This document shows, in pieces, positions 1 to 64,000 of a stretch of DNA of 64,000 bases. The stretch comes from Streptomyces halobius (lineage in GTDB: Bacteria > Actinomycetota > Actinomycetes > Streptomycetales > Streptomycetaceae): contig NZ_CP086322.1 in NCBI RefSeq assembly GCF_023277745.1, positions 8,804,001 through 8,868,000 on the forward strand. Direction: 5' to 3'. The translations under genes were made by a program, and so were the position numbers. Below the pieces are notes generated by a model. It was not told the origin of the DNA. It did not search any database and was given only the letters and a program-made list of their open reading frames with translations. The stretch's first letter is position 1. The number at the start of each line of letters is the position of its first letter.

Positions 1-2
1 AC

Positions 3-1124
3 CCGCATACCGGGCTGCCGCAGCAAGGCGTCTGGGAGGGCGAGTGGTCGAAGAAGTACGGCACGACCTGGGCGCAGCAGGAGCGCAATGCCGCCCGCAA
101 GTACGTCACGCAGGGCTTCGGCTCCCTCCCCGCCGAGATCACCACTCCTCGCGACAAGCTGGGCTGCGACTGGTTCTCCGTGCTGGCCGAGAATGGTGAG
201 CCGGTGCCCGCCCCTGTCCATGAGCAGCAGGAGCTGCGCCCGCTGTTCGCCGAATTCCGGGACTGGACGAAGAAGGTGGGGATGCCGTGGCTCGCCAACG
301 ATGCGCAGCCCAGCTACCCGGACGCCCCCACCACCACGATCCCGGCCGCCGCGCAGCGGCCCAAGGTCGACGGCGAAGCCTCCGCTGGCGAGTACCCGGG
401 CGAGGAGCTGAAGCTGGTGCACTGGCAGGACAAGGAGTGCAGCTCGGCCGACGACTGCTCGGCCACCGCCCGCCTCGCCCGGCACGGCGATGACCTGTAC
501 GTTCTCGTCGAGGTCACGGACGACTTCATGGGCGCCGCGCTGGCCCAGGCCGACTGCAAACGGCACTGGCGCACCGATTCCGTCGAAATCGGCCTTGACC
601 CACGCGGCGACTCCGATGACACCTCGACCACGTTCAAGGCCGGGATCCTTCCGTTCACCTCCGAGGGCGGGGCGTGTGCGGCCCGGGACGCCGACCACCA
701 TCAGGGGCCCGCTCACGAGACGGCCCCGGGCATGGAGGTCGCCTCTCTCGTGCACCGGCCATATACGGGATACACCGTCGAAGCGAAGATTCCGCTCACC
801 GGGCTGCCGGACACCGTTCACCCCGAGGCGATGACGGCGAACATCATGGTCTACGACTCCGACACAACGGACAAGATCGGCAAGACGCGGCTCGCCTGGT
901 CGCCGTTCGGCAGTGCCCAGGCCGACCCGTACGTCTGGGGGACGGCGCGGCTGGACGGCTACACACCGCCCGGGGGCAGGCCGCCCGCCGGGGATCCGGT
1001 GATTCCGCTGGAGGCGGCGAAGAGCAGCAAGTCTCCCGCCTCGGTCGACCAGTGCCATCGGACCGGCGTGCCACTCGCAGCGGGGCCTCGTCTGGGGGAG
1101 CCATGTGTCGACCCGTGGCAGTAG
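3..1124 (+). CDS. C-terminal part of a secreted-type protein with a CBM9-like sugar-binding domain (5' end outside window)
   Basis: The frame is open from the first bases, so the gene begins before the window; 373 codons are visible. The last two thirds, starting near 'PKVDGEASAGEY', look like a family 9 carbohydrate-binding or DOMON-like beta-sandwich: a 'VDG' entry, 'DDLYVLVEVTDD', 'DSVEIGLDPRGD' and 'GYTVEAKIPL' are typical of that fold. The upstream part (about 100 residues, rich in charged and aromatic residues) is not recognised and may be the end of a catalytic domain. The likely role is binding of polysaccharide outside the cell. The protein could be a glycoside hydrolase or an esterase with a binding module, but the part that would decide this is missing. 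Family assignment is by pattern only. Confidence 0.6.
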   Translation, partial: PHTGLPQQGVWEGEWSKKYGTTWAQQERNAARKYVTQGFGSLPAEITTPRDKLGCDWFSVLAENGEPVPAPVHEQQELRPLFAEFRDWTKKVGMPWLANDAQPSYPDAPTTTIPAAAQRPKVDGEASAGEYPGEELKLVHWQDKECSSADDCSATARLARHGDDLYVLVEVTDDFMGAALAQADCKRHWRTDSVEIGLDPRGDSDDTSTTFKAGILPFTSEGGACAARDADHHQGPAHETAPGMEVASLVHRPYTGYTVEAKIPLTGLPDTVHPEAMTANIMVYDSDTTDKIGKTRLAWSPFGSAQADPYVWGTARLDGYTPPGGRPPAGDPVIPLEAAKSSKSPASVDQCHRTGVPLAAGPRLGEPCVDPWQ

Positions 1125-1854
1125 TGGCCTGAATCGGGGCCGGCACGGGGGCGCGCACTCGGAGGCCGCCGGCGGACGGAGCCGGCGGCCGGGCGGGGCA
1201 GGGGCTTGTCGTGAGGGTTGTCGTGCGGCTTGGCGTGAGGAGGGGCCCGTGGCCGCCTCGACATCTGTCGCGTCGGCATCTGTCGCGTTGACGCCCGGCC
1301 GGATCGACCGCTGCCCGACAGCCCGCCCGTTTCCCGCTATTGCGTGTATGACGGACTGAACACCACAGGGATCGGGTCCCGTCCGGGCGTCTGCCACGCA
1401 GGCAGGTCCGGCAGGTCGCTTTCGGCACGCTCGCGGTGCGTACTTCCCGGGGCGCGTTCCCCGCGCCGTACACTCCCGCAGGCGCTCCCAGCGGGACGGC
1501 CGGAACTGCAACGACCGGTGGACCAGCACGAGATCGAGAGGCTGCTCGTCCTCCCAGCCGAACCCGGGAGCCGACGGTGTGGCACGCATCGGCAGATAGA
1601 TCGAAGTCCCTGGGGAGCGTGCCGCGAGGAGCCGCAGAATTCCGCACCTGTGCTGCGCGCCGAGTCTGCGTCACCGCTCCGGTGTCACAGAGGAAGCCTT
1701 TGGCCCCGCCCCTCGCGGCGGGTGCCGCCCCGCATGCCCCGGGAGGGCAGCACGATGTCCGAAAACCGCCGGAAGTTCGCCCGAGGTACGCACAGACTCG
1801 GCTGTGCGGCAGCCGATGTCGCACAGCCCTGGCCGGATTGCGGAGCGCCGGCCG
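1125..1854. other. 730-bp gap with no supported gene
   Basis: Several overlapping open frames cross this stretch on both strands, but none shows a recognisable motif, a good ribosome site or continuity with a neighbour. The last 15 bases hold the GGAG ribosome site used for the next gene (start at 1855). The gap may contain its promoter. No clear hairpin was found after the gene on the left. Confidence 0.4.
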
Positions 1855-2907
1855 ATGAGTGAATGCGCGGGCGGAGTGGCAGGAACGACGTACACGCTGA
1901 TCGATCGGGACGGGCGGCCCTACCGGAGCGCTGCGCCCGGCTCGTTGGGCGGTTACCGGCCGGGCAAGTTGTACGGGCGGCTCGACTGCCCCTCCGCGCT
2001 GCGCGCCCTCGCCCGCGGTCAGTACGTACGTCACCGGGTCTTCTTCGCCGACGAAGACACCGCCGTCGCGGCCGGATACCGGCCCTGCGCGGTGTGTATG
2101 CCCCGCAAGTACGCACAGTGGAGGGCTCGCAGGGAGGGGGTCCCCGAGTTCTCCGGGTTCTCCGGGCGGGGCAGTCTTGGAAGAGAGAGTGAGAGCGTGA
2201 CCATGGCATCCGATACCTCACGTGGTGCGTCGGCCGCACAACCGACGGAGGCGAGGCATGAGCCGGCGGGAAGTGATGCGGAGGCGGGTGTGCCCGGCGG
2301 GGCCGTGGTGGGCGAGGATGGGCTGGGGCGCTGCCGGTGGGCCGTCTCACATCCGCTCAACCTGCGGTATCACGACACCGAATGGGGACTGCCCGTCCGC
2401 GGGGAACGGGCCCTGTTCGAGCGGATCACGCTGGAGGCGTTTCAGGCCGGGCTCAGCTGGCTGACGATTCTCGCCAAGCGCCGGGCCTTCCGTACGGCGT
2501 TCGACGGTTTCGACCCCGAGGCCGTCGCGGCCTACACGGACGGGGACATGGCACGCCTCATGGGCGACGCCGGGATTGTCCGGCATCGTGCGAAGATCGA
2601 GGCGGCACGCACCAACGCGCGAGCCGTTCTGGCGCTGCGCGAGCACGGCGGGCTCGATCGGCTGATCTGGTCGCACAAGCCCCGCCGCACCCCGGTGCCC
2701 CGTACGGTCTCCGAAGTTCCGGCCCGAACCGCCGAGTCGAAGGCGCTGGCCGCCGAACTGCGGTCGTACGGCTTCCGGTTCGTCGGGCCCACCACGAGTT
2801 ATGCCCTGATGGAGGCCATCGGCCTGGTCGACACACATCTCGTCGGGTGCCATCGGCGTGGGTCCTCGGGGCTGTATGACGAGTCCTTCGGGGCATATGA
2901 CGAGTAG
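1855..2907 (+). CDS. Ada-like metal-binding domain fused to DNA-3-methyladenine glycosylase I (Tag)
   Basis: One 350-residue frame joins two DNA-alkylation domains. Residues about 12-90 match the small Ada-type Zn-binding module of actinobacteria: 'KLYGRLDCPSALRAL' with Cys45, then 'AAGYRPCAVCMP' with Cys78 and Cys81. Residues about 158-340 are Tag: 'GRCRW', 'YHDTEWG', 'FQAGLSWLTILAKRRAF' and 'VDTHLVGC', with Cys160, His173, His328 and Cys332 in the places of the Tag zinc site. Tag removes N3-methyladenine from DNA. The linker (about 95-155) is low in complexity and contains an internal Met, so separate translation of Tag is possible. The start at 1855 is chosen because GGAG lies about 9 bases upstream; an ATG at 1816 and one at 1804 are alternatives. 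Its position beside a locus with nitrosourea-type enzymes suggests self-protection (inference). Confidence 0.85.
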   Translation: MSECAGGVAGTTYTLIDRDGRPYRSAAPGSLGGYRPGKLYGRLDCPSALRALARGQYVRHRVFFADEDTAVAAGYRPCAVCMPRKYAQWRARREGVPEFSGFSGRGSLGRESESVTMASDTSRGASAAQPTEARHEPAGSDAEAGVPGGAVVGEDGLGRCRWAVSHPLNLRYHDTEWGLPVRGERALFERITLEAFQAGLSWLTILAKRRAFRTAFDGFDPEAVAAYTDGDMARLMGDAGIVRHRAKIEAARTNARAVLALREHGGLDRLIWSHKPRRTPVPRTVSEVPARTAESKALAAELRSYGFRFVGPTTSYALMEAIGLVDTHLVGCHRRGSSGLYDESFGAYDE

Positions 2908-3323
2908 AGCGATCTACGTCCGCCACTCAGTCAGTTGTCTTGGGCCAGCCGGATGTCTTGCCGGTCTTGCAGAAATTATGTGGCAATATCCGCTACCGGC
3001 TTGAAATCCGGCGCCTCCCGTTTCATTATCGCGGTGACTCCTGTTCGCACGGGGCCGGAGTGCCCTATGCCGTGGGTGTCCAGGATCCGGGGGGAGATCT
3101 GTTCTTTGGCGATTCTTTGGCGCTCCATGCGCTCTCTACGCCTCTTTGCGCTCTGTCTGTTTGCGATATGACATTGATCGCGCAACGGTTGGACCTTCGG
3201 CCCTGGTGGCGTACGTGCCAATCCGTCCGCTGCTGCTTTGCGGTCGGGCAGAACAGGGATTCCCGTCTCACGGGGATCGAGTAGATCCGGGGCAATTCAC
3301 TGAGGAAGGGCTCGACAACAGCC
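2908..3323. other. 416-bp gap, probable promoter region of the FAD oxidase
   Basis: No coding signal was seen. The stretch is less GC-rich than its surroundings, especially around 3100-3180, as expected for a promoter region ahead of the gene at 3324. No specific -10/-35 pair is convincing. Confidence 0.35.
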
Positions 3324-4949
3324 ATGACGAACGATCAAGAGAATCAGGTACGGGGCGGGAAGCCGAAGGGGCATAGGCCCGAGAGAGCTCCCGCGGCCGA
3401 GTTCCGCGCGACGGAGATCGCGCCGGCCGACCCCCGTTACGCGGATCTGGTGCGCGGTATGAACCAGCGCTGGGTCGGGCGTCCGGAGTCGGTGCGGTTG
3501 GTCGACTCCACTCGCCAGGTCCGAGCCGTGGTGCAAGAGGCGGTCCGGGACGGCAAGAAACTGACGATCCGCGGCGGTGGGCACTGCTATGAAGACTTCG
3601 TCTTCAATGCCGACACCCAGTTAGTGCTCGACATGTCGGAGATGACATCGGTCTACTACGACGAGCGGTTCTCCGCGTTCGCCGTGGAGGCCGGTGCGAC
3701 GCTGCTGGACGTCTACGAGCGGCTCTACAAGGTGTGGGGCGTCACCGTCCCCGGCGGCATGTGCTACTCGGTCGGGGTGGGCGGCCATGTCAGCGGTGGC
3801 GGATGGGGCATGCTCGCCCGGCAGCACGGACTGATCGTCGATCACCTCTATGCGGTCGAGGTCGTCGTGGTCGACGCCCACGGCAAGGCCCGCACAGTGA
3901 TCGCCACACGCGAGAAGTTCGACCCCAACCGGGAATTGTGGTGGGCCCACACCGGGGCCGGCGGGGGCAACTTCGGGGCGGTTACCCGGTATTGGTTCCG
4001 CTCCCCGCAAGCCACGGGCCGCAGGCCGGAACAGGCTCTCATCAAGCCTCCGAGCGAGGTGCTGATCAGCGCCCTCGCCTGGCCCTGGGAGGATATGACC
4101 AAGGAGGCGTTCGCCAGGCTCACCCGGAATTACGTGGCCTGGCACATGGCGGACGAGAACGCCCTGCCCGGCAGTTCCTACAGCGGGCTGATGAGTTCGC
4201 TGCTCCTCAATCACAAGTCGAACGGCCAGATAGGGCTGGTGTCCCAGATGGATGCCACGGCTCCGAATGCGGAGAAGCTCCTGGAACTCTATATCGCCGC
4301 GGTCACCGAGGGCGTCGATATCGAGCACGGCCCGGTGACCAACACCATGGGCGAGCTCAAACCGATGCCGCAGTGTCACAAACCGCAGCGGATGCCGTGG
4401 ATGCAGGCCACGCGGTACTTCGGCACCACCAACAACACCCTGGTCGATCCAACGCTGCGCGCCGACTACAAGTCCGCCTACAACAAGCGAGCCATGACGG
4501 GCAACCAGATCGACGCGCTGTATGAACACTTGGCTCACACCGACCTGGAAAACCCCCGCGCCATGGTGCAGTTGAGTTCCTTCGGCTGCGCGGTGAACAG
4601 CGTGAAGCCGTGGGAAACCGCGAGCGTTCACCGTGATTCACGTTTCAAGCTGCTGTACCAGACGTACTGGAATGATCCGGCCGACGACAGTGCCAACATC
4701 TCGTGGCTCCGGAACTTCTACGAGGACGTATACCAGGAAACCGGGGGCGTGCCCGTCCTCGACGACACCACCGACGGCTGTTACATCAACTACGCCGACA
4801 TCGACCTCAACGACCCCCGGCACAACGCATCCGGAGTGCCCTGGTACACCCTGTACTTCGGGGACAACTATCCGCGTCTGCAGGACGTCAAGGCGAAGTG
4901 GGACCCGTGCGACCACTTCAATCACCGGCAGTCGGTGCGATTGCCGTAA
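3324..4949 (+). CDS. FAD-linked oxidase, berberine-bridge type with probable bicovalent flavin
   Basis: A 541-residue oxidase of the VAO/PCMH superfamily. The N-terminal FAD-binding half has 'IRGGGHCYEDF' with His87, and 'PGGMCYSVGVGGHVSGGGWG' with Cys147. These are the two residues that attach FAD in 6-S-cysteinyl, 8-alpha-histidyl enzymes such as aclacinomycin oxidoreductase. The C-terminal end 'YFGDNYPRLQDVKAKWDPCDHFNHRQSVRL' is the BBE domain. There is no signal peptide, so it probably acts in the cytoplasm, oxidising an alcohol, sugar or phenolic intermediate with oxygen. It runs toward the SDR gene and they share a strong hairpin at 4977-5021. It may belong to the neighbouring biosynthetic locus or may just border it; the substrate cannot be read from sequence. 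Confidence 0.85.
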   Translation: MTNDQENQVRGGKPKGHRPERAPAAEFRATEIAPADPRYADLVRGMNQRWVGRPESVRLVDSTRQVRAVVQEAVRDGKKLTIRGGGHCYEDFVFNADTQLVLDMSEMTSVYYDERFSAFAVEAGATLLDVYERLYKVWGVTVPGGMCYSVGVGGHVSGGGWGMLARQHGLIVDHLYAVEVVVVDAHGKARTVIATREKFDPNRELWWAHTGAGGGNFGAVTRYWFRSPQATGRRPEQALIKPPSEVLISALAWPWEDMTKEAFARLTRNYVAWHMADENALPGSSYSGLMSSLLLNHKSNGQIGLVSQMDATAPNAEKLLELYIAAVTEGVDIEHGPVTNTMGELKPMPQCHKPQRMPWMQATRYFGTTNNTLVDPTLRADYKSAYNKRAMTGNQIDALYEHLAHTDLENPRAMVQLSSFGCAVNSVKPWETASVHRDSRFKLLYQTYWNDPADDSANISWLRNFYEDVYQETGGVPVLDDTTDGCYINYADIDLNDPRHNASGVPWYTLYFGDNYPRLQDVKAKWDPCDHFNHRQSVRLP

Positions 4950-4976
4950 CCAGGCCCCTGGACCGGGCCGCGCCGT

Positions 4977-5021
4977 GCTGTCGTCTCGCCCAGTACCGAT
5001 TGCCCCGGGCGAGACGACAGC
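4977..5021. terminator. Bidirectional terminator between convergent genes
   Basis: A perfect 15-bp inverted repeat (4977-4991 GCTGTCGTCTCGCCC and its complement at 5007-5021) with a 15-base loop sits between the convergent FAD oxidase and SDR genes. No U-tract follows on either strand, as is common in actinobacteria. Confidence 0.8.
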
Positions 5022-5055
5022 CGGGCGGCGACGTCCGAGGGTGTGACGCCTTGGC

Positions 5056-5799
5056 TCAGGCGCCGAAGCCGCCGTCGATGTCCAAGCTCGCACCCGTGAC
5101 GAACGCGGCGTCGGGACCGGCGAGATAGGAGACCATCGCGGCTATCTCATCGGCCCTGCCGAACCGGTCCAATGCCATCCAGCCGAGCATGCTGCTGGCC
5201 ATGGGGCCGTCCGCAGGATTGGCGTCCGTGTCCGTCGGGCCTGGCTGGATGTTGTTGACGGTGATGCCGCGAGGGCCCAGTTCACGGGCCAGGCCACGGG
5301 TCAGCCCCGCTACCGCCGCCTTGGTCATGCCGTAGACGGAACCGCCGGGGAAGGGGATCCGGTCGGCGTTGATGCTGCCGATCGTGATGATGCGGCCGCC
5401 CTCCGGAAGATGCCTGAGCGCCTCCCGGATACCGACGACCACGCCACGGATGTTCACGTTGATCATCGTGTCGATGTTGTCGATGGGCAGCTCTTCCACG
5501 GGGCCGAACGTGCCCCCGCCGGCATTGTTCACCAGGATGTCCAGGCCGCCCAAGGACCGTACCGTCTCGTCGACGGCCGCCGCGATGTCCTCGTCCTTGC
5601 CGCTGTCGGCCTGGACGACCGTCGCCCGTCCGCCTGCGGTGCGGATGCCGGCGGCGACCTCCTCGGCGCGGTCCTTGGAGTGGGAGTAGGTCAGTGCCAC
5701 CGCGGCGCCATCGGCCGCCAAGCGCTGTGCGATCGCCGCCCCGATGCCACGGGATGCTCCGGTGACCAGGGCGACCTTGCCGCTGAGCGTGTCCGTCAC
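5056..5799 (-). CDS. SDR-family NAD(P)-dependent oxidoreductase
   Basis: A 247-residue classical short-chain dehydrogenase. Visible signatures: 'LVTGASRGIG' (cofactor glycine motif) near residue 12, 'NNAG' , 'GSINADRIPFPGGSVYGMTK' carrying the catalytic Ser-Tyr-Lys set, 'QPGPTDT', and 'LDIDGG' at the C-terminus. The Arg after Ser in 'TGASRG' favours NADP(H) use. The GTG at 5799 is chosen because GAGAGGA lies just upstream; the same frame stays open for another 118 codons with no domain content. It is the last gene of the minus-strand run that begins with the GriI-like gene, and may reduce or oxidise a ring or side-chain carbonyl in the product. It is separated from the exporter gene by a degenerate repeat array. 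Confidence 0.85.
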   Translation of the reverse strand: MTDTLSGKVALVTGASRGIGAAIAQRLAADGAAVALTYSHSKDRAEEVAAGIRTAGGRATVVQADSGKDEDIAAAVDETVRSLGGLDILVNNAGGGTFGPVEELPIDNIDTMINVNIRGVVVGIREALRHLPEGGRIITIGSINADRIPFPGGSVYGMTKAAVAGLTRGLARELGPRGITVNNIQPGPTDTDANPADGPMASSMLGWMALDRFGRADEIAAMVSYLAGPDAAFVTGASLDIDGGFGA

Positions 5800-5844
5800 G
5801 TGATGTGTCCTCTCACAGGTATCTCGATGGTGTTTCTCAGGCTT

Positions 5845-5941
5845 CGGTGCTGAGTGGTGTGGGGCACTGCCAAGTGGTGCTTGGGCAGTGCGGAGTGGTG
5901 CTTGTGCGTGCTGACTGGTATGGGCAGTGCTGAGTGGCGCG
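5845..5941. repeat. Degenerate tandem repeats, about 19-21 bp, five units
   Basis: Five imperfect units with the core GTGCTGAGTGGTG run from about 5845 to 5941, between the SDR start and the exporter stop. The spacing is 18-21 bases. Nothing indicates translation. It may be a slippage array or a spacer with RNA structure. Confidence 0.5.
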
Positions 5942-5992
5942 CTGGTCCCCGGCGGACGACGCAGGCTCCGTCGTCGGTGGTGCCGCGCCGGA

Positions 5993-7537
5993 TCAGGTTT
6001 CTGCCGGGGTGCTGGCCCGCTCGGCGCGTGGCAGGAACAGGGCGACGGCCGCACCGGCCACGCACAGCCCCAACGTCCACCAGAAGGCCCCGCCGAACGC
6101 CTCGGTGATCGGCCCGGCCAGCTGGGGTGCGGATATGACCGATGCGGAGGCACCGGTGGGGCCCAGGCGGTCGGTGAGCTGCTGCTGGACGACGACGGCG
6201 AGCAGGGCGGTGCCGACGGAGCCCCCCAGCTGGATGGAGGCGATCAGAGCGCTGCTGGCCCGGCCGGTGTTCTCCGGGGCGATGCTGGTGAATCCCGTGG
6301 AGAGCGCCGGGGCGAGGGTGGTGCCCAGGCCGACACCGCGTATCAGCAGTGCGACAACGAGCAGGCCGGTGTCGTCGGCGGGGTCGAGCTGGGTGTACGC
6401 GAGTGTGCTGACCGCTGCGATGGCCATGCCGGCGAGGACGACGGCACGTGGGCCGAACCGCGCGACGAGGCGTCCCACCACGGGCAGGATCAGTACGGTG
6501 CCGACGCCCTGCGGGGCGAGCAGCAGGCCGGAGGTCCATGCGTCAAAACCGCCGGCCTGCTGGAAGAAGAGCGGCAGCAGGAACATCACGCCGTAGACCG
6601 AGGCACCGAACAGGAATGCGCCGAGGGCGGCGGCGGTGAACCGGCCGGTGGCGAACAGCCGCACATCGATGAGGGGCACGCCGCGCATCCGCAGGGCGTG
6701 CACCACGTAGGCGATGAGCAGGACCGTGCCGACGCCGAACGACACCAGGACGACCGGGGAGCCGATCCCCCCGCCGGTGGCCAGCTGGGAGAAGCCGAGC
6801 AGCAGTCCGGCGAGGGCGGCGGGCAACAGGGCGAGCCCGGTCACATCGAGCCGGGAGGCGGCACGCTGTTCGCGGGGCGGGTCTGCGGGCAGGATGCGAT
6901 GCGCCATCACCGCGCACAGCACGCCCAGCGGCACGTTGAACCAGAACAGCCACCGCCAGTCCAGGCTGTCCATGAGCACGCCGCCGATCATGGGGCCGAA
7001 GACCGGGGCGAGGGTGATGGGAATCTGGATGAGGCTCAGCACCGTGGTGGCGCGTTTCGGGCCGGCAGCGCGGGCCAGCATCGTGAGCATGATCGGCTCG
7101 AACATGGCGCCGCCGATGCCCTGGACGACGCGGGAGCCGATCAGGGCGCCGGCGGAGGTGGCGACGGCGGCCAGGACACAGCCGATGAGGTAGACGACGA
7201 GGGACGCCTGCCAGAGGGCCTTTTCCCCGAACCGGTCCATCGCCCAGCCGGCGATCGGGATGGCGACGGCGATCGCCAGCAGATAGGCGGTGCTGACCCA
7301 CTGCACGGTGGACAGGGACACCGAGAACACTTCGGCGAGCCGCCCCATGCCCACCGACACGATCGTCGTGCTGAGCAGGGCGATGACGGCGCCGAGAGCC
7401 AGCGTCGAGCCGAGGGGCAGCAGACGCGTCTGCGCCGGTTCACTCCCTTCGGGTGGCCGCTCTGCGATCGGGGGGTTGTCGACTTCCGGCGGTTGCGCCG
7501 CCGCGGTCTCTTCCATCGTTACCTTCCGTGCTGTCAT
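5993..7537 (-). CDS. MFS drug exporter, DHA2 (EmrB/QacA) type
   Basis: A 514-residue membrane protein with about 14 hydrophobic segments. It has the motif-A-like loop 'GWAMDRFGEKALWQ' after TM2, 'GSRVVQGIGGAMFEP' (motif B region) and 'LAPVFGPMIGGVLMD' (motif C, antiporter) in TM5. These place it in the 14-TM DHA2 proton antiporters that expel drugs. ATG at 7537 is used; an ATG seven codons later is possible. It lies 95 bp after the cupin gene, in the same direction as the GriI/GriH-like genes, so it is a natural candidate for export of the locus product or for self-resistance. Confidence 0.9.
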   Translation of the reverse strand: MTARKVTMEETAAAQPPEVDNPPIAERPPEGSEPAQTRLLPLGSTLALGAVIALLSTTIVSVGMGRLAEVFSVSLSTVQWVSTAYLLAIAVAIPIAGWAMDRFGEKALWQASLVVYLIGCVLAAVATSAGALIGSRVVQGIGGAMFEPIMLTMLARAAGPKRATTVLSLIQIPITLAPVFGPMIGGVLMDSLDWRWLFWFNVPLGVLCAVMAHRILPADPPREQRAASRLDVTGLALLPAALAGLLLGFSQLATGGGIGSPVVLVSFGVGTVLLIAYVVHALRMRGVPLIDVRLFATGRFTAAALGAFLFGASVYGVMFLLPLFFQQAGGFDAWTSGLLLAPQGVGTVLILPVVGRLVARFGPRAVVLAGMAIAAVSTLAYTQLDPADDTGLLVVALLIRGVGLGTTLAPALSTGFTSIAPENTGRASSALIASIQLGGSVGTALLAVVVQQQLTDRLGPTGASASVISAPQLAGPITEAFGGAFWWTLGLCVAGAAVALFLPRAERASTPAET

Positions 7538-7632
7538 GGCGTTCGGTGGCCGCGTGCTCCTCGCGTGGGCGCGGCAGGCGGGGCTGCCGTTGAGGTGCGG
7601 AGTCAGGCCGTCGTGGCTGCCGGTCGGACGGG

Positions 7633-8157
7633 TCAGCCGGCGGGTTCGTCTCCCGGCTCCCAGCCGTAGCGCGAGCCGATCTCCGCTATCCGCCCGAAGT
7701 GTTCCGCGGGCCAGGGCTGTGGGTGTTCGCCGGGCCTGGCCGGATCTCCGGCTTCGAGGAAGAACTTGTCGAACCCGGCGGGGGTGAACAGAAAGACCAT
7801 CTTCGCCACATGCAGGCCGGTGTTCTTGAACCGGTGGGTGACCCCGCGCGGTATGAAGACGAAGTCACCCTGACGGGCGGTGAAAGTACGTCCCGCGTCC
7901 AGCACTTCGAGCTCACCGGAGAGCAGGTAGTACGCCTCGTCCTCAGCTTTGTGCACATGCGCGGCCGGACCACAGCCCGGAGGCACGGATGCCTCCAGGA
8001 AGGCCAGGGAACCGCCGGTGTTCTCATGGCTCGCCTTGACGGTGTAGGTGTCGCCGTCGACCCAGACGGTGGGGCCCTCTCCGGCGGGCACATGAAGGAC
8101 GCGTTGGGGGCGCTCCGGCCCGTCCTCCTTCCCCTGCGTTGTCGTTGCCTCGGTCAC
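7633..8157 (-). CDS. Cupin-domain protein
   Basis: 174 residues with a single cupin barrel. The metal motif 'PAAHVHKAEDEAYYLLSGELEV' gives His, His and Glu ligands, and 'GDFVFIPRGVTHRFKNTG' gives the last His. Members of this family include dioxygenases, isomerases and small regulators of aromatic or quinone metabolism. GTG at 8157 is chosen because GGAGG lies 5 bases before it; the longer frame to 8247 adds 30 residues without domain character. It sits between the AMP-ligase and the exporter and likely acts on a phenolic intermediate, but the reaction is unknown. Confidence 0.75.
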   Translation of the reverse strand: MTEATTTQGKEDGPERPQRVLHVPAGEGPTVWVDGDTYTVKASHENTGGSLAFLEASVPPGCGPAAHVHKAEDEAYYLLSGELEVLDAGRTFTARQGDFVFIPRGVTHRFKNTGLHVAKMVFLFTPAGFDKFFLEAGDPARPGEHPQPWPAEHFGRIAEIGSRYGWEPGDEPAG

Positions 8158-8311
8158 GGGGTCCTCCAGCTCGGGTGAGGTATGGACGGGGATCGCTGTG
8201 CTGCCAAGCGTCCGGTCCAGTGGATCGTCCGGATCAGCGGATTTCACATGGGGAACACCGCCCGGCCTGGATGGGTTGCATGCCGGGCTGACCGCCAGCC
8301 CGGCACGCGCC

Positions 8312-9544
8312 TCAGACGGGGACCGAGCCGTCCCTGCCGAGCTGCCGGACGACCGTGCGCTCGGCGAGCTGCCGCTGGGCGCTACCGGCGGTCAGACCCC
8401 GCCGGTCGGCCAGCGGATCGAGCCGGCCGAGCAGCCGCAGCGCCCCGTCGGCCGGATCGACCTCGACGAGGTCACGTGTGCACAGCCAGCCGCCCGGCAG
8501 GCGTCCCCCGTCCGCGAGGAAACGCGCGGGAGGTTCCTCCGGCGCGAGATAGGGGGATCCGGGCAGCCGTACCTGGAGTTCCCCGGAGACCACCCGGACC
8601 TGGACGCCGGGCGCCGGCACTCCGACCGTGCCGGGCCCGTGTTCTCCGGTCGCGTCGACCGCGATGACGCCCGTCTCGGTGGTTCCGTAGGCCTGTCCGA
8701 TCCGTACTCCGAAGAGTTCGGCGAAGCGCCCACGGACCCGGGGGTCCAGCGCATCCCCGGCGGACAGGGCCACCCTCAGCCGCGGCAGTGGCGGTGCATC
8801 GTCCTGGGCGGCGAGGGCGGCGAAGTGCGCGGGCGTCCCGAGGACGGCGGCGACATCGTGGGCTCGGCAGGTGTCCAGCACCGACCGGGCGCCGCTGTCC
8901 CGGGCGAAGACCGGGACGGCACCGGTGTTCATGGCGTGCAGCAGACCGCCGATCAGCCCGAAGGAGTGCTCGGGCGGTGTGAGCAGCAGCGTCCGCTCAC
9001 CCCTGCGGGGCATGCCGCCGATCGCACGGAACCGGCCGAGTTCGGTGGTGAGGGACTCGGCGGTGCGGCCGATGGCCTTGGCCACACCGGTGCTGCCGGA
9101 GGTGAACTGAACCAGGCAGTACGGGGTTTCCGCCGGGCGGCCGCCGACCAGACGGCGCACCAGGACCTCGCACTCGTCGTGGAAGGTGCCCGCGGCCCAG
9201 CCCGGGGCGTCGAAGGAGAGATGGTACTGAGGCCGGCAGCGGTCGAGGAGCGTGCCCAGCTCGCGGCCGCGCAGGCCGGGCCCCATGAGCATCACCTGGG
9301 CGCCGCACGACCACAGGGCGAGGAGCGCCCACATCTGCGTGAAGCTGCGGGCGCCCTGTAACGCGACGGTATGGCCCTCCCCGATGCCGTACGACCGGAG
9401 GGTGTGTCGCAACGACGCGACCTGGGAGCGGAGTTGCCCGTAGGTGAGCGTGCGGTGGGCGGTGGCCCATGGGGCGTCGGACGGGTTCCGGGCGAGCAGC
9501 CCGGAACCCCACCAAACGGCGTCCCGACGGGAGTTGAGAAACAC
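8312..9544 (-). CDS. AMP-forming acyl/aryl ligase lacking the C-terminal lid domain
   Basis: 410 residues of the ANL superfamily. Core motifs are present: 'VQFTSGSTGVAKA' (A3, residues 145-157), 'YGTTETG' (A5, 286-292) and 'CTRDL' (A7, near 355-359). The hinge-like 'LLGRLDPLADRRG' is at about 371-383. The protein ends about 30 residues later, so the usual 100-residue C-terminal domain with the catalytic A10 lysine is missing. It might still adenylate slowly, or a partner could supply the lid, or the gene may be decaying; the frame itself is clean and the gene lies 6 bp after the amidase. In this setting the obvious carboxylate is 3-amino-4-hydroxybenzoate made by the two genes upstream (inference). 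Confidence 0.75.
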   Translation of the reverse strand: MFLNSRRDAVWWGSGLLARNPSDAPWATAHRTLTYGQLRSQVASLRHTLRSYGIGEGHTVALQGARSFTQMWALLALWSCGAQVMLMGPGLRGRELGTLLDRCRPQYHLSFDAPGWAAGTFHDECEVLVRRLVGGRPAETPYCLVQFTSGSTGVAKAIGRTAESLTTELGRFRAIGGMPRRGERTLLLTPPEHSFGLIGGLLHAMNTGAVPVFARDSGARSVLDTCRAHDVAAVLGTPAHFAALAAQDDAPPLPRLRVALSAGDALDPRVRGRFAELFGVRIGQAYGTTETGVIAVDATGEHGPGTVGVPAPGVQVRVVSGELQVRLPGSPYLAPEEPPARFLADGGRLPGGWLCTRDLVEVDPADGALRLLGRLDPLADRRGLTAGSAQRQLAERTVVRQLGRDGSVPV

Positions 9545-9550
9545 CGTGGC

Positions 9551-11029
9551 TCAGCCTTCCCGCTCGCGCCTGAGCTCCAGCCGCTGGTAGCCCTCCTGCC
9601 AGGGCCGGCGGCGTTCCATGGCGGCGCAGGCGGCGACGACCTGCGGTTCGTCGAAACGCCGGGCGGCGACCTGCAGGCCCACCGGGAGCCCAGCCGGGGT
9701 GTAGCCGGCGGGGACCGTGGCGGCGGGGCTGCCGATGAAGTTGTAGAGGCCGGTCAGACACCATCCGACGAGCGGGTTGACGCGCTGTCCCGCGACCTCG
9801 GAGGGGCCCACGGTGGTGCGGTCGGGGCCATTGGCGATCCGTGCCACCGAGGTCACCGGGCTCACGATGAGGTCGTACTCGTCGAAGACGTCCTCAAGGG
9901 AGTCGAGGAGTTCGGTCCGCAGGACGTCCTCAAGGCGGTAGTCGACTGCCGAAGGGCGGGCGCCCATCTCCAGGAGTTCCAGGTAGGTGGGGGCCATCCG
10001 CTCGCGGTGCGCGAGGACATCCACCCCGGCGCGCCGCATACGGGTGATGAACTCGACCTGGCGGACCGCCTGGAGGCGCCGCCACAGTGCCGTGAACTCC
10101 TGGTGAGGGCGTGGCAGTTTGACGTCGACCTCGACGACTTCGGCACCGTCGTCGATGAGCGCTCCGAGCGATTCGCGTACGACCGCGGCCACGTCGGGCT
10201 CGACGGGGAAGCCGCCGAGGTCGGGGGAGTAGGCCACACGCATACCGGTGAGCGGACGCCGCAGGGCGTCCGTGAGGCGCTCGGGCGCCTCGGGAAGCGA
10301 GTAGGGGTCCCGGGCATGCGGGCCGGCCAGCACCTCGAACATCAGCACACCGTCTGCCACGGTGCGGGCGAGCGGGCCGTAGCACACCATGGGGTTGAGC
10401 AGCCCGAACGCGTTGGGCCGTACCACGGTGGGTACCCGGCCGAAGGTCCCCATCAGGGCGAACACCCCGCACAGGGAGCCCGGGACGCGCAGTGAGCCGC
10501 CCGCGTCCGATCCCTGGGCGAAGGGCACCAGTCCTTCGGCGACAGCGGCGGCGCTGCCGCCCGACGAACCGCCCGCGTTGGCGGTCAGATCGAAGGGCGT
10601 GCTGGTGGGCCCGAACAGGAAGTTGTCGGTGATGGCCTTGTGGCCGAACTCCGGAGTGTTCGTTTTGCCGACGACGATGGCGCCGGCCCGCAGCAGGCGT
10701 TCGGCGCTCACTCCGCTGGCCTTGGGCACTTCGTTCTCGAAGGCGTAGGACGCCTGGGTGGTGCGGATGCCCGCCACCGGGTCGAGGTCCTTCACGCCTA
10801 TGGGCAGACCGTGCAGCGGAGGCAGCGGGGCGCCCGTGAGCACCTCGCGCTCGGCGCGCCGGGCGGCGTCCAGGGCTTCCTCGGCGCAGACGGTGACAAA
10901 AGCGTTGACGGTGGGGTTACGGCGCTCGATGCGGTCGAGGCAGGCCGTGACCAGTTCGACCGGGGACAGCTCCCGGCGGCGGATCAATCCGGCGAGGCGG
11001 GTGGCCGGCTGATAGGCGAGTTCATCCAT
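9551..11029 (-). CDS. Amidase-signature family hydrolase or amidotransferase
   Basis: 492 residues. The Ser-cisSer-Lys amidase triad is visible: Lys in 'LPIGVKDLDPVAG', then 'NAGGSSGGSAAAVAEGLVPFAQGSDAGGSLRVPGS' with both serines. The family hydrolyses or transfers amide nitrogen (GatA, fatty acid amide hydrolase, aryl amidases). ATG at 11029 follows GGAGGG by about 10 bases; the longer frame to 11266 runs through the end of the GriH-like gene. It lies in the same direction between the GriH-like gene and the AMP-ligase, so it may release or move an amide or urea-linked group in the pathway. Confidence 0.85.
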   Translation of the reverse strand: MDELAYQPATRLAGLIRRRELSPVELVTACLDRIERRNPTVNAFVTVCAEEALDAARRAEREVLTGAPLPPLHGLPIGVKDLDPVAGIRTTQASYAFENEVPKASGVSAERLLRAGAIVVGKTNTPEFGHKAITDNFLFGPTSTPFDLTANAGGSSGGSAAAVAEGLVPFAQGSDAGGSLRVPGSLCGVFALMGTFGRVPTVVRPNAFGLLNPMVCYGPLARTVADGVLMFEVLAGPHARDPYSLPEAPERLTDALRRPLTGMRVAYSPDLGGFPVEPDVAAVVRESLGALIDDGAEVVEVDVKLPRPHQEFTALWRRLQAVRQVEFITRMRRAGVDVLAHRERMAPTYLELLEMGARPSAVDYRLEDVLRTELLDSLEDVFDEYDLIVSPVTSVARIANGPDRTTVGPSEVAGQRVNPLVGWCLTGLYNFIGSPAATVPAGYTPAGLPVGLQVAARRFDEPQVVAACAAMERRRPWQEGYQRLELRREREG

Positions 11030-11129
11030 GGTGCGACATCCCTCCACTTGGCGCTGCCGGCTCGGGCGCCCGCCTACGGGCCGAGCCTGGGGTGCGGCCC
11101 GTACGGGGCACCCGAGCCGGCGCTGGCCG

Positions 11130-12248
11130 CTATTTCTCGACGCAGAACTCGCCCACCGGCCAGCCGACATGGCGCTGATCGGTCGCGAGATAGCCCATGA
11201 GCTGGTCGCCCTGTGTGAGTTCGGTGACATTGCGCACCGCGTCCCCGGGGCCGAGGACCCGCACATGCCAGTCGTCCTGGACGGCGAGGCTCACGAGGGT
11301 GCCGTCGTCTGCCCGGGTCTTGATGGTGAGCAGCGGGCGGGACTCGAGCTTGACGCGTCCGACAACGACTCGGCGGGTGCGTCCGGTGGTGCTGACGGCC
11401 AAGGCGGTGTCGCCGGCGCCGAGTTCGCTCAGGTAGTTGGTGCGGTTGTCGGTGCCGAGGACGTAGGACTGCAGAGCGCCGGCATTGACGCGGAACGGGC
11501 GGGTCGGCATGTAGGGCAGGGGGTGGGTCTCGCTGGAGCACAGGATGAACCCGTGTGAGTACGAGCCCACCAGGATGCCTTCGTCCTTGTGCAGATAGCT
11601 GCAGGTGTCGACGCACACCCGGTCGCCGAGGCCGCTGTGTTCGATGGATTCCACGGTCAGCTGAGTAAGCGTCAGCGGCGGGGTGTCGGTCTGCAGGAGT
11701 TCGGCCAGTTCCAGCACTTCGGCCACGGACTTCGGTGCGAGCAGGATGCCCTCCGAGCCCTTTTCCAGCACATCCAGGATGATCTTCGCTTCCTCCAGCG
11801 AGTCCGCCCGGCAGATCAGCTGCCCGGGGGCCTTGTCGGCCGCGGCGATCACGATCTCCAGAGGGATCTTGGTGGGATCCTTGAAGGTGACCGCGGTGTA
11901 GGGCAGGGCGCGGGCGGCGGAGCACGCCAGCGTCAGCGAACTGTCATCGGTGACCGGGACATGGGCGGCGACCGAGTCCTGTCCTTCGAGGGCCCGGCCC
12001 TGCAGCACGGCGAGGCCGTCGTCGTCCGTGACCTCGGTGAGCAGTACGTCGTAGCCGTCCCAGCCCTCGGCGGTCCCGTGGCCGGGCGTCGGGGCGGCCA
12101 GCACCTTGCGCACGGTCGGGGGGAGGGTGGCCAGGATCTCCGGTCCGTCGTCGACGATGCCGTCGATGCGGGCATGCACCGCCGCCTCGACGAGTGCCGC
12201 ACGCTGATCCGCGGAGACGGAGCGTATGTCAATCCAGGCGAACTTCAC
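11130..12248 (-). CDS. 3-dehydroquinate synthase II family protein, GriH-like (3-amino-4-hydroxybenzoate synthase)
   Basis: 372 residues of the DHQS-II family, recognised by 'VCVDTCSYLHKDEGILVGSYSHGFILCSSET', 'PTRPFRVNAGALQSYVL' and 'TNYLSELGAGD'. In archaea the family closes 2-amino-3,7-dideoxy-heptulosonate to dehydroquinate; in Streptomyces griseus GriH acts after GriI to form 3-amino-4-hydroxybenzoate (3,4-AHBA). The GTG start overlaps the GriI-like stop by 4 bases (12245-12248), the same paired arrangement as expected for a two-enzyme route. Since the plant-type and AroB routes serve primary metabolism in Streptomyces, a DHQS-II next to a GriI-like aldolase points to a secondary pathway. 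Confidence 0.88.
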   Translation of the reverse strand: MKFAWIDIRSVSADQRAALVEAAVHARIDGIVDDGPEILATLPPTVRKVLAAPTPGHGTAEGWDGYDVLLTEVTDDDGLAVLQGRALEGQDSVAAHVPVTDDSSLTLACSAARALPYTAVTFKDPTKIPLEIVIAAADKAPGQLICRADSLEEAKIILDVLEKGSEGILLAPKSVAEVLELAELLQTDTPPLTLTQLTVESIEHSGLGDRVCVDTCSYLHKDEGILVGSYSHGFILCSSETHPLPYMPTRPFRVNAGALQSYVLGTDNRTNYLSELGAGDTALAVSTTGRTRRVVVGRVKLESRPLLTIKTRADDGTLVSLAVQDDWHVRVLGPGDAVRNVTELTQGDQLMGYLATDQRHVGWPVGEFCVEK

Positions 12249-13066
12249 ATCGCACCTGCCAGTTCGGGTAGGGAGGTTGTCTTCGGGGCGGTTTCCGGCC
12301 GTGGGCCGTGGACGGCGGCGGTGAGGGTGCGGACCGCCGCCGCCGGATCGGGGTTGTGGAACACCTGGCGGCCGACGGCGAGTCCTCGGCAGCCGGCGTG
12401 CATCGCGAAACGTGCGAAGTCGGAGAGGTCGCGGCCGCCGCCGGGACCTCCGGCCACGACGACCGGGACCGGAGTCTTGGCGACGATGCCCGCCATGTCC
12501 TCCGCGGAGTCCGGCGCGACGGTTTTCACCACGTCGGCGCCGAGGTCGACGGCGATGCTCACCACATGCGCGAGGAGCGCGGGGTCACGCGGATCCTGGA
12601 TGCGGGGTCCCCGTGCGTACATCATCGCCAGCAGCGGCATACCCCATCGGTCACAGTCGGCCGCGATGGCGCCGAGGTCGGCGAGCTGCCGTTTCTCGGT
12701 GTCCGAGCCGACGTTGACGTGCACGCTGACCGCGTCCGCCCCGGCACGCACCGCTTCCTCGACGCCGCCGACGACGACCTTCGCATCGCCGTCGGGAGCG
12801 TGCGGAGTGCTGGCGCTGAGGTGAACGATCAGGGCGGCGCCCTGCAGCAGGCCCGGTTCGAGGGAACGGGCCCGCCCTTTGTGCACCACGATGGCATCGG
12901 CACCGGCGGCCACCACGTCACCGACGATCCGGCTGAAACCGGTGGCGTCGGAGATGGGGCCGTCGGCCACGGAATGGTCCATGGGAACGATGAGAAAGTT
13001 TCCGTCGCCGGGCCTTGAGAGCCGGGTCAGGCGCAGCGATTTTCCGCTCAGAGGTAGTAGGGGCAC
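12245..13066 (-). CDS. GriI-like class I aldolase (aspartate-semialdehyde plus C3-phosphate condensation)
   Basis: 273 residues of the DhnA/DeoC-type aldolase family. 'VPMDHSVADGPI' near the N-terminus, 'LLAMMYARGPRI' and 'ADVVKTVAP' (probable Schiff-base Lys) match GriI and archaeal ADH synthases. GriI joins L-aspartate semialdehyde with dihydroxyacetone phosphate to a C7 aminosugar that GriH aromatises to 3,4-AHBA. GTG at 13066 is preferred because GGAGG stands 5 bases before it; a GTG at 13084 has no such site. It is the first gene of the minus-strand run and is divergent from the FAD hydroxylase, with a shared 359-bp control region. Confidence 0.87.
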   Translation of the reverse strand: MPLLPLSGKSLRLTRLSRPGDGNFLIVPMDHSVADGPISDATGFSRIVGDVVAAGADAIVVHKGRARSLEPGLLQGAALIVHLSASTPHAPDGDAKVVVGGVEEAVRAGADAVSVHVNVGSDTEKRQLADLGAIAADCDRWGMPLLAMMYARGPRIQDPRDPALLAHVVSIAVDLGADVVKTVAPDSAEDMAGIVAKTPVPVVVAGGPGGGRDLSDFARFAMHAGCRGLAVGRQVFHNPDPAAAVRTLTAAVHGPRPETAPKTTSLPELAGAM

Positions 13067-13425
13067 AACACCCTCCGTAAGCACGGGTGATACGGGAACC
13101 GTCAGTCGGAACTGCGGATTGATAAGGACCCGGGAATGACGAACTCATGGGAAACGGGCCGGAACATTCCGGGGTGATGACTTTCTGAGTGCTCCGGCTT
13201 CAGCCCGTGTACGTTCCGGCCGGGTACAGATTCTTATGTCCGCGCGGCGTCCTGGGCAACATCCTCGGGGCTCCCTTGCCGAACGGAGAAGAAGTTGAGG
13301 GCTACAGCGGTACTTCGCCGGTCGGGCGGAGGTCAATTTCCCGGAACAGGCAACTCCGTTGGCGTCTTCGGTGTTCTGCGGGTGTCCGTGTCCTGAGGGG
13401 CAGCGTGCCTGTGGAGGAGAAGCCG
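13067..13425. promoter_or_regulatory. Divergent control region between the GriI-like gene and the FAD hydroxylase
   Basis: 359 bp separate two divergent starts of the locus. An open frame from 13189 runs into the hydroxylase gene but has no domain content. Promoters for both directions should lie here; no clear -10/-35 set or operator could be picked by eye. Confidence 0.45.
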
Positions 13426-14622
13426 ATGAGGAATGACATGCCGCCGCGTATCGCTGTGGTCGGAGGAGGGCTCGCGGGGCTGACGCTCGCGCTCGCGCTG
13501 CACCGCGCCGGGCTGGCGTGCCAGGTGTACGAACAGGCCCCACAGCTGGGTGAGGTGGGAGCGGGCATACAGTTGGCGCCGAGCGCGACCAGGCTGCTGC
13601 ATCGTCTCGGCCTGGAGCCTCCGCTGCGATCATTGGCCGTGGAGCCGGTGGGCATGGAGTTCCGCCGCTGGGCGGACAGTTCGGTGATCAGCCGTGGGCT
13701 GCTGGGAGCGCACTGTGAGCAGCGGTACGGCGCCCCTTACTACGCGCTGCACCGCGCCGATCTGCATCGGGTGTTGGTCGAGGCGCTGCCGGCGGGCACG
13801 ATCCGGCTGGACGCCAGGTGCGTCGACTTCCGGGAGGGGCCGGAGGGGGTGGTACTGCGGTTCGCGGACGGCACGGAGGCCGCGGCGGATGTCGCCGTCG
13901 GGGCCGACGGCATCCACTCCGTGCTGCGCCAGTCGCTGGTGGCCGACCGGCCGCGCGCCTTCGGCCAGTCCGTCTACCGGGGGCTGGTGGACGGCCGGCG
14001 GGTGCCCGAGCTGGTGGCGGAGCCCAGGGTGCTGCTGTGGCTGGGGCCGGGACGGCACTTCGTGTGCTATCCGGTGTCGGGGGGACGGCTGGTCAATTTC
14101 GTGGCGACGGTGCCCACCTCCGGCTCCACGGACGAGTCGTGGTCGCGCCGAGGCCGGGTCGAGGATGTGATCGCGGCGTACGAGCGATGGTGCGCGGATG
14201 TCACGTCGGTCATCGGCGCGGCGGACAAGGTGAGTCTGTGGGCGCTGCACGACCGGGCACCGGTGGAGCGATGGAGCACCGGCCGCATCACGCTCCTCGG
14301 TGATTCGGCGCACCCGATGCTGCCGTTCCTCGGCCAGGGCGCCAATCAGGCCGTCGAGGACGCGGTGGCTCTTGCGGGCTGTCTGCGGGACGCCGGGTCG
14401 CGCACGCTTCCCGCGGCCCTGGAGCGCTATGAGTCGATGCGCCGGCCCCGGACCACCGAGGTGCAGGAGCGTTCGCGAGGCAACAGCACGGCGTTCCATC
14501 TGCCGGACGGCGAGGCGCAGCGCGAGCGCGACGCGAGGATGGGTGCCCTCGCACCGGACGGGCCGGACTGGCTCTATGGATACGACGTCGAAGGCGCCCT
14601 GGCGGGCCGTCAGTCGACCTGA
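13426..14622 (+). CDS. FAD-dependent aromatic monooxygenase, salicylate-hydroxylase type
   Basis: 398 residues of the class A flavin hydroxylases. It has the dinucleotide fold 'RIAVVGGGLAGLTLALAL', the 'VGADGIHSVLR' DG motif and 'LLGDSAHPMLPFLGQGANQAVEDAVAL' (GD motif). Relatives hydroxylate phenolic acids ortho to OH, sometimes with loss of the carboxyl group. In a locus that should make 3,4-AHBA, ring hydroxylation or decarboxylative hydroxylation of that acid to an aminohydroquinone is a fair guess. ATG at 13426 follows GGAGGAG by 7 bases; GTG at 13405 is possible. A strong hairpin follows the stop codon. Confidence 0.85.
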   Translation: MRNDMPPRIAVVGGGLAGLTLALALHRAGLACQVYEQAPQLGEVGAGIQLAPSATRLLHRLGLEPPLRSLAVEPVGMEFRRWADSSVISRGLLGAHCEQRYGAPYYALHRADLHRVLVEALPAGTIRLDARCVDFREGPEGVVLRFADGTEAAADVAVGADGIHSVLRQSLVADRPRAFGQSVYRGLVDGRRVPELVAEPRVLLWLGPGRHFVCYPVSGGRLVNFVATVPTSGSTDESWSRRGRVEDVIAAYERWCADVTSVIGAADKVSLWALHDRAPVERWSTGRITLLGDSAHPMLPFLGQGANQAVEDAVALAGCLRDAGSRTLPAALERYESMRRPRTTEVQERSRGNSTAFHLPDGEAQRERDARMGALAPDGPDWLYGYDVEGALAGRQST

Positions 14623-14672
14623 GCTGCTGACACCGAGGAGTAGCGAGCTGCTCCCTGGGACAGCGTGATCCG

Positions 14673-14706
14673 GGCCCCCTGGACGGCTCCCGGCCTCCAG
14701 GGGGCC
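14673..14706 (+). terminator. Rho-independent-type hairpin after the FAD hydroxylase
   Basis: A perfect 11-bp stem (GGCCCCCTGGA at 14673-14683 and its complement at 14696-14706) with a 12-base loop lies 50 bp after the stop codon. It is followed by a weakly T-containing stretch. Confidence 0.75.
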
Positions 14707-15427
14707 ATACCTCTTCCTGAGCGCGCCGTCCGACTCCCGCTCGGAAGGTCCGCGATGCATGGCTGAAATCATTCCGCGCCTCCAATGATCGCCACGGTCA
14801 AGTGATCAGGGTTTTCGGCGAAGTCCACAGAGGTCGGATCCCCCGCCCCCTTTCGTCGCACTCTGGCGTCAATTCTCCGCCCTGTCCTCTGGAACACCGC
14901 AGCGCCCCAGAAGGTTGCGGACGACGCGTTTCAGGAGCACCGTTCGAGTCAAACCAACGGGCAGGTGCTTTTCCGTGATCGATTCCGGTCTTGTCCCGTA
15001 GAGTTTCGTCCACACCGCTCCCACCAGGGAGTATCAACCACTGGTTGATCGCTGAAGCATCATGGACTTGGGGCTCGCTTTAGTTTCCTTTTGACTACCT
15101 TTTAGTTGCTGACTCTCCGACACCTGAGGTTCTCTGGGGGGCAGTCCGGTAAATGCACGGGGGAGCTTCGGGCGATCAAGAAATAGACTGACCCAGTGGT
15201 CTGTTTCTCGCCGCAGACCGGACCATTGGAAGTAGCGGGGGTTCACAACGGGCCTAGGTCAGAGCGGACCGGCTTCGGGCGGATTTGTCTACACGCTCAC
15301 AACACCGGAATGATCTGACCCTTTTCGCGCTGCTCCGTGAGTGCATTCATCCCCTCTGCAAGCAAGCACGTACCGCGCCAGAGCGGGCGTGCGGCCGTAC
15401 CGTCGCATGCCCAACGGAGGAGCTCTA
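14707..15427. other. 720-bp gap with lower GC content and candidate operators
   Basis: No convincing gene. The stretch from about 15040 to 15200 is clearly lower in GC than its surroundings. It contains the palindrome at 15033-15049. It probably holds the promoter for the transposase-like gene at 15428. No transposon-style terminal inverted repeats could be matched to the region after that gene. Confidence 0.45.
15033..15049. promoter_or_regulatory. 17-bp palindrome, candidate operator
   Basis: ATCAACCACTGGTTGAT is a perfect palindrome of two 8-bp arms around a central C. It stands in the low-GC stretch ahead of the transposase-like gene and is a plausible repressor or activator site. No regulator can be assigned. 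Confidence 0.4.
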
Positions 15428-16708
15428 GTGATCGTCACCCAGTGCGCCACCAGGCCGACGGCCGTTGCGATACCGAACGCGATAGCGGCCGCGGCGACCA
15501 TGCGGAAACCCGCGCCCCCAGGGGTCGCCGACGTTCCGCTGCCGGACCCACCGTCCCCAGCCGGTTCCCGGTGCCCATCCGTCACTGCCGGCCAGCGGGT
15601 CCCAGCTGCCGGGGAAAGTCAACTGGCCGCTGCTCTCAACGAGTTGGGAGAGCTGATCGGTCCGCTTTTCGCCCGCCCCGAACCACGTGCTCAGGCGATG
15701 CAGTATGCCCTGGGCCTGCTCGCCGTCGGCGGGCGCAGCAACACCTGGCAGCTGGCTCAGCGGGTGGGGGACGCTTCGCCCTGGCGGATGCAGCGCCTGC
15801 TGACACGGGCCCGATGGGATGCCGACGCCGTTCAGGAAACGGTCCGCGGCTACCTCTCCGCATACCTGGGGCACCCCGGGGCGATGCTGGTCCTCGGGCA
15901 GAGCGACGCTTTGAAGAAAGGCGGGAAGACGGTCGCCGCGGCCCGGCAGTACACCGAGCTCACCCGGCGCGTCGAGAACTGCCAGACCGCCGTCATGACC
16001 GCCTATATCTCCCCGCGCGGCCAGGCCCTGATCGACCGTGAGCTGCATCTGCCGGAGTCCTGGACCGACGATCCGCAACGCTGCGTCAAGGCCGGCGTCC
16101 CCGAGGAGCGCCTCGCGTACCGGACCAAGGCCGAGCTGGCCCGGATGATGATCGAGCGCGCCGAGGCGTCGTCCGTACCGTTCCAGTGGGTGTGCGGCGG
16201 ACAGGACTACGGCCAGGACGAGGAACTGCGCGGCTGGCTTGAGCAGAAAGGTATCGGCTACGTCCTCGCCGTGCCCGCCGGACGTCTCGACGCGGCCTCG
16301 GTCGCTGCCGCCCTGCCGAGGCAGCGCTGGTGGCCGTCCCCCGGTGCCCCGGGCGACCCCGGAACCGTTCCCGGCAGATGGACCCGGGTGATGGCACCAA
16401 GCGCACCGCATTGGGGACCGGCGGCGCCTCCCGGTGACGGCTTCGCCCGCTTCCTGTTGCTGCACCGCCGGCCCGACGCGCCACGGACCGAGTGCTATCT
16501 GGTGCACGCCCCTCGGGACACCCGATCCGGTGCCATGGTGACCGCTGCGCTGGCCCGCCACCAGGCGCGGCGCTACGTGGACACCGCCCGGCTGCACACC
16601 GGTCTCGACCGGCACGAGATCCGCACCTGGACCGCCTGGTACCGGCACACCACGCTCTCCCTCCTGGCCCTGGCGGCCCATACGGTCGCCACGAGCCGGA
16701 CCGACTGA
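15428..16708 (+). CDS. IS701-type transposase-like protein without the DDE triad
   Basis: 426 residues with the IS701 DDE fold easily traced: 'RAQAMQYALGLLAVGGRSNTWQLAQRVGDASPWRMQRLL', 'RQYTELTRRVENCQTAVMTAYIS', 'LIDRELHLPESWTDD', 'YVLAV' and 'WYRHTTLSLLALAAHTV'. The catalytic places are changed. The usual 'DDTGFLKKG' is 'GQSDALKKG' (about 157-165); the usual 'ADEVYG' is 'GGQDYG' (257-262); the usual 'EECFQTAKGE' is 'RRYVDTARLH'. The frame is otherwise intact. GTG at 15428 follows GGAGGA by 6 bases. A protein that keeps the fold but not the chemistry suggests a domesticated DNA-binding protein, possibly a regulator of the SznE/SznF-like genes that follow. It may instead be a dead copy not yet frameshifted. 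Confidence 0.8.
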   Translation: MIVTQCATRPTAVAIPNAIAAAATMRKPAPPGVADVPLPDPPSPAGSRCPSVTAGQRVPAAGESQLAAALNELGELIGPLFARPEPRAQAMQYALGLLAVGGRSNTWQLAQRVGDASPWRMQRLLTRARWDADAVQETVRGYLSAYLGHPGAMLVLGQSDALKKGGKTVAAARQYTELTRRVENCQTAVMTAYISPRGQALIDRELHLPESWTDDPQRCVKAGVPEERLAYRTKAELARMMIERAEASSVPFQWVCGGQDYGQDEELRGWLEQKGIGYVLAVPAGRLDAASVAAALPRQRWWPSPGAPGDPGTVPGRWTRVMAPSAPHWGPAAPPGDGFARFLLLHRRPDAPRTECYLVHAPRDTRSGAMVTAALARHQARRYVDTARLHTGLDRHEIRTWTAWYRHTTLSLLALAAHTVATSRTD

Positions 16709-17080
16709 CAACCGGGCAGCACCCAACTCTTGGGCCGTTCCGAGCGTTCTGTACGGAGTAGGCGCCTGCTCGTTTCCCGGTTCGACGACCATGGTGCCGC
16801 GCCGGGATGATGCCTGCGCAGAATCCGATGGCGATTCTCTTCTTTTACGGCTGCTCAGGTGTTGACTTGCGGAAAGTGTGGGTCAAATCCCTGCCAGTTT
16901 CTTGAAGGAATCTCCAAGTACCGCAGTAGGAACACACTCGGAAAGCCAGTCCTGTTGCCCCTTGCCCAGCCCCTGTGACGGATGCTGTCCTGAGCGAAGA
17001 ACGACCCGCTTTGCCCCCATGGGCAGGACACAACCCCGTTATTTCGGGAATTCCTTCCGGAGGAGCGTGCACACACTGTC
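16709..17080. promoter_or_regulatory. 372-bp gap before the SznE-like gene
   Basis: No coding signal. The middle (16830-16930) is lower in GC and is the likely promoter region for the SznE-SznF-Rieske-ATP-grasp-LysE run. A GGAGGAG motif at about 17059-17065 stands some 15 bases before the ATG at 17081, longer than ideal. Confidence 0.4.
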
Positions 17081-18166
17081 ATGAGTATTTCCGCTAACTC
17101 CCTGACCAACGGGAGTAAAGAATTCCGGGACGAGGAATTCACCACGCCCGACGTCGACGGGTCTCCGGGACTGCGTCTCGCGCTCGCCTCGTTGCAGTCA
17201 CAGGCGCAGGAGCTGAACCGGCTGGTGACCGCCACGCTCGACACCATGGCCCAGCCCCGGGAGAAGCTCGCCCCCCACACCGCGGCCTTCGCCGAGATCG
17301 CCACCCGTTCGATCCCGCGCTGGCACTTCGCGATGCTCAACGACACCGAACGCAATGACGCCCTCATCGTGGCGCTGGAGCGCCGGATCCCGGCCGGTGC
17401 CCACGTCCTGGACATCGGCACCGGCACCGGTCTGCTGGCCATGGCCGCGGCGCGGGCAGGCGCCGGACGGGTCGTCACCTGCGAGGAGAACCCGCTGCTC
17501 GTCGAGATCGCCCGCCAGATCATCGACCGGCACGGGATGTCCGACGTCATCACCGTGGTCAACAAACGCTCCACCCATCTGGCGATGGGCATCGACCTGG
17601 AGCGCCCGGTCGATGTCCTCATCTCCGAGGTCGTCGACTGCGGGCTGATCGGCGAGGGCCTGCTGCCCACGATGCGTCACGCCCGGGAGCATCTGCTCGC
17701 CCCGGGCGGGGTCCTGATCCCCGGTGCGGCGCGGCTGTACGGCCAGCTCATCCAGAGCGAGGTGACCAACGGGCTCAACCGGGTAGGAAACGCCGGCGGT
17801 TTCGATGTGTCGCTGATGAACGTGGCGTCGACCCGCGGGCACTTCCCCGTACGGCTGCACACCTGGCCGCACGACATCCTCTCCGGCCCCGTCGAGCTGC
17901 TGGACTTCGATCTGCTCGACGGTCCGCTGGAGGCCGGAAGCCGGGCGGTACGCCTGCCGGCCACCGCCGCGGGACCGGCACACGCGCTGGTCGCCTGGTT
18001 CGAACTCGACCTCGGCTCCGGAGTCGTACTGCGCAACTCTCCCGACAACGTCGGGTCCCACTGGATGCAGGCGCTGATCCCGTTCGACAAGCCCGTCCCG
18101 GTCACCCCGGGCGACGAGCTGGACGTGGAACTGCACTGGACCGACTACAGCCTCTCCGCGCGCTGA
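17081..18166 (+). CDS. SznE-like arginine N-methyltransferase (PRMT fold)
   Basis: 361 residues with a class I SAM fold of the PRMT7-like type. 'HVLDIGTGTGLLAMAAARAGAGRVVTCEEN' (about 108-137) is motif I/post-I, and 'ISEVVDCGLIGEGLLPTMRHA' (181-200) is the PRMT double-E loop with Glu183 and Glu192; the C-terminal half is the PRMT beta-barrel. In streptozotocin biosynthesis SznE (StzE) methylates free L-arginine to N-omega-methyl-L-arginine for the next enzyme. The order here is the same: 39 bp downstream lies the SznF-like gene. By context this is a small-molecule methyltransferase rather than a protein-modifying one. The substrate assignment depends on the neighbour but is strong. Confidence 0.9.
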   Translation: MSISANSLTNGSKEFRDEEFTTPDVDGSPGLRLALASLQSQAQELNRLVTATLDTMAQPREKLAPHTAAFAEIATRSIPRWHFAMLNDTERNDALIVALERRIPAGAHVLDIGTGTGLLAMAAARAGAGRVVTCEENPLLVEIARQIIDRHGMSDVITVVNKRSTHLAMGIDLERPVDVLISEVVDCGLIGEGLLPTMRHAREHLLAPGGVLIPGAARLYGQLIQSEVTNGLNRVGNAGGFDVSLMNVASTRGHFPVRLHTWPHDILSGPVELLDFDLLDGPLEAGSRAVRLPATAAGPAHALVAWFELDLGSGVVLRNSPDNVGSHWMQALIPFDKPVPVTPGDELDVELHWTDYSLSAR

Positions 18167-18205
18167 GCATCCGTACCCATCTCACAGGAAGGCCGACTTG
18201 ATCAG

Positions 18206-19627
18206 ATGAGCCACACTCCGTTCCCCTACGAACCGTACGAACTGCACGGCAAGGAGCTGCGCGACGCGGTCGTGCGCTATGCGAGCAACCCCCTCTATCT
18301 CGACAACGAGGAGTGGGAGAACAGCGACAACCCCTATCGGCGCCAGCTGCGCCCGCAGGTGCTCGCGCACCTGGACTTCGACCGTGTCCCGGGACGCGAC
18401 GAATTACTCGACTACAGCAGCCTGGCCGTGCAGCGACTGCTTACCACGGTGTACGAGGCCGACCTGGTCTTCCTGCCCAAGTCGGGGCTGAAGGGCACGT
18501 GGGAGGACTTCAAGCGGTTCTACAGCCCGACCAACCGGGTGCTGGGCGAGATGATCCGGCCCGCGCTGGAACGGTATGCCTTCGGCTTCCTCGACAGGGA
18601 GGTGGAGACTTCCGGGAACTGGACGGCCGAGAGCCTGGAGGCGTATCTGGAATCGCTCAACGCCCACGAACCCGCCGGGGCTTCCCTGGCCGAGCAGGCC
18701 ATCGCCGACTCCACCGACCGTGAGCGTGCGGCCCGTATGTGGCTCATCCAGTTCGCCCCGGACTTCCTCTCCGAGGCGTCGCCGATGATCCGGAACGTGC
18801 TCGGCTACTACGGTGCCGCCCAGTCCGAATGGTTCAAGATCATCATCGATGAGTACGGCTACGGGGTGCACGACACCAAGCACAGCAAGCTCTTCGAGCG
18901 CACCCTGGAGTCGGTCGGCCTGCAGGCCGATGTCCACCGGTACTGGCAGTACTACCTCAACAGCAGCCTGCTGATGAACAACTACTTCCACTACCTGGGC
19001 AAGAACCACGAACTGTTCTTCCGGTACGTCGGCGCGCTCTACTACACCGAGGCCACACTGGTGGACTTCTGCCGCCGGGCCACCGCACTGCTCAAGGACG
19101 TCTTCGGCGACCGCGTCGACACCCAGTACTTCACCGAGCATGTGCACATCGACCAGCACCACGGACGGATGGCGCTGGAGAAGCTGATCCGCCCCCTCGT
19201 CGAGGAGCACGGCGAGGAGATCATTCCGGAGATCGTCCGGGGCATCGAGGAGTACCGCCGCATCCAGGACCTCGCCGACGAGGACTTCGCCACGCAGATC
19301 GGCTGGATGGACAACGGCCCCGAGTTCAAGAAGCTCCACGCGCCTGTGTGGGAGGCCATCAAGAGCGGCCGGGTGACCGCCCCCGTCGCCGATATCGTCG
19401 AGCCGTACGGCGAACTGTCCAACACCCACTGCCACGACGGTGACGAACTGTGCCACATCGTGTCCGGGACGATGAAGTTCGTCTCCGGCTTCGACTCGCA
19501 CCAGATTCTCGAAGCGGGCGAGGGCACCGTCATCCAGCGCAACCGTCTGCACGGCGCGATCATCGAGTCCGAGGAGTGCGTCTATCAGATCCACTCGGTG
19601 GGGGACTACAAGAAGTGCATGTCGTGA
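18206..19627 (+). CDS. SznF-like N-nitrosating metalloenzyme (heme-oxygenase-like diiron domain plus cupin)
   Basis: 473 residues; SznF is about 471. The helical central domain carries Glu190, Glu216, His226, His312, Asp316 and His319, each one residue from the recalled SznF diiron ligand positions. The C-terminal cupin has 'NTHCHDGDE' with His408 and His410, and 'RLHGAI' with His449, again one off the SznF iron site. SznF hydroxylates N-omega-methyl-L-arginine twice with the diiron site, then the cupin iron rearranges the guanidine into an N-methyl-N-nitrosourea, which can also release nitric oxide. All metal ligands are kept, so both steps are expected. The stop codon overlaps the Rieske start. 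An independent check of the substrate is not possible from sequence. Confidence 0.93.
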   Translation: MSHTPFPYEPYELHGKELRDAVVRYASNPLYLDNEEWENSDNPYRRQLRPQVLAHLDFDRVPGRDELLDYSSLAVQRLLTTVYEADLVFLPKSGLKGTWEDFKRFYSPTNRVLGEMIRPALERYAFGFLDREVETSGNWTAESLEAYLESLNAHEPAGASLAEQAIADSTDRERAARMWLIQFAPDFLSEASPMIRNVLGYYGAAQSEWFKIIIDEYGYGVHDTKHSKLFERTLESVGLQADVHRYWQYYLNSSLLMNNYFHYLGKNHELFFRYVGALYYTEATLVDFCRRATALLKDVFGDRVDTQYFTEHVHIDQHHGRMALEKLIRPLVEEHGEEIIPEIVRGIEEYRRIQDLADEDFATQIGWMDNGPEFKKLHAPVWEAIKSGRVTAPVADIVEPYGELSNTHCHDGDELCHIVSGTMKFVSGFDSHQILEAGEGTVIQRNRLHGAIIESEECVYQIHSVGDYKKCMS

Positions 19628-19944
19628 CGTTCTCCGTGGCCGGCCGGAACAACTGCGCGGTGGTGGCCGGCGAACCCTATGTCTACGCGCGGACCGACGA
19701 GGGGGCCTTTGTGATGCGGGCCCGCTGCCCGCACCGCGGTGGCCCGCTGCACCTGGCCACGCTGGCCCCCGAACGCAACCGGCTGGTGTGCCCGTGGCAC
19801 GAGCGCAAGACGTCGCTGACCCGGCTGCGACAGGAGATCCCCGCTGTGCGCAGCGGTGACACCGTCACCGCGGTCTTTCCCGGGACGCCCGACGCCACGG
19901 TCGGCTTCGGACACCGGCCGCTGTCGGTGGACCTGGCGGGATGA
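19624..19944 (+). CDS. Rieske [2Fe-2S] protein
   Basis: 106 residues with the Rieske signature 'CPHRGGPLHLATLAPERNRLVCPWH': Cys-X-His then Cys-X2-His with 17 residues between. The GTG start at 19624 overlaps the TGA of the SznF-like gene by 4 bases, so the two are translationally coupled. The protein is soluble and short, like the ferredoxins of dioxygenases. The overlap suggests it feeds electrons to the SznF-like diiron centre (inference). No partner reductase is encoded nearby. Confidence 0.88.
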   Translation: MTFSVAGRNNCAVVAGEPYVYARTDEGAFVMRARCPHRGGPLHLATLAPERNRLVCPWHERKTSLTRLRQEIPAVRSGDTVTAVFPGTPDATVGFGHRPLSVDLAG

Positions 19945-20060
19945 CTTCGCAGCGCGGCCGGGACTTCGGCGGTCCCGGCCGCGGCAGACCGCCCCCGTAC
20001 CCGGGACCGGGCACACCCACATGACACCGAGACCCCATCGAGCGGACAAGGAAACCTGCT

Positions 20061-21335
20061 GTGTCCCCGTATCCTTCCGGCAGCCCCGCCGTCATCGTCG
20101 ACCCGTTCTCCTCCGGTGGCCTGTATGCCCCGGCCTTCCGCGCGGCGGAAGTCCCGGTGATGGCCGTCGTCTCGTACCCGGAGATTCCCCCGGCCTACGC
20201 CGGGTCCTTCCGTCCCGAGGACTTCGACGAGGTCCTGACCTGGACCGGGAAGGAAGACGCGCTGGTGGAGCGACTGCGGGAGCTGCGGCCGCGCTGCGTC
20301 CTGCCGGGCGCCGAGATCGGTGTGGAACTCGCCGACCGGCTGGCGGCACAGGTCGTCCCCGAGGTGGCGAACGTTCCCGCTCTGGCGGCGGCCCGCCGTC
20401 ACAAGTACGCCATGGCGCAGGCCGTTGCGGCGGCCGGGCTGCCGGTGCTGCGGCAGCTGTGCTGCGACGACGCGGACGAGGTCGCCGCCTGGCTCGAACG
20501 GGAAGGGCTGACCGGCCACGACCTGGTGGTGAAGCCGCCGAAGAGCGCGAGTACGGACGGGGTGACACGGATCGTCGGCGGGCGCGGCTGGCGCCAGGAG
20601 TTCGAGGCCCAGCTCGGCCGACTGAACCAGTGGCAGATCCCCAACGACCAGATGCTGGTGCAGGAGTACGCGACGGGCACCGAGTATGTCGTGGACGTCT
20701 TCAGCCACTCGGGCACGCACACCGTCACCGATGTGTGCCGCTATCGCAAGATCGACAGCGGCGGACAGATGGCGGTGTACGAATCCATGGACTGGGTTCC
20801 CGAGGACCGGCCCGAGGTGCCGGAGCTCGTTCGCTACACCCGGGGCGTGCTGGACGCGGTCGGCTTCCGGTGGGGCGCCGCACATGTCGAGGTGATGATG
20901 ACCGCCGACGGGCCGCGGCTGATCGAGGTCAACGCCCGCCCGCACGGCGGCGGCCACCCGCGCTTCTGCCGCACCGCGACCGGCGACAGCCAAGTCGACC
21001 GGGCAGTGGCGTACTTCACCGGCCGGGGCCCGGTGCCGAGCGGCTATGAGCTGCACCGACGAGTGCGCGTGGTGTTTCTGATCAGCCGGTCGTCCGGGAT
21101 TGTGCGGAACGCCGAAGTCCTCCATGACATAAAGGAGGTGACGAGCCACCATGTCTCTGCGGTGCCGGTGCGCAACGGCGACCGCATCGCCCCGACGAAG
21201 GACCTGCTGGGCACACTGTCCCTCGGGTTCGTGGTACTCGCCCATGAGGACCCGGCGCAGCTCGACGCCGACCACGCCGCGATCCGGCGGATCGAATCGC
21301 TGCTGACGGTGGATCCGGAGGCGGACGCGGCATGA
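20061..21335 (+). CDS. ATP-grasp ligase (carboxylate-amine or carboxylate-thiol type)
   Basis: 424 residues. The ATP-grasp fold is marked by 'DLVVKPPKSASTDGV' (nucleotide-binding loop), 'QEYATGTEYVVDV', and the metal-binding 'RLIEVNARPHGGGHPRF' . The pattern is closest to the BacD/L-amino-acid-ligase and carbamoyl-phosphate-like branch, which joins a carboxylate to an amine through an acyl phosphate. The GTG start has AAGGAA upstream. It is 116 bp after the Rieske gene and 106 bp before the LysE gene. A likely job is to form an amide between the aromatic acid and an amino acid, or to use the nitrosourea amino acid as a partner. Confidence 0.85.
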   Translation: MSPYPSGSPAVIVDPFSSGGLYAPAFRAAEVPVMAVVSYPEIPPAYAGSFRPEDFDEVLTWTGKEDALVERLRELRPRCVLPGAEIGVELADRLAAQVVPEVANVPALAAARRHKYAMAQAVAAAGLPVLRQLCCDDADEVAAWLEREGLTGHDLVVKPPKSASTDGVTRIVGGRGWRQEFEAQLGRLNQWQIPNDQMLVQEYATGTEYVVDVFSHSGTHTVTDVCRYRKIDSGGQMAVYESMDWVPEDRPEVPELVRYTRGVLDAVGFRWGAAHVEVMMTADGPRLIEVNARPHGGGHPRFCRTATGDSQVDRAVAYFTGRGPVPSGYELHRRVRVVFLISRSSGIVRNAEVLHDIKEVTSHHVSAVPVRNGDRIAPTKDLLGTLSLGFVVLAHEDPAQLDADHAAIRRIESLLTVDPEADAA

Positions 21336-21441
21336 GCCCTCCCGGCCCGGAGACGCTCGCCTGCGCACACGGACTTCGTATGTCCGGTCACCGCGGTCGG
21401 CGCCCGCGAAGACCCGGCGGAGAGCGCCTCGGGAGGCACCC

Positions 21442-22095
21442 ATGATCAGCGGGTTCTTCCTGGGCAGTTCACTTCTCGTGATCACGACACCTGGACCGGA
21501 CGCGGCACTGGTCACCCAGCTGGTGCTGCGCACCGGGCGGCGGACTCCCGCGCTCGCCGCCGCGGTGGGCATGCTGACGGCGGGCGCTCTCCATGCGACG
21601 CTTGCCATCAGCGGAGTGTCGCTCGTGCTCGCCGGCCGGCCGGAGCTGTTCACCGCCGTTCGCTGGTGTGGTGCGGCGGTCATGCTGTTATGGGGCATAC
21701 GGGCCCTGCGGGCCGCGCTGCGCCCGGACTGCCCGTCGCCGCGGGAGCCGGGGCAGGATGCCCGGCAGCCGGCCCCGACATCCCTGCGGCGCTGCTGGCT
21801 GCAGGGCCTGCTGTGCACCGGCAGCAACCCCAAGGTCGGGCTGTTCCTGCTGGCGTTCCTGCCGCAGTTCGTGCCACCGGGGGATCCCCCGGCACGCACC
21901 ATGGCGGTGCTCGCCGCCGTCCATCTGTCGCTGGCGGCACTGTGGCTGGCTTTTCTGAGCGGCGCGGTGCATCTGCTGCGCCGCTGGGTGGCCGCGCGCC
22001 GGCCCCATGCCGGCGCCGGCATGGGGCGAGTGGTCGAGGCGGTGGTGGGGACAGTGTTCATCGCATTCGCCGTCCGGCTGGGACTCGGTGGGTGA
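21442..22095 (+). CDS. LysE/RhtB-type amino acid exporter
   Basis: 217 residues with about six membrane segments. 'VITTPGPDAALVTQLVLRTGRRTPALAAAVGMLTAG' is the family's N-terminal signature, and 'GLLCTGSNPKVGLFLLAFLPQFV' the central one. Family members export amino acids and small amino-acid-like compounds. Being last in the SznE/SznF-like run, it could export the nitrosourea product or its amino-acid leaving part. It converges on the ogt gene with only 17 bp between stops. Confidence 0.88.
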   Translation: MISGFFLGSSLLVITTPGPDAALVTQLVLRTGRRTPALAAAVGMLTAGALHATLAISGVSLVLAGRPELFTAVRWCGAAVMLLWGIRALRAALRPDCPSPREPGQDARQPAPTSLRRCWLQGLLCTGSNPKVGLFLLAFLPQFVPPGDPPARTMAVLAAVHLSLAALWLAFLSGAVHLLRRWVAARRPHAGAGMGRVVEAVVGTVFIAFAVRLGLGG

Positions 22096-22112
22096 GCGGC
22101 CGCGCCATCGGG

Positions 22113-22679
22113 TCAGTCCTGGGATTCCAGATCGAGCAGGAATCGCTTGGCGGCGACGCCGCCCGCGTATCCCGTCAGACGACCCGAGGCACCGACGACG
22201 CGGTGGCAGGGCAGCACCACACATAAGGGGTTCGCCCCCAGGGCCTTGCCAACCGCCCGTGCGGCCCCGGGGCGGTGCACCGTCGCGGCCAGCTCCCCGT
22301 ACGTTGCCGTACCGCCGTACGGAACGTACTCCGCGACCGCCAGCACCACCTCCTTGCTGAATGGTGTGGCCAGGCCCGTGTCCAGCGGCACGGAGAACGA
22401 GCGCCGCTTCCCCGCGAGGAAGGCGTCCAGCTGACCGCGTGCCTCCTGTATCACGCCCAGCCGGCCGGCGCCGGCCGAGGACTCGTCCACACACTCCCGG
22501 CCTCCTGCCGCAAGCCGCTGCCGTACGGCCTCCGGCGGGAAGAAGCCGCAGTAGAGCAGGGCTTCATCTGTGGCGGCGAGCGCCAGGCGACCGAGGAGGG
22601 TGTGGTGCTCGGCGACGACAACGGGGGCCATCACTTCGTTCGCCGCGCTGCGGCTTCTGGTCTCAATGACGTTCTGCAT
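22113..22679 (-). CDS. ogt: Methylated-DNA-protein cysteine methyltransferase (Ogt type)
   Basis: 188 residues. The suicide active site 'VVLPCHRVVGASGRLTGYAGG' has Cys158, and 'FSKEVVLAVAEYVPYGGTATYGELA' holds the DNA-binding helix start. The enzyme removes O6-alkyl groups from guanine. ATG at 22679 follows GGAGGA by 7 bases; an upstream extension of 55 codons has no domain. Next to the nitrosourea-type genes it is a clear candidate for self-protection, because methyl-nitrosoureas make O6-methylguanine. Confidence 0.92.
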   Translation of the reverse strand: MQNVIETRSRSAANEVMAPVVVAEHHTLLGRLALAATDEALLYCGFFPPEAVRQRLAAGGRECVDESSAGAGRLGVIQEARGQLDAFLAGKRRSFSVPLDTGLATPFSKEVVLAVAEYVPYGGTATYGELAATVHRPGAARAVGKALGANPLCVVLPCHRVVGASGRLTGYAGGVAAKRFLLDLESQD

Positions 22680-22744
22680 GACGTCTTCCTCCCGGCTGGG
22701 TGACATGGCTGGCTGCCTCTTGCTTCGCGACTTCCGGCATGCCG

Positions 22745-22812
22745 CTGTGTCCCGCACGAAGCTGTGTTCTGTGCGTTGCTGTGTTTCGCACGGAGCTGTG
22801 TCCAGCACGGCG
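22745..22812. repeat. Four degenerate 17-bp tandem repeats
   Basis: Units start at 22745, 22762, 22779 and 22796, each beginning CTGTGT and with a GCACG-like core. The period is exactly 17 bases. The array stands in the 178-bp gap upstream of ogt on its strand. Confidence 0.65.
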
Positions 22813-22857
22813 CGCGGTGGGGCTGACGCCGTGCTGGGCATCACCCCGCGCTGGGCC

Positions 22858-23664
22858 TCACGCGGCTATCGGCCGGCAGCTCTTGCAGGCCCGGTATCCC
22901 GCCTCGCGGGCGGCCCGCGCCGAGCGGAACGGCACCTGGTGGGACGGGGTGATCCGGCGCGCGTGGGCACAGGTCGGGTGGCAGTAGATACGCGTGGTAT
23001 CGCTGCCGAGAAACACCGTCCCCCTGCGGGACAGCCCCACCAACGCGTCGTCGATACCCTCGGCACCGCGCAGCACCGCCCCGACTACGGGGCCGTACCG
23101 CAGGTCGCAGGGACCCCCCTCATCGAAGGTGACCCGATGACATGGGATCAGCAGCGGCACCGGATTGACCTCAAGGGCCTCGGTGACAGCGGCGGTCCCG
23201 GAGAGCGCGGCCTCCCGCGCCACCCAGGCAAGCGGCCGCAACTGACCGCGTGGAATGGTGCGTACCGCTTCGAGCACCGTGCACTCCACTTCGGTGAGCT
23301 CCGGCAGATCGATCCGCAGCCCCTTGGCACGCCCGGTGCGCAGGGCGGTCCGCAGCCCCGGCAGGGGCCTCGTCGTACGGATCGCGCTCCGGCCCGTGCG
23401 GGCGAGGTGTGCTTCCTCGAACGCCTCGGGGCCGGGCAGCGTTCTGCCGAGCGCTGCTCCCGTCACGGCTTCCGCCCCGTACGCGACGTACAGCCCGCCG
23501 GCGGGGGCGTCGAGGTGCAGATACATGTCGTATCGGTCCCTCGGGACGCCCACCCGCTGCAGCACCCGTGCCGCGAAGTCCGTCGGAGCGGGACCCACAA
23601 GTCCCGCCAGGGCCGCCTCCACGCCGCCGTCCGGCTGCGTGGTCCTTTCCCCACCTCGGTTCAC
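22858..23664 (-). CDS. MGMT-type methyltransferase with a C-terminal Ada zinc domain
   Basis: 268 residues with the Ada parts in reverse order. Residues about 40-205 are the alkyltransferase, with 'LLIPCHRVTFDEGG' and Cys175. Residues 213-268 are the Ada metal-binding domain: 'RIYCHPTC' and 'YRACKSC' give Cys228, Cys232, Cys260 and Cys263. In Escherichia coli Ada the zinc domain is N-terminal and takes methyl from phosphotriesters to turn on transcription. No AraC helix-turn-helix is present here. The GTG start follows GGGAGG and overlaps the stop of the ECF sigma gene by 4 bases, so it should be co-translated with that sigma factor. Confidence 0.88.
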   Translation of the reverse strand: MNRGGERTTQPDGGVEAALAGLVGPAPTDFAARVLQRVGVPRDRYDMYLHLDAPAGGLYVAYGAEAVTGAALGRTLPGPEAFEEAHLARTGRSAIRTTRPLPGLRTALRTGRAKGLRIDLPELTEVECTVLEAVRTIPRGQLRPLAWVAREAALSGTAAVTEALEVNPVPLLIPCHRVTFDEGGPCDLRYGPVVGAVLRGAEGIDDALVGLSRRGTVFLGSDTTRIYCHPTCAHARRITPSHQVPFRSARAAREAGYRACKSCRPIAA

Positions 23665-24251
23665 ATCGTCACCTCCCTCAGCATCGCGACTTGCGGTTCC
23701 AGCAATTGACGCAGGGTGCCGATCCCTCTCGACACCTGAGCCTTGGCCGTACCGACCGGGCATCCCTGCACCTCGGCCACTTCGGCGTAACTCATCCCGA
23801 CCACATGCCGCAGCACCACCGCGACGCGGGCCGGCTCAGGTAATCGCGCGAGCGCCGCGACCAGCAGCGCCCGATCGGCGGCCGTGTCCGCGCGCTCCTG
23901 CGGCCCCGGCTCCTCGGCCGGCCAGCTCTCGCAGGAGTCCTCCACACGCGCAGCCGCGACGGGCCTGCGAACGCAGGTGCGCACATGATTGCGCCATATG
24001 TTCGCGGCGATCGTCATCAGCCAGGCGCGTGGACGCAACGCACGGCGACGTTGCGCGGAGTACCCCTGCAGTGCCGTGTAGGCGCGCAGGAACGTCTCCT
24101 GGCCCAGGTCGTCTGCTTCCGCGGCGGATCCCGTCACCCGGAGCAAGAAGGCATGGACCGCTGAGGCGTGGACCCGGACCAGTTCCGTGAAACCGTCGTC
24201 CAGATCCCTCGCCAGGCGTTCGCAGAGTGGCTCGGCTGTCTCGTCCATCAC
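23661..24251 (-). CDS. ECF sigma factor coupled to the MGMT/Ada-Zn gene
   Basis: 196 residues. Region 2: 'FLLRVTGSAAEADDLGQETFLRAYTAL' and 'RPRAWLMTIAANIWRNHVR'. Region 4: 'ALARLPEPARVAVVLRHVVGMSYAEVAEVQGCPVGTAKAQVSRG'. No anti-sigma gene follows; the next gene is the MGMT/Ada-Zn fusion, overlapped by 4 bases. A sigma factor whose operon partner carries the methyl-sensing zinc site suggests an alkylation-response switch (inference). The start may be 24251 (GTG) or the ATG three bases later. Confidence 0.85.
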   Translation of the reverse strand: MMDETAEPLCERLARDLDDGFTELVRVHASAVHAFLLRVTGSAAEADDLGQETFLRAYTALQGYSAQRRRALRPRAWLMTIAANIWRNHVRTCVRRPVAAARVEDSCESWPAEEPGPQERADTAADRALLVAALARLPEPARVAVVLRHVVGMSYAEVAEVQGCPVGTAKAQVSRGIGTLRQLLEPQVAMLREVTM

Positions 24252-25056
24252 TCACAGAAACACCGACGGGCTTGCCATGGTTGCACGGGCCCGCGAAGCG
24301 GGTGGGGTACGGCCCGGTCGACACGGCCGGCCTCGGCCGTACCGTCCGGGGTGATACCGGCCGGGCCCTCGACCTGGAAGACCCGCCCCTTCTGTTCAGA
24401 CCAGCCCCAACCGGACTACGGCGTTGGGGGCAGCGGCGTCCGCCGGATCCGGTTCAGCAAGTGGCCGGCTGGGCGAATGGGCCCAGCCGCTTGCCCGTTT
24501 GCCGGCCGTGACGTGCTCGATCTCCTCGTCCTCAGTCGTCTTCGCCAGTCGTCTTCGCCACCGTCTTGTCAGTCGTCCTCGTCACCGTCCTGTCAGTCGT
24601 CGGCGGCGACAAGGAGAGCGGGCACCTCGCCGGGGCGATGCGATCCAGCTACCACGGACCGTGCCAGGTCCCCTCGGGGGCGATCCCGTCACCGTGTCAT
24701 AGGTATCCCGGAACGCGGGATGCGCGATCAGAGCCGCGAGCACGTTCCTCTCGTCGGGCATATCGGGCGGCGGAACAGGTGCCACACCGGGCAGGAGACG
24801 GAAACGCTGGATATCGACTCGGCGATAGCCGTGGCTTTTTCCCAGAGGGAATGAGAAATCCCGGAAGGTGATGAGGAGGCTGTCCAGAGGGGCAAGGGCG
24901 GGCACCAGCTCCATACTGCTCACACGGATTACGGTAGATCCTCGTGGAGGCTGGGGCCCGTGGCGCTCTTCTTGCTTTGCCCGCAGCGTACCGAGGGGCT
25001 GCCGGTATCCATGATCCCGGCAGCCCCTTCGCTCATTGCGTACGTGACTACTCGGC
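24252..25056. other. 800-bp gap with a repeat array and a doubtful small frame
   Basis: No gene is well supported. A minus-strand frame from 24914 to 24582 (110 codons, 'MELVPALAPLDSLLITFRDFSFPLGK...') has some protein-like composition but no ribosome site and no family match, and it ends inside a tandem repeat. It may be a relic. A 13/24-bp repeat array lies at 24533-24606. Confidence 0.35.
24533..24606. repeat. Tandem array with 13-bp units inside a 24-bp period
   Basis: CAGTCGTCTTCGC occurs twice in a row (24533, 24546). It then alternates with an 11-bp CACCGTC(T/C)TGT unit, giving two 24-bp higher-order copies ending near 24606. Confidence 0.65.
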
Positions 25057-25386
25057 CTACTTGCCGGCCTTGGCGTACGCCTCGCGAATCTCGGCCGGTA
25101 CACGGCCACGGTCGCTCACGGTGTAACCGTGTGCCTTTGCCCAAGCCCTGATTTCCGCGGTGTTCTCCCCGCCGGGAGCCCCCTTGCGAGCGGACTTCTT
25201 CCCCTTCCCGGTCTTGCGCCCCACCCTCGTGAACGGTGCCATGGCTTCCAAGAGCTGGTCATAGCTGTCCGGGCTCAGGTCGAGCTCGTAGGTCACACCG
25301 TCGAGCGAGAGGGTGTGGGTGGCAACCTCCGAGGACTCTTCGCCCGTGAGGTCGTCCATATAGATAGTGATGATCTTCTGTGCCAT
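25057..25386 (-). CDS. lsr2: Lsr2-family nucleoid-associated protein
   Basis: 109 residues. The N-terminal oligomerisation domain 'MAQKIITIYMDDLTGEE.....THTLSLDGVTYELDLS' and the C-terminal DNA-binding part 'IRAWAKAHGYTVSDRGRVPAEIREAYAKA' with the RGR minor-groove clamp are both complete. Lsr2 coats AT-richer, often foreign, DNA and silences specialised-metabolite genes. ATG at 25386 is the conserved start. It stands just beyond the alkylation-repair genes; whether it acts locally or is a second general copy is unknown. Confidence 0.93.
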   Translation of the reverse strand: MAQKIITIYMDDLTGEESSEVATHTLSLDGVTYELDLSPDSYDQLLEAMAPFTRVGRKTGKGKKSARKGAPGGENTAEIRAWAKAHGYTVSDRGRVPAEIREAYAKAGK

Positions 25387-25681
25387 GGCCGGGATTCTAC
25401 GGCCATCCGAGTGTGCTGCCACCACTCAGCTCACCAGTCATCCAAACGTGACAGGCGGGTTCGGGTTTCCTCGGCGCCTCACCAACGTGACCGGCGATAC
25501 GGACGCCGTGCGCCTATCCGGTCGTTACGCTCGATGTCGACAGGACTCGACTCGAATGGACTCAGACTCGTACCGGCCTCATTTCAGGGCCGGAGCCCGA
25601 ATATCATCCAGTTCTCTCCAGATTTCGTTCCGTTGACGGCGCGTTAGCCGGCCTTCTGGGCAGCTGTCGTGCCGTGCCAGT

Positions 25682-26172
25682 TCAGCCAGGTCGGTCCTTC
25701 ACGGCGCGCTCGGCGTCGACCGCATGCGCGGCTATGAGGGAGAACCCGACGGACCTCAGGGCGAACAGGTGGTCGGTGACGGGGATGCTGCCGGGCTCGC
25801 CGCTCGCGGCTCCGTACGTCACCGGCCGTCCGTACGGGGCCAGTACGTCCAGGCTGCGGCGCAGGATCTCGCCGCCGGCCGCGGCCGTGCGGACCTGCTC
25901 CGGCCAGTCCTCGCTGGTGTAGTCGACACCGAGGTCGGCGCCCTGGGGGCGGGCGAAGTCCAGCTTGGCATCCGTACTGGCCATGGCGATGACCGTACCC
26001 GCACCGAGAGCTTCGCGAGCTGCACGGCGAGGTGGCCGATGGCGCCCGCGGCGGAGTGAACCAGTACGGTCTCGCCGTGCGCCAGCCGCCCGGCGTGCAG
26101 CACGCCCAGGGCCACCATCGGGAGCGCGCCGGCCGTGCCCGCGTCGAGCCCGTCAGGTACGACGGGGATCGG
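25682..26172 (-). pseudogene. Remnant of a zinc-free alcohol dehydrogenase/quinone oxidoreductase
   Basis: Two frames together give a middle piece of an MDR-family oxidoreductase: 'ALPMVALGVLHAGRLAHGETVLVHSAAGAIGHLAVQLAKL' (to about 25992) and, after a frameshift, 'ASTDAKLDFARPQGADLGVDYTSEDWPEQV...LDVLAPYGRPVTYGAASGEP'. The N-terminal GroES-like domain is missing, where an IS21 remnant is joined, and the C-terminus stops early. Clearly non-functional. Confidence 0.75.
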
Positions 26173-26551
26173 TGAGGGTCCTCCTTGATCCGCCGCTCCG
26201 AGCGGCGGCGGGCCCGGTCGTCGCACTCGGCCATCACAGTTCGGCGAGGGAGCCCCGGTAGCTCATCTGCTCCTTCAGCGCCGTTCGGCGATGTCGGGGA
26301 ACTCCTTGCGGATCGAGGCAGCCGCAGCATCGGCAGGCCGTGTCGATCGCGGCGTCGGCGGCGTCGGCGGCTTGCCGGAAACCAGCCGGCCTGCTCCGTG
26401 GCCGGGTTCGGTATCGGCCTGGCAGCCTTGCGGGCCTCCAGAGCGACACGCCGTACTTGCGCTCAAGCTCCCGCATCGACATGCCGCCGCGATGGTCACG
26501 CCGGATCGCCGCGTACCGCTCGATCTTCGACATCTGCGGCATGACCAGCAC
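26173..26551 (-). mobile_element. IS21-family remnant (istA start joined to istB piece)
   Basis: The 5' part encodes 'MSKIERYAAIRRDHRGGMSMRELERKYGVS', the helix-turn-helix start of IstA-type transposases. Shifted frames downstream give 'SIRKEFPDIAER', 'KEQMSYRGSLAEL' and 'MAECDDRARRRSERRIKE', which are the N-terminal part of the IstB ATPase. Everything between is deleted. The right-hand edge runs into the oxidoreductase remnant, so a deletion scar is likely. Confidence 0.7.
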
Positions 26552-26869
26552 CTTTCACCAGGAGCATTCCGATGCTGCCCTGGCAAGAGGCCCGGTGCCT
26601 CCCCAACTCATCAACCTCGTCCGACCGTGGTTCGGGGCGCCTCCCAAACTCATCGACAAGTGACGTCACTACTGCTCGACAAAGTCAGCCGTTCGCTGGA
26701 TCACGTCCCGGACGAGGACCACATCTTCCCGTACGACCTTGGGGCTATCCGCCACGCATCCATACATCCGTAGTCGGACACGTTTCTGTCCTGTCGGTGG
26801 ATTCGCTCGAACTTCCTTGCGCGAGAGGGTTTCTGCGCCACAGCACTCCTTTCAGAAGGACAGACCCAC

Positions 26870-28441
26870 ATGCGAAGTCGACGAATAGCACCGTTTCTGG
26901 CGGTGAGCGCCGTCGCAACCCTGGTTCCTGCGCTGGCCCCCGCCACCGCCTCCGCCGCTTCCAGCCCTATGAAGCAATACCTTCAGCAGAAGCCCGAATG
27001 GCACCGCTGCGACAGCGAAACTCCCGCCAGCTACCAGTGCGCGACGATCAAGGTGCCGTTGGACTACGGCCGCCCTGACGGCAAGAAGAGCGATCTGGCG
27101 ATATCGCGAATCAAGACGAGCGCCACCGATGAGCGCCATGGGGTACTGCTGCTCAACCCCGGTGGCCCCGGTGGCGCGGGCCTCAGCATGCCGCTGGCCA
27201 TGGCCTCCGAATTGCCCAAGTCCGTGAAGAGGCAGTACGACCTCGTCGGATTCGATCCCCGGGGTGTGGGGCAAAGCTCCCCGGTGAGCTGCGGCCTCAC
27301 CGACAAGGAAGCCGACTGGCAGCGCCCGTACAAGCGCAACACGTTCAAGAAGGACGTGAGTTGGGCCCGGACCGTTGCCAAGAAGTGCCGCGCCAAAGGA
27401 GGCGACAAGCTGGGGCACCTCACCACCCGCAACACCGCCCGCGACATGGACCTGATCAGGAGCGTGCTGGGCGAGAAGAAGATCTCCTACCTCGGGTACT
27501 CCTACGGCACCTACCTCGGCGCCGTCTACACACAGATGTTCCCCCAGCGCGCCGACCGTTTCGTGCTGGACAGCGCCGTCGACCCCGGGCGCGTCTGGCG
27601 GGGCATGATCCAGGTGTGGGCTGAGGGGGCGGAACCCGCGTTCACAAGGTGGAGCGAATGGACCGCTCAGCGTGCCGCGACGTACAAGCTCGGTGACACC
27701 CCGCAAGAGGTCCGCAAGACCTTCTGGAACCTGGTCGCGCAGGCCGACCGCAAGCCCATTGAACTCGATGGTCGGCGCCTCACAGGGGACGACATCCGTG
27801 CCGGCCGTGCCATGTTCTTCACGGTCCGCGAGGCCGCCGAGCAGGTCGTCGAACTGAAGAAGGCCGCCGCGGGCAAGCAGCCGGCTCCCACCCGCACACC
27901 CAGGGCCACCGGGCGTCCTGCTCCGCCGTCCTTCGGCCGTGCCGTCCCGTCGGACAACTCCGCTGCGAGCTTCTGGTCCGTTGTCTGTGGCGACACGCGC
28001 TCCTGGCCACGCGACCCCGAGCAGTACCGTCGCGACGCGGTCCGGGACAAGGCGAGGTATCCGCTGTACGGCGACTTCGCGTCGAACATCAAGCCGTGTG
28101 CGTTCTGGGCGAACGGCAGTGAGCCCGCGACCAAGGTGGACAACAAGGTCGGGGCGCTCATCCTGCAGAACGAGTGGGACTCCCAGACACCTCTGTCCAG
28201 TGGCCTCGGCCTGCACCGGGCCCTGAAGGGCTCGCGGATGGTCACGGTCGACGAGGGCGAGGGACACGGCATCTACGGCACCAAGTCCTGTGCGGACAAG
28301 TCGGCCACCACCTACCTGACCACCGGCAAGCTCCCCGCCAAGGACGTGACCTGCCAGGCCTCCGCGGGACAGGCGCAGGACGCTCGCCGACTTCCGGTGC
28401 CCACGCCTCCGGGGATTCCGGGGATGCACGGCCGCTTCTGA
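26870..28441 (+). CDS. Secreted alpha/beta-hydrolase, tripeptidyl-aminopeptidase type
   Basis: 523 residues. A Sec signal peptide is clear ('MRSRRIAPFLAVSAVATLVPALAPATASAAS'). The mature enzyme starts with the family's 'WHRCDSETPASYQCATIKVPLDYG', has the oxyanion loop 'LLNPGGPGGAG', the nucleophile elbow 'YLGYSYGTYLG', and a C-terminal 'LILQNEWDSQTPLSSGLGLHRAL' with the acid residue and 'GEGHGIYG' with the His. Such enzymes (SlpD/SlpE, Tap) cut tripeptides from protein N-termini outside the cell. Two hairpins follow it. Confidence 0.9.
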   Translation: MRSRRIAPFLAVSAVATLVPALAPATASAASSPMKQYLQQKPEWHRCDSETPASYQCATIKVPLDYGRPDGKKSDLAISRIKTSATDERHGVLLLNPGGPGGAGLSMPLAMASELPKSVKRQYDLVGFDPRGVGQSSPVSCGLTDKEADWQRPYKRNTFKKDVSWARTVAKKCRAKGGDKLGHLTTRNTARDMDLIRSVLGEKKISYLGYSYGTYLGAVYTQMFPQRADRFVLDSAVDPGRVWRGMIQVWAEGAEPAFTRWSEWTAQRAATYKLGDTPQEVRKTFWNLVAQADRKPIELDGRRLTGDDIRAGRAMFFTVREAAEQVVELKKAAAGKQPAPTRTPRATGRPAPPSFGRAVPSDNSAASFWSVVCGDTRSWPRDPEQYRRDAVRDKARYPLYGDFASNIKPCAFWANGSEPATKVDNKVGALILQNEWDSQTPLSSGLGLHRALKGSRMVTVDEGEGHGIYGTKSCADKSATTYLTTGKLPAKDVTCQASAGQAQDARRLPVPTPPGIPGMHGRF

Positions 28442-28528
28442 TGCGCACACTCCCCACGGACCGCAGATGACGCTGGACAGTGGGAAGTCGGCGCCCCGAC
28501 CGGGGGCTGATCGGGTGGCAGGAGTCAG

Positions 28529-28563
28529 GGCGGGAGGAGGAGCTGCAGGCTTCTCCTCCCGCC
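28529..28563 (+). terminator. First hairpin after the secreted peptidase
   Basis: A perfect 11-bp stem: GGCGGGAGGAG at 28529-28539 and its complement at 28553-28563, with a 13-base loop. Confidence 0.7.
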
Positions 28564-28591
28564 TCGCTGTGATGTGTTGGCGCGCGTCCAG

Positions 28592-28630
28592 TGCCGCTGG
28601 TCCGGGCGGTTCCAGGGCGGACCAGCGGCA
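28592..28630 (+). terminator. Second hairpin after the secreted peptidase
   Basis: A perfect 13-bp stem: TGCCGCTGGTCCG at 28592-28604 and its complement at 28618-28630, with a 13-base loop. It follows the first hairpin by 28 bp, so the two form a tandem terminator. Confidence 0.7.
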
Positions 28631-28832
28631 TGGGCCCAGTCGTGGACGCGTGGCCCCTATGCGCCTTGTCGCCGTAGGAACGGCGCTTCCACCAATGGCC
28701 GAATGTGCGCGAGAGATGCCGGACGGGGCAGAACGGAAGCAGCCACACAAGCCCAGGCTTGCGTCACGACTTGCCCAACCTGTGTAGGCCGTTCTCCTGT
28801 TCACGGCCGGGAGAGGGCGCGATACTCGACCA

Positions 28833-29699
28833 GTGGACTCGATCTACCGCAGTGCGACGGGCAGGGAGCTCATCCGGCGCTGGTGTCTCGACCAGTTCGC
28901 CCGATGGCCGGTGCCGCACGAACGTGAGACAGTGACCGCCAAGGGCGCACCGACCCATGTGGTCCTCGCCGGCTCCGGCGCGACGACGGTCGTGTTCGTC
29001 CCCGGTACCAACTTCAACGCCGCCGCGTCCCTGCCGCTGGCCACGGCACTGGTCGCCACCGGCTACCGGGTCCTGCTGGTGGACGTCCCGGGCCAACCCG
29101 GCCTCAGTTCCGGCGAACGTGGTCCTTCCGGCGGCCGGTTGTCCTGGTACGGGGCATGGCTGAGCGAGGTGACCGAGAAGATCTCATCCGAGCCGGTAGC
29201 GGTGATGGGCCACTCCTTCGGTGCCGCCATTGCCCTGTCCAGCGGCTGTCCCCGGATCGACCGGCTCATCCTGGTTTCCCCCGGCGGACTGACCAGGCTG
29301 AGGTTGACTCCCGCTGTGCTGGCCGCCTCGGCCGCCTGGTTCCTGCGGCCCGCACCGACGCACAGCACCCGGCTCCTGCGTGCCATGCTCGCGCCTGGCC
29401 ATCCACCCCGCGAGGAATTGGTGGACTGGATGACACTGGTCGCCCGGCATACGCGCTCCAGCGGGGCGCCGGGCGTTGCGACCCTGCCCGCGCGGTCAAT
29501 TCCCCGCCTGGTCGTCACTGGGGAGCACGATGTCTTCCTCCCTCCGCGGCGGCTCGGTCCGGCGGTGCGCGCCACACTCGGCGCTGAGTTGGGTGTGATC
29601 TCCCAGGCCGGACACCTCGTGGTCGAAGAGCGCCCCGAATACCTGTCCACCTTGCTGGAAGTTCCGGGCCAGCCCACCTCAGACGCCCCCGTGGGGTAG
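28833..29699 (+). CDS. Alpha/beta-fold hydrolase, cytoplasmic
   Basis: 288 residues. 'VVFVPGTNFNAA' is the oxyanion region, 'VAVMGHSFGAAIAL' the nucleophile elbow, 'PRLVVTGEHDVFLPP' the acid, and 'SQAGHLVVEERPE' the catalytic His. No signal peptide. The GTG at 28833 is used. The substrate is unknown; the fold includes esterases, lactonases and haloalkane-type enzymes. Confidence 0.8.
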   Translation: MDSIYRSATGRELIRRWCLDQFARWPVPHERETVTAKGAPTHVVLAGSGATTVVFVPGTNFNAAASLPLATALVATGYRVLLVDVPGQPGLSSGERGPSGGRLSWYGAWLSEVTEKISSEPVAVMGHSFGAAIALSSGCPRIDRLILVSPGGLTRLRLTPAVLAASAAWFLRPAPTHSTRLLRAMLAPGHPPREELVDWMTLVARHTRSSGAPGVATLPARSIPRLVVTGEHDVFLPPRRLGPAVRATLGAELGVISQAGHLVVEERPEYLSTLLEVPGQPTSDAPVG

Positions 29700-30261
29700 C
29701 CGACCTCCGAGTGTCATGTCCACGGACCGCCCAAGACCGGGCCCACACAGCGGGGCGCTTCAATCGCTCCCCGAGTCGTCGGTGCCTTTGGGCCGGGAGA
29801 CGACGAAGTGGCGCGCGGGACGGTGCTGAGGCGCTGGTTCGTTCCGGGGCCGCGGCAGGTCGGGCTCGTCGATGGGGGCGGTAACCGCTGGCGGATATTG
29901 GGCAGGGACACGTTGCCGATGCGCTCTTGGCGCGCCGCCGTAGGAGCCGGTCGGGTGCGACGCTGTGGAGGGCGGCGCCGAGCAGCGGCTTCTGAATGCG
30001 GGTGCTGGCCCGGGAAGAGGTCGGTATGGGGGTGGTTTGGGGATGGCCTGGGCGGGCCGTGCAGTGTTCGGCGGCGATGGCGGCGCGTCGAGACGTCGTG
30101 ACGGGCCTCTGGGGCAGCCAGCTGTGGACCCCGGACGGGTCTGGGCCCACTGGAGCCGGGCGCATCCCGCCGACTCGGATGGCCCACACCGCGGGCACGC
30201 CACCGGTTGGGACCTGGTACGTGCTGTCACACGGACCAACTGGCCAGCGTTCGGTGCCTCG
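29700..30261. other. 562-bp gap with no supported gene
   Basis: Open frames exist on both strands because of the high GC content, but none has a family motif or a ribosome site in the right place. Confidence 0.4.
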
Positions 30262-31365
30262 TTATGGCCTGGCGAGTGCCGCGGCCACGCCCTCAAGGGT
30301 GTCGAACGCCCGAGGGCCGCGTAGATGATGCATGATCTCGCGCGGGACGACCGTGTGGGCCAACACGTAGCACAACGCGTCTGTCGACCGGCGAGGAACG
30401 CGAGCGGCCACCACGGCGGCGTTCGGCTCTCTCCGATCGCGCGGGTCTGTGCCGCCTTCCGGAACCGCCACGATGAGAGCCCATTGCAGGCCGTCCTGGT
30501 CCCGTGCATGCCGCTCCAGGCTACCGAGCGGGAGATTGTCCACGAATGCGGAGTCCACGAATACGGATGAGGCCATCGGTGTCTGGAGATCCCATCCGCT
30601 GGCCAACTGCGGGAACGCGGAGTAGAAATCCTGGCGATTTCTGAACAGCGGAGGCGGCGCGGCAGTGCGCGACAGCGCGCCGTCCAGCCAGGCGCGATAG
30701 AGAGGGTCGGCCATCGGACGCCAGGCTCGAAATCCGGGAAGCCGGGACATGTCCCGGAAGAGCTGCTCCGCGAGGCGGGCCAGTTCTGCGGCGGCTTCGG
30801 CAGCGCGGGGTATCACGTCGGCTTCGCCGGCGCCGGAGCGGGCGATCATTTCCCGCTCCCAACAGATCGCTGCTTCTGCACGTACGCTGCAGGCGATGTG
30901 AGCCCATGTCATAATCCCTATCTGTGGCCCTTTTCCTGGCTGGGGGCCAGGCTGGGTAGCCAGCATCGGCGCAATGTGCTTGAACTCCTCGCGGAGCAGA
31001 CCAAGTCCATGCTCCACTCCTAGGCCGCAAGGACGTAGCACCTCTGTCAGCCTCCTGGAATTCAGCCCTCTAGAATTCCCGCATTCCGGAGTTTTCGTTC
31101 CTTCCTCGGGGCACAGTTCTTCCTGGGTGGACCGTGCGCGCTGCGCCACCGACTCCAGCCTGTAGAGCCAATAGAGGATGTCGCCCGCGGCTGGGCCGGA
31201 CGGACCGGCCAACCCGGGTGTGCGCGTCGGCCTTTCGTTCAGAAACCATCGCAAGCGCGATGCCAGATCGGCACCAACCGCGCTATCCCCGTCGTCCGCG
31301 GAAGCTTGTACGTGTTGAGTGCTGGAGTGGGTCACCGGCATGGCTCCAGGGCAATCGTCGGCCAC
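30262..31365 (-). CDS. Unknown protein downstream of the PucR regulator
   Basis: Up to 367 residues; not recognised. It is mostly soluble, with an alpha-helical middle ('AAEAAAELARLAEQLFRDMSRLPGF') and a C-terminal part 'WALIVAVPEGGTDP' with mixed strand character. It follows the PucR gene by 48 bp in the same direction, so the two are probably one operon. The GTG at 31365 is tentative; ATG at 31341 ('MPVTHSS') is an alternative. Third-position GC is lower than in nearby genes in parts of the frame. Confidence 0.55.
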   Translation of the reverse strand: MADDCPGAMPVTHSSTQHVQASADDGDSAVGADLASRLRWFLNERPTRTPGLAGPSGPAAGDILYWLYRLESVAQRARSTQEELCPEEGTKTPECGNSRGLNSRRLTEVLRPCGLGVEHGLGLLREEFKHIAPMLATQPGPQPGKGPQIGIMTWAHIACSVRAEAAICWEREMIARSGAGEADVIPRAAEAAAELARLAEQLFRDMSRLPGFRAWRPMADPLYRAWLDGALSRTAAPPPLFRNRQDFYSAFPQLASGWDLQTPMASSVFVDSAFVDNLPLGSLERHARDQDGLQWALIVAVPEGGTDPRDRREPNAAVVAARVPRRSTDALCYVLAHTVVPREIMHHLRGPRAFDTLEGVAAALARP

Positions 31366-31413
31366 CGGGCCGGGAACTCGGCGACCGTTCCGAACAACAG
31401 CACCTTTACAGGG

Positions 31414-32259
31414 TCAGAGTCCATTCCTCCGAGCCTCTCGTGCGCTCGCTCCGGCCACGGCCCGGGGCTCCCTCCACCGGCGCTGTGGTACTCGAAGAGG
31501 CCGTACCCGCGGGACTCCGGACGTGAGTTGTCGGCTCCGCAGTGCCAATTCGAGGTTGAACCGGGTGTCGGGTTCCCGGAGGCTCGGCCCGAATATCTTC
31601 TCGATCTGGCGCATTCGGTAGCGCACCGTCTGCGGGTGTACCTGGAGATACCTCGCCACCTCCGGGGTGCCGCCCCGTTCCAGCCAAGCGAGTAGTGTCT
31701 CTTCTATACGATCCCGCTGCCGGGGTGTGTACTTGGCGAGCGGTTCGAGGAGTCGATCGGCCAGCACCTTGGCCAGGGACTCATTGTGCAGAAGGGTCAA
31801 CGTCGAGAGATGGTCCTCGGCGAATATGACGCCTGCCGCATCGCGTGCGCTCCGTATGTTCAACAGGCGCTGGACCCAGCGCAGGGACATGCCGGCTTCC
31901 TCATACGTCACGACCGGGCCGATCACCGTGCCGATCCCGTCGAAGGCGTCTGCCACCGCCGCTTTCGAGGGCGCGGTCGGGTCCGGCATGAGGAAGCAGA
32001 GCCCTTGTGCGCCCAGACTTACCAAGGGTGACCGCCCCGCCGCTTCCGGCCACCGGGGCATCCAGAGCGCACTGGAGGCCACGGCTCGGACGGTGTCGGG
32101 CAACGGCCATTCAGCCTGCTCGCACAGTGCATTCAGCGTGTCACGAGAGGTCAATTGATGTCCCACCAGATACGCAAAGAGCCGTTGCCGTGCCGCATTG
32201 CGCAACGGCCCATGCTCCTTGGAATCCTGTCCAGGACCGCTCAGGCTTTCCGCTTTCAC
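31414..32259 (-). CDS. PucR-family transcriptional regulator
   Basis: 281 residues. The C-terminal 'LLEPLAKYTPRQRDRIEETLLAWLERGGTPEVARYLQVHPQTVRYRMRQIEKIFG' is the PucR/CdaR helix-turn-helix. The N-terminal part ('QRLFAYLVGHQLTSRDTLNALCEQAEWPLP') is the sensor-like segment. The GTG start follows GGGAG. It is divergent from the NuoF-like gene across a 320-bp region and probably controls it. Confidence 0.85.
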   Translation of the reverse strand: MKAESLSGPGQDSKEHGPLRNAARQRLFAYLVGHQLTSRDTLNALCEQAEWPLPDTVRAVASSALWMPRWPEAAGRSPLVSLGAQGLCFLMPDPTAPSKAAVADAFDGIGTVIGPVVTYEEAGMSLRWVQRLLNIRSARDAAGVIFAEDHLSTLTLLHNESLAKVLADRLLEPLAKYTPRQRDRIEETLLAWLERGGTPEVARYLQVHPQTVRYRMRQIEKIFGPSLREPDTRFNLELALRSRQLTSGVPRVRPLRVPQRRWREPRAVAGASAREARRNGL

Positions 32260-32579
32260 GTGAACTCCCAGAGAAGAATCGACTGTTCGCCGTTCGCTGT
32301 ACCGGTCACACCGTGTGCGAAGGCAGCCGACGGCACTCTGAAGGACGTCCCATGAGGACCACGCATCACGTCACTTTGCGATGGTTTTACTCGAACCTCA
32401 CCGGGGGGACGTCACTGCCACTCTCAGGCATCGTGACCGTTACCCCGCGCAACCCTCTTGTTGAGAATGCAACAAAATATTCCTTCGGCACGCTGAGGCG
32501 TTAGGGTTCCGCGCGGGCCACCCCACCTTCCAAGGGGACCGGTACATCGATCCGAACTCATCCGTCGCGGGAAGTCCAG
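32260..32579. promoter_or_regulatory. Divergent control region of the PucR and NuoF-like genes
   Basis: 320 bp lower in GC than the surroundings. TTGTTGAGAATGCAACAA at 32458-32475 is an 18-bp inverted repeat with perfect 6-bp arms in the most AT-rich part; it is a candidate operator for the PucR protein. Confidence 0.5.
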
Positions 32580-34019
32580 GTGAATCACCTACTGGAGGCA
32601 CACGCCTTCGGGCCGTCGTATGTCCTGGCCGGCCTTGATGCTCATGCCCGTCTTGATCACAAGGCCCATCTGGCAGCCCATGGCAGGATTCCGTCCCTGG
32701 ATGTGGGCGAACTTCTCTCGCTCAGCCTGAGCATCGGCCTACGGGAGCGGGATCACCGGTGCTTGCGCTTCGCCGACGAGCTCCAGTGTGTCCTGGATTC
32801 GGCCGCTCATGTGGGCCGTACGTCGGTCGTGGTCTGCGGCGATGCCGACGAGCTGGGCGGCGCCAAAGACCGCACGCTGTTGCAGCGCACACCGCACCTG
32901 GTCCTGGACGGCGCCCTCCTGGCCGCAACGGCGATCGGCGCGCAAGACATCGTCGTCACCTCGGACTCGGCGGACGCGCGCTGCGCGGTTCGTACCGCGA
33001 TTGCTGAGCGGACGTCGAGGGACAAGAAGATACGCGTGTCCTCTTCACCACCTGAGACCTTTGATGCCGCGCTTGATGCCGCGACGTATGGCGATGGGCT
33101 ACGGCTGGAAAGGAGCGGTACCCCCACCCTCGTTACCAATACCGAGACCCTGGCCCAACTGGCAGTGGCGGCTCGGAGAGGGGCCTGTGCTTTTGGGTCA
33201 ACCGGATTGCCGTCGGAACCGGGCACCATGTTGCTGGATTTCGCGCACACGTGGATAGTGGAAACCCCCACGGGGGTGCCGCTGCGATACCTTTTGCAGT
33301 TCTGTGCCCTGAGCGCTGGGCAGGGTGTGCTCGTTGGCGGTTATGGCGGCAAGTGGCTCCCCCCGGAAGTCGCATCCCACATTATGGTTTCCCGGGACTC
33401 CCTTGTGGGCCACGGCGCGGGATTTGGCGACGGCACGATCCTGACCATGCCGGAATCCACATGCCCATTGGGGGAAGTCGGTCGGGTGGCCGACTGGCTG
33501 GCGAAGAAGCAGGCGCAGTGCTGCACCTGTTGCGCGCGAGAAGTCACCCATATGGTGTGGGCCCTCAACAGACTGGTGACAGTGGGCGGGCAGGCACCAC
33601 TTGATCTCGTCGACCACTCGCTGGCGATGCTCGACACGCCTGCCGCGTGTTCACATGCCCGGCGCGTAGGGCAGTTCGTCGATTCAGCGATCACGGTGTT
33701 CTCGGGCGATCTCGCCGCCCACCTCCACGGTGCTGGTTGCGGCAGGCCCATTCGTGGTCATCTGCCCGTCACCGCCCCGGAATCCCGGAGCCGGCAGTGG
33801 CTTCTCGTGGATCGCGCACGATGTGTCGGCAGCGGAAGGTGCGCTCGGGCCCTTTCGCGATCCGTCACGCTGGAGCCGGACGGCTATCCCGCGGGCGTTC
33901 CCGTCGACGTGCATCCCCAGGAGCGAGACGAGGCGGCGAACGCCGTCAGGCGGTGTCCCACCGGAGCGTTGCGGCTGGTTTCCCCGCTCAGGGGCGAGTA
34001 CCCGCTCAGGGGCGCGTAG
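32580..34019 (+). CDS. NuoF-like flavoprotein with C-terminal ferredoxin domain
   Basis: 479 residues. The first 370 match the stand-alone NuoF/51-kDa family: a degenerate flavin domain, the SLBB-like 'WIVETPTGVPLRYLLQFCALSAGQGVLVGGYGGKWLPPEVA', and a helical FeS part with 'KKQAQCCTCCAREVTHM'. The last 70 residues form a ferredoxin: 'LLVDRARCVGSGRCAR', then 'ANAVRRCPTGAL'. It has fewer cysteines than a 4Fe-4S type, so a 3Fe-4S centre is likely. The true complex I NADH-binding motif is absent. Such proteins pass electrons to P450s or membranes in actinobacteria. Its 3' end overlaps the next minus-strand gene by 14 bp. Confidence 0.75.
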   Translation: MNHLLEAHAFGPSYVLAGLDAHARLDHKAHLAAHGRIPSLDVGELLSLSLSIGLRERDHRCLRFADELQCVLDSAAHVGRTSVVVCGDADELGGAKDRTLLQRTPHLVLDGALLAATAIGAQDIVVTSDSADARCAVRTAIAERTSRDKKIRVSSSPPETFDAALDAATYGDGLRLERSGTPTLVTNTETLAQLAVAARRGACAFGSTGLPSEPGTMLLDFAHTWIVETPTGVPLRYLLQFCALSAGQGVLVGGYGGKWLPPEVASHIMVSRDSLVGHGAGFGDGTILTMPESTCPLGEVGRVADWLAKKQAQCCTCCAREVTHMVWALNRLVTVGGQAPLDLVDHSLAMLDTPAACSHARRVGQFVDSAITVFSGDLAAHLHGAGCGRPIRGHLPVTAPESRSRQWLLVDRARCVGSGRCARALSRSVTLEPDGYPAGVPVDVHPQERDEAANAVRRCPTGALRLVSPLRGEYPLRGA

Positions 34020-35115
34020 CGTCCCCGTCCACGGGCGGGTAGCTTTCCGACGGATAGGACACGCCGTCCTGGAGAGGTCCTCGGACCTCCCCTTGGTCGC
34101 AAGCGGCCAGGGCTGTCAAGCCCGTGGCAACACCGACCAGGAAGCCGACGACCGCGACCGAAGCCCGGGAGCTTCCGGCGTGCGAAGGGGCCGCTCCACC
34201 ACTCCAGCGGCCTCCCGCAGAGGCGGCCGCCCTGGTCTGGTGTACGCGCGGATGCTGTGTGGCTGCACCGGACCGGCCCCGCTCCAGCAGCCTCGCCAGG
34301 AACGGAGGATCAACCGTCGGCACCGGGATGGCCGCCTTCGCGCGGAGGTAGTTCTCCCCGGGCCACCAGCCCAACAGCCGTACCGGCAACTGTGCTTCCA
34401 TCCGTGCATCGAGCTCGCTGAGGTCCTTGTACACACCCAGGCAGGCCGGGCAGGCGTCAAGGTGGTCGGTGATCTCCTTCGCCAGGGGCGCCTTGGGGCG
34501 CAGGGCCAGCTGCTTGACCACCTCGGCACAGTCCGGACGCCCCAACCGCTCCAGATACAAGTCCGTACGGGCCTGGCGCAACATCACTTTGGCCTTGTGG
34601 TACGTGTCCTGAAGCGCATCGCGGGAGAGACCCGTGATGCGGGCCGTCAACGCGGGATCGTCCCGGTCCACCACACAGTGCCAGATAAGGCACTGTGTCG
34701 TGGTCGGGAGGCGCGGGAACGCGAGTCCGAGCTGGACGTCCTCATCCCAGGGCCACTGGCATCCCGCCGCGATCCAGTCCCGGAATTCCGGCGAAAGCTC
34801 CGCGTACTCCCGATGCCTGATCGCTGCGGCACGCACGCTGTCCAGCAATTGGCGCCTCAGGCAACCCACATGACGTCCGTCAACGAACGGCTCTCCGGCC
34901 AGCATCCTTTGCAGCAGTTGCGCGAACACATACGAGGTCAGCTCGTGGGCATGCAGAGGTTCGGGCATGCATTGGGCGGCATACGCCTGTACGGCGGCAT
35001 AGTGGCGGCGATAGATGTGCCGGAAGAGTTCGGCGCGTCCTTTGCGTACCGCCTGGATCACAGCGGTGTCGGATAGCGGCCGTTGCGGCGGTCGCAGACC
35101 CAGGAGCAAGTGCAT
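34006..35115 (-). CDS. Single-chain sigma-like / zinc anti-sigma / membrane-anchored protein
   Basis: 369 residues. The first part resembles ECF sigma regions 2 and 4 ('AVRKGRAELFRHIYRRHYAAVQAYAAQCM', then 'LTARITGLSRDALQDTYHKAKVML'). A zf-HC2-type anti-sigma zinc motif follows: 'EITDHLDACPACLGVY' (His-X3-Cys-X2-Cys). A transmembrane segment 'SVAVVGFLVGVATGLTALAAC' stands near the C-terminus. ATG at 35115 follows GGAGGG by 8 bases. The same layout recurs in the next gene, so the two are probably paralogues. A sigma factor tethered to its own anti-sigma domain in one chain is the reading. Confidence 0.75.
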   Translation of the reverse strand: MHLLLGLRPPQRPLSDTAVIQAVRKGRAELFRHIYRRHYAAVQAYAAQCMPEPLHAHELTSYVFAQLLQRMLAGEPFVDGRHVGCLRRQLLDSVRAAAIRHREYAELSPEFRDWIAAGCQWPWDEDVQLGLAFPRLPTTTQCLIWHCVVDRDDPALTARITGLSRDALQDTYHKAKVMLRQARTDLYLERLGRPDCAEVVKQLALRPKAPLAKEITDHLDACPACLGVYKDLSELDARMEAQLPVRLLGWWPGENYLRAKAAIPVPTVDPPFLARLLERGRSGAATQHPRVHQTRAAASAGGRWSGGAAPSHAGSSRASVAVVGFLVGVATGLTALAACDQGEVRGPLQDGVSYPSESYPPVDGDATRP

Positions 35116-35393
35116 GGTGGAAGCCCTCCATTCAAGTCCGGCGGTATCCCGGAGGAATGCCAATGGGTGCCATGGGTGCGTGGGAGCGGCCGCCGGATGA
35201 CTGCTTCGGGCGGCCGACAATTCCAGGGGGATTCACCTCGTAGAACCCGGTATGAACAGCTGGTGGCGACGTTTCACGAGGAGGATGTGGCCGTCGGTTC
35301 CCCCAGGGAGTGCGTGGTGCGCAGGATCGGACACAACGAAGGACTGCGCCCGGCGGCGAGCGTCCCGCGACTTTGCGAGAGCTTTGCCAACCG

Positions 35394-35423
35394 GGGCCCG
35401 TGCTGGCGGTCTCGCACGGGCCC
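35394..35423 (-). terminator. Hairpin after the lectin-tailed sigma gene
   Basis: A perfect 10-bp stem (GGGCCCGTGC at 35394-35403 with its complement at 35414-35423) and a 10-base loop lie just past the stop of the minus-strand gene ending at 35433. Confidence 0.65.
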
Positions 35424-35432
35424 GTTCGTCGG

Positions 35433-37106
35433 TCAGGGGCAGTCTGTGCGATAGCGGAGGGCTGGTACGTCGTAGTAGTTGTATGTGATCACGACAGGAG
35501 TGCCGTCCGCGGGGCGCTCGCGTGACGTCCAGTGCTCCATGCCGAGTTGCATGCGGTCCCAGGGGCCGCCCTGCCGGGTCTTCACGTAGTAGCTGTCATC
35601 GCCCCTGCCGGCGAGGTCGAACAACTGCCCCCTGCCGTCCGTACGGCAGGGCCCCGTCTTGGGCCGGATCTGCTGAGTGCGGCCGGTGTTTTTGTCGCGT
35701 TCGACGGGGCCGGTGTAGTCGATGCACTTGCCGGTGGCGGCGTTGCGCAGCCAGCCGTAGTGCGGGGCCTCCTCGAACGCCACCAGCTGCCAGACCTGTT
35801 CTTTCCCGTCGTCACACGAGCTCTGTACGACTGTCGTGCCGGCGGGCTCGACGCACATCCCGCCGAACTGCGCGCTCTGGAGACGCCCAGACCATCGAGC
35901 GACTCCAAGGACGCCCAGGGTGGGTGAGGGTTTTGGCTTTTTCGACGGCATGGGGGGCGGTGCGGCCAGACGTGGTGACGTGGTCCGGGTCGGCGAGGCC
36001 GTCGGGGAAGGCTTGGTCGTGGGGGTGGCGGTCGGCGTGGGAGTGGCAGCTATGGTGGGCGGCCGGCTCTCTGCGCGCACCGGTGGCAAGTACACTGGCT
36101 CCTCTCCTCCGTCGCCGAAGGGCATCGGTACGACCAGGACCGCCGCCCCGAGCGCGGCGACGAAGGAACCGGCGACTGCGCCGGAGCGCAACGGAGACCC
36201 CTTGGCCTTGGCCCACCACCCCGTCCCGTGAGGGACGGCGGCGCCGGTGTCCGCTGCGCCGAACGCGGTTGCCGTAGAGGCATGCGCGCCCGCTTCGGAC
36301 GAGCGCGCCGCCCCATAGGCGGAGGCGCCCCACAGCATCACGCCGCCCGGCAGAGCCGATCCCAACCGCTCGTTGAGGTAGGACACTTCCCTCAGGGCGC
36401 TGCGGCAGCGCTCGCAGGCGGCGAGGTGCCGTTCGAGGTCCTTGTTCGTGCGGCGCCCGACGCGGCGCACAGCGGCCCCCAGCAGCGAGCTGTAGTGGCG
36501 GCACTCGACACTGTCGGAACCGTTCTCGGCATGCACGGCCAGGTACGCCTCACGCAGTCCTTCCCGAGCGCGGGACGCCAGCGAGCTGACGGCGCTGGCG
36601 CTCATACCGAGCAGCGTGCCGACCTTCGCCACCTGTTCTTCCTCGACTGCCGTATGCCACAAGACGGTCTGCCAGCGCTCGGGCAGGGAGCGGAACGCCC
36701 TCAATATGAGGCTGTTGTCCTCCAGACGCAGCATCTGCTCCTCGCTGCTCTCCGCCTCGGGGGTGCCGGGTGCGTTGGCGAGCCACTGCTCGAAGTCGGG
36801 GGAGAGTTCCGTACGGCGCGCTGTGCGGGCCCAGTCGGCAGCGGTGCGACGGACGATCGTGAGCAGATACGGACGCCAGGCGGCTTCGGGGCCGCCGCCG
36901 GTCCGGACGGCCTGGAGGGCGCGGGCGAAGGCCTCGGAGGTGAGGTCCTCGGCGGTGTGCAGATCACGGCAGCAGGCGCGTGCGTAGGCGAGAACGGCGG
37001 AGCGGTGCCGACGATAGAGCTCGTCCACGGGTGCGTCGGACTCCGACTTCCGCAAGGCCGCGATGAGTTCGGCGTCGGACGCGGGCATTGCATGGTCATC
37101 GAGCAT
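35433..37106 (-). CDS. ECF sigma / zinc anti-sigma / membrane / ricin-B-like lectin fusion
   Basis: About 557 residues from the ATG at 37106. Sigma region 2: 'VDELYRRHRSAVLAYARACCRDLHTAEDLTSEAFARAL'. Region 4: 'LPERWQTVLWHTAVEEEQVAKVGTLLGMSASAVSSLASRAREGL'. The anti-sigma zinc motif is 'NKDLERHLAACERCRSALREV'. One TM segment 'GSFVAALGAAVLVVPMPFG' follows, then a Thr/Pro/Ser linker and a ricin-B-like domain with 'GMCVEPAGTTVVQSSCD', 'KCIDYTG' and 'CRTDGRGQLFDL'. The lectin part should lie outside the cell, so this looks like a one-protein system for sensing a sugar. ATG at 37088 is an alternative start. Confidence 0.82.
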   Translation of the reverse strand: MLDDHAMPASDAELIAALRKSESDAPVDELYRRHRSAVLAYARACCRDLHTAEDLTSEAFARALQAVRTGGGPEAAWRPYLLTIVRRTAADWARTARRTELSPDFEQWLANAPGTPEAESSEEQMLRLEDNSLILRAFRSLPERWQTVLWHTAVEEEQVAKVGTLLGMSASAVSSLASRAREGLREAYLAVHAENGSDSVECRHYSSLLGAAVRRVGRRTNKDLERHLAACERCRSALREVSYLNERLGSALPGGVMLWGASAYGAARSSEAGAHASTATAFGAADTGAAVPHGTGWWAKAKGSPLRSGAVAGSFVAALGAAVLVVPMPFGDGGEEPVYLPPVRAESRPPTIAATPTPTATPTTKPSPTASPTRTTSPRLAAPPPMPSKKPKPSPTLGVLGVARWSGRLQSAQFGGMCVEPAGTTVVQSSCDDGKEQVWQLVAFEEAPHYGWLRNAATGKCIDYTGPVERDKNTGRTQQIRPKTGPCRTDGRGQLFDLAGRGDDSYYVKTRQGGPWDRMQLGMEHWTSRERPADGTPVVITYNYYDVPALRYRTDCP

Positions 37107-37265
37107 GCGACAATCAGACCTTCCGATGTGGGGGATCGGCATTTTGGTCCATGTTCGAATCCCCATGGAAGTGCCTTCAGGGGAATTTTTAGCAGCGCAG
37201 GCATAAAACCCTTCGGTACCGGACCACGGACAGCCCAAAGCAATCCAGTTACTACCCGGTACCAA

Positions 37266-37836
37266 GGCTGCGTGCGGCCCTTCGGTCTATACCAAAGGGG
37301 TGTCAGAAATCGCCGTACGACCTCCCGCGGCAGAATCTTTCGTCAATCTTTCGCCCCGCTCAGCCGCCCCTCCCAACACATCGATAAAGAGTTTCGGATC
37401 CTGGATTGGGTAGGGTCCTCGGTGCGCAATGCCGGGTCATTCATGTAGCGGGAGTCTCCATAAGGGGGCGTCAGGAGAGGCTGGCTCAGGGAAGTAAACT
37501 TCGGGCCCGGCTGGTGATTGGGGTATATCGGCGGTGCGTACAACCCCGTCAGGGCGGCCTCGCGCAGTCCGTCGCGACATCACGCTGATCGAGCCGGCTG
37601 ACCGCGGAGGCGTCGAGCAGACCGTGTTCGGACTGAAGCATGCCGCGATCGTTCCGCCCGAGTCGCCGCTCGGTCTCGGGCGTCACCTTCGGGGCGGCTC
37701 GATCGCCCCGGCAGCGGCCCCGCCCGGCAGGAGTCTGACGAAGCCCGGGCGTGCATGACCTGACATGGCGAGGTCCGGCGAGGATCCGGGTCAGGAGTAC
37801 GGCGCGTCGGGCGTCGCAGGACGCGGTAGGGCCGCA
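37266..37836. other. 570-bp gap left of the IS1182 remnant
   Basis: No gene supported. The part after about 37550 may be transposon or deletion debris, because the IS1182 reading frame is lost near 37837. Confidence 0.35.
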
Positions 37837-38216
37837 GGGGTCCTCGTCGGCGAGCAGGTCGAGGCCGACAGCGGCTTCGTCGTCCTCACCCCCGGTGCCG
37901 GGGGTGAGGACGACGGTGATGTATAACCCGGTCTCGGGCTCGACCGCGAGGTGGGCTCTGTAGCCGTCCTGCTGGTGGGTGCGGGTCTTGTGCACATGCG
38001 GGATCGATGGTGGACCACCCGGTCGCAGGCGGTGCCCCGGGTGATGCGCCAGGGCCCGTCGCGGCCGTCGGAGTCCTCGGCGGGCTCGACGTCCTGTCCT
38101 GCGGCCAGGGCCGGCAAGCCGATCGCGTTCGCGGCCTTCTCGCCGAGTCGCTGGTCGGGCAGGTGGCCCAGCAGCCTGAGCGTGTCGGTCTCGTCGTGCC
38201 GGGCGACCCTGGCGTA
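37837..38216 (-). mobile_element. IS1182-family transposase remnant
   Basis: Two frames give 'LPDQRLGEKAANAIGLPALAAGQDVEPAEDSDGRDGPWRITRGTACDRV' and, after a shift, 'HVHKTRTHQQDGYRAHLAVEPETGLYITVVLTPGTGGEDDEAAVGLDLLADE'. These are the central part of IS1182-type transposases. Both ends are missing and the frame is broken. It touches the truncated ArsR gene on its right. Confidence 0.75.
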
Positions 38217-38270
38217 TGTACTTGATGATGACGACAGCAGGCCGGAAGGCCGCCTCGGGCTCTTTGCCAG

Positions 38271-38483
38271 ACCCTGTTCGAGATGTGCACACGGCTGGTG
38301 ACCGAACACGGTCTGGGGCTGTCCCGCCAGGCGATCAGCCGGCATCTGGCCGTACTGGAATCCGCGGGCCCGGTCCTTTCGCGGCGCCAGGGCCGCTACA
38401 AGTTCCACGATCTGAACACCGAACCCCTTGAGCGCATCGTGACCCGATGGCTCAGGCCCGATGCACCGGAGAGCACCCCATGA
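38271..38483 (+). pseudogene. ArsR-family regulator lacking its N-terminus
   Basis: What remains is 'TLFEMCTRLVTEHGLGLSRQAISRHLAVLESAGPVLSRRQGRYKFHDLNTEPLERI', the recognition helix, wing and end of a small ArsR protein. The N-terminal helices are lost into the IS1182 remnant. The stop overlaps the start of the VOC gene (ATGA), so the original operon pairing is visible. Translation from ATG 38283 might still make a 66-residue piece. Confidence 0.7.
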
Positions 38484-38866
38484 GGATCCACCTTTCCAGC
38501 GTCTTCGTCGATGACCAGGACAAGGCCCTGCGCTTCTATACCGACGTGCTGGGTTTCGTGAAGAAGACCGAGGTCCCGCTGGGCGAGGATCGGTGGCTGA
38601 CCGTGGTCTCGCCGGAGGATCCCGACGGGACCGAACTGCTGCTGGAGCCCGACGGTCATCCCGCGGTGAAGCCGTACAAGGCGGCGTTGGTCAAGGACCG
38701 CATCCCGGCCGCCTCCTTCGCCGTGGACGACGTACCTGCGGAGTTCAACCGGCTGCGCGAGCTCGGGGTGGACTTCACCCAGGAGCCGCTGGAGATGGGC
38801 TCGGTCACCACTGCGGTGTTGGACGACACCTGCGGCAACCTGATCCAGATCGTGCACAGCAAGTAA
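38480..38866 (+). CDS. VOC-family (glyoxalase/bleomycin-resistance fold) protein
   Basis: 128 residues with the two beta-alpha-beta-beta-beta repeats: 'IHLSSVFVDDQDKALRFYTDVLGFVKKTEVPLGEDRWLTVVSPED' and 'PAASFAVDDVPAEFNRLRELGVDFTQEPLEMGSVTTAVLDDTCGNLIQIVH'. His3, Glu at 'TELLLEP' and the C-terminal residues can form the metal site. The start ATG overlaps the ArsR stop. The function (isomerase, dioxygenase or drug binding) is open. Confidence 0.85.
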   Translation: MRIHLSSVFVDDQDKALRFYTDVLGFVKKTEVPLGEDRWLTVVSPEDPDGTELLLEPDGHPAVKPYKAALVKDRIPAASFAVDDVPAEFNRLRELGVDFTQEPLEMGSVTTAVLDDTCGNLIQIVHSK

Positions 38867-38870
38867 GGAC

Positions 38871-38886
38871 CCGGCGCAGGCGCCGG
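38871..38886 (+). terminator. Short GC hairpin after the VOC gene
   Basis: CCGGCGC and its complement GCGCCGG are separated by two bases, 4 bp after the stop codon. In RNA the loop must open to at least four bases. Confidence 0.45.
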
Positions 38887-39058
38887 CCGCGAGTCGCTGC
38901 GGAGCTCTGCACATCCGAGGAGCGCAGCTTGCCCGGACCAGTGGCGCCGGTGACGTCGGGGAACCTTCCCCGCCCCTCCCAACCCCCATGCCACTTCACT
39001 GAGATGGCCGTAAGGCCCTGGTAACCGATGCCGGGAACTGCCGGCCTATCATGGGTCC

Positions 39059-39997
39059 ATGCCCGCCCCTGAGCTGATCCGCATCGTCTCCCGTGACTCT
39101 CCCATGGCCCTCGCGCAGGTGGAGCGGGTCCGCGCCGGACTGGGCGTGCTGCACCCCGGCATCGCCACGGAGGTCATTCCGGTCAAGACCACCGGCGACC
39201 GCTGGATGGGCGCCCTCTCCCAGGTCGAAGGAAAGGGCGCGTTCACCAAAGAGGTCGACGCCGCCCTGCTGGCCGGCGAGGCCGACCTCGCGGTGCACTG
39301 TGTCAAGGACATTCCCGGCGACCGCCCGCTCCCCGTCGGCACGACCTTCGCCGCCTTCCTCAAGCGCGACGACGTACGCGACGCCCTGATCCACCCGGGC
39401 GGACTCACCCTCGACGAACTCCCCTCCGGAACGCGCATCGGCACCTCGTCGGTACGCCGGATCGCGCAGCTCGCCGCCTCCCATCCGCACCTTGAGTGCG
39501 TACCGATGCGGGGCAACGCCAACCGTCGTATGGAGAAGCTGGCCGCGGGGGAGGCGGATGCGCTGCTGCTGGCTGTGTCCGGTCTGGAGCGCATCGGCCG
39601 CACGGACGTGATCAGCGAGATCCTGTCGGTGGACACGATGTGCCCGCCCATTGGCGCGGGCGTCCTCGCCCTCCAGTGCCGCGAGGACGACACCGTCACC
39701 ATCGACGCCGTCAGCGGCCTCGGTGACCCGGCGACGTTCCGCGAAACCACCGCCGAGCGGATGCTGCTGCACGTACTCCAAGGTCACTGCAACAGCCCGA
39801 TCGCCGGTTACGCCAAGACCGACCGGCGCGGCGAACTGTCAATTCGGGCCTGTGTGTTCACTCCGGACGGCAAGACGGTCCTCAACGCTCACGAATGGGC
39901 CGGCCCGCTCACGCCCGAGACGCTCGGCACCTCCGTCGCTGTTGCCCTCCTGCGGCAGGGCGCGCGCGAGCTGATCGACAACATCGCGCACCAGTGA
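39059..39997 (+). CDS. hemC: Hydroxymethylbilane synthase (porphobilinogen deaminase), stand-alone copy
   Basis: 312 residues. '[17 protein letters not shown]', '[12 protein letters not shown]', '[34 protein letters not shown]', '[14 protein letters not shown]' and the cofactor cysteine in '[14 protein letters not shown]' are all present. The enzyme joins four porphobilinogens to hydroxymethylbilane in tetrapyrrole synthesis. No other hem genes are nearby, and 'VHCVKDIP' departs from the usual 'VHSLKDLP'. It is therefore probably a second copy. TATCAT at 39047-39052 is only 6 bp from the ATG, so the message may be leaderless. Confidence 0.92.
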
Positions 39998-40129
39998 TCT
40001 CACGCAGCGCCGTTCGCCAATCGACGTATGGGCAATGCCGACGGGCTTCGCGGTTTACGGACACTTCAGCGGACGACGCCGGTGGGAATCTGTTCGCCGG
40101 TGTGACCGGTCGATGGCATGCTGTCCGGC

Positions 40130-40855
40130 GTGAACGGACCGGAGATCCATCTGAGTTTCGCCTCTGAACTGCATCTTTTCGTCGCCGCAGGCCGCCGTCT
40201 GGGCCGTGCGCCCCTGGTGACCGACGGGTCGTCGACGCTCGGCCATGTGGTCGAGTCGCTCGGCGTCCCGCTCACCGAGGTCGGGCGACTCGTCGTGGAC
40301 GACCGTGAGGTCACCACGTCCCACATTCCGAGTGCGGGCGAGCATGTCGAGGTACGCGCCGTCGAGCGGCCTCAGCAGATCCCCGGTGCCCCGCTGCGGT
40401 TCCTGCTCGACGTTCACCTCGGCACCCTGGCGCGGCGGCTGCGGCTGCTCGGCGTCGACGCGGCGTACACGAATGAGGACCCGGGCGACGCGGCACTGGC
40501 CGCCCTCTCGGCCGAGGAACGGCGGGTACTGCTGTCGCGGGACCGGGGGCTGCTGCATCGGCGTGAGATCTGGGCAGGGGCATACGTCTACAGCGACCGG
40601 CCCGACGATCAACTCCGGGACGTACTCAGCCGCTTCGCACCAGAGCTCGCCCCATGGACGCGCTGCACCGCCTGCAACGGTCCGCTGACCGAGGCCAACA
40701 AGGACTTGGTCCAGGACCAGCTCCAGCACGGCACTCAGCGCACGTATGACGTGTTCGCGCAGTGCACGGAATGCAAACGGGTCTACTGGCGGGGCGCGCA
40801 TCACGCACACTTGGAGGCGATTGTGGAGGAAGCGCTGCGGGACAACGCCGGGTGA
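40130..40855 (+). CDS. Mut7-C RNase-type domain protein with N-terminal ubiquitin-like domain
   Basis: About 241 residues. The N-terminal 90 residues ('EIHLSFASELHLFVAAGRRLGRAPLV...AGEHVEVRAVE') resemble the MoaD/ThiS-like domain often fused to Mut7-C. The rest is the PIN-like Mut7-C domain: 'RFLLDVHLGTLARRLRLLGVDAAYTNEDPGDAAL' and a zinc ribbon 'RCTACNGPL...CTECKRVYWRGAHHAHLE'. The family is linked to RNA cleavage. GTG at 40130 ('VNGPEIHL') is preferred over the ATG at 40118 by domain start. Confidence 0.85.
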   Translation: MNGPEIHLSFASELHLFVAAGRRLGRAPLVTDGSSTLGHVVESLGVPLTEVGRLVVDDREVTTSHIPSAGEHVEVRAVERPQQIPGAPLRFLLDVHLGTLARRLRLLGVDAAYTNEDPGDAALAALSAEERRVLLSRDRGLLHRREIWAGAYVYSDRPDDQLRDVLSRFAPELAPWTRCTACNGPLTEANKDLVQDQLQHGTQRTYDVFAQCTECKRVYWRGAHHAHLEAIVEEALRDNAG

Positions 40856-40946
40856 CGTGTGGGACGGGGCGAGGCGGGATGGGAGGGTCGGTTGGGAGGG
40901 GCAAGGACGGTAGGGAGCTCCTCATCGTGGGACCCGCCCGCCGGGC

Positions 40947-41350
40947 CTATGACGGGCCCTTCCCTCCCTCGCCGACAAGCAGCATGACCAGTCGTCGCGT
41001 CTGCTCCTGCGCGTCCTCCGCTCCGGCCCAACTGGACATCAGAAGGTGGTGGACGGTTCCGACGAGGGCGAGTGCGACCGTGGCGATGTCGGTGCCGTCC
41101 GCCAGGCGCCCGCGTCGTTGTTCGGCGTCCAGGTAAGCCGTGACCGCGCCCTGGACCGCCGCGAAGCCCGGTGCGCCGACCTCCAGCGCCTGGCGGACCC
41201 GCAGGGAGGCGCCGGGGCGGGTCATCGCCAGGCCGACGACCGTGGGCTCCGTGGAGGTCAGCCGACGACCGTGGGCTCCGTGGAGGTCAGCAGCGCGAGC
41301 GCGACCGTGACGAGGTTCTCGGCGACGGTGGCCTGCCCCGCTCGCCCTGG
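40947..41350 (-). pseudogene. TetR-family regulator broken by a 29-bp tandem duplication
   Basis: The readable C-terminal half is 'VVGLAMTRPGASLRVRQALEVGAPGFAAVQGAVTAYLDAEQRRGRLADGTDIATVALALVGTVHHLLMSSW', a TetR ligand domain. Just upstream a perfect 29-bp tandem copy (41232-41260 / 41261-41289) shifts the frame. Beyond it 'AENLVTVALALLTSTEPTVVG' continues the same protein. The DNA-binding N-terminus is missing and the sequence joins a methyltransferase fragment. Confidence 0.75.
41232..41289. repeat. Perfect 29-bp tandem duplication
   Basis: Two exact adjacent copies at 41232-41260 and 41261-41289 (each begins GCCGACGACC and ends GGAGGTCA). 29 is not a multiple of three, so it breaks the TetR frame. 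Confidence 0.92.
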
Positions 41351-41365
41351 GAGATCCCCGGCCTG

Positions 41366-41723
41366 CGAAGCCGTGCAAGGAGACGCTCAGGTCTACGCCT
41401 GCGAACCGGACGCGTTCGACGTCGCCATCAGCCGCTTCGGAGTGATGTTCTTCGCCGACCCCGTCACCGCCTTCGCCAATATCGGCCGTACGCTGCGGCC
41501 CGGCGGCCGGATGACCCGCGTACGGGACCTGGGGCAGGGACGCCGACGACGCGGCCGCCTTCCTACTGGACTCCGGCCCCGGACGCCACATGACCAGCCA
41601 GGTCGACCCGGAGGTTCGAGACCGCGCCCGTGAGGTGCTCACGGAGAGGCTGCGTCCCTACGAGGAGAACGGCGCGTTGCGCCTGCCAAGCTCTGCCTGG
41701 CTGGTCACCGCCCACCGCCGAAG
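41366..41723 (+). pseudogene. Class I methyltransferase fragment, relic paralogue of the next gene
   Basis: 'DAFDVAISRFGVMFFADPVTAFANIGRTLRPGG' closely resembles 'EGFDVALSRFGVMFFADPKAEFANVAHGLRPGG' of the intact methyltransferase at 41917-42822. After a frame change 'RPYEENGALRLPSSAWLVTAHR' gives the protein end. The SAM-binding motif I and the middle are gone. Confidence 0.7.
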
Positions 41724-41916
41724 TGACTCGGCCGGGACGGCAGAGCTCAACACCCGTTCGCCAGTGGTGAGTCAGTCGACGCACCAACCGATGGGATCAC
41801 GGGTGAGGAGAAGTGGTGCGCGGCGTAGCACCTGTGCCGACGCGGTTTTGAGCGGGCCCGTCCGCGCACGTGGTCGCCTTGGGGCGCGGGGCCCGTCCAG
41901 CGAATCCGCGACCGAC

Positions 41917-42822
41917 TCACCAACGCCGAGCCGTGACCAGCCAGGCAGCGCTGCCCAGCATGACCCCGTCCGGCCGCTGGTGCTCCGCCATGGCACCCCG
42001 CAATGCGGCGCGCGCCTTGAGCCGGGCTTCCGCGTCGGCCGCGGCGATCATCGACTGTCCCATAGGGGTGCCAAGGAAGTACGCGACGGCGTCGTCCGCG
42101 TCGGCTCCCGTCCGCATGCGTTCGTCGACGGCGCTGATCGCCACCTCGTCGAATCCGGCGCCGGTCAGCAACTCCCTGATCCGCTCGGGGGCGGCCAGCG
42201 AGAACGGGCCCGGCGCGTCCGGGTCGGCCGGTTCGGGAAGTGGAACATGCTCGGCGATGGCTCCGAACGGCACCGTGAGGTACTCGTTCTCCAACAGGTC
42301 GCGCCAGCAGAGAAACGCCAACTGGCCACCGGGACGCAGACCATGGGCGACATTGGCGAATTCCGCCTTCGGATCGGCGAAGAACATCACCCCGAACCGG
42401 CTCAGGGCTACATCGAATCCCTCGGCCGTGAAGGGATGGACCTGCGCGTCCGCCTGCTCGAAGGACACGTTCTTCTGTCCGGCGTCCGCGGCCCGTTGAC
42501 GGGCCGTGTCCAGCATCGGTCCCGAGAGGTCGACGCCGAGCACCGAACCGTCGCAGGCGATACGAGCTGCCGCCAGGCTGGTGCCGCCGTTGCCGCAACC
42601 GATATCGAGGACACGGCTGGTGGCGTCCAGCGGCACCGCGTTCATCAGGTGCGGGGTGAGATGGCGGTACCTCGCCTCCAGGCGGTCCCACTCCTGTGTC
42701 CAGTGCTGCCCCTCATCCCCGTTCCATGCCTGCCATTGCTGCTTGTTGCCCGCCGCGACGATGCCTTCGCTGAAGTCCTTCGAGTCCGTCATCGCGCTCT
42801 CATCCGTGCCCCGAACCATCAT
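41917..42822 (-). CDS. Class I SAM-dependent methyltransferase
   Basis: Up to 301 residues. Motif I 'VLDIGCGNGGTSLAAARIA', 'VLGVDLSGPMLDTARQRA', 'VSFEQADAQVHPF' and 'FDVALSRFGVMFFADP' form a complete Rossmann methyltransferase of the UbiE/ArsM-like type. The start is uncertain: GGAGGG lies too close to the ATG at 42822, and ATG 42789 ('MTDSKDF') is possible. It runs convergently toward its own relic fragment. The substrate is unknown. Confidence 0.82.
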   Translation of the reverse strand: MMVRGTDESAMTDSKDFSEGIVAAGNKQQWQAWNGDEGQHWTQEWDRLEARYRHLTPHLMNAVPLDATSRVLDIGCGNGGTSLAAARIACDGSVLGVDLSGPMLDTARQRAADAGQKNVSFEQADAQVHPFTAEGFDVALSRFGVMFFADPKAEFANVAHGLRPGGQLAFLCWRDLLENEYLTVPFGAIAEHVPLPEPADPDAPGPFSLAAPERIRELLTGAGFDEVAISAVDERMRTGADADDAVAYFLGTPMGQSMIAAADAEARLKARAALRGAMAEHQRPDGVMLGSAAWLVTARRW

Positions 42823-42840
42823 CCCTCCGCTGCCTTTTGA

Positions 42841-43240
42841 CCGTATATATCAGCCAATTACCGTGGCAGCGTTGCCTGATGCCACCACTCTGCTGCTACG
42901 CGAGCAGTAGAACTACTACGTAGGGTAGTAGGAGATGAGTTCGGGTTGGGTGATCCCGTGGATGAACGCGCCGGGGCCATAGCGGGCCGGCGGTCATTCC
43001 CCGCCACACGCTGCCCGGACTCCCTTACACCATGGCGGTGACGTTGCCTCGCTGATCCACGCCATCCAATGGGTGATCATCAGGCCGTTCGCCACCCGAA
43101 GGGCCGATGCCGTAACTCCAATGCGGCGATCTCCAGTGGTGCCGGACCGCAATCCGTCTGACGGTGACCATGTCGCTACTGCGATTCGATGCGCTGACGA
43201 TGTGTCGGCCTTCGTGGCCGCGGCGAAAGGATATTTCCCC
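42841..43240. promoter_or_regulatory. 400-bp divergent region with a 19-bp inverted repeat
   Basis: No gene. CTACTAC at 42913-42919 and GTAGTAG at 42925-42931 form a perfect 7-bp-arm inverted repeat with a 5-base spacer, about 90 bp upstream of the methyltransferase start. It is an operator candidate. The rest, up to the surface-protein ATG, shows nothing certain. Confidence 0.45.
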
Positions 43241-44011
43241 ATGCGCACTACCCGTACCTTGCTCAGCTCCGCAGCCTCCGCCGCCATCACCGTGGTCCTC
43301 GCGACCTCCACTCCCGTAGCCCATGCCGCCACCGCGTCCGATGACTGGGGACAGGATGAATCCGGGTATTCCGTCAGCAGCGATCAGGATGAGGACTCCT
43401 GGACGAGTGGTCAGGACGGGACCGGAACGGGCGACCGGGAAAGATCTGAGACGGCCGGCCAGGACAAGACCGGGACCGGTGACGAGGCCAGGTCCGGGCC
43501 GGACGGTCAGGACAAGCCTGAGACGGGTGCCCGCGACAAGCCCGGGGCTGGTCAGGACAGGCCCGAGACGGCTGGTCAGGACAAGACGAAAACCGGTGGC
43601 CGCGACACGTCCGAGACGGCTGGTCAGGACAAGGCCGAGACGCCCGGCCAGGGCAAGGCCGATGCGGACGACCATGACAAGTCCGGCGCGGCCGGTCAGG
43701 ACAAGACCGGGGGCGACCGTGAGAAGTCCGCGGCAGGTGGTCAGGACAAGACGGCCACCGACCACCGCGACAAGTCCGGGGCGGGCGAACGCGACAGGTC
43801 TCAGAAGGGTGAGCACAACGAGGCAGGGAAGGGCGGCCAGGAGAAGCCCGGGCAGGGCCGGAAGCCGCATGGCGGGGTGCACACCGGCGGCGGGGCCATG
43901 GCCGTGTCCGGCAGCAGCCTGGCGGCCGGCTCGGCCCTGATTCTCGGTGGCCTCGGCACCGGGGCGTACATGCTGCGCCGCCGTAACCCTTCCGGCCGGG
44001 AGGCAGCTTGA
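43241..44011 (+). CDS. Secreted repeat-rich surface protein next to a sortase
   Basis: 256 residues. A signal peptide is seen ('MRTTRTLLSSAASAAITVVLATSTPVAHAAT'). The body is a very hydrophilic repeat built from short units such as 'GQDKTGTGD', 'AGQDKTKTGGRD' and 'AGQDKAETPGQ', rich in Gly, Asp, Lys and Glu. The C-terminal end has a hydrophobic stretch 'AAGSALILGGLGTGAYML' followed by 'RRRNPSGREAA', a cell-wall or membrane anchor. No clear LPXTG is present. The downstream class F sortase is the expected partner. ATG at 43241 is fixed by the signal peptide. Confidence 0.8.
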   Translation: MRTTRTLLSSAASAAITVVLATSTPVAHAATASDDWGQDESGYSVSSDQDEDSWTSGQDGTGTGDRERSETAGQDKTGTGDEARSGPDGQDKPETGARDKPGAGQDRPETAGQDKTKTGGRDTSETAGQDKAETPGQGKADADDHDKSGAAGQDKTGGDREKSAAGGQDKTATDHRDKSGAGERDRSQKGEHNEAGKGGQEKPGQGRKPHGGVHTGGGAMAVSGSSLAAGSALILGGLGTGAYMLRRRNPSGREAA

Positions 44012-44033
44012 TCGAGCTCACCTTGCGCAGGCC

Positions 44034-44094
44034 CCAGACCTCAGACCTTCTTCCAGGCTCCAGACCTCAGACCCCAGACCATCTTCCAGGCCCA
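44034..44094. repeat. Two imperfect tandem copies (CCAGACCTCAGACC ... TTCCAGG)
   Basis: CCAGACCTCAGACC followed by a TCTTCCAGG end occurs twice between 44034 and 44094; the second copy has an extra CCCAGACCA. It lies in the gap between the surface protein and the sortase. Confidence 0.55.
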
Positions 44095-44221
44095 GGTTGC
44101 TGTGTGTACGTGGCCACCGTCGCCCGCCGACGGTGGCCACGGCGTTCCGTTCCGGTCGTCCGCAGCCCCGTGAGGCCCGCTCGACACCGAGGTGACGCTC
44201 GTTCCCGAAAGGCACCACCCA

Positions 44222-45127
44222 ATGACCACCCCGCAGCCGAACCAGCCGAGCTCTCACGTCCAGCCGAGCCTTCGAAGCCAACAGAGCCCCAAAGATCAGC
44301 CGAGCCCGCAAAGCCCGTCGAGACCTCAAGATCAACCGATCTGGCCAAGCCAGCAAAGCCCGTCGAGCCATCAGACCCCGTCGAATCAGCAGCCCCCGGC
44401 GAACCACCAGGGCTATTCGAGCCGACCGAAACCACCCCGCAGGACTCCCGCCCCTGCCCCCGCCCCCCGCTCCTTCGACCGCGCGCTGCTGTGGCCGGCC
44501 GGGGCGGTGCTGCTGGGGGCCTTCCTCGTCTATAACTCCGTGGACTTCACCGAGGACCCCGAACCTCGGGCGCGCCCTGCGGCGGCCGCCTCCGCCAAGC
44601 CCGGAGCGGCCGCCTCCAGCGCGCCCACCCCCACTGTCGGCCCGGCGTTGCCCCGTTCCGTCCCGAAGCAGCTCACAATCCCGGAGATCGCCGTCCAAGC
44701 GCCCTTCACACCGTTGTCCGTCAGCGCATCCGGCCAGCTCAACCCACCCCCCGCCGGGAACAACAATCTCGTCGGCTGGTACCGGGACGGGGTATCGCCC
44801 GGCGAGCGCGGCGCGTCGATCGTCGCCGGCCACGTCGACACCAAGACCGGACCGGGGGTATTCCTGCAGCTCAGCACGCTCAAGCGCGGGAGCACGGTGG
44901 ACGTCACCCGGGAAGACGGCATCATCGCGACGTTCAAGGTCGACTCCGTCGAGACGTTCAGCAAGGCGAACTTTCCCAACGACCGCGTCTACGGCGACAC
45001 CCCGTCCGCACAGCTACGCCTGATCACCTGCGGCGGCGCGTACGACCACAAGGCAAAGGACTACGTCGACAACGTGGTGGTCTTCGCCCACCTCGCCTCC
45101 ACGAAGCGCGCCGACCACCCGTCCTGA
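44222..45127 (+). CDS. Class F sortase
   Basis: 301 residues. A Pro/Gln/Ser-rich cytoplasmic-facing N-terminus of about 80 residues is followed by one TM segment 'ALLWPAGAVLLGAFLVYNSVDF', then the sortase barrel: 'IPEIAVQAPFTPL', 'GERGASIVAGHVDTKTGPGVFLQL' with the catalytic His, and 'QLRLITCGGAYDHKAKDYVDNVVVFAH' with the catalytic Cys. Class F enzymes attach surface proteins in actinobacteria. ATG 44222 has GAAAGG upstream. Coupled by order with the repeat protein. Confidence 0.9.
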   Translation: MTTPQPNQPSSHVQPSLRSQQSPKDQPSPQSPSRPQDQPIWPSQQSPSSHQTPSNQQPPANHQGYSSRPKPPRRTPAPAPAPRSFDRALLWPAGAVLLGAFLVYNSVDFTEDPEPRARPAAAASAKPGAAASSAPTPTVGPALPRSVPKQLTIPEIAVQAPFTPLSVSASGQLNPPPAGNNNLVGWYRDGVSPGERGASIVAGHVDTKTGPGVFLQLSTLKRGSTVDVTREDGIIATFKVDSVETFSKANFPNDRVYGDTPSAQLRLITCGGAYDHKAKDYVDNVVVFAHLASTKRADHPS

Positions 45128-45289
45128 ATGCCTGCGCGCAACGGCCGGGAACGGGTCTTTCGCCGAGCGGCCCCGTCAAGAGCCACTCAAGATGTCGATG
45201 CAGACGCATACTTCCCTGCATAGAGATGGAATGGAGGGGATTCAGGATGGGGGGATTCGGACTCCGTAGACGAGGGGAACCGGATCAGC

Positions 45290-45805
45290 ATGTCGCCGTC
45301 GGTGGTACGACTCGCTCAGTACGCGAAGACGGAGCTTGATGAGATCACAGGGGGCATGAACGACCCCTTCGACGTGGAAAGGACTGCCCTGACTTGGCGC
45401 TCCAAGGAGGAGCACTTCGGTGTCAGGCTGGGGGACCGCCTGGTGGCGCATGCCGGTCTGGTGCCGGTGCCGGTGTCGGTCGATGGCACCCGAATGCAGG
45501 TGGTGGGCATCGGTGGCGTGATCGTGGCGCCTGACCTGCGAGGACATGGGTTGGCGCGATTGGCCGTCACGTCCGCGGTGGAGCAAGCGCGCAGCATGGG
45601 ACCGGAGTTCGGACTCCTCTTCTGCTGGCCCGATCGGGTCCCCGTGTATCAGCGGCTGGGATGGCAGACCCTGGACGTCGACGTTCATGTTGAGCAGCCC
45701 GGCGAGTCGGTGGCCGTCATGCCGCTCAGGTCCATGTGGTTGCCGCTGCGGGAAGGAGCGCAGTGGCCACCAGGGCCGGTGCGCCTGCTGTCCCTGCCGA
45801 TGTGA
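45290..45805 (+). CDS. GNAT-family N-acetyltransferase
   Basis: 171 residues. 'VVGIGGVIVAPDLRGHGLARLAVTSAVEQARSMGPEFGLLFCWPDRVPVYQRLGW' has the acetyl-CoA pyrophosphate loop (Arg-Gly-His-Gly-Leu-Ala). The acceptor is unknown. The start ATG follows GGGGAA. Confidence 0.82.
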   Translation: MSPSVVRLAQYAKTELDEITGGMNDPFDVERTALTWRSKEEHFGVRLGDRLVAHAGLVPVPVSVDGTRMQVVGIGGVIVAPDLRGHGLARLAVTSAVEQARSMGPEFGLLFCWPDRVPVYQRLGWQTLDVDVHVEQPGESVAVMPLRSMWLPLREGAQWPPGPVRLLSLPM

Positions 45806-46121
45806 CGTCTGTTCGACTGCTCTGCTCTGTTCGGCTGCTCGGCTGGCTGTTCCGACCACGTGATCGCCGCGCGGCGACACCGGTCGGCCTCTGGTGTCGC
45901 TGACGTGGCGTCGTATCAGGCCACCGCACCCTGCCTGCTGCAGACCGCACTCGTTGCGACTGTACCTACTAGTATGTATGGTCGTGATCATGGACGCGAG
46001 AGGGCGACTCGTCCATAGCACCCGTGAGCCGCTGTGGAAGCGCGGCCACCTGGTCGCCGATGAAGAACCAGCGATGATGAAGAACCAGTGACGCAGCCAC
46101 CTTGAAAGGGGAATTGCCGTC

Positions 46122-46532
46122 ATGCCATTTGTTCGTATTGACGCGTTGAGGGTCGACAGCGATCGCCTCGACGCGCTCGGCCGCGCCGCGCACGACGCTT
46201 TGGTCGAGACGATCGGCTTTCCGCCCGACGACCTGTTCCAGGTCCTGACCAGTCACGACGGCACCAGCAGCACATTGCGCTACGACAATTTCCTCGGTGT
46301 GCACCGCGATGATGGCATCGTGTACGTCGCGATCACGATGCGCTCCGGGCGCACGCCCGCACAGAAGCAGGCGTTGTACCGGCGCATCGCCGAGCTCGCC
46401 CATGAGTACGCAGGGACCGAGCCGCGGAATGTGTTCGTCACCCTGACCGAGAACGAGTCGATCGACTGGTCGTTCGGCGACGGGGTGGCGCAGTATGTTG
46501 CGTCCTCCGATGCTGCCGGCGCGCCCTTGTGA
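46122..46532 (+). CDS. Tautomerase-superfamily protein
   Basis: 136 residues. Pro2, the expected catalytic base after Met removal, is followed by 'FVRIDALRVDSDRLDALGRAAHDALVETIGFPPDDLFQVLT', and 'RNVFVTLTENESIDWSFGDGVAQY' matches the long tautomerase/malonate-semialdehyde-decarboxylase-like type. Upstream, around 45963-45985, the AT-richer TACTAGTA palindrome may be an operator. Confidence 0.82.
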   Translation: MPFVRIDALRVDSDRLDALGRAAHDALVETIGFPPDDLFQVLTSHDGTSSTLRYDNFLGVHRDDGIVYVAITMRSGRTPAQKQALYRRIAELAHEYAGTEPRNVFVTLTENESIDWSFGDGVAQYVASSDAAGAPL

Positions 46533-46592
46533 CGCCGCGGGGCGTGACGTGACGCTTGCCGATGGCCCCTAGGCAACTAGGTATGATCAACC

Positions 46593-47024
46593 ATGATCAT
46601 TCGCCGAGAGGACGACTACGAGATCGATACCGATCCCGACCGTCTCGACATCGACCTGATACATCACTGGCTCTCGACCGACGCGTTCTGGGCTCTGGGA
46701 CGCAGTCGCGAGACGGTTGAGCAGTCGGCCCGCGCTTCTCTCAACTTCGGTCTCTACGAGGCGAATGGGACACAGATTGCCTACGCGCGCGTCGTTACGG
46801 ACCTGACGACCTTCGCCTGGCTCTGCGATGTCTACGTCGACCCCGCCCACCGCGGCACCGGCCTCGGCACCTGGCTGGCTGCCGCGGTGCGCGACCACCT
46901 CGCTCCGTACAAGCTCAAGCGGGTGCTGCTGTCCACCCTTGACGCGCACGGCGTTTACGCGAAAGTCGGCTTCGTCCCCTTCCTCGATCCCGGGAAGCTG
47001 ATGATCATGGGCTCTGTGCAGTGA
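46593..47024 (+). CDS. GNAT-family N-acetyltransferase, possibly leaderless
   Basis: 143 residues with 'FAWLCDVYVDPAHRGTGLGTWLAAAVRDHLAPYKLKRVLLSTLDAHGVYAKVGFVPF'. The acetyl-CoA loop is complete. TATGAT at 46582-46587 stands 5 bp before the ATG and no ribosome site is seen, so the transcript probably begins at the start codon. It resembles the arylamine/spermidine-like small acetyltransferases, but the acceptor is open. Confidence 0.82.
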   Translation: MIIRREDDYEIDTDPDRLDIDLIHHWLSTDAFWALGRSRETVEQSARASLNFGLYEANGTQIAYARVVTDLTTFAWLCDVYVDPAHRGTGLGTWLAAAVRDHLAPYKLKRVLLSTLDAHGVYAKVGFVPFLDPGKLMIMGSVQ

Positions 47025-47268
47025 GCGCGGATGCCGGAGGCCGCGGGCGCACGGGGCGGTGAGCTTCCAGAGCTCAACCGTTCGTGCCCCGGATGCCCGG
47101 CGTGCATCGGAACGATGCCGCGGGGCGTGCGAGTTGACGGTGGTGACGGTCGGGTCGGTTGCAGAACATGTATCAGCGCCCATGCCTTGACGCTTACGTG
47201 ACGGATTCCCCGTCCGCTCCAGCGGGAGGGAAGGGCAGCCACGCGCGAATCAACTCCGGTCCGGCGGA

Positions 47269-47570
47269 TTGACCGTCCGGTACGTGGGAGGGCCGGCCGC
47301 GGTCCTGGAGATCGCGGGTGTGCGATTGCTGACCGATCCCACCTTCGATCCGCCCGGCGAATACGAGCCGACTTCCTCACCTCGCCCACGACCGGGCGGC
47401 GGAGGCGGCCGGCGTCCTCGGTGCGCGACAGGTCGTACCGCTACATTACGAGCACCGGGGACACTTCACCCAAGGCGCCGACGCGCTGACCGACGCGTTC
47501 GAACGAGCCGGTCTCGTAGGCGGGTTGCGTCTGCTGAAGCCGGGGGAGGGGTTCACGCGCTCTGAACGGG
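47269..47570 (+). pseudogene. Metallo-beta-lactamase-fold protein remnant
   Basis: The start 'TVRYVGGPAAVLEIAGVRLLTDPTFDPPGEYE' and, after a change of frame, 'LAHDRAAEAAGVLGARQVVPLHYEHRGHFTQG...FERAGLVGGLRLLKPGEGF' are the two ends of an UlaG-like MBL-fold hydrolase. The metal-binding HxHxDH centre is deleted. Confidence 0.65.
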
Positions 47571-47984
47571 CGTGGCGCGCCATCGCCCTGCACACCAACC
47601 GGGCGTCCTGAAGTTCACGGAGCCGGAGGTGGCGCTGGTGACCGCGGGCGTCGAGTCGTCGAGTACGCCGACGAGCGTTTCCGGCCGAGCGGGCAGGCCG
47701 TCACCCACACCTCAGCCCGTCCCTGCAGGGCCAGGGGTTGGCCATCCAGTACGAAAGTACTGTAACTGGTCGTGATGTGGTGGTGCCGCTCTGCGTCCAA
47801 CGCGGCGTGCTGCAGTGCATTTTCCCTTGCCATTCAGCAGCAGTATGTCCGTATTGCACCCCCTGTCGGGCTTGCTGTACGATACTAATGTACTAATCGG
47901 GCCTAGGTCAGGATGCCGTCCTCCCGACCACCCGCCCGCCGCGTACTCACTCACCCACGCGCCCACCCCCAAGGAGCGACCCTC

Positions 47985-48463
47985 ATGAAGCCTCCCGCCA
48001 TCTCCCCCGTGCCTCGGCGCGGCACCCATCACCTGGCGGGCAAGGTCCTCATCGACACCGCCGGCCCGAACGACTTCAACACCCCCGTCACCCACCCCAT
48101 GCCGTCCCCCTGGCCAGGCACGCCCGCCCCATCCTCAACCCCGTCAGTACCGACAGCCTCGGCGAGCAGATCCAGCGCGCCTTCCCCGACGCCAAGGTCG
48201 TCAAGGTCTTCAACACGCTCGCCGCCCACCTGATGACCGACCCCGCCGCACTGGCGGACGGCGATCACACCCTTTTCCTCAGCGGTAACGACGGACACGC
48301 GAAGCAGCAGGTCACCGAATTGCTGGCCGCCTATGGATGGTCGGACATCATCGACCTGGGCGAGATCACCACCGTACGTGCGACCGAGATGATCCAGCCC
48401 CTCCATCTCAGCCTCGTTGGCACCCTGGGCAACGAGCACTTCAATTTCAAGATTGTCCGCTGA
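47985..48463 (+). pseudogene. NAD(P)-binding (F420-dependent NADP reductase-like) gene remnant
   Basis: The pieces 'HHLAGKVLIDTAGPNDFN', then 'STDSLGEQIQRAFPDAKVVKVFNTLAAHLMTDPAALADGDHTLFLSGNDGHAKQQVTELLAAYGWSDIIDLGEI...NFKIVR' match the NpdG-type family. The Rossmann start is missing and the frame changes near 48120. A good AAGGAG and ATG (47985) and an AT-richer promoter with repeated TACTAA (47883-47897) are still present, so the deletion is internal. Confidence 0.7.
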
Positions 48464-48516
48464 AGCCAACGGCTTCCCACCCCCGCATTCCTGCTTTCCC
48501 CTTCCGGAGCCACGCC

Positions 48517-49683
48517 ATGACCTCCTTGCACCGCCGTGTCACCGCCGCCGAGCGACGCGCCCGCCTCGGTCGCCGGTATCTGCTGGCCACCGCAGCGCGG
48601 GTGAAGACGCCGGACGAGGTCACCGACGCGCTCATCGGCCTGCACGGCACCGACCCGGCGACCGTCTTCCTGACCGCCGCCGCCCGTCTGGCCGAGCCGA
48701 CGGTCACGGTGGTGGAGCGGGCGCTGTACGAGGAACGAACACTGGCCCGCATACGGTGCATGCGCCGCACCATGTTCGTCATCCCCGCCCGCCTCGCGCC
48801 CGCCATCCAGGCGGCGACCGGCAAGGACACCTACCGCGACCGTGCGAGCGCCATCGACCGGCTCCACAAGGCGGTCGGGTGGGACGAGCGCCGCTACACC
48901 GCGGCCGAGGAGGCCGCCCTGGCCGTCCTCGCAGCGCGGGGCGAGGCCACCGCCGCCGAACTCGCCGACGCCGTCCCCGCCCTGCGCGAGCAGATCACCA
49001 TGTTCCCCGGCAAGCCGTACCAGTCCCGCCAGCGCGTCTGCGCCACCGTCCTGGGCGTACTCGCCGCCGAAGGCCGCATCCGTCGGGCTCGTCCGGCCGG
49101 CAACTGGACCTCCGCACAGTTCCGCTGGGCCCTGGCCGAACCCCTTCCCGGGCTGCCCGCAGCCGAGGCGAAGGCCACCCTCGCCCGTCACTACCTCGCC
49201 GCTTTCGGGCCCGTCACCGAAGCGGACCTGAAGTGGTGGACGGGCTGGACGCTGACCGACACCCGCAAGGCCATCGCCGCGACCGGCGCCGAAGCCGTCG
49301 ACCTCGATGAGGGAACCGGCTACCTCCTGCCCGAAGACCTTGAACCGGCCACCGCGCCGGAACCCTGGGTCGCACTGCTGCCCGGACTCGATCCCACCCC
49401 CATGGGCTGGCGCCACCGGGACTGGTACCTCAACTCCGACCACACCACTGCACTGTTCGACCGCAACGGCAACATTGGTCCCACCATCTGGGCAGACGGC
49501 CGCATCATCGGTGCCTGGGCCCAACGCCCCGACGGCCGCGTCAACCACCACCTGCTCACCGACCCCGGCCGCGAAGCCCGAACCGCCATCGAATCCGAAA
49601 TCGCCCGCCTGACCGACTTCCTCGGCGGAACCCGCGTCACCCCGTGCTACCGAACTCCCCTTGAACGCACGCTTGCCGCCTGA
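48517..49683 (+). CDS. Winged-helix DNA-binding protein of the AlkZ/YcaQ (HTH_42) superfamily
   Basis: 388 residues. 'RRYLLATAARVKTPDEVTDALIGLHGTDPATVFLTAAARL' begins the domain; 'MRRTMFVIPARLAP', 'GKPYQSRQRVCATVLGVLAAEGRIRRARPAGNW' and 'LPGLDPTPMGWRHRDWYL' follow the tandem winged-helix order. AlkZ of the azinomycin producer and YcaQ are DNA-crosslink glycosylases; their Q-phi-Q or Q-phi-D catalytic motif is replaced here by 'LHGTDP', so glycosylase activity is uncertain. ATG 48517 follows GGAG by 8 bases. Confidence 0.8.
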   Translation: MTSLHRRVTAAERRARLGRRYLLATAARVKTPDEVTDALIGLHGTDPATVFLTAAARLAEPTVTVVERALYEERTLARIRCMRRTMFVIPARLAPAIQAATGKDTYRDRASAIDRLHKAVGWDERRYTAAEEAALAVLAARGEATAAELADAVPALREQITMFPGKPYQSRQRVCATVLGVLAAEGRIRRARPAGNWTSAQFRWALAEPLPGLPAAEAKATLARHYLAAFGPVTEADLKWWTGWTLTDTRKAIAATGAEAVDLDEGTGYLLPEDLEPATAPEPWVALLPGLDPTPMGWRHRDWYLNSDHTTALFDRNGNIGPTIWADGRIIGAWAQRPDGRVNHHLLTDPGREARTAIESEIARLTDFLGGTRVTPCYRTPLERTLAA

Positions 49684-49720
49684 GAGTTGTCCATATCGGG
49701 CGGACGGAACCCGGTGGACC

Positions 49721-49760
49721 ATTGCGGTGGCCTGCGGTGGCCTGCGGTGGCCTGCGGTGG
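49721..49760. repeat. 10-bp tandem repeat (CCTGCGGTGG)
   Basis: Three exact copies at 49731-49760 are preceded by one imperfect copy (ATTGCGGTGG, 49721-49730). It lies just downstream of the winged-helix gene. Confidence 0.8.
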
Positions 49761-49852
49761 AGCTTCTCTCTGTTGGAGTCGCCTTGGGCACGCAGCCCCG
49801 CTGTGCTGCGGCTGGAGAAGAGAAGGCAGCACAGCGGGGGAGGGCGGCCGGT

Positions 49853-50188
49853 TCAGCCGAGCGGTGTGCCCACGGGGAGACCACCGATCATCGGCGCCTG
49901 AGAGCCGCCGACTCGGGCGGTGTCGCCGATCGCCTTGCCGACCGCGGTGTCGTTCGTGGTCTTCAGCGTGTCGGTGACCTTGTCGAGCGAGCCGACAATT
50001 GCGTTGACCTCCAGGTCATCGACCGGGTTCTTCAGGTCCTGCGTGTTCGCCGTGGCCGAGTCCAGCAGTTGCTTCCCCTCCTGGGCCTGCGGCAGAGCGT
50101 TGTCCACGTCCATGGCGAAGGCGGGGGAGCCAGCCCCCAGGGCCATCACAGAACCGCCAACGACCGCAGCAACCTTCGTGCGCTTCAC
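49853..50188 (-). CDS. Small secreted protein of unknown function
   Basis: 111 residues with a signal peptide 'VKRTKVAAVVGGSVMALGAGSPAFAMD' and a mature part of about 85 residues rich in Asp, Asn and Thr ('ALPQAQEGKQLLDSATANTQDLKNPVDDLEV'). GTG at 50188 follows AAGGGA. It resembles the short secreted proteins often seen in Streptomyces; no function can be given. Confidence 0.65.
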   Translation of the reverse strand: MKRTKVAAVVGGSVMALGAGSPAFAMDVDNALPQAQEGKQLLDSATANTQDLKNPVDDLEVNAIVGSLDKVTDTLKTTNDTAVGKAIGDTARVGGSQAPMIGGLPVGTPLG

Positions 50189-51043
50189 TTCAGCGTCCCT
50201 TTCTGACCAGTAGCAGTCTTCGTCGGTCGCGACCATCGCGCCGTCCGAACAACTCACCGAGTGCCCGGAACTCTACTGTCGTCACATCTAACGTTGATCA
50301 CCTCGGACAGAAACTCCCTGACGGCAGGGATACTTGACCATCACCCGATCGAGTTTGCGTGTCGTGCAGGCCGGGGCGGTGCTGGTGGCGGGCCGGATTC
50401 AGGGACGGGTGGGTGTCGGGGACGGGTGGTGTCAGGGATCGGCCGAGGAGGGGATCGTCGTCGCCTGCTGTTGTCAGTGCTGACGGCTAGGGTTCGCGCA
50501 TGAGTTCAATGCTCACGGCGGTCTCCCCGGCCCGCTGCCCCGGCTCTCCCACCCGGATACAGCCGTGCGACGCATCCTGCCCGTCGTGTTCGCCTACGCG
50601 GACGCGCCCGCCTCCTGCCCCCGGTCGCGGAGACCCGCGCAGCGGCCCGTATGTTCCTGCGCAAGCGGGGGGTGTCCAACGCGTCGGCACTGTCCGCCCT
50701 GCGTCGAGTCGCCACCGGAGCGGACCCGGAGACCGGGCTCGCCGCCATCCGCGCGCTCATGGGGCTTGGGAAGTCATCGGACGACGAAGTCGTAACGCTG
50801 CTGCTGAACATACTGGCCGTGTCGACGGCGGCCGCACCACTGGACGGCGTGGCTGGCGGTTCGACACCAACGCCTGTGCCTGGCTGGGGGGCTGGGAGCG
50901 CGGGCCCAACTCGTCGTGTCCACCCTGCGTGCCCTGCGCGACGCGGCAGATGAGGTGGACGAGGACGGGGCGGAACTGCGAGTGGCCGCCGCGCAGAGAA
51001 CGATCTTCCTGTCCTTCCGTCCAGAGCGAATTGGAGAACTACG
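50189..51043. other. 850-bp gap, probably degenerate coding sequence
   Basis: From 50651 a plus-strand frame reads 'RGVSNASALSALRRVATGADPETGLAAIRALMGLGKSSDDEVVTLLLNILAVSTAA', which looks like protein, then other frames continue ('VVSTLRALRDAADEVDEDGAELRVAAAQRTIFLSF'). No family is recognised and no single frame spans it. It may be a relic or an unrecognised gene with frameshifts. Confidence 0.3.
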
Positions 51044-51808
51044 GTGCTGTCCGTGCATGTCGCCCGATTAGGTGCGGGCGAATATCTCAGTCGCGGCGCT
51101 GATCTCACGTACTACGCCGCGAGCACCATGAAGATGGCCGTACTCGCGGCCCTGCACCGCAGTGACCTCGACCTGGACGCGCCGGTTCCCATACGCAACC
51201 GGTTCATATCAGCCGTGCCCGCACCGCCCTTTGGCATCACGCCGGACTGGGCGGCCGATTCCGGCACATGGCGGCTGCTGGGCACGAGCGCGTCATTGCG
51301 CTGGCTGGCGCGGCGAATGATCGCCCACTCCTCCGACCTCGCCACGAACATCTGTATTTCCCACGTGGGCCTCGACGCCGTGAATGAGATATGGCGCCTG
51401 GCCGGAGCCCGGCACAGCGTCACCCATCGCGGAATCGAGGATTACGCCGCCCGCGCCGCCGGGGTAACCAATCTGGTCACCGCAGCTGATCTCTCCCGGC
51501 TCCTGTGCTGGCTCCCGCCTGAGCTGCTGGACCAGCTTGCCGCCAATGTGCACCGAATCGACCTGCCGGCCGGGTTGCCCGCAGGGACGCGGATCGCGCT
51601 CAAGAACGGATGGGTCCGGGGTATCCGTCACAGCGCCGGAATCGTATATCCCCCGGATGCCGCGCCCTATGTCATCTCCATTTGCTACTCGGGCCGGCTC
51701 GCCATGGGACGGCACGTGGACGACCCTGCCGCACGCCTCCTCGCCAGAATTTCGGCCGGCATCTGGTCACGCCGGCACTCGCTGCGACTAAGGGGGCATG
51801 CGTTCTGA
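51044..51808 (+). CDS. Serine hydrolase of the class A beta-lactamase/penicillin-binding fold
   Basis: 254 residues. 'YYAASTMKMAVLAAL' holds the Ser-X-X-Lys active site, 'IAHSSDLATNICISHVG' stands for the SDN loop, and 'RIALKNGWVRGIRHSAGIVYP' has 'KNG' instead of the usual KTG. No signal peptide is present at this start, so the protein may be cytoplasmic or the true N-terminus may lie in the degenerate stretch upstream. Whether it hydrolyses beta-lactams is unclear. Confidence 0.7.
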   Translation: MLSVHVARLGAGEYLSRGADLTYYAASTMKMAVLAALHRSDLDLDAPVPIRNRFISAVPAPPFGITPDWAADSGTWRLLGTSASLRWLARRMIAHSSDLATNICISHVGLDAVNEIWRLAGARHSVTHRGIEDYAARAAGVTNLVTAADLSRLLCWLPPELLDQLAANVHRIDLPAGLPAGTRIALKNGWVRGIRHSAGIVYPPDAAPYVISICYSGRLAMGRHVDDPAARLLARISAGIWSRRHSLRLRGHAF

Positions 51809-52050
51809 GGATAGGTCAATTGCCGCCGTAGGGTGATCGTCATGGCAGTGGCCGCCACCGCAGCTGCCAACGGCACCGTAAAGCGCCACGCCATGACACG
51901 TAAGAACGCATGACGTCACTGTTCCCGTTTACGTCGTCACGTTGAGGCATGCGGGCGGCTGAACTGGCCGATGCCTACGAGCGGGTGGCGGGAACCCCAG
52001 AGCCCCGTGTGCCCGTACGCCGCCCCGCTCACACGTCCCTCGGGTGCCCA

Positions 52051-52977
52051 TCAGCCGCGCCCGACATAGGTGTGTGCGCGGGTGTACACAGTGAAGCCCA
52101 TGGATTCATAAAGTCGTTTGGGCGCAGGGTAGTTGGCGTCGCCACGGGCGCAGACGACGGCGCGATGGCCACCGGCATCGGCGAAGGCGTGCAGTACGGC
52201 GGTGCAAACGGCGCGTGCCAGGCCGAGGCGACGGTGGTCGGGATGGGTACCGACCGGCTCGAACGCGCCTATGCCGTTGGACTCGTCGTACCAGCCCTGG
52301 CAGTAGGCGACGACACCGCCGTCGGGAGACGCCACGACGAGATCGAACTCGGGGCGGTAGGGACATGTTTCCCTCATGAGGGCGTGACGATCGGTGGTGA
52401 TACGGGTCGACCCGAAGGCGGCCCGGTGTGCCGCTGCCCGCCCTGCCACGTCGGTGTGGCCCTGCTGTGCACGGATCGTATAGCCGTCGGGCAGGCTAGG
52501 GATGGCCGGCAGATCGGTCAGCGGGCGGCCGAGGCAGGCCATGAACGGGCCGTCGACGATGGGGGCGCCCCCGCTTGAGCGAGGTCGAGAAGAGCGGGGG
52601 AGGGTGTAGCCACCGCGCTCCAGTGCGCTGACCAGGTGTGGTTCGGTCTCGGCGACATCTACGCTCAACGGGCCACTCGCGGACTGCTCGGCCCAGGCTA
52701 GTACCTCGTCCGCCAGCTCCGGGCGGCTCGGGTCGATCTGGAGCATCAAGCTGTCGGGCAATTCCAGCCAGCCCCAGGCCATTGTCCGCTCTCTCTCCGT
52801 CCAGACCGCCGTCGGGGATGTGTCGGCCTGGTCGAGGCACAGGCACCAGTTCCAGGCGAGGTCGCCGATATGCCGGTAGCCGGTCGTGGGGAAGGCGCGG
52901 GAGGCCAGACTCTGCATGGCAGGAAGCGCGATCGGTCCGGCGTATTCATGGCGGCGCATGGGCGTCATGCTGCCCAT
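52051..52977 (-). CDS. GNAT-family N-acetyltransferase, two-domain type
   Basis: 308 residues. The C-terminal GNAT core is 'VVAYCQGWYDESNGIGAFEPVGTHPDHRRLGLARAVCTAVLHAFADAGGHRAVVCARGDANYPAPKRLYESMGF'. A second, more divergent GNAT-like half precedes it. ATG at 52977 is chosen with caution; ATGs at 52968 and 52959 follow. If translation began farther upstream (frame open to 53121) it would pass through the 7-bp repeat at 53008-53070 and give a hydrophobic 'FLLPASC' repeat. Confidence 0.78.
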   Translation of the reverse strand: MGSMTPMRRHEYAGPIALPAMQSLASRAFPTTGYRHIGDLAWNWCLCLDQADTSPTAVWTERERTMAWGWLELPDSLMLQIDPSRPELADEVLAWAEQSASGPLSVDVAETEPHLVSALERGGYTLPRSSRPRSSGGAPIVDGPFMACLGRPLTDLPAIPSLPDGYTIRAQQGHTDVAGRAAAHRAAFGSTRITTDRHALMRETCPYRPEFDLVVASPDGGVVAYCQGWYDESNGIGAFEPVGTHPDHRRLGLARAVCTAVLHAFADAGGHRAVVCARGDANYPAPKRLYESMGFTVYTRAHTYVGRG

Positions 52978-53007
52978 AGGCTGCTCAAGTCGGCAACGGA
53001 GTATTGA

Positions 53008-53070
53008 GCAGGAAGCAGGAAGCAGGAAGCAGGAAGCAGGAAGCAGGAAGCAGGAAGCAGGAAGCAGGAA
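53008..53070. repeat. Nine perfect copies of a 7-bp repeat (GCAGGAA)
   Basis: GCAGGAA is repeated nine times without a mismatch from 53008 to 53070. It lies between two divergent GNAT genes, 31 bp upstream of the 52977 start on the minus strand. Confidence 0.95.
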
Positions 53071-53102
53071 GCGTTGAGCAATGGGTGCGAGGGAGTGTCC
53101 CG

Positions 53103-53118
53103 CCAGTGGGTCCACTGG
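53103..53118. promoter_or_regulatory. 16-bp inverted repeat between divergent GNAT genes
   Basis: CCAGTGG and CCACTGG are separated by GT. It stands about 40 bp upstream of the probable TAGCAT -10 box of the right-hand gene, where a repressor or activator could bind. Confidence 0.4.
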
Positions 53119-53169
53119 CACTGGCCCAGCGGGTCGGCCTCTACCTCAACTCCCTTTAGCATGTAATAT

Positions 53170-53601
53170 ATGGAAACCACGAACGTCCCTTACGAGCTGC
53201 GCGTCGGTGTCCCCTCCGTCGAGAACTTCCGCCGCCTGCGCACCGATGCCGGTCTCTCCGACAAGGCCCCCGAAGCGGTCGCCCTCGCCCTGCCCAACAC
53301 CTGGTACGGCGTGGTGCTCCACCACGAGGGCGAGCCCATCGGCATGGGACGCATCATCGGTGACGGCGGTACCGCGTTCCAGATCGTCGACATCTGCGTG
53401 CACCCCGCACACCAGGGGCGAGGGCTCGGCAAGCGCATCATGGCCGCGCTCACCGAGGAATTGGAGCGCCGGGCGCCCGCCACCGCGTACGTCTCACTGA
53501 TCGCGGACGGCCCCGCGCGCTTCCTCTACGAGAAGCTCGGCTTCGCGGACACCGCCGCGCACGGCTCGATCGGTATGTACCGCTTGATGGGCGGAAGTTG
53601 A
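53170..53601 (+). CDS. GNAT-family N-acetyltransferase
   Basis: 143 residues. 'FQIVDICVHPAHQGRGLGKRIMAALTEELERRAPATAYVSLIADGPARFLYEKLGF' has the full Arg-Gly-Leu-Gly acetyl-CoA loop. TAGCAT at 53157-53162 lies 7 bp before the ATG and no ribosome site is visible, so a leaderless message is likely. Substrate unknown. Confidence 0.86.
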   Translation: METTNVPYELRVGVPSVENFRRLRTDAGLSDKAPEAVALALPNTWYGVVLHHEGEPIGMGRIIGDGGTAFQIVDICVHPAHQGRGLGKRIMAALTEELERRAPATAYVSLIADGPARFLYEKLGFADTAAHGSIGMYRLMGGS

Positions 53602-53706
53602 GGACCTTGCGCTGGAGCCTGATCCGCCGCACGGGACTGGAACGGGTATCAGTGCCGGGCTGTTGTTTGCCCGCGAAGGGACCGGTCCGGCCTGCACACC
53701 GACCTG

Positions 53707-54043
53707 ATGGCCTCTGCGGATCAGGCCGATGCACCCGACGGCCTTCCCTCCGCAGAACGCGCTTCGGCGGTGACATTCTTCGAGGCAGACCGGCTCAGCC
53801 GGAGCGACCCGGCGCTACAGGCTGGCGGGCTTCTCGCTGTACCGCAGATGCGGATGGTCGGTAGTCGACCGGTTCGCGATTACGGTCGTCAACGGGCTCG
53901 GCGAGGGGCGGGCCGACGACTTCGACTGGATGAACCGGCTGGACCAACAACTCCGCGGGGCCGGTCACGGACCCGATCACACCTACATGCTGGACATCCT
54001 GCGCCTCGTCGCCTCCCGTACGAAGGAGACAGCCGGTCCGTGA
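53707..54043 (+). pseudogene. Possible frameshifted small gene
   Basis: One frame gives 'SAVTFFEADRLSRSDPAL', another continues with 'YRLAGFSLYRRCGWSVVDRFAITVVNGLGEGRADDFDWMNRLDQQLRGAGHGPDHTYMLDILRLVASRTKETAGP'. The second part is good protein-like sequence up to a stop, but it has no start of its own. The family is not recognised. Confidence 0.35.
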
Positions 54044-54241
54044 TGGGCCTGAACGGCCAGCCGATAGTCGCCCAGGATGCACCCGAGGCCCACTCCTCGT
54101 GCTCCTCGTGCCCCGCTCCGGCGAGATATACGGCCGTGTGATACAGATCACCCACACGGCATCGAGTTGGCACGATGATTTTGGCGCGGCACGGCAGTCT
54201 GCATTGCCGTACACCATGAGCGAGGAAGAGGAGCAAGTCCC

Positions 54242-54838
54242 ATGCGCATCGTGATCAGTGAGTTCATGAGCCTGGACGGCGTCGTGCAGGCACCGGGCGG
54301 ACCCAAGGAGGACACCGACGGCGGCTTCGCCCACGGCGGCTGGTCGCACCCGTTCTTCGATCCGGAGGTGGTGGGCGGCGCCTTTGACGATGCGTTGGGC
54401 AAGGCCGAGGCGCTGCTGTTCGGGCGGCGTACGTGGCAGACGATGGCCGCGGCGTGGCCCGAGCGGGCCGGTGACCCGTTCGCCGACCGGATGAACACCA
54501 TTCGGAAGTACGTCGTGTCCGGCACGCTGGGCGACGGCGAGCTGACGTGGGACAACACCACGCGCATCCCCGGTGACGAGGCCGTCGCCCGCATCCGGGA
54601 ACTGCACGGGACCGACGACGGTGACCTGCTGGTGATGGGAAGCCCCACGCTCGTGCGCACCCTCTTGCGCGAGGGCCTGGTCGACGAACTCCGGCTCATG
54701 ATCATGCCCGTGCTCCTCGGCGGCGGTAAGACGATCTTCCCGGACGATGGTGCGCAGCGCACGCTGGAGCTGGTCTCCACGGCCACCAGCAGCACGGGCG
54801 TGCATGTGTGCACCTACCGGCCGGCCGCCGAGGCGTAG
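54242..54838 (+). CDS. Dihydrofolate reductase-like (RibD C-terminal fold) protein
   Basis: 198 residues. 'MRIVISEFMSLDGVVQAPGGPKED', 'ALLFGRRTWQTMAAAWP', 'DLLVMGSPTLVRTLLREGLVDELRLMIMPVLLGGGKTIFPDD' are the family's marks. It should bind NADPH; the reduced substrate is unknown. ATG at 54242 follows GAGGAGCAAGTCCC. Confidence 0.88.
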   Translation: MRIVISEFMSLDGVVQAPGGPKEDTDGGFAHGGWSHPFFDPEVVGGAFDDALGKAEALLFGRRTWQTMAAAWPERAGDPFADRMNTIRKYVVSGTLGDGELTWDNTTRIPGDEAVARIRELHGTDDGDLLVMGSPTLVRTLLREGLVDELRLMIMPVLLGGGKTIFPDDGAQRTLELVSTATSSTGVHVCTYRPAAEA

Positions 54839-54958
54839 GTGGGGTCGGCGAGGGGCCCGGAGCGTGCACCGGGCCCCGGCCGTAATGGTCGCTCGGAGGC
54901 AGGATCAGGTCCGTTCGAGGACGGCTTTCCGGCAATATGCCAATACCGTACGCGCAAT

Positions 54959-55015
54959 ATCGCACGCCCTGTATCGCACGCTTTGTACTGCACGCCCTGT
55001 TCCTGCACACCTTGT
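54959..55015. repeat. Four degenerate 14-bp tandem repeats
   Basis: ATCGCACGCCCTGT-like units start at 54959, 54973, 54987 and 55001 (the last is 15 bp). They lie in the 300-bp gap after the DHFR-like gene, in which no gene is supported. Confidence 0.6.
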
Positions 55016-55135
55016 TCCGCTCACACTGCGCGCCGGGCGCACGGGGGCGCCTCGGAAGACGCGAAGCTGAACTCACACTTTCTCGAAGACCATCCGGAGA
55101 ACCGTGAAGCGCCCCTCACGCAGGAATCCGAGTAT

Positions 55136-55497
55136 TCAGTCCCGTTCACTCCCGGCAGCCCCACCCGCGGCACGGTAGTGATAGCCGCACATCTCGCTGA
55201 AACCCGCCCGCTCATACAGCCGCAACGCCGGGATGTTGTCGCGCTCCACCTGGAGATACATACGGCCGGCGCGGTGGGCGCCGGCCTGCAGTGACATGGG
55301 GCTCTCCCGCTGGTAGCCACGCTCCGCCAAGAGAGCGTCCAGCCCTTCCGGGCATGCTCCCGGGCTGATCTGGAACCGGGCGACCACACCGCGACCGGCA
55401 TGGAACCTCTCCGCCCGTACGACCCGGCGCACCAGCTCGTCCGTGGCAGAGACCGTATGGTGCACCCGGTCCAGGCCCAGGAGTTCACCATGTGGTG
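55136..55497 (-). pseudogene. GNAT acetyltransferase fragment
   Basis: 'VVRAERFHAGRGVVARFQISPGACPEGLDALLAERGYQRESPMSLQAG' is joined directly to 'MYLQVERDNIPALRLYERAGFSEMCGYHYR'. The acetyl-CoA loop between them, and the N-terminal part, are deleted. It lies immediately after the aminotransferase stop and may have been its operon partner. Confidence 0.6.
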
Positions 55498-56648
55498 GCG
55501 GTGATCCGGTCCACGGCCTCCGTGATGAGGGAGGTGTCGGCACAGACGGTGAGACGTACATAGCCTTCGCCGCCGGGGCCGAAGCCGGTGGCGGGGATGG
55601 ACAGTACGCGGGCGTCCTCCAGGAGCCTCTTGGCGAAGCCCTCGCTGGTGAGGCCGTCGGGGGCGCGGACGAGGCAGTAGAAGGTGGCGCGCGGTCGCAG
55701 CACCTCAAGGCCGGCCGCTTCGAGACCGTCGCACAGCAGACGCATACGTTCCCGGTAGACGGCCCGCAGCCGGTCCGGGTATCCGGTGGTGTCGGTGAGC
55801 GCGGCGACGGCAGCCTGCTGGATGGCGCCGAAGGTGCCCGAGTCGGTGTGGGTCTTGGCCGTACGCAGGGCATCCACGGCCTCCGCGTTGCCGGTCGCGA
55901 ATCCGACGCGCCAGCCCGGCATGTTGTAAGCCTTGGACAGCGAGTGGAATTCGATGCCGCAACGCATCGCTCCGGGCGAGGTGAGAAAGGAGGGCGGAGG
56001 CTCGGTGTCGTAGTAGATCTCGGCGTAGGCGGCGTCGGACGCCACGAGGATGTTGTGCTCCAACGCGAAGCGCGCGAGGTCGTCGTAGAAGCCGGTGTTA
56101 GCCAGTGCGGCGGTGGGGTTGTTGGGGTAGCAGATCCAGAACACCTTGGCACGTCGGGCGACTTGGCGCGGGATCGCGTCGAGGTCCGGCAGGAAGCCGT
56201 TCTCCTCGCGCAGGGGTACGCGCACCACTTCGCCACCACAGAAGCGGGCCCAGGTCGCGTAGACGGGATAGGCCGGGTCGGGTACGAGGACGACATCGCC
56301 CGGCTCGACGAAGGCGAGCGCGAGGTGCGCCATGGCTTCCTTGCTGCCGAGGGTGACGACGACTTCGGTTGCGGGGTCGGCCTTCAGGCCGTAGCGGCGC
56401 TCAAGAAAACCCGTCGCGGCCTCGCGTAGCGCGCCGGTGCCCTGGTACGGCGGATAGCGGTGTAACTCGGGTTGCCGGACGGCCTGTTGCATGGCGGCGA
56501 CGATATGCGGCGGTGTGGGCAGGTCGCAGTCGCCGACGCCGAGGGGGATGGGGGCCAGTCCGGCTTGGTCCGCGAGCGCGCGAGTGTGGTCGATGAACGA
56601 GAAGAGGTAGTCCTCGGTCGGCTCCAGACGCCTGGCGCGGCGTATCAC
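55485..56648 (-). CDS. Class I/II PLP aminotransferase, LL-DAP/AspC-like
   Basis: 387 residues. 'IPLGVGDCDLPTPPHIVAAM', 'YPPYQGTGALREAATGFLERRYG', 'VFWICYPNNPTAALA', 'ASDAAYAEIYYD' and the PLP-lysine motif 'EFHSLSKAYNMPGWRVGFATGNA' are complete. The GTG at 56648 follows GGGAGGAA by about 8 bases. It resembles the aminotransferases active on diaminopimelate, aspartate or aromatic acids. It may be an independent gene; nothing nearby fixes the pathway. Confidence 0.88.
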   Translation of the reverse strand: MIRRARRLEPTEDYLFSFIDHTRALADQAGLAPIPLGVGDCDLPTPPHIVAAMQQAVRQPELHRYPPYQGTGALREAATGFLERRYGLKADPATEVVVTLGSKEAMAHLALAFVEPGDVVLVPDPAYPVYATWARFCGGEVVRVPLREENGFLPDLDAIPRQVARRAKVFWICYPNNPTAALANTGFYDDLARFALEHNILVASDAAYAEIYYDTEPPPSFLTSPGAMRCGIEFHSLSKAYNMPGWRVGFATGNAEAVDALRTAKTHTDSGTFGAIQQAAVAALTDTTGYPDRLRAVYRERMRLLCDGLEAAGLEVLRPRATFYCLVRAPDGLTSEGFAKRLLEDARVLSIPATGFGPGGEGYVRLTVCADTSLITEAVDRITATTW

Positions 56649-56888
56649 GTAGTGATTCCTCCCTGTCCACGGACATTGCCGGGGCTGTGCTGTGTCGGCG
56701 GTGTGTGATTTGCTGGCGCTTATCGCAAAGTTGCTCGACGAGTGTGCTGGTACGCGAGATGCTCCGGCTGTCACGGGCGATGCGGCGTGTGGAAGTTGTT
56801 GCTTTCGTGCACCCGAAGAACTGCCTTTCCGCTTTCGTGACGGAACCGTCGCTCTCCGTGTAAGCGAGGGGTTAGGGTCGGCATGCGA

Positions 56889-56930
56889 AAGGGCCCTGAG
56901 GTGGCGTCCAACCTTCCCACAGGGCCCTTC
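56889..56930 (+). terminator. Inverted repeat in the leader of the small gene at 56965
   Basis: AAGGGCCCTG (56889-56898) and its perfect complement (56921-56930 with one base before) are 21-22 bases apart. It stands 35 bp before the next start codon, so it could be an attenuator or the terminator of an unseen transcript. Confidence 0.45.
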
Positions 56931-56964
56931 CGTTCATCTGCGACCACGAAGCAAGGAGAACCAC

Positions 56965-57234
56965 ATGCCCCTTGGCCCGCGCCCTGCCGGTCCGCTGCTT
57001 GCAGCGCTGGCCAGCGAGTTCGAAGTTAGCATGCGCTCTCTGGACCGGTGGCAAACATCAGCCGTTGTCGACATGACTGTCAGCTTCGGTGCCGGGGTGT
57101 CCATCGCCGCGGCTTCGCCGGGCGTCGTGATGATCTACGGCCCCGAGGTCGTGCCCCTCGTGGCACCGGCGGCATCGCTCGCTCTCGCGGCGAACCGCTC
57201 CCACCTCCGTTGTCGCGCGGTGCGCCGACGGTAG
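56965..57234 (+). CDS. Small protein of unknown function
   Basis: 89 residues. AAGGAGAA stands just upstream of the ATG. The middle ('TSAVVDMTVSFGAGVSIAAASPGVVMIYGPEVVPLVAPAASLALAA') is hydrophobic and could span the membrane. The end is rich in Arg. No family is recognised. Confidence 0.5.
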   Translation: MPLGPRPAGPLLAALASEFEVSMRSLDRWQTSAVVDMTVSFGAGVSIAAASPGVVMIYGPEVVPLVAPAASLALAANRSHLRCRAVRRR

Positions 57235-57443
57235 TCGGCGCCGGGACCCGGCCTGCGCAGCCGCCCTGTAGGCGCGGACGGCCGGGCTCCGGCCCTCCTC
57301 CCGCCGCACCACAGCCGGTGCGGCCCCGCACGGTTTCGTCGCACCGGATGCCAGGAGCGCCGGCCCTCGCGTGACGAAAGCCACCGTGCGTGTGACACCG
57401 CGCCAGTTGTTCACGCAAACCTGTTCGCCCACACGGAACTTCG

Positions 57444-58532
57444 ATGACGAAGAGCACTCCGCAGATCACGTGCGGCCATTGCCGCCGCACTTTTCAACGA
57501 CCCAAGCCCACCGGTCGCACGCCCCGGTACTGCAGCGCCAAATGCCGTAGCGCCTCCTACCGCGACCGCACCGCCACCCCGGCCCGGCCCCGCAGCTACG
57601 ACGACGATGTCGTGCGCATCAGCCGAGCCCTGCTGACGAAAGCCCAAGTCCTGGACCACCTCGCGCACAACCAGGTGCAGGCCCTGCCCCTGGAAGCTGT
57701 CGAGCAGTGCGTCGCCCTGCAGCGCGACCTCTGCGATGTCACGGCCGTCGCCATCCGCCAGGCCCTGTCCAACGGCGCCCTCTGGCCGCAGATCGCCAGG
57801 GCCATGAACAGCTCGGCGAGCACCCTCAAGGTCAGCTACTCCGAAGAGAAGGTCGACAAGATACTGGCGAAACGCGCGGACCGGGGCCCCGCCCGGCCGC
57901 GGAGGCCGGCCGGCCTCCACGACGGCCGGCGCCCGCGCATCCTGTCGCAGACGAGCTGCTGGCTGCCCGGCCAGCCCGGCTACCCCTTGACCCGTGCCCT
58001 GTCCTACCTGGGCCGCACCGGCGGAAAACCGACCGTGCGTGACCTGGCCGTCAGCACGGGCGTCTCGACGTCGTACATCTACCGGATCATGTCGGGGGAG
58101 CGCACACCCACCTGGGAGGTCGCCGCGGGATTCGCCCGAGCCTGCGACGCCGACCCGGACGACCTGACCTTCCTGTGGAACACCGCCCATGAACTTCCGT
58201 TGCTTCCCCCGTCCGGACAGACGTACCGGCAGGCCGTCCACGCGCTGCAGGCCGCGCTGCGCGGCCTGCGCCTGGCCGCTGCCTGCCCCGAGATACCCAC
58301 TCTCCTGCGACCCGGCACGGCGCCGCTGACCGTCGGCGCCGCCACCGCCTTGCTGTCCGCGCACCCCCCCGCCGCCGGATTTCTGCGCTGGCCCGTGGTC
58401 AGGGCGCTTGCCGTGGCCCTGCACGGCGAGCCGGACGCGATCCGGCCGCTGTGGGAGCGCGTTCACGCACTCGCCGGGACGGCCGACGACGCCGAACGGG
58501 GCCGCTCGTGGCCGGCCGAGGCATTCGGCTGA
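57444..58532 (+). CDS. Zinc-finger plus XRE helix-turn-helix regulator
   Basis: 362 residues. The N-terminal zinc module is 'ITCGHCRRTFQRPKPTGRTPRYCSAKCRSASYRDR' (Cys-X2-Cys, Cys-X3-Cys). In the middle stands a helix-turn-helix: 'KPTVRDLAVSTGVSTSYIYRIMSGERTPTWEVAAGFARACDADP'. The last 110 residues are Ala/Leu-rich and unassigned. It is followed by a gene of unknown role in the same direction, 4 bp apart, so the two may act as a pair. Confidence 0.75.
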   Translation: MTKSTPQITCGHCRRTFQRPKPTGRTPRYCSAKCRSASYRDRTATPARPRSYDDDVVRISRALLTKAQVLDHLAHNQVQALPLEAVEQCVALQRDLCDVTAVAIRQALSNGALWPQIARAMNSSASTLKVSYSEEKVDKILAKRADRGPARPRRPAGLHDGRRPRILSQTSCWLPGQPGYPLTRALSYLGRTGGKPTVRDLAVSTGVSTSYIYRIMSGERTPTWEVAAGFARACDADPDDLTFLWNTAHELPLLPPSGQTYRQAVHALQAALRGLRLAAACPEIPTLLRPGTAPLTVGAATALLSAHPPAAGFLRWPVVRALAVALHGEPDAIRPLWERVHALAGTADDAERGRSWPAEAFG

Positions 58533-58536
58533 CCTC

Positions 58537-59130
58537 ATGGATCGCGCCGCCCGGATGACCGACCGCCCGAGCTCCACACCGATTTCCCCCGGGGGAAACA
58601 TGCCGTCCGCACCCTCCGCCGCCGTTGGCACCACGCCGCACCACACCCCCGTGCGACCGACGCCCGGCGTGGCGGCCATCACCGTGGTCCTGCCCGCCGA
58701 CTTCACCGCCTTCTGCCAACTCCACCACGACGTCTACCAGCACTACGCCCACCAACTGGTCGCCGATCACGACACCGCGGTCCGAGCCGTCCAGCACGCT
58801 CTCGGCGACCTCGCCGCGTCCTGGACACAAGCCCTCGCCGGCCACCACACCACGGCCATAGCCTGGGCCTCCCTCACCCGCCGGATCCACCATGCCGCCC
58901 GCACGTCCTGCGGCACCCCCGCCGGCGCGCTCTACCACCTCGTCCCGGCCGCCGAAGCCGACGCCGCCGTCCTGCACCACCTCATCGGCCTCAGCATCAC
59001 CGGAACCGCTGACACCCTCGGCACTGAACCCACCACCGTCACATCGCTCTTACAGACCTTCGAGAGGCGCCTCAATGACACTGCTGCCACCTCGCTGCGC
59101 GCTTGCTGGACGGCCGCCAACTCCCGCTAG
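58537..59130 (+). CDS. Unknown helical protein downstream of the Zn-finger/XRE gene
   Basis: About 197 residues from ATG 58537; ATG 58555 or 58600 are alternatives. 'DFTAFCQLHHDVYQHYAHQLVADHDTAVRAVQHALGDLAASWTQAL' and 'LHHLIGLSITGTADTLGTEPTTVTSLLQTFERRL' recall the layout of sigma regions 2 and 4, but identity is weak. It might be a remote sigma-like partner of the preceding regulator. A perfect palindrome follows. Confidence 0.5.
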   Translation: MDRAARMTDRPSSTPISPGGNMPSAPSAAVGTTPHHTPVRPTPGVAAITVVLPADFTAFCQLHHDVYQHYAHQLVADHDTAVRAVQHALGDLAASWTQALAGHHTTAIAWASLTRRIHHAARTSCGTPAGALYHLVPAAEADAAVLHHLIGLSITGTADTLGTEPTTVTSLLQTFERRLNDTAATSLRACWTAANSR

Positions 59131-59755
59131 GCGGCGGGCCGATCGGCATCCCTTTTCGGCGGCAAGCGGGTTGAGACCGGCAGTCCTCAGGGGTTCGCGC
59201 AGCGGGCTGCAGGGCCCTGCAGCCCGCACTCGGTGGCGTACGGCCGTCCGGCGGGGCGGTACCCCACCGCTCACGCAACGCCTCACAGCCGATCGGCGTC
59301 CGCGACACCTATCAGCGGGTGGTTCGGCGCCGTCCCCGTCAGCGCCCTCTCGGCCCAACTCCGCCAGTAGTCATGCACATTCTCCAGGTTCCACGCACGC
59401 AGCCGGCCCGGTTCGGGGTCAACTCCAATCTTGTCCGGGGCGGGGCCACGCACCGGATGCCGCGCTCCAGCAGCACCGTCCACGACCGGATCCTCCTGCC
59501 TGCCAGGGCCGCCACCCGCCACCCTCAGGAACTGAAAGTACTGGAGCTCTTACACATGGTCGCCAGGCGTATGGGGTTCAAGATCCGGCGCACGGAGAGG
59601 CGTTCACGCTCACCTCGTGGCGGCACGAGGGGAAACTGTCCGGCGATGCGCATCGATGCGAGCCACCCCGCGCCACCCCCGACCCACTCTCCTTTGTATT
59701 CTCGGCGGGGGTCCCGGATCCCCGTGGCAAGCGACCCCTGTGAGAGGAACCACCC
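59131..59755. other. 625-bp gap; palindrome, no supported gene
   Basis: Several open frames cross the gap without motifs. The palindrome at 59202-59227 is the only clear element. Upstream of the next start, no promoter can be chosen by eye. Confidence 0.4.
59202..59227 (+). terminator. 26-bp perfect palindrome
   Basis: GCGGGCTGCAGGG at 59202-59214 is followed immediately by its complement at 59215-59227. The RNA would form a strong hairpin 70 bp after the stop at 59130. A DNA-binding role is also possible. Confidence 0.6.
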
Positions 59756-61027
59756 ATGACCATCGTGCTGAGCTCCGACGCCCTGGCCGGGCTTCTCGAC
59801 CGGGCCCGGCGGGACTACGAGGAGCTGGCGGCGCGAGGTCTCAAGCTCGACCTCACCCGGGGCAAGCCGGCGCCCGAGCAGCTCGACCTCTCCGGGGACC
59901 TGCTGACCCTGCCGGGCGGGCGGCACACCGCCGCCGATGGCGCGGACGTGCGCAACTACGGTGGCCTGCAGGGCCTGCCGGAGCTCCGCGAGATCTTCGC
60001 CGGGCTGCTGCAGGTACCGGCCGGGCAGCTCCTCGCGGCCGGTAACTCCAGCCTGGAGCTGATGCACGACTGCCTGGTCCACGCCCTCCTGAGCGTGCTG
60101 CCGGGCGCCGAAGCCCGCTGGGCCGACCAGGGCCGGGTCGTGTTCCTGTGCCCAGTGCCCGGCTACGACCGGCACTTCGCGCTCTGCGAGCGGTTCGGCA
60201 TCGAGATGATCCCGGTCCCGATGACCGAGGCCGGCCCGGACATGGACGTCGTGGAGCGCCTCGTGGCCGAGGACCCCGCCGTCAAGGGCATCTGGTGCGT
60301 CCCGAAGTACAGCAACCCGTCCGGCGTCAGCTACAGCGACGAGACGGTGGCGCGCCTGGCCCGCATGGAGACGGCCGCCCCGGACTTCCGGATCTTCTGG
60401 GACAACGCCTACGCCGCCCACCACCTCACCGACGAGCCCGTGCAGATCGCCGACCTCCTCGCCGCGTGCACAGCGAGCGGCAACCCGGACCGGGCGTTCC
60501 TCTTCGGCTCCACCTCGAAGATCACCTTCGCGGGCGCGGGCGTCGCCTTCTTCGGCTCCTCGCCCGCCAACGTGAGCTGGCTGACCGCCAACAACTCCAA
60601 GCGCTCGATCGGCCCCGACAAGACCAACCAGCTGCGCCACGTCCTCTTCCTCCGGGACGAGGACGGCGTACGGGCCCACATGGAGCGCCAACGAGCCCTG
60701 CTCCAGCCCAAGTTCGATGCCGTCCAGCGCATCCTGGAAGCCGAGCTCGGCGGCACCGGCCTGGCCGAGTGGACCACCCCCAAAGGCGGTTACTTCGTCA
60801 CCCTTGAGGTCATGGAGGGCTGCGCCGAGGATGTGGTGCGCCGCGCGGCCGAGGCGGGCATCGTGCTGACCCCGGCCGGCGCGACCCACCCGTACGGCGA
60901 CGACCCCCGCGACGCGACGATCCGCATCGCGCCCAGCTACCCGAGCCTGGCCGAGCTGGAGCAGGCGATGCTCGGTCTGACCGTGTGCGTGCGTCTGTCC
61001 GGCTACGAGAAGATGCTCACGACCTGA
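59756..61027 (+). CDS. Class I aminotransferase (aspartate aminotransferase Ic-like)
   Basis: 423 residues. 'KLDLTRGKPAPEQLDLSGDLL', 'DVRNYGGLQGLPELREIFAGLL', 'IWCVPKYSNPSGVSYSDETV', 'FRIFWDNAYAAHHL' and the PLP lysine in 'FLFGSTSKITFAGAGVAFFGSS' match the distinct aspartate aminotransferase group found in actinobacteria. The start ATG follows GAGAGGA. It should swap amino groups between aspartate and oxo acids. Confidence 0.88.
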   Translation: MTIVLSSDALAGLLDRARRDYEELAARGLKLDLTRGKPAPEQLDLSGDLLTLPGGRHTAADGADVRNYGGLQGLPELREIFAGLLQVPAGQLLAAGNSSLELMHDCLVHALLSVLPGAEARWADQGRVVFLCPVPGYDRHFALCERFGIEMIPVPMTEAGPDMDVVERLVAEDPAVKGIWCVPKYSNPSGVSYSDETVARLARMETAAPDFRIFWDNAYAAHHLTDEPVQIADLLAACTASGNPDRAFLFGSTSKITFAGAGVAFFGSSPANVSWLTANNSKRSIGPDKTNQLRHVLFLRDEDGVRAHMERQRALLQPKFDAVQRILEAELGGTGLAEWTTPKGGYFVTLEVMEGCAEDVVRRAAEAGIVLTPAGATHPYGDDPRDATIRIAPSYPSLAELEQAMLGLTVCVRLSGYEKMLTT

Positions 61028-61174
61028 GCCGATGGTCCCGGCGCCCCGGGGACCGTCCCGGCCATCGGACCGCCCCGCCGTCCACCACACCGCCACAGAC
61101 GCCCGGGACTCCGCCCGTGAGAAGATCCGTGCGCGGTATGCGGTAGGCACGGTTTTCGACGGTGGAGGTTGGCG

Positions 61175-61735
61175 ATGTACGCGATATCCCTGGACGACGA
61201 CGGTGCCGAGCTGCGCCCGCTGGAGCCATGGCGCGCCGAGGAGTTCCTGGCCCATATCGACCGTGGGCGGGAGTTCATCGGGCAGCACATCCCGTTGCCG
61301 GACCGTGCCACGGACCTGGAGTCGAGCCGGGCGTACCTGCAGTCGTACGCGGAGAAGACCGCGGCTGACACCGGGCGGCTCTACGGGATCTGGACCGACG
61401 GCAAGCTGGTCGGCGGAGTCCTGTTCCGGACGATGGACGTCGAGCAGGGCACCGCCGAGGCGGGCTGCTGGCTTGAGCCGTCGGCGGTGGGCAAGGGGCT
61501 GGTGACCCGGGCCGTGCGGGTGATCATCGATTGGGTCGTCGAGGAGCGGTGCATCCACCGCGTGGAGTGGCTGGCCTCGGCGGCGAATGAGCCCAGCATC
61601 GCCGTCGCCCGGCGGCTCGGGATGACGAAGGACGGCGTCCTGCGGGAGAGCTACCTGTATCGGGGCAAGCGGCACGACACGGAGGTCTGGTCGGTACTCG
61701 CACCGGAGTGGCGGGCGGACAGGCAGGTGTCCTGA
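61175..61735 (+). CDS. RimJ/RimL-type GNAT acetyltransferase
   Basis: 186 residues. 'AGCWLEPSAVGKGLVTRAVRVIIDWVVEERCIHRVEWLASAANEPSIAVARRLGMTKDGVLRESYLYRGKRHDTEVWSVL' is the hallmark of ribosomal-protein-type N-acetyltransferases. The ATG at 61175 follows GGAGG by 6 bases. Confidence 0.88.
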   Translation: MYAISLDDDGAELRPLEPWRAEEFLAHIDRGREFIGQHIPLPDRATDLESSRAYLQSYAEKTAADTGRLYGIWTDGKLVGGVLFRTMDVEQGTAEAGCWLEPSAVGKGLVTRAVRVIIDWVVEERCIHRVEWLASAANEPSIAVARRLGMTKDGVLRESYLYRGKRHDTEVWSVLAPEWRADRQVS

Positions 61736-61841
61736 CGCCGCCGTAGTTGGCGAGTCGGCGGCAGCAGCGCTGAAGCGGCCCTTGTTGACGTTCCCGACCG
61801 ACACCGGGACGGAGATCACGCCCCGGTAGGATCGCCTGTCC

Positions 61842-62516
61842 ATGGACATGCACGCAGGAAACGAGATGGTCGCCGTCCCGCCGGGGCGGGTGACGCTGTC
61901 GGATCGGCGAACGCAGCGGAGTTGGTCGACCGAGCTTGGGCCCTATCGGATATCGGCGTTCCCGATGACTCAGGCGCAGTACGCACAGTGCACCGGTCAG
62001 CGGCCGAGCAGCGCGCAAGGCGACCGATTGCCCGTCGAGGGCGTTTCGTGGTGGGACGCGGTCCGGTTCTGCAATGCCCTGTCCCGGAGCGAGGGATTGG
62101 CGCCCGTCTATCGCCTCCATGCTGACGCCGAGGGTGTTGAATGGGAAGCTTCCGCTGATGGCTACCGGCTCCCGACCGAGGCCGAGTGGGAACACGCGTG
62201 TCGTGCCGGTACGGCCGGGGCGCGGTACGGGCGGCTCGACGAGGTCGCTTGGTACCGCGGCAATTCGGGCGGGCGGATCCACGATGTGGGCGGCAAACCC
62301 CCCAATGCCTGGGGCCTGTCCGACATGCTGGGCAACGTCTGGGAGTGGTGCTGGGACATCTACGATGCCGAGGTCTACGGCAGCTATCGGGTGCTGCGTG
62401 GCGGCGGTTGGTTCGACGAGCACTGGAGCTGTCGGGCCTCGGTGCGACGCCGTAGCCACCCGACTTTCCAGATTGACGACGTGGGGTTCCGTGTCGCGCG
62501 TTCCATCGTGCGGTGA
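61842..62516 (+). CDS. Formylglycine-generating-enzyme-like (SUMF1 fold) protein
   Basis: 224 residues. 'LPVEGVSWWDAVRFCNALSRSEG', 'YRLPTEAEWEHACRAGT', 'NAWGLSDMLGNVWEWCWDIY' and 'RVLRGGGWFDEHWSCRASVRR' make the FGE/EgtB C-type lectin-like fold. The protein is shorter than true FGE and lacks the N-terminal metal-binding bundle of EgtB. The copper-site cysteines of FGE are not evident, so function is uncertain. Confidence 0.8.
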   Translation: MDMHAGNEMVAVPPGRVTLSDRRTQRSWSTELGPYRISAFPMTQAQYAQCTGQRPSSAQGDRLPVEGVSWWDAVRFCNALSRSEGLAPVYRLHADAEGVEWEASADGYRLPTEAEWEHACRAGTAGARYGRLDEVAWYRGNSGGRIHDVGGKPPNAWGLSDMLGNVWEWCWDIYDAEVYGSYRVLRGGGWFDEHWSCRASVRRRSHPTFQIDDVGFRVARSIVR

Positions 62517-62747
62517 CGCACGCCCTTTGCCATGGCTGCGGCCTTCCGTCCCTGCGGAGCCAAAGGAGTGTTATGCCGACTCCTGGCCATTCTCAGCAGT
62601 CTTATCTCGGCGTTCCACCTGGATTCCCATCGTGTGTGGCCGAAAGTTGCGCAGACGCCCCGTACGGCCCGCGTAATGCTGTCGCACACGTTCGGTGAAG
62701 GACCAAGGCAAGGGCATGGGCAGACCGGCCCGGAGGGTGGGGGACTG

Positions 62748-63170
62748 ATGCGTGGCGGTACGAAGCAGAGACTGGGAACGGCCGCGGCAGTAGTCGGTTT
62801 GGTCGCTGCCGTCGCTCCGGCGAGCAGTGCCAGTGCCGCGCAAGCGGCGAGGTGTCCCGTTACGGCGTGGGGTCACACCGGCTACTACAAGTGCGGCACC
62901 GACCTCAAGGCCGGGTATGTCGACTGGAACCGCGACGGCCGCGTCGATGAGGTCTTCGTGATCGCGCCGGACCGGACCATCTGGCACACCTGGGCGGCGG
63001 CGGGAGGCTGGAAGGAGATGCCGGGCAACGGTCGCGCCGACAACATGCTGGGCGCTGCGGAGACGGGCGCTCCGACCCGCTGCGTCATCGTCTATGTCAA
63101 CAAGGGCTACCACTACTGGCAGAACTGTTTCTACGGTGGGCGCTGGCACACCTGGAAGACCACTGGGTGA
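62748..63170 (+). CDS. Small secreted protein, unknown
   Basis: 140 residues. The signal peptide 'MRGGTKQRLGTAAAVVGLVAAVAPASSASAAQA' is followed by about 107 residues with four Cys and repeated Trp/Gly motifs ('GRVDEVFVIAPDRTIWHTWAAAGGWKEMPGNGRADNM', 'KGYHYWQNCFYGGRWHTW'). These 'WHTW...GGW' units resemble beta-propeller lectin-like repeats. The frame is open upstream to 62532, but the ATG at 62748 starts the signal peptide and GGAGGG lies near. Confidence 0.68.
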   Translation: MRGGTKQRLGTAAAVVGLVAAVAPASSASAAQAARCPVTAWGHTGYYKCGTDLKAGYVDWNRDGRVDEVFVIAPDRTIWHTWAAAGGWKEMPGNGRADNMLGAAETGAPTRCVIVYVNKGYHYWQNCFYGGRWHTWKTTG

Positions 63171-63369
63171 GCGGCCTTCGTCGGCACGCCCTGGCCGAGC
63201 ATACGGTCAGGGCCGTGGACCCGGACCCGGCCGCGTGCGGTAACACGACGGGCAGCGGCCACCGTGCCGAGCCCGCGCCCCCGGCCCGCGCCCGCGCCAG
63301 GCCAAATGCGCACCTGACGTATGCACACCTGACGCTACGTCACTCGACGCCAGGCAATGCCGCGTGAGG

Positions 63370-63787
63370 AGTGTGGATCAGCGCGCCGTCCACTTCGGCG
63401 TCCATGTCCCGGCGTCGCGACGCGTCCGGCTGTGTGGAGCCGAGATAATCGCGCGATGTGGCGAGCGCGGGAATGCGGATTGTCGCTGCGCCGGATCAGT
63501 GAGTGCGGGTGGACGGGCGTCGGGTCGTGCACGGTGATGCGGCGCAGGTCGTGGTCGGCGGGCCAGACCAGGCGCGTCGGTCCGCCGACGAAGGTGGCCA
63601 GCACCGAGGAGTCGGCGATCGTGTCGAGGAGCGGCTCGGTGCCGAAGTCGGGGCCGGTCACCTCGATGGTGAGCCCGAACGCGGCGGCGAGCTCGTCGTA
63701 GTACGCGGCCCACTCGGTACCGGGGACGGGATGCGCGCGGTGGAAACCGTGCAGCGGATCCGCCGGTGCGAGCCGTCGGCCGATCAC
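63370..63787 (-). pseudogene. LysR-family effector-domain remnant
   Basis: 'HPVPGTEWAAYYDELAAAFGLTIEVTGPDFGTEPLLDTIADSSVLATFVGGPTRLVWPADHDLRRITVHDPTPVHPHSLI' is the second half of a LysR ligand domain. After a frameshift near 63460 'DAGTWTPKW' gives the protein end. The DNA-binding half is missing; a fragment of another gene is joined on the right. Confidence 0.65.
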
Positions 63788-63798
63788 GTCGACGCGCA

Positions 63799-64000
63799 GT
63801 GTGCGCCAGCTACCGGCTCGACCACACCGCAGGGGACCGGGTCGCCCGCACCCTGTCCGCGTGGTCGGTCACCAGCAAGGCCACCATCGCGGCCATGACC
63901 GCCCTGTGGGGTCTGCTGGCCGGCATCACCTGCCCCCGCACCGCCATCGCGATCGCCGGTCTCCTCGTCCTGGCAACGCCGTTCCCCGCTTCCCCGATAC
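63799..64000 (+). pseudogene. C-terminal piece of a membrane transporter (possible MFS), running off the window
   Basis: A frame from 63799 reads 'CASYRLDHTAGDRVARTLSAWSVTSKATIAAMTALWGLLAGITCPRTAIAIAGLLVLATPFPASP'. It has two hydrophobic segments and resembles the last TM part of an MFS protein. No start or N-terminal part is seen, and it touches the LysR remnant. The frame is still open at the window edge. Confidence 0.4.

What the first reader, a model, noticed from the sequence alone, without database searches (positions are those of the whole stretch)
12245..22095. SznE/SznF-type nitrosourea enzymes joined with a GriI/GriH-type aminohydroxybenzoate route
Seen: within 10 kb stand an intact GriI-like/GriH-like pair, an aromatic FAD hydroxylase, an SznE-like methyltransferase, an SznF-like enzyme with all metal ligands, a Rieske protein, an ATP-grasp ligase and an exporter. 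Known: GriI/GriH make 3-amino-4-hydroxybenzoate; SznE/SznF turn L-arginine into an N-methyl-N-nitrosourea amino acid that may also give off nitric oxide. Inferred: the locus makes either an aromatic compound with a nitrosourea on the amino group, or uses the released NO to nitrosate the aminophenol (C-nitroso, N-nitroso or o-diazoquinone product). I do not know a described product from this combination.
Basis: partly seen in the sequence, partly recalled or inferred. Interest (0 to 1): 0.95.

Follow-up and report, generated by a model that had tools for sequence, protein, structure and literature searches.

The report
Nitrosourea cluster with aminohydroxybenzoate module
This stretch of a Streptomyces chromosome looks like one gene cluster that joins the enzymes making streptozotocin's DNA-methylating nitrosourea group with enzymes making an aromatic amine, with DNA-repair genes at both edges that would protect the producer, and so probably makes a compound not yet described.

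Summary
Observation confirmed and extended. The SznF homologue is 75.8% identical to crystallised SznF and keeps all ten functional positions checked; GriI/GriH, SznE, Rieske, ATP-grasp, FAD hydroxylase and LysE genes are intact. The unit is larger than reported: about 1.88-24.30 kb is collinear in four Streptomyces genomes and collinearity stops at both ends. Methylation-repair genes lie at both edges: a 3-methyladenine glycosylase (left; only in these four) and Ogt, Ogt-Ada and an ECF sigma factor (right; widespread in szn-type clusters). An amidase that recurs in szn-type clusters sits inside the Gri gene string. A second szn-type cluster with a more divergent Gri pair occurs in Sphaerisporangium, in another SznF lineage. 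A streptozotocin-type locus (SznF 93%) lacks amidase and Gri but has SznH- and SznJ-position genes, which the window's genome lacks at comparable identity. Of 11 amidase loci, a HAD phosphatase accompanies 6 of 6 without Gri and 0 of 5 with Gri, suggesting an exchangeable acceptor module. Best reading: an N-methyl-N-nitrosourea with an aminohydroxybenzoate-derived part, the nitrosocarbamoyl group being passed on by the amidase. The joint cluster is well supported; the transfer step is inferred. The NO-nitrosation alternative is not supported.

The parts
2290..2907 (+). 3-methyladenine DNA glycosylase (Tag family), left edge; the frame is open from 1600 and a weak Ada_Zn-like stretch precedes it
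   Evidence: PF03352 218 bits; Ada_Zn 22.6 bits, just under cut-off; found in 4 of 25 SznF loci, the window's own clade only
3459..4949 (+). FAD-linked (berberine-bridge-type) oxidase
   Evidence: PF01565 and PF08031; in the four collinear species only
5056..5799 (-). short-chain dehydrogenase
   Evidence: PF13561 203 bits; 52% relatives near SznF in L015 and L020
5993..7516 (-). MFS exporter, DHA2/EmrB type
   Evidence: PF07690; TIGR00711 312.7 bits, over cut-off
7633..8247 (-). small cupin (start probably 8157)
   Evidence: PF07883 67 bits; codon-periodic divergence over four species
8312..9544 (-). short AMP-ligase without C-terminal domain, probably activates 3,4-AHBA
   Evidence: PF00501 only; same neighbour of GriH in L095 and L096 at 44-50%; AhbL2 analogy (PMC10179220 passages)
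9551..11029 (-). amidase-signature enzyme, proposed N-methyl-N-nitrosocarbamoyl transferase
   Evidence: PF01425 315 bits; Lys and Ser motifs and start site; in 11 of 25 SznF loci
11130..12248 (-). GriH-like 3,4-AHBA synthase (DHQS II family)
   Evidence: PF01959 362 bits; NF002625 over cut-off
12245..13084 (-). GriI-like aldolase
   Evidence: PF01791; MJ0400 211 bits; D33, Y153, K184 kept
13302..13315 (+). 14-nt site CTACAGCGGTACTT shared with the sznE upstream region (suggestive only)
   Evidence: kept in four species; weak against the null
13411..14622 (+). FAD aromatic monooxygenase
   Evidence: PF01494 113 bits; closest solved chains tropone 2-monooxygenase and 4-hydroxybenzoate decarboxylase-type hydroxylase; 44% relative beside Gri in L096
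15341..16708 (+). IS701-like protein without the conserved acidic residues, kept upstream of sznE
   Evidence: NF033540 274 bits; residue loss; 7 of 25 loci
16916..16929 (-). second copy of the 14-nt site, upstream of sznE
17081..18166 (+). SznE-like arginine N-methyltransferase
   Evidence: PF22528 PRMT_C; 59% to the SznE-position gene of L091
18206..19627 (+). SznF-like N-nitrosourea-forming enzyme (HDO plus cupin)
19624..19944 (+). Rieske ferredoxin-like protein
   Evidence: PF00355 33 bits; CxH and CxxH motifs visible
20061..21335 (+). ATP-grasp L-amino-acid ligase type (SznK position)
   Evidence: PF13535; L-amino acid ligase 30vh 171 bits; 56% to L091
21442..22095 (+). LysE-type exporter
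   Evidence: PF01810 104 bits
22113..22844 (-). O6-alkylguanine-DNA alkyltransferase (Ogt)
   Evidence: PF01035 99 bits; PCHR motif
22858..23763 (-). alkyltransferase fused to Ada metal-binding domain
   Evidence: PF01035 and PF02805; PCHR motif
23664..24251 (-). ECF sigma factor, right edge
   Evidence: PF04542 and PF08281; homologues in 13 of 25 SznF loci

Best explanation
The block at about 1.9-24.3 kb is one biosynthetic cluster of the szn (streptozotocin) type that makes a DNA-methylating N-methyl-N-nitrosourea carrying a 3-amino-4-hydroxybenzoate (3,4-AHBA)-derived aromatic part. Shown by sequence: SznE and SznF with intact functional residues, which by the literature turn arginine into the N-methyl-N-nitrosourea amino acid; an intact GriI/GriH pair; methylation-repair genes at both edges. 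Inferred: GriI/GriH make 3,4-AHBA, the short AMP-ligase activates its carboxylate and the FAD enzyme hydroxylates it. The amidase, standing in for the SznJ-position hydrolase, takes the N-methyl-N-nitrosocarbamoyl group off the SznF product through a serine acyl-enzyme and passes it to the aromatic amine (in streptozotocin the acceptor is an amino sugar). The ATP-grasp ligase (SznK position) couples an amino acid at some stage; the MFS and LysE carriers export. Tag, Ogt and Ogt-Ada repair the producer's own methylated DNA; the ECF sigma factor may control them.
For: SznF residues and 75.8% identity. Whole block collinear in four species, with breaks at both ends. Repair genes at both edges; two MGMT genes and a sigma factor also mark the streptozotocin clusters (PMC12224297 section 9). 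The amidase recurs in seven SznF loci outside the window clade at 57-63% and stands between GriH and the AMP-ligase (gaps about 100 and 6 nt). In 392 genus genomes the amidase (E up to 1e-130) is in 4, all among the 8 with SznF. Amidase and SznJ-type hydrolase are nearly complementary over 25 loci: 10 amidase only, 13 hydrolase only, 1 both, 1 neither. No comparable SznJ or SznH in the window's genome: best matches 28% and 41%, partial. HAD gene in 6 of 6 amidase loci without Gri and 0 of 5 with Gri. Second Szn plus Gri locus in another SznF lineage, with an arylamine N-acetyltransferase. The amidase family includes aryl acylamidase, biuret hydrolase and allophanate hydrolase.
Against: No product, expression or enzyme data. 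The amidase also occurs without Gri, and in G362 stands with a HAD gene about 3.1 Mb from SznF, so it may serve another purpose such as detoxification. The left-edge glycosylase is in 4 of 25 loci, all one clade, so its membership is less sure than that of the right-edge genes; four other Ogt-family genes lie elsewhere in the genome. The Sphaerisporangium GriH is only 39% identical, and a joint Gri origin is not rejected (p-AU 0.438), so independent recruitment is unproven. The shared 14-nt site is weak. The Gri loci are two lineages and the HAD loci three, so the exclusion rests on few independent events.
Confidence: 0.45

Rival explanations
1. Amide conjugate: the nitrosourea amino acid stays intact and is joined to AHBA or another amino acid by the AMP-ligase and the ATP-grasp ligase, giving a masked warhead; the amidase trims or unmasks it.
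For: The ATP-grasp protein is closest to L-amino-acid ligases (30vh; NF005543 over cut-off and weaker dapdiamide A synthase match). The short AMP-ligase neighbours GriH in clusters without szn genes. ClbL, a colibactin amidase, is among the weaker amidase relatives.
Against: The same ATP-grasp gene is in streptozotocin-type loci, whose product is not a peptide (recalled); it does not explain why the HAD gene and Gri exclude each other.
Confidence: 0.33
2. Two neighbouring pathways: a szn-type nitrosourea and a separate AHBA-derived metabolite that share a locus, not a molecule.
For: The AMP-ligase, GriH and GriI trio also stands without szn genes in Actinokineospora, and GriI is common (82 of 392 genus genomes). 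Divergent transcription and an IS701-like ORF lie between the halves.
Against: One collinear block in four species; repair genes at both edges; a szn-associated amidase inside the Gri gene string; a second szn-type cluster with Gri; no comparable SznH or SznJ in the genome, which leaves a nitrosourea pathway incomplete without the Gri-side amidase.
Confidence: 0.14
3. NO route: NO or nitrite from breakdown of the SznF product nitrosates the aminophenol, giving a C-nitroso, N-nitroso or o-diazoquinone product.
For: The SznF product can lose NO without an enzyme (PMC11705231 passages); CreM-type diazotising enzymes are AMP-ligases (PMC11429834 passages) and an AMP-ligase is present.
Against: No tyrosinase-type or CreD-type lyase family among the island genes scanned (the rest of the genome was not searched). 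The ligase is 410 aa and of the short kind; L095 and L096 carry a separate 539-567 aa AMP-ligase besides the short one. The repair genes answer DNA methylation.
Confidence: 0.05

Closest known systems
Streptozotocin cluster (szn/stz, BGC0002313 and BGC0002294), here seen through locus L091 (SznF 93% to 6m9r)
   Same: SznE, SznF, Rieske, SznK-position ATP-grasp, LysE, Ogt, Ogt-Ada and sigma factor, 51-77% identical
   Different: The window lacks the SznH-, SznI- and SznJ-position genes and the 2OG/AlkB-like gene and adds amidase, GriI/GriH, AMP-ligase, FAD hydroxylase, cupin, BBE oxidase, SDR, MFS and Tag
Amidase plus HAD szn-type clusters (L005, L006, L007, L008, L010, L019)
   Same: SznE, SznF, Rieske, ATP-grasp and the same amidase family (57-62%)
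   Different: They carry a HAD phosphatase and no Gri pair
Sphaerisporangium corydalis locus L014/L030
   Same: szn set plus GriI, GriH and amidase
   Different: Also has SznH- and SznJ-type genes, an arylamine N-acetyltransferase and a P450; other SznF lineage; GriH only 39%
3,4-AHBA clusters (grixazone, cremeomycin, ahbamycin, crexazone, ferroverdin/bagremycin)
   Same: GriI/GriH-type pair; ligase and cupin as in ahbamycin (PMC10179220 passages)
   Different: None of the texts seen puts SznE/SznF beside them; curated BagB/FevI and BagC/FevH cut-offs are not reached
Region of NZ_CP047019.1 described in PMC12224297
   Same: Gri-like pair with two MGMT genes and a sigma factor like those of streptozotocin clusters (section 9)
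   Different: CreD/CreE-like genes are described and no SznF is named; the sequence was not examined here
Gramibactin/chalkophomycin-type SznF relatives (GrbD, ChmM)
   Same: Same HDO plus cupin family (PMC10849742 passages)
   Different: Those lie with NRPS/PKS genes; no NRPS condensation or PKS domain was found in the island genes scanned

Membership tests
szn-type nitrosourea cluster | SznF with six HDO ligands, three cupin histidines and the cupin tyrosine | tested here: met
   EHEHDH and HHHY, 75.8% identity
szn-type nitrosourea cluster | SznE-type arginine methyltransferase directly upstream, Rieske protein directly downstream | tested here: met
szn-type nitrosourea cluster | O6-alkylguanine transferases and sigma factor in the cluster | tested here: met
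   literature parallel
streptozotocin cluster proper | SznH- and SznJ-position genes (assigned here by gene order only) | tested here: not met
   absent in the 64-kb window; best matches in the whole genome 41% and 28%, partial
streptozotocin cluster proper | 2OG/AlkB-like gene | tested here: not met
   no match in the window
szn-type nitrosourea cluster | product contains an N-nitrosourea | not testable with these tools
   needs chemistry
GriI/GriH 3,4-AHBA pair | adjacent DhnA-type aldolase and DHQS II-family protein in a host with its own type I DHQ synthase | tested here: met
GriI/GriH 3,4-AHBA pair | catalytic residues of the aldolase (recalled from MJ0400) | tested here: met
GriI/GriH 3,4-AHBA pair | curated AHBA-synthase models (BagB_FevI, BagC_FevH; product-specific) | tested here: not met
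   281.5 against 500 and 408.1 against 750 bits
GriI/GriH 3,4-AHBA pair | makes 3,4-AHBA | not testable with these tools
   needs an enzyme assay
cremeomycin-type diazo cluster | CreD/CreE-type nitrite genes and a full-length CreM-type ligase beside the Gri pair | tested here: not met
   no CreD-type lyase family and only a 410-aa ligase among island genes scanned; direct comparison with Cre proteins and the rest of the genome not done
aromatic C-nitrosation (NspF/FevJ-type) | tyrosinase-like copper enzyme | tested here: not met
   no such family among island genes scanned; rest of the genome not searched
IS701 transposase (ORF 15341-16708) | over the curated family cut-off | tested here: met
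   273.9 against 150 bits
IS701 transposase (ORF 15341-16708) | conserved acidic residues (taken as the DDE triad, inferred) | tested here: not met
   columns D 12/14, D 14/14, E 13/14 in genomic IS701 copies: kept by 0, 1 and 0 of 7 cluster homologues; the window keeps none

The most novel reading that the evidence does not exclude
szn-type clusters are modular nitrosocarbamoyl donors with exchangeable acceptor modules: the amidase (or, in the streptozotocin type, the SznJ-position hydrolase) is a dedicated N-methyl-N-nitrosocarbamoyl transferase, and in this cluster GriI/GriH have taken the place of the HAD-phosphatase module, so that the organism makes a natural aromatic N-methyl-N-nitrosourea, the first as far as the searches here show.
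Probability: 0.33. Interest if true: 0.87.

Novelty: new variant of a known kind. Interest (0 to 1): 0.74.

Why it matters
According to the 2024 review seen in passages (PMC11705231), SznF/StzF is the only enzyme known to build an N-nitrosourea, and the step from its product to streptozotocin is only attributed to SznH, SznJ and SznK as likely. A cluster that keeps the donor-making genes, lacks SznH and SznJ and carries an amidase plus an aromatic-amine module makes that unknown transfer step directly testable. It also predicts a new kind of DNA-methylating natural product and a self-protection signature (alkyltransferases plus glycosylase) for finding more.

Tried and rejected
Rejected: (a) the IS701-like ORF as an insertion splitting two clusters: homologues lie upstream of sznE in 7 of 25 loci, their divergence tracks that of SznE, and conserved acidic residues are lost. 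(b) GriH as the shikimate enzyme: a type I DHQ synthase gene is elsewhere. (c) A Gri-szn link in Actinokineospora: in A. globicatena one Gri pair is about 72 kb from a SznF on the same contig; in A. terrae the contig length shows a different contig for the pair checked; not counted as a link. (d) SznH/SznJ supplied from elsewhere in the genome: best matches 41% and 28%, partial.

Led nowhere or weak: the shared 14-nt promoter site, whose degenerate base was chosen after seeing both sites; 388 of at most 3000 random pairs of window stretches do as well. The class-wide SznF search matched only the window genome and G365 (2 of 394). Viral contigs held no GriI relative. Plasmid records hold only SznF relatives under 60% (10 records). 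The AU test did not decide whether the Gri pairs share one origin.

Rows left out of the 25-locus counts: L021 (the window's own SznF) and L022 (a 26% partial match in the same genome); L023 and L024 (same genomes as L001 and L005); L025-L028 (counted through the longer stretches L091-L094); L029 (44% partial). L030 is the continuation of L014. L004, L012, L013, L016 and L019 are cut by contig ends, so absences there are weaker. L012's genome was not held. A 34% amidase in L011 was not counted as the szn-type amidase. In one search only four candidates per genome were scored.
Full report
WHAT IS THERE. The window lies at 8.80-8.87 Mb of a 9.24-Mb single-contig genome of the genus of S. piniterrae (G365 matches L001). 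The SznF homologue gives 841 bits to the crystallised enzyme 6m9r, is 75.8% identical and keeps the ten functional positions checked (positions from passages of PMC11705231). GriI and GriH overlap by 4 nt and match the aldolase and DHQS II families; the genome has a type I dehydroquinate synthase elsewhere, so the pair is not needed for shikimate.

THE UNIT IS BIGGER THAN REPORTED. Window DNA is collinear with S. piniterrae, S. chattanoogensis and S. natalensis from about 1.88 to 24.30 kb, and collinearity stops at both ends in all three (S. piniterrae has scattered further matches downstream). The left edge holds a 3-methyladenine DNA glycosylase (2290-2907), with a weak Ada_Zn-like stretch in the same frame. 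The right edge holds an O6-alkylguanine transferase, a second one fused to an Ada_Zn domain, and an ECF sigma factor. Codon-periodic divergence exposed one more gene, a small cupin at 7633-8247. N-methyl-N-nitrosoureas leave O6-methylguanine and 3-methyladenine in DNA (recalled), which is what these genes repair. Streptozotocin clusters carry two MGMT genes, a 2OG oxygenase and a sigma factor (PMC12224297, section 9 read). Over 25 SznF loci, Ogt is found in 18, Ogt-Ada in 12 and the sigma factor in 13, but the glycosylase only in the window's four-species clade; so the right edge is firmly szn-type and the left edge less certain. Four further Ogt-family genes lie elsewhere in the genome.

HOW THE HALVES ARE KNIT. 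The minus-strand string runs GriI, GriH, amidase, AMP-ligase, cupin, MFS, SDR (gaps -4, about 100 to the amidase start at 11029, 6, 154, 116, 193 nt); that it is one operon is inferred. The amidase is 57-63% identical to amidases in seven SznF loci outside the window clade (L005, L006, L007, L008, L010, L014/L030, L019). In 392 genomes of the genus it occurs (E up to 1e-130) in 4, all among the 8 with SznF. In one of these, G362, it stands with a HAD phosphatase and an MFS-like ORF (named by eye) about 3.1 Mb from SznF, so the link is by genome and not always by cluster.

COMPARATIVE ANATOMY. Twenty SznF loci came from genome contigs and four more were lengthened from genus genomes; with the window, 25. 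A Gri pair lies within the fetched flanks in 5 of 25: window, L001, L002, L003, L014. L091, whose SznF is 93% identical to 6m9r, reads sigma, Ogt-Ada, Ogt, 2OG/AlkB-like, SznE, SznF, Rieske, ATP-grasp, MFS, alpha/beta hydrolase, ATP-grasp, LysE. That order fits the letters E to K, so the first ATP-grasp, the hydrolase and the second ATP-grasp are taken as SznH, SznJ and SznK (inferred from order; the primary papers were not held). The review attributes the late steps to SznH, SznJ and SznK as likely. The window keeps the SznK-position gene (56%). SznH- and SznJ-type genes are absent from the window, and the best matches anywhere in its genome are partial, 41% and 28%. Across the 25 loci, 10 have the amidase only, 13 the hydrolase only, L014 both and L016 neither (L016 also lacks SznE and has Phe at the first cupin histidine). 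Among the 11 amidase loci a HAD gene accompanies 6 of 6 without Gri and 0 of 5 with Gri. By the SznF tree these are three HAD lineages and two Gri lineages, so the pattern rests on few independent events.

A SECOND COMBINATION. L014/L030 (Sphaerisporangium corydalis) has SznE, SznF, Rieske, hydrolase, ATP-grasp, LysE, GriH (39%), a second ATP-grasp, GriI (59%), an arylamine N-acetyltransferase, a P450, the amidase, the SznH-type ATP-grasp, an MFS, a sigma factor and an Ogt-Ada relative. In the SznF tree it groups with Actinokineospora loci (100/100), away from the window clade. In the GriI tree it also stands outside the window clade, but a joint Gri origin is not rejected (p-AU 0.438). GriI itself is common (82 of 392 genus genomes); SznF is rare (8 of 392, one a 44% partial).

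THE GRI SIDE ALONE. In Actinokineospora, GriI, GriH and a short AMP-ligase (44-50%) stand together without SznF in the fetched stretch, in one case with a relative of the FAD enzyme (44%). In the ahbamycin cluster a ligase overlapping ahbH is proposed to adenylate 3,4-AHBA, and a cupin is listed (PMC10179220 passages). The short ligase therefore most likely belongs to AHBA handling.

MECHANISM. Shown: intact genes and their arrangement. From the literature: SznE methylates arginine, and SznF makes the N-nitrosourea amino acid without external nitrite. Inferred: the amidase, whose solved relatives include aryl acylamidase, biuret hydrolase and allophanate hydrolase and which keeps the Lys and Ser motifs, takes the nitrosocarbamoyl group as an acyl-enzyme and hands it to the AHBA-derived amine. 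I put about 0.8 on one joint cluster making a nitrosourea with an AHBA-derived part, and about 0.45 on the fuller statement with this transfer. The main rival is an amide conjugate in which the nitrosourea amino acid stays whole. The NO route is unlikely: no tyrosinase-type or CreD-type family was seen among the island genes scanned, and the repair genes answer methylation.

CO-REGULATION. A 14-nt site stands upstream of sznE and between griI and the FAD gene and is kept in four species; the sznE copy is also in L004, and a two-mismatch form is upstream of sznE in L091. A null of random window pairs does as well in 388 of at most 3000 draws, so this is only suggestive.

LITERATURE. Searches over open-access papers (several listings capped) showed no described product or cluster joining SznF with an AHBA pathway; the three papers holding both SznF and AHBA were seen in passages. 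Crooke et al. (PMC10849742, passages) report 135 other proteins of the SznF group in szn-type clusters, so such clusters are known as a class; the passages seen do not mention this combination. PMC12224297 (section 9) describes a region with Gri-like, CreD/E-like and streptozotocin-like repair genes but names no SznF. Supplementary data and MIBiG were not available.

VERDICT. Observation confirmed, extent corrected, first interpretation partly supported: a new variant of a known kind, with a directly testable mechanism.

Noticed in passing
window 15341-16708; L001-L004, L006, L007: An IS701-like protein has lost its conserved acidic residues and is kept just upstream of sznE in 7 of 25 loci, as if domesticated; its role is unknown.
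   Followed up: partly
L098 10328-14076 (G362): An amidase-HAD-MFS-like trio of the kind found in szn-type clusters stands alone about 3.1 Mb from the streptozotocin-type cluster of the same genome.
   Followed up: partly
L016 3713-5119: A SznF relative without a neighbouring SznE has Phe in place of the first cupin histidine while keeping the six HDO ligands; it may hydroxylate without forming the N-N bond.
   Followed up: no
L095 5869-17966 (Actinokineospora globicatena): A Gri cluster without SznF in the fetched stretch carries two AMP-ligases, two O-methyltransferases, two FAD hydroxylases and an Ada-type regulator, which suggests another DNA-alkylating or diazo product.
   Followed up: partly
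window 13302-13315 and 16916-16929: A 14-nt site occurs in opposite orientation upstream of sznE and between griI and the FAD gene; it also brackets the IS701-like gene, so it could be an operator or an old element end.
   Followed up: partly
window, cluster genes: TTA codons occur in 6 of 19 cluster genes (BBE oxidase, AMP-ligase, sznF, lysE, ogt, sigma), hinting at bldA control of both halves.
   Followed up: no
plasmid records NZ_AP024146.1, NC_014533.1, NZ_CP082345.1, NZ_CP032326.1: SznF relatives of about 40-42% identity on plasmids of Methylobacterium, Gloeothece, Pantoea and Azospirillum, one with an annotated Rieske gene under the match.
   Followed up: no
L015 18918-19637 and L020 18441-19160: The window's SDR has 52% relatives 7-8 kb downstream of SznF in two Actinokineospora loci without Gri in the fetched flanks.
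   Followed up: no
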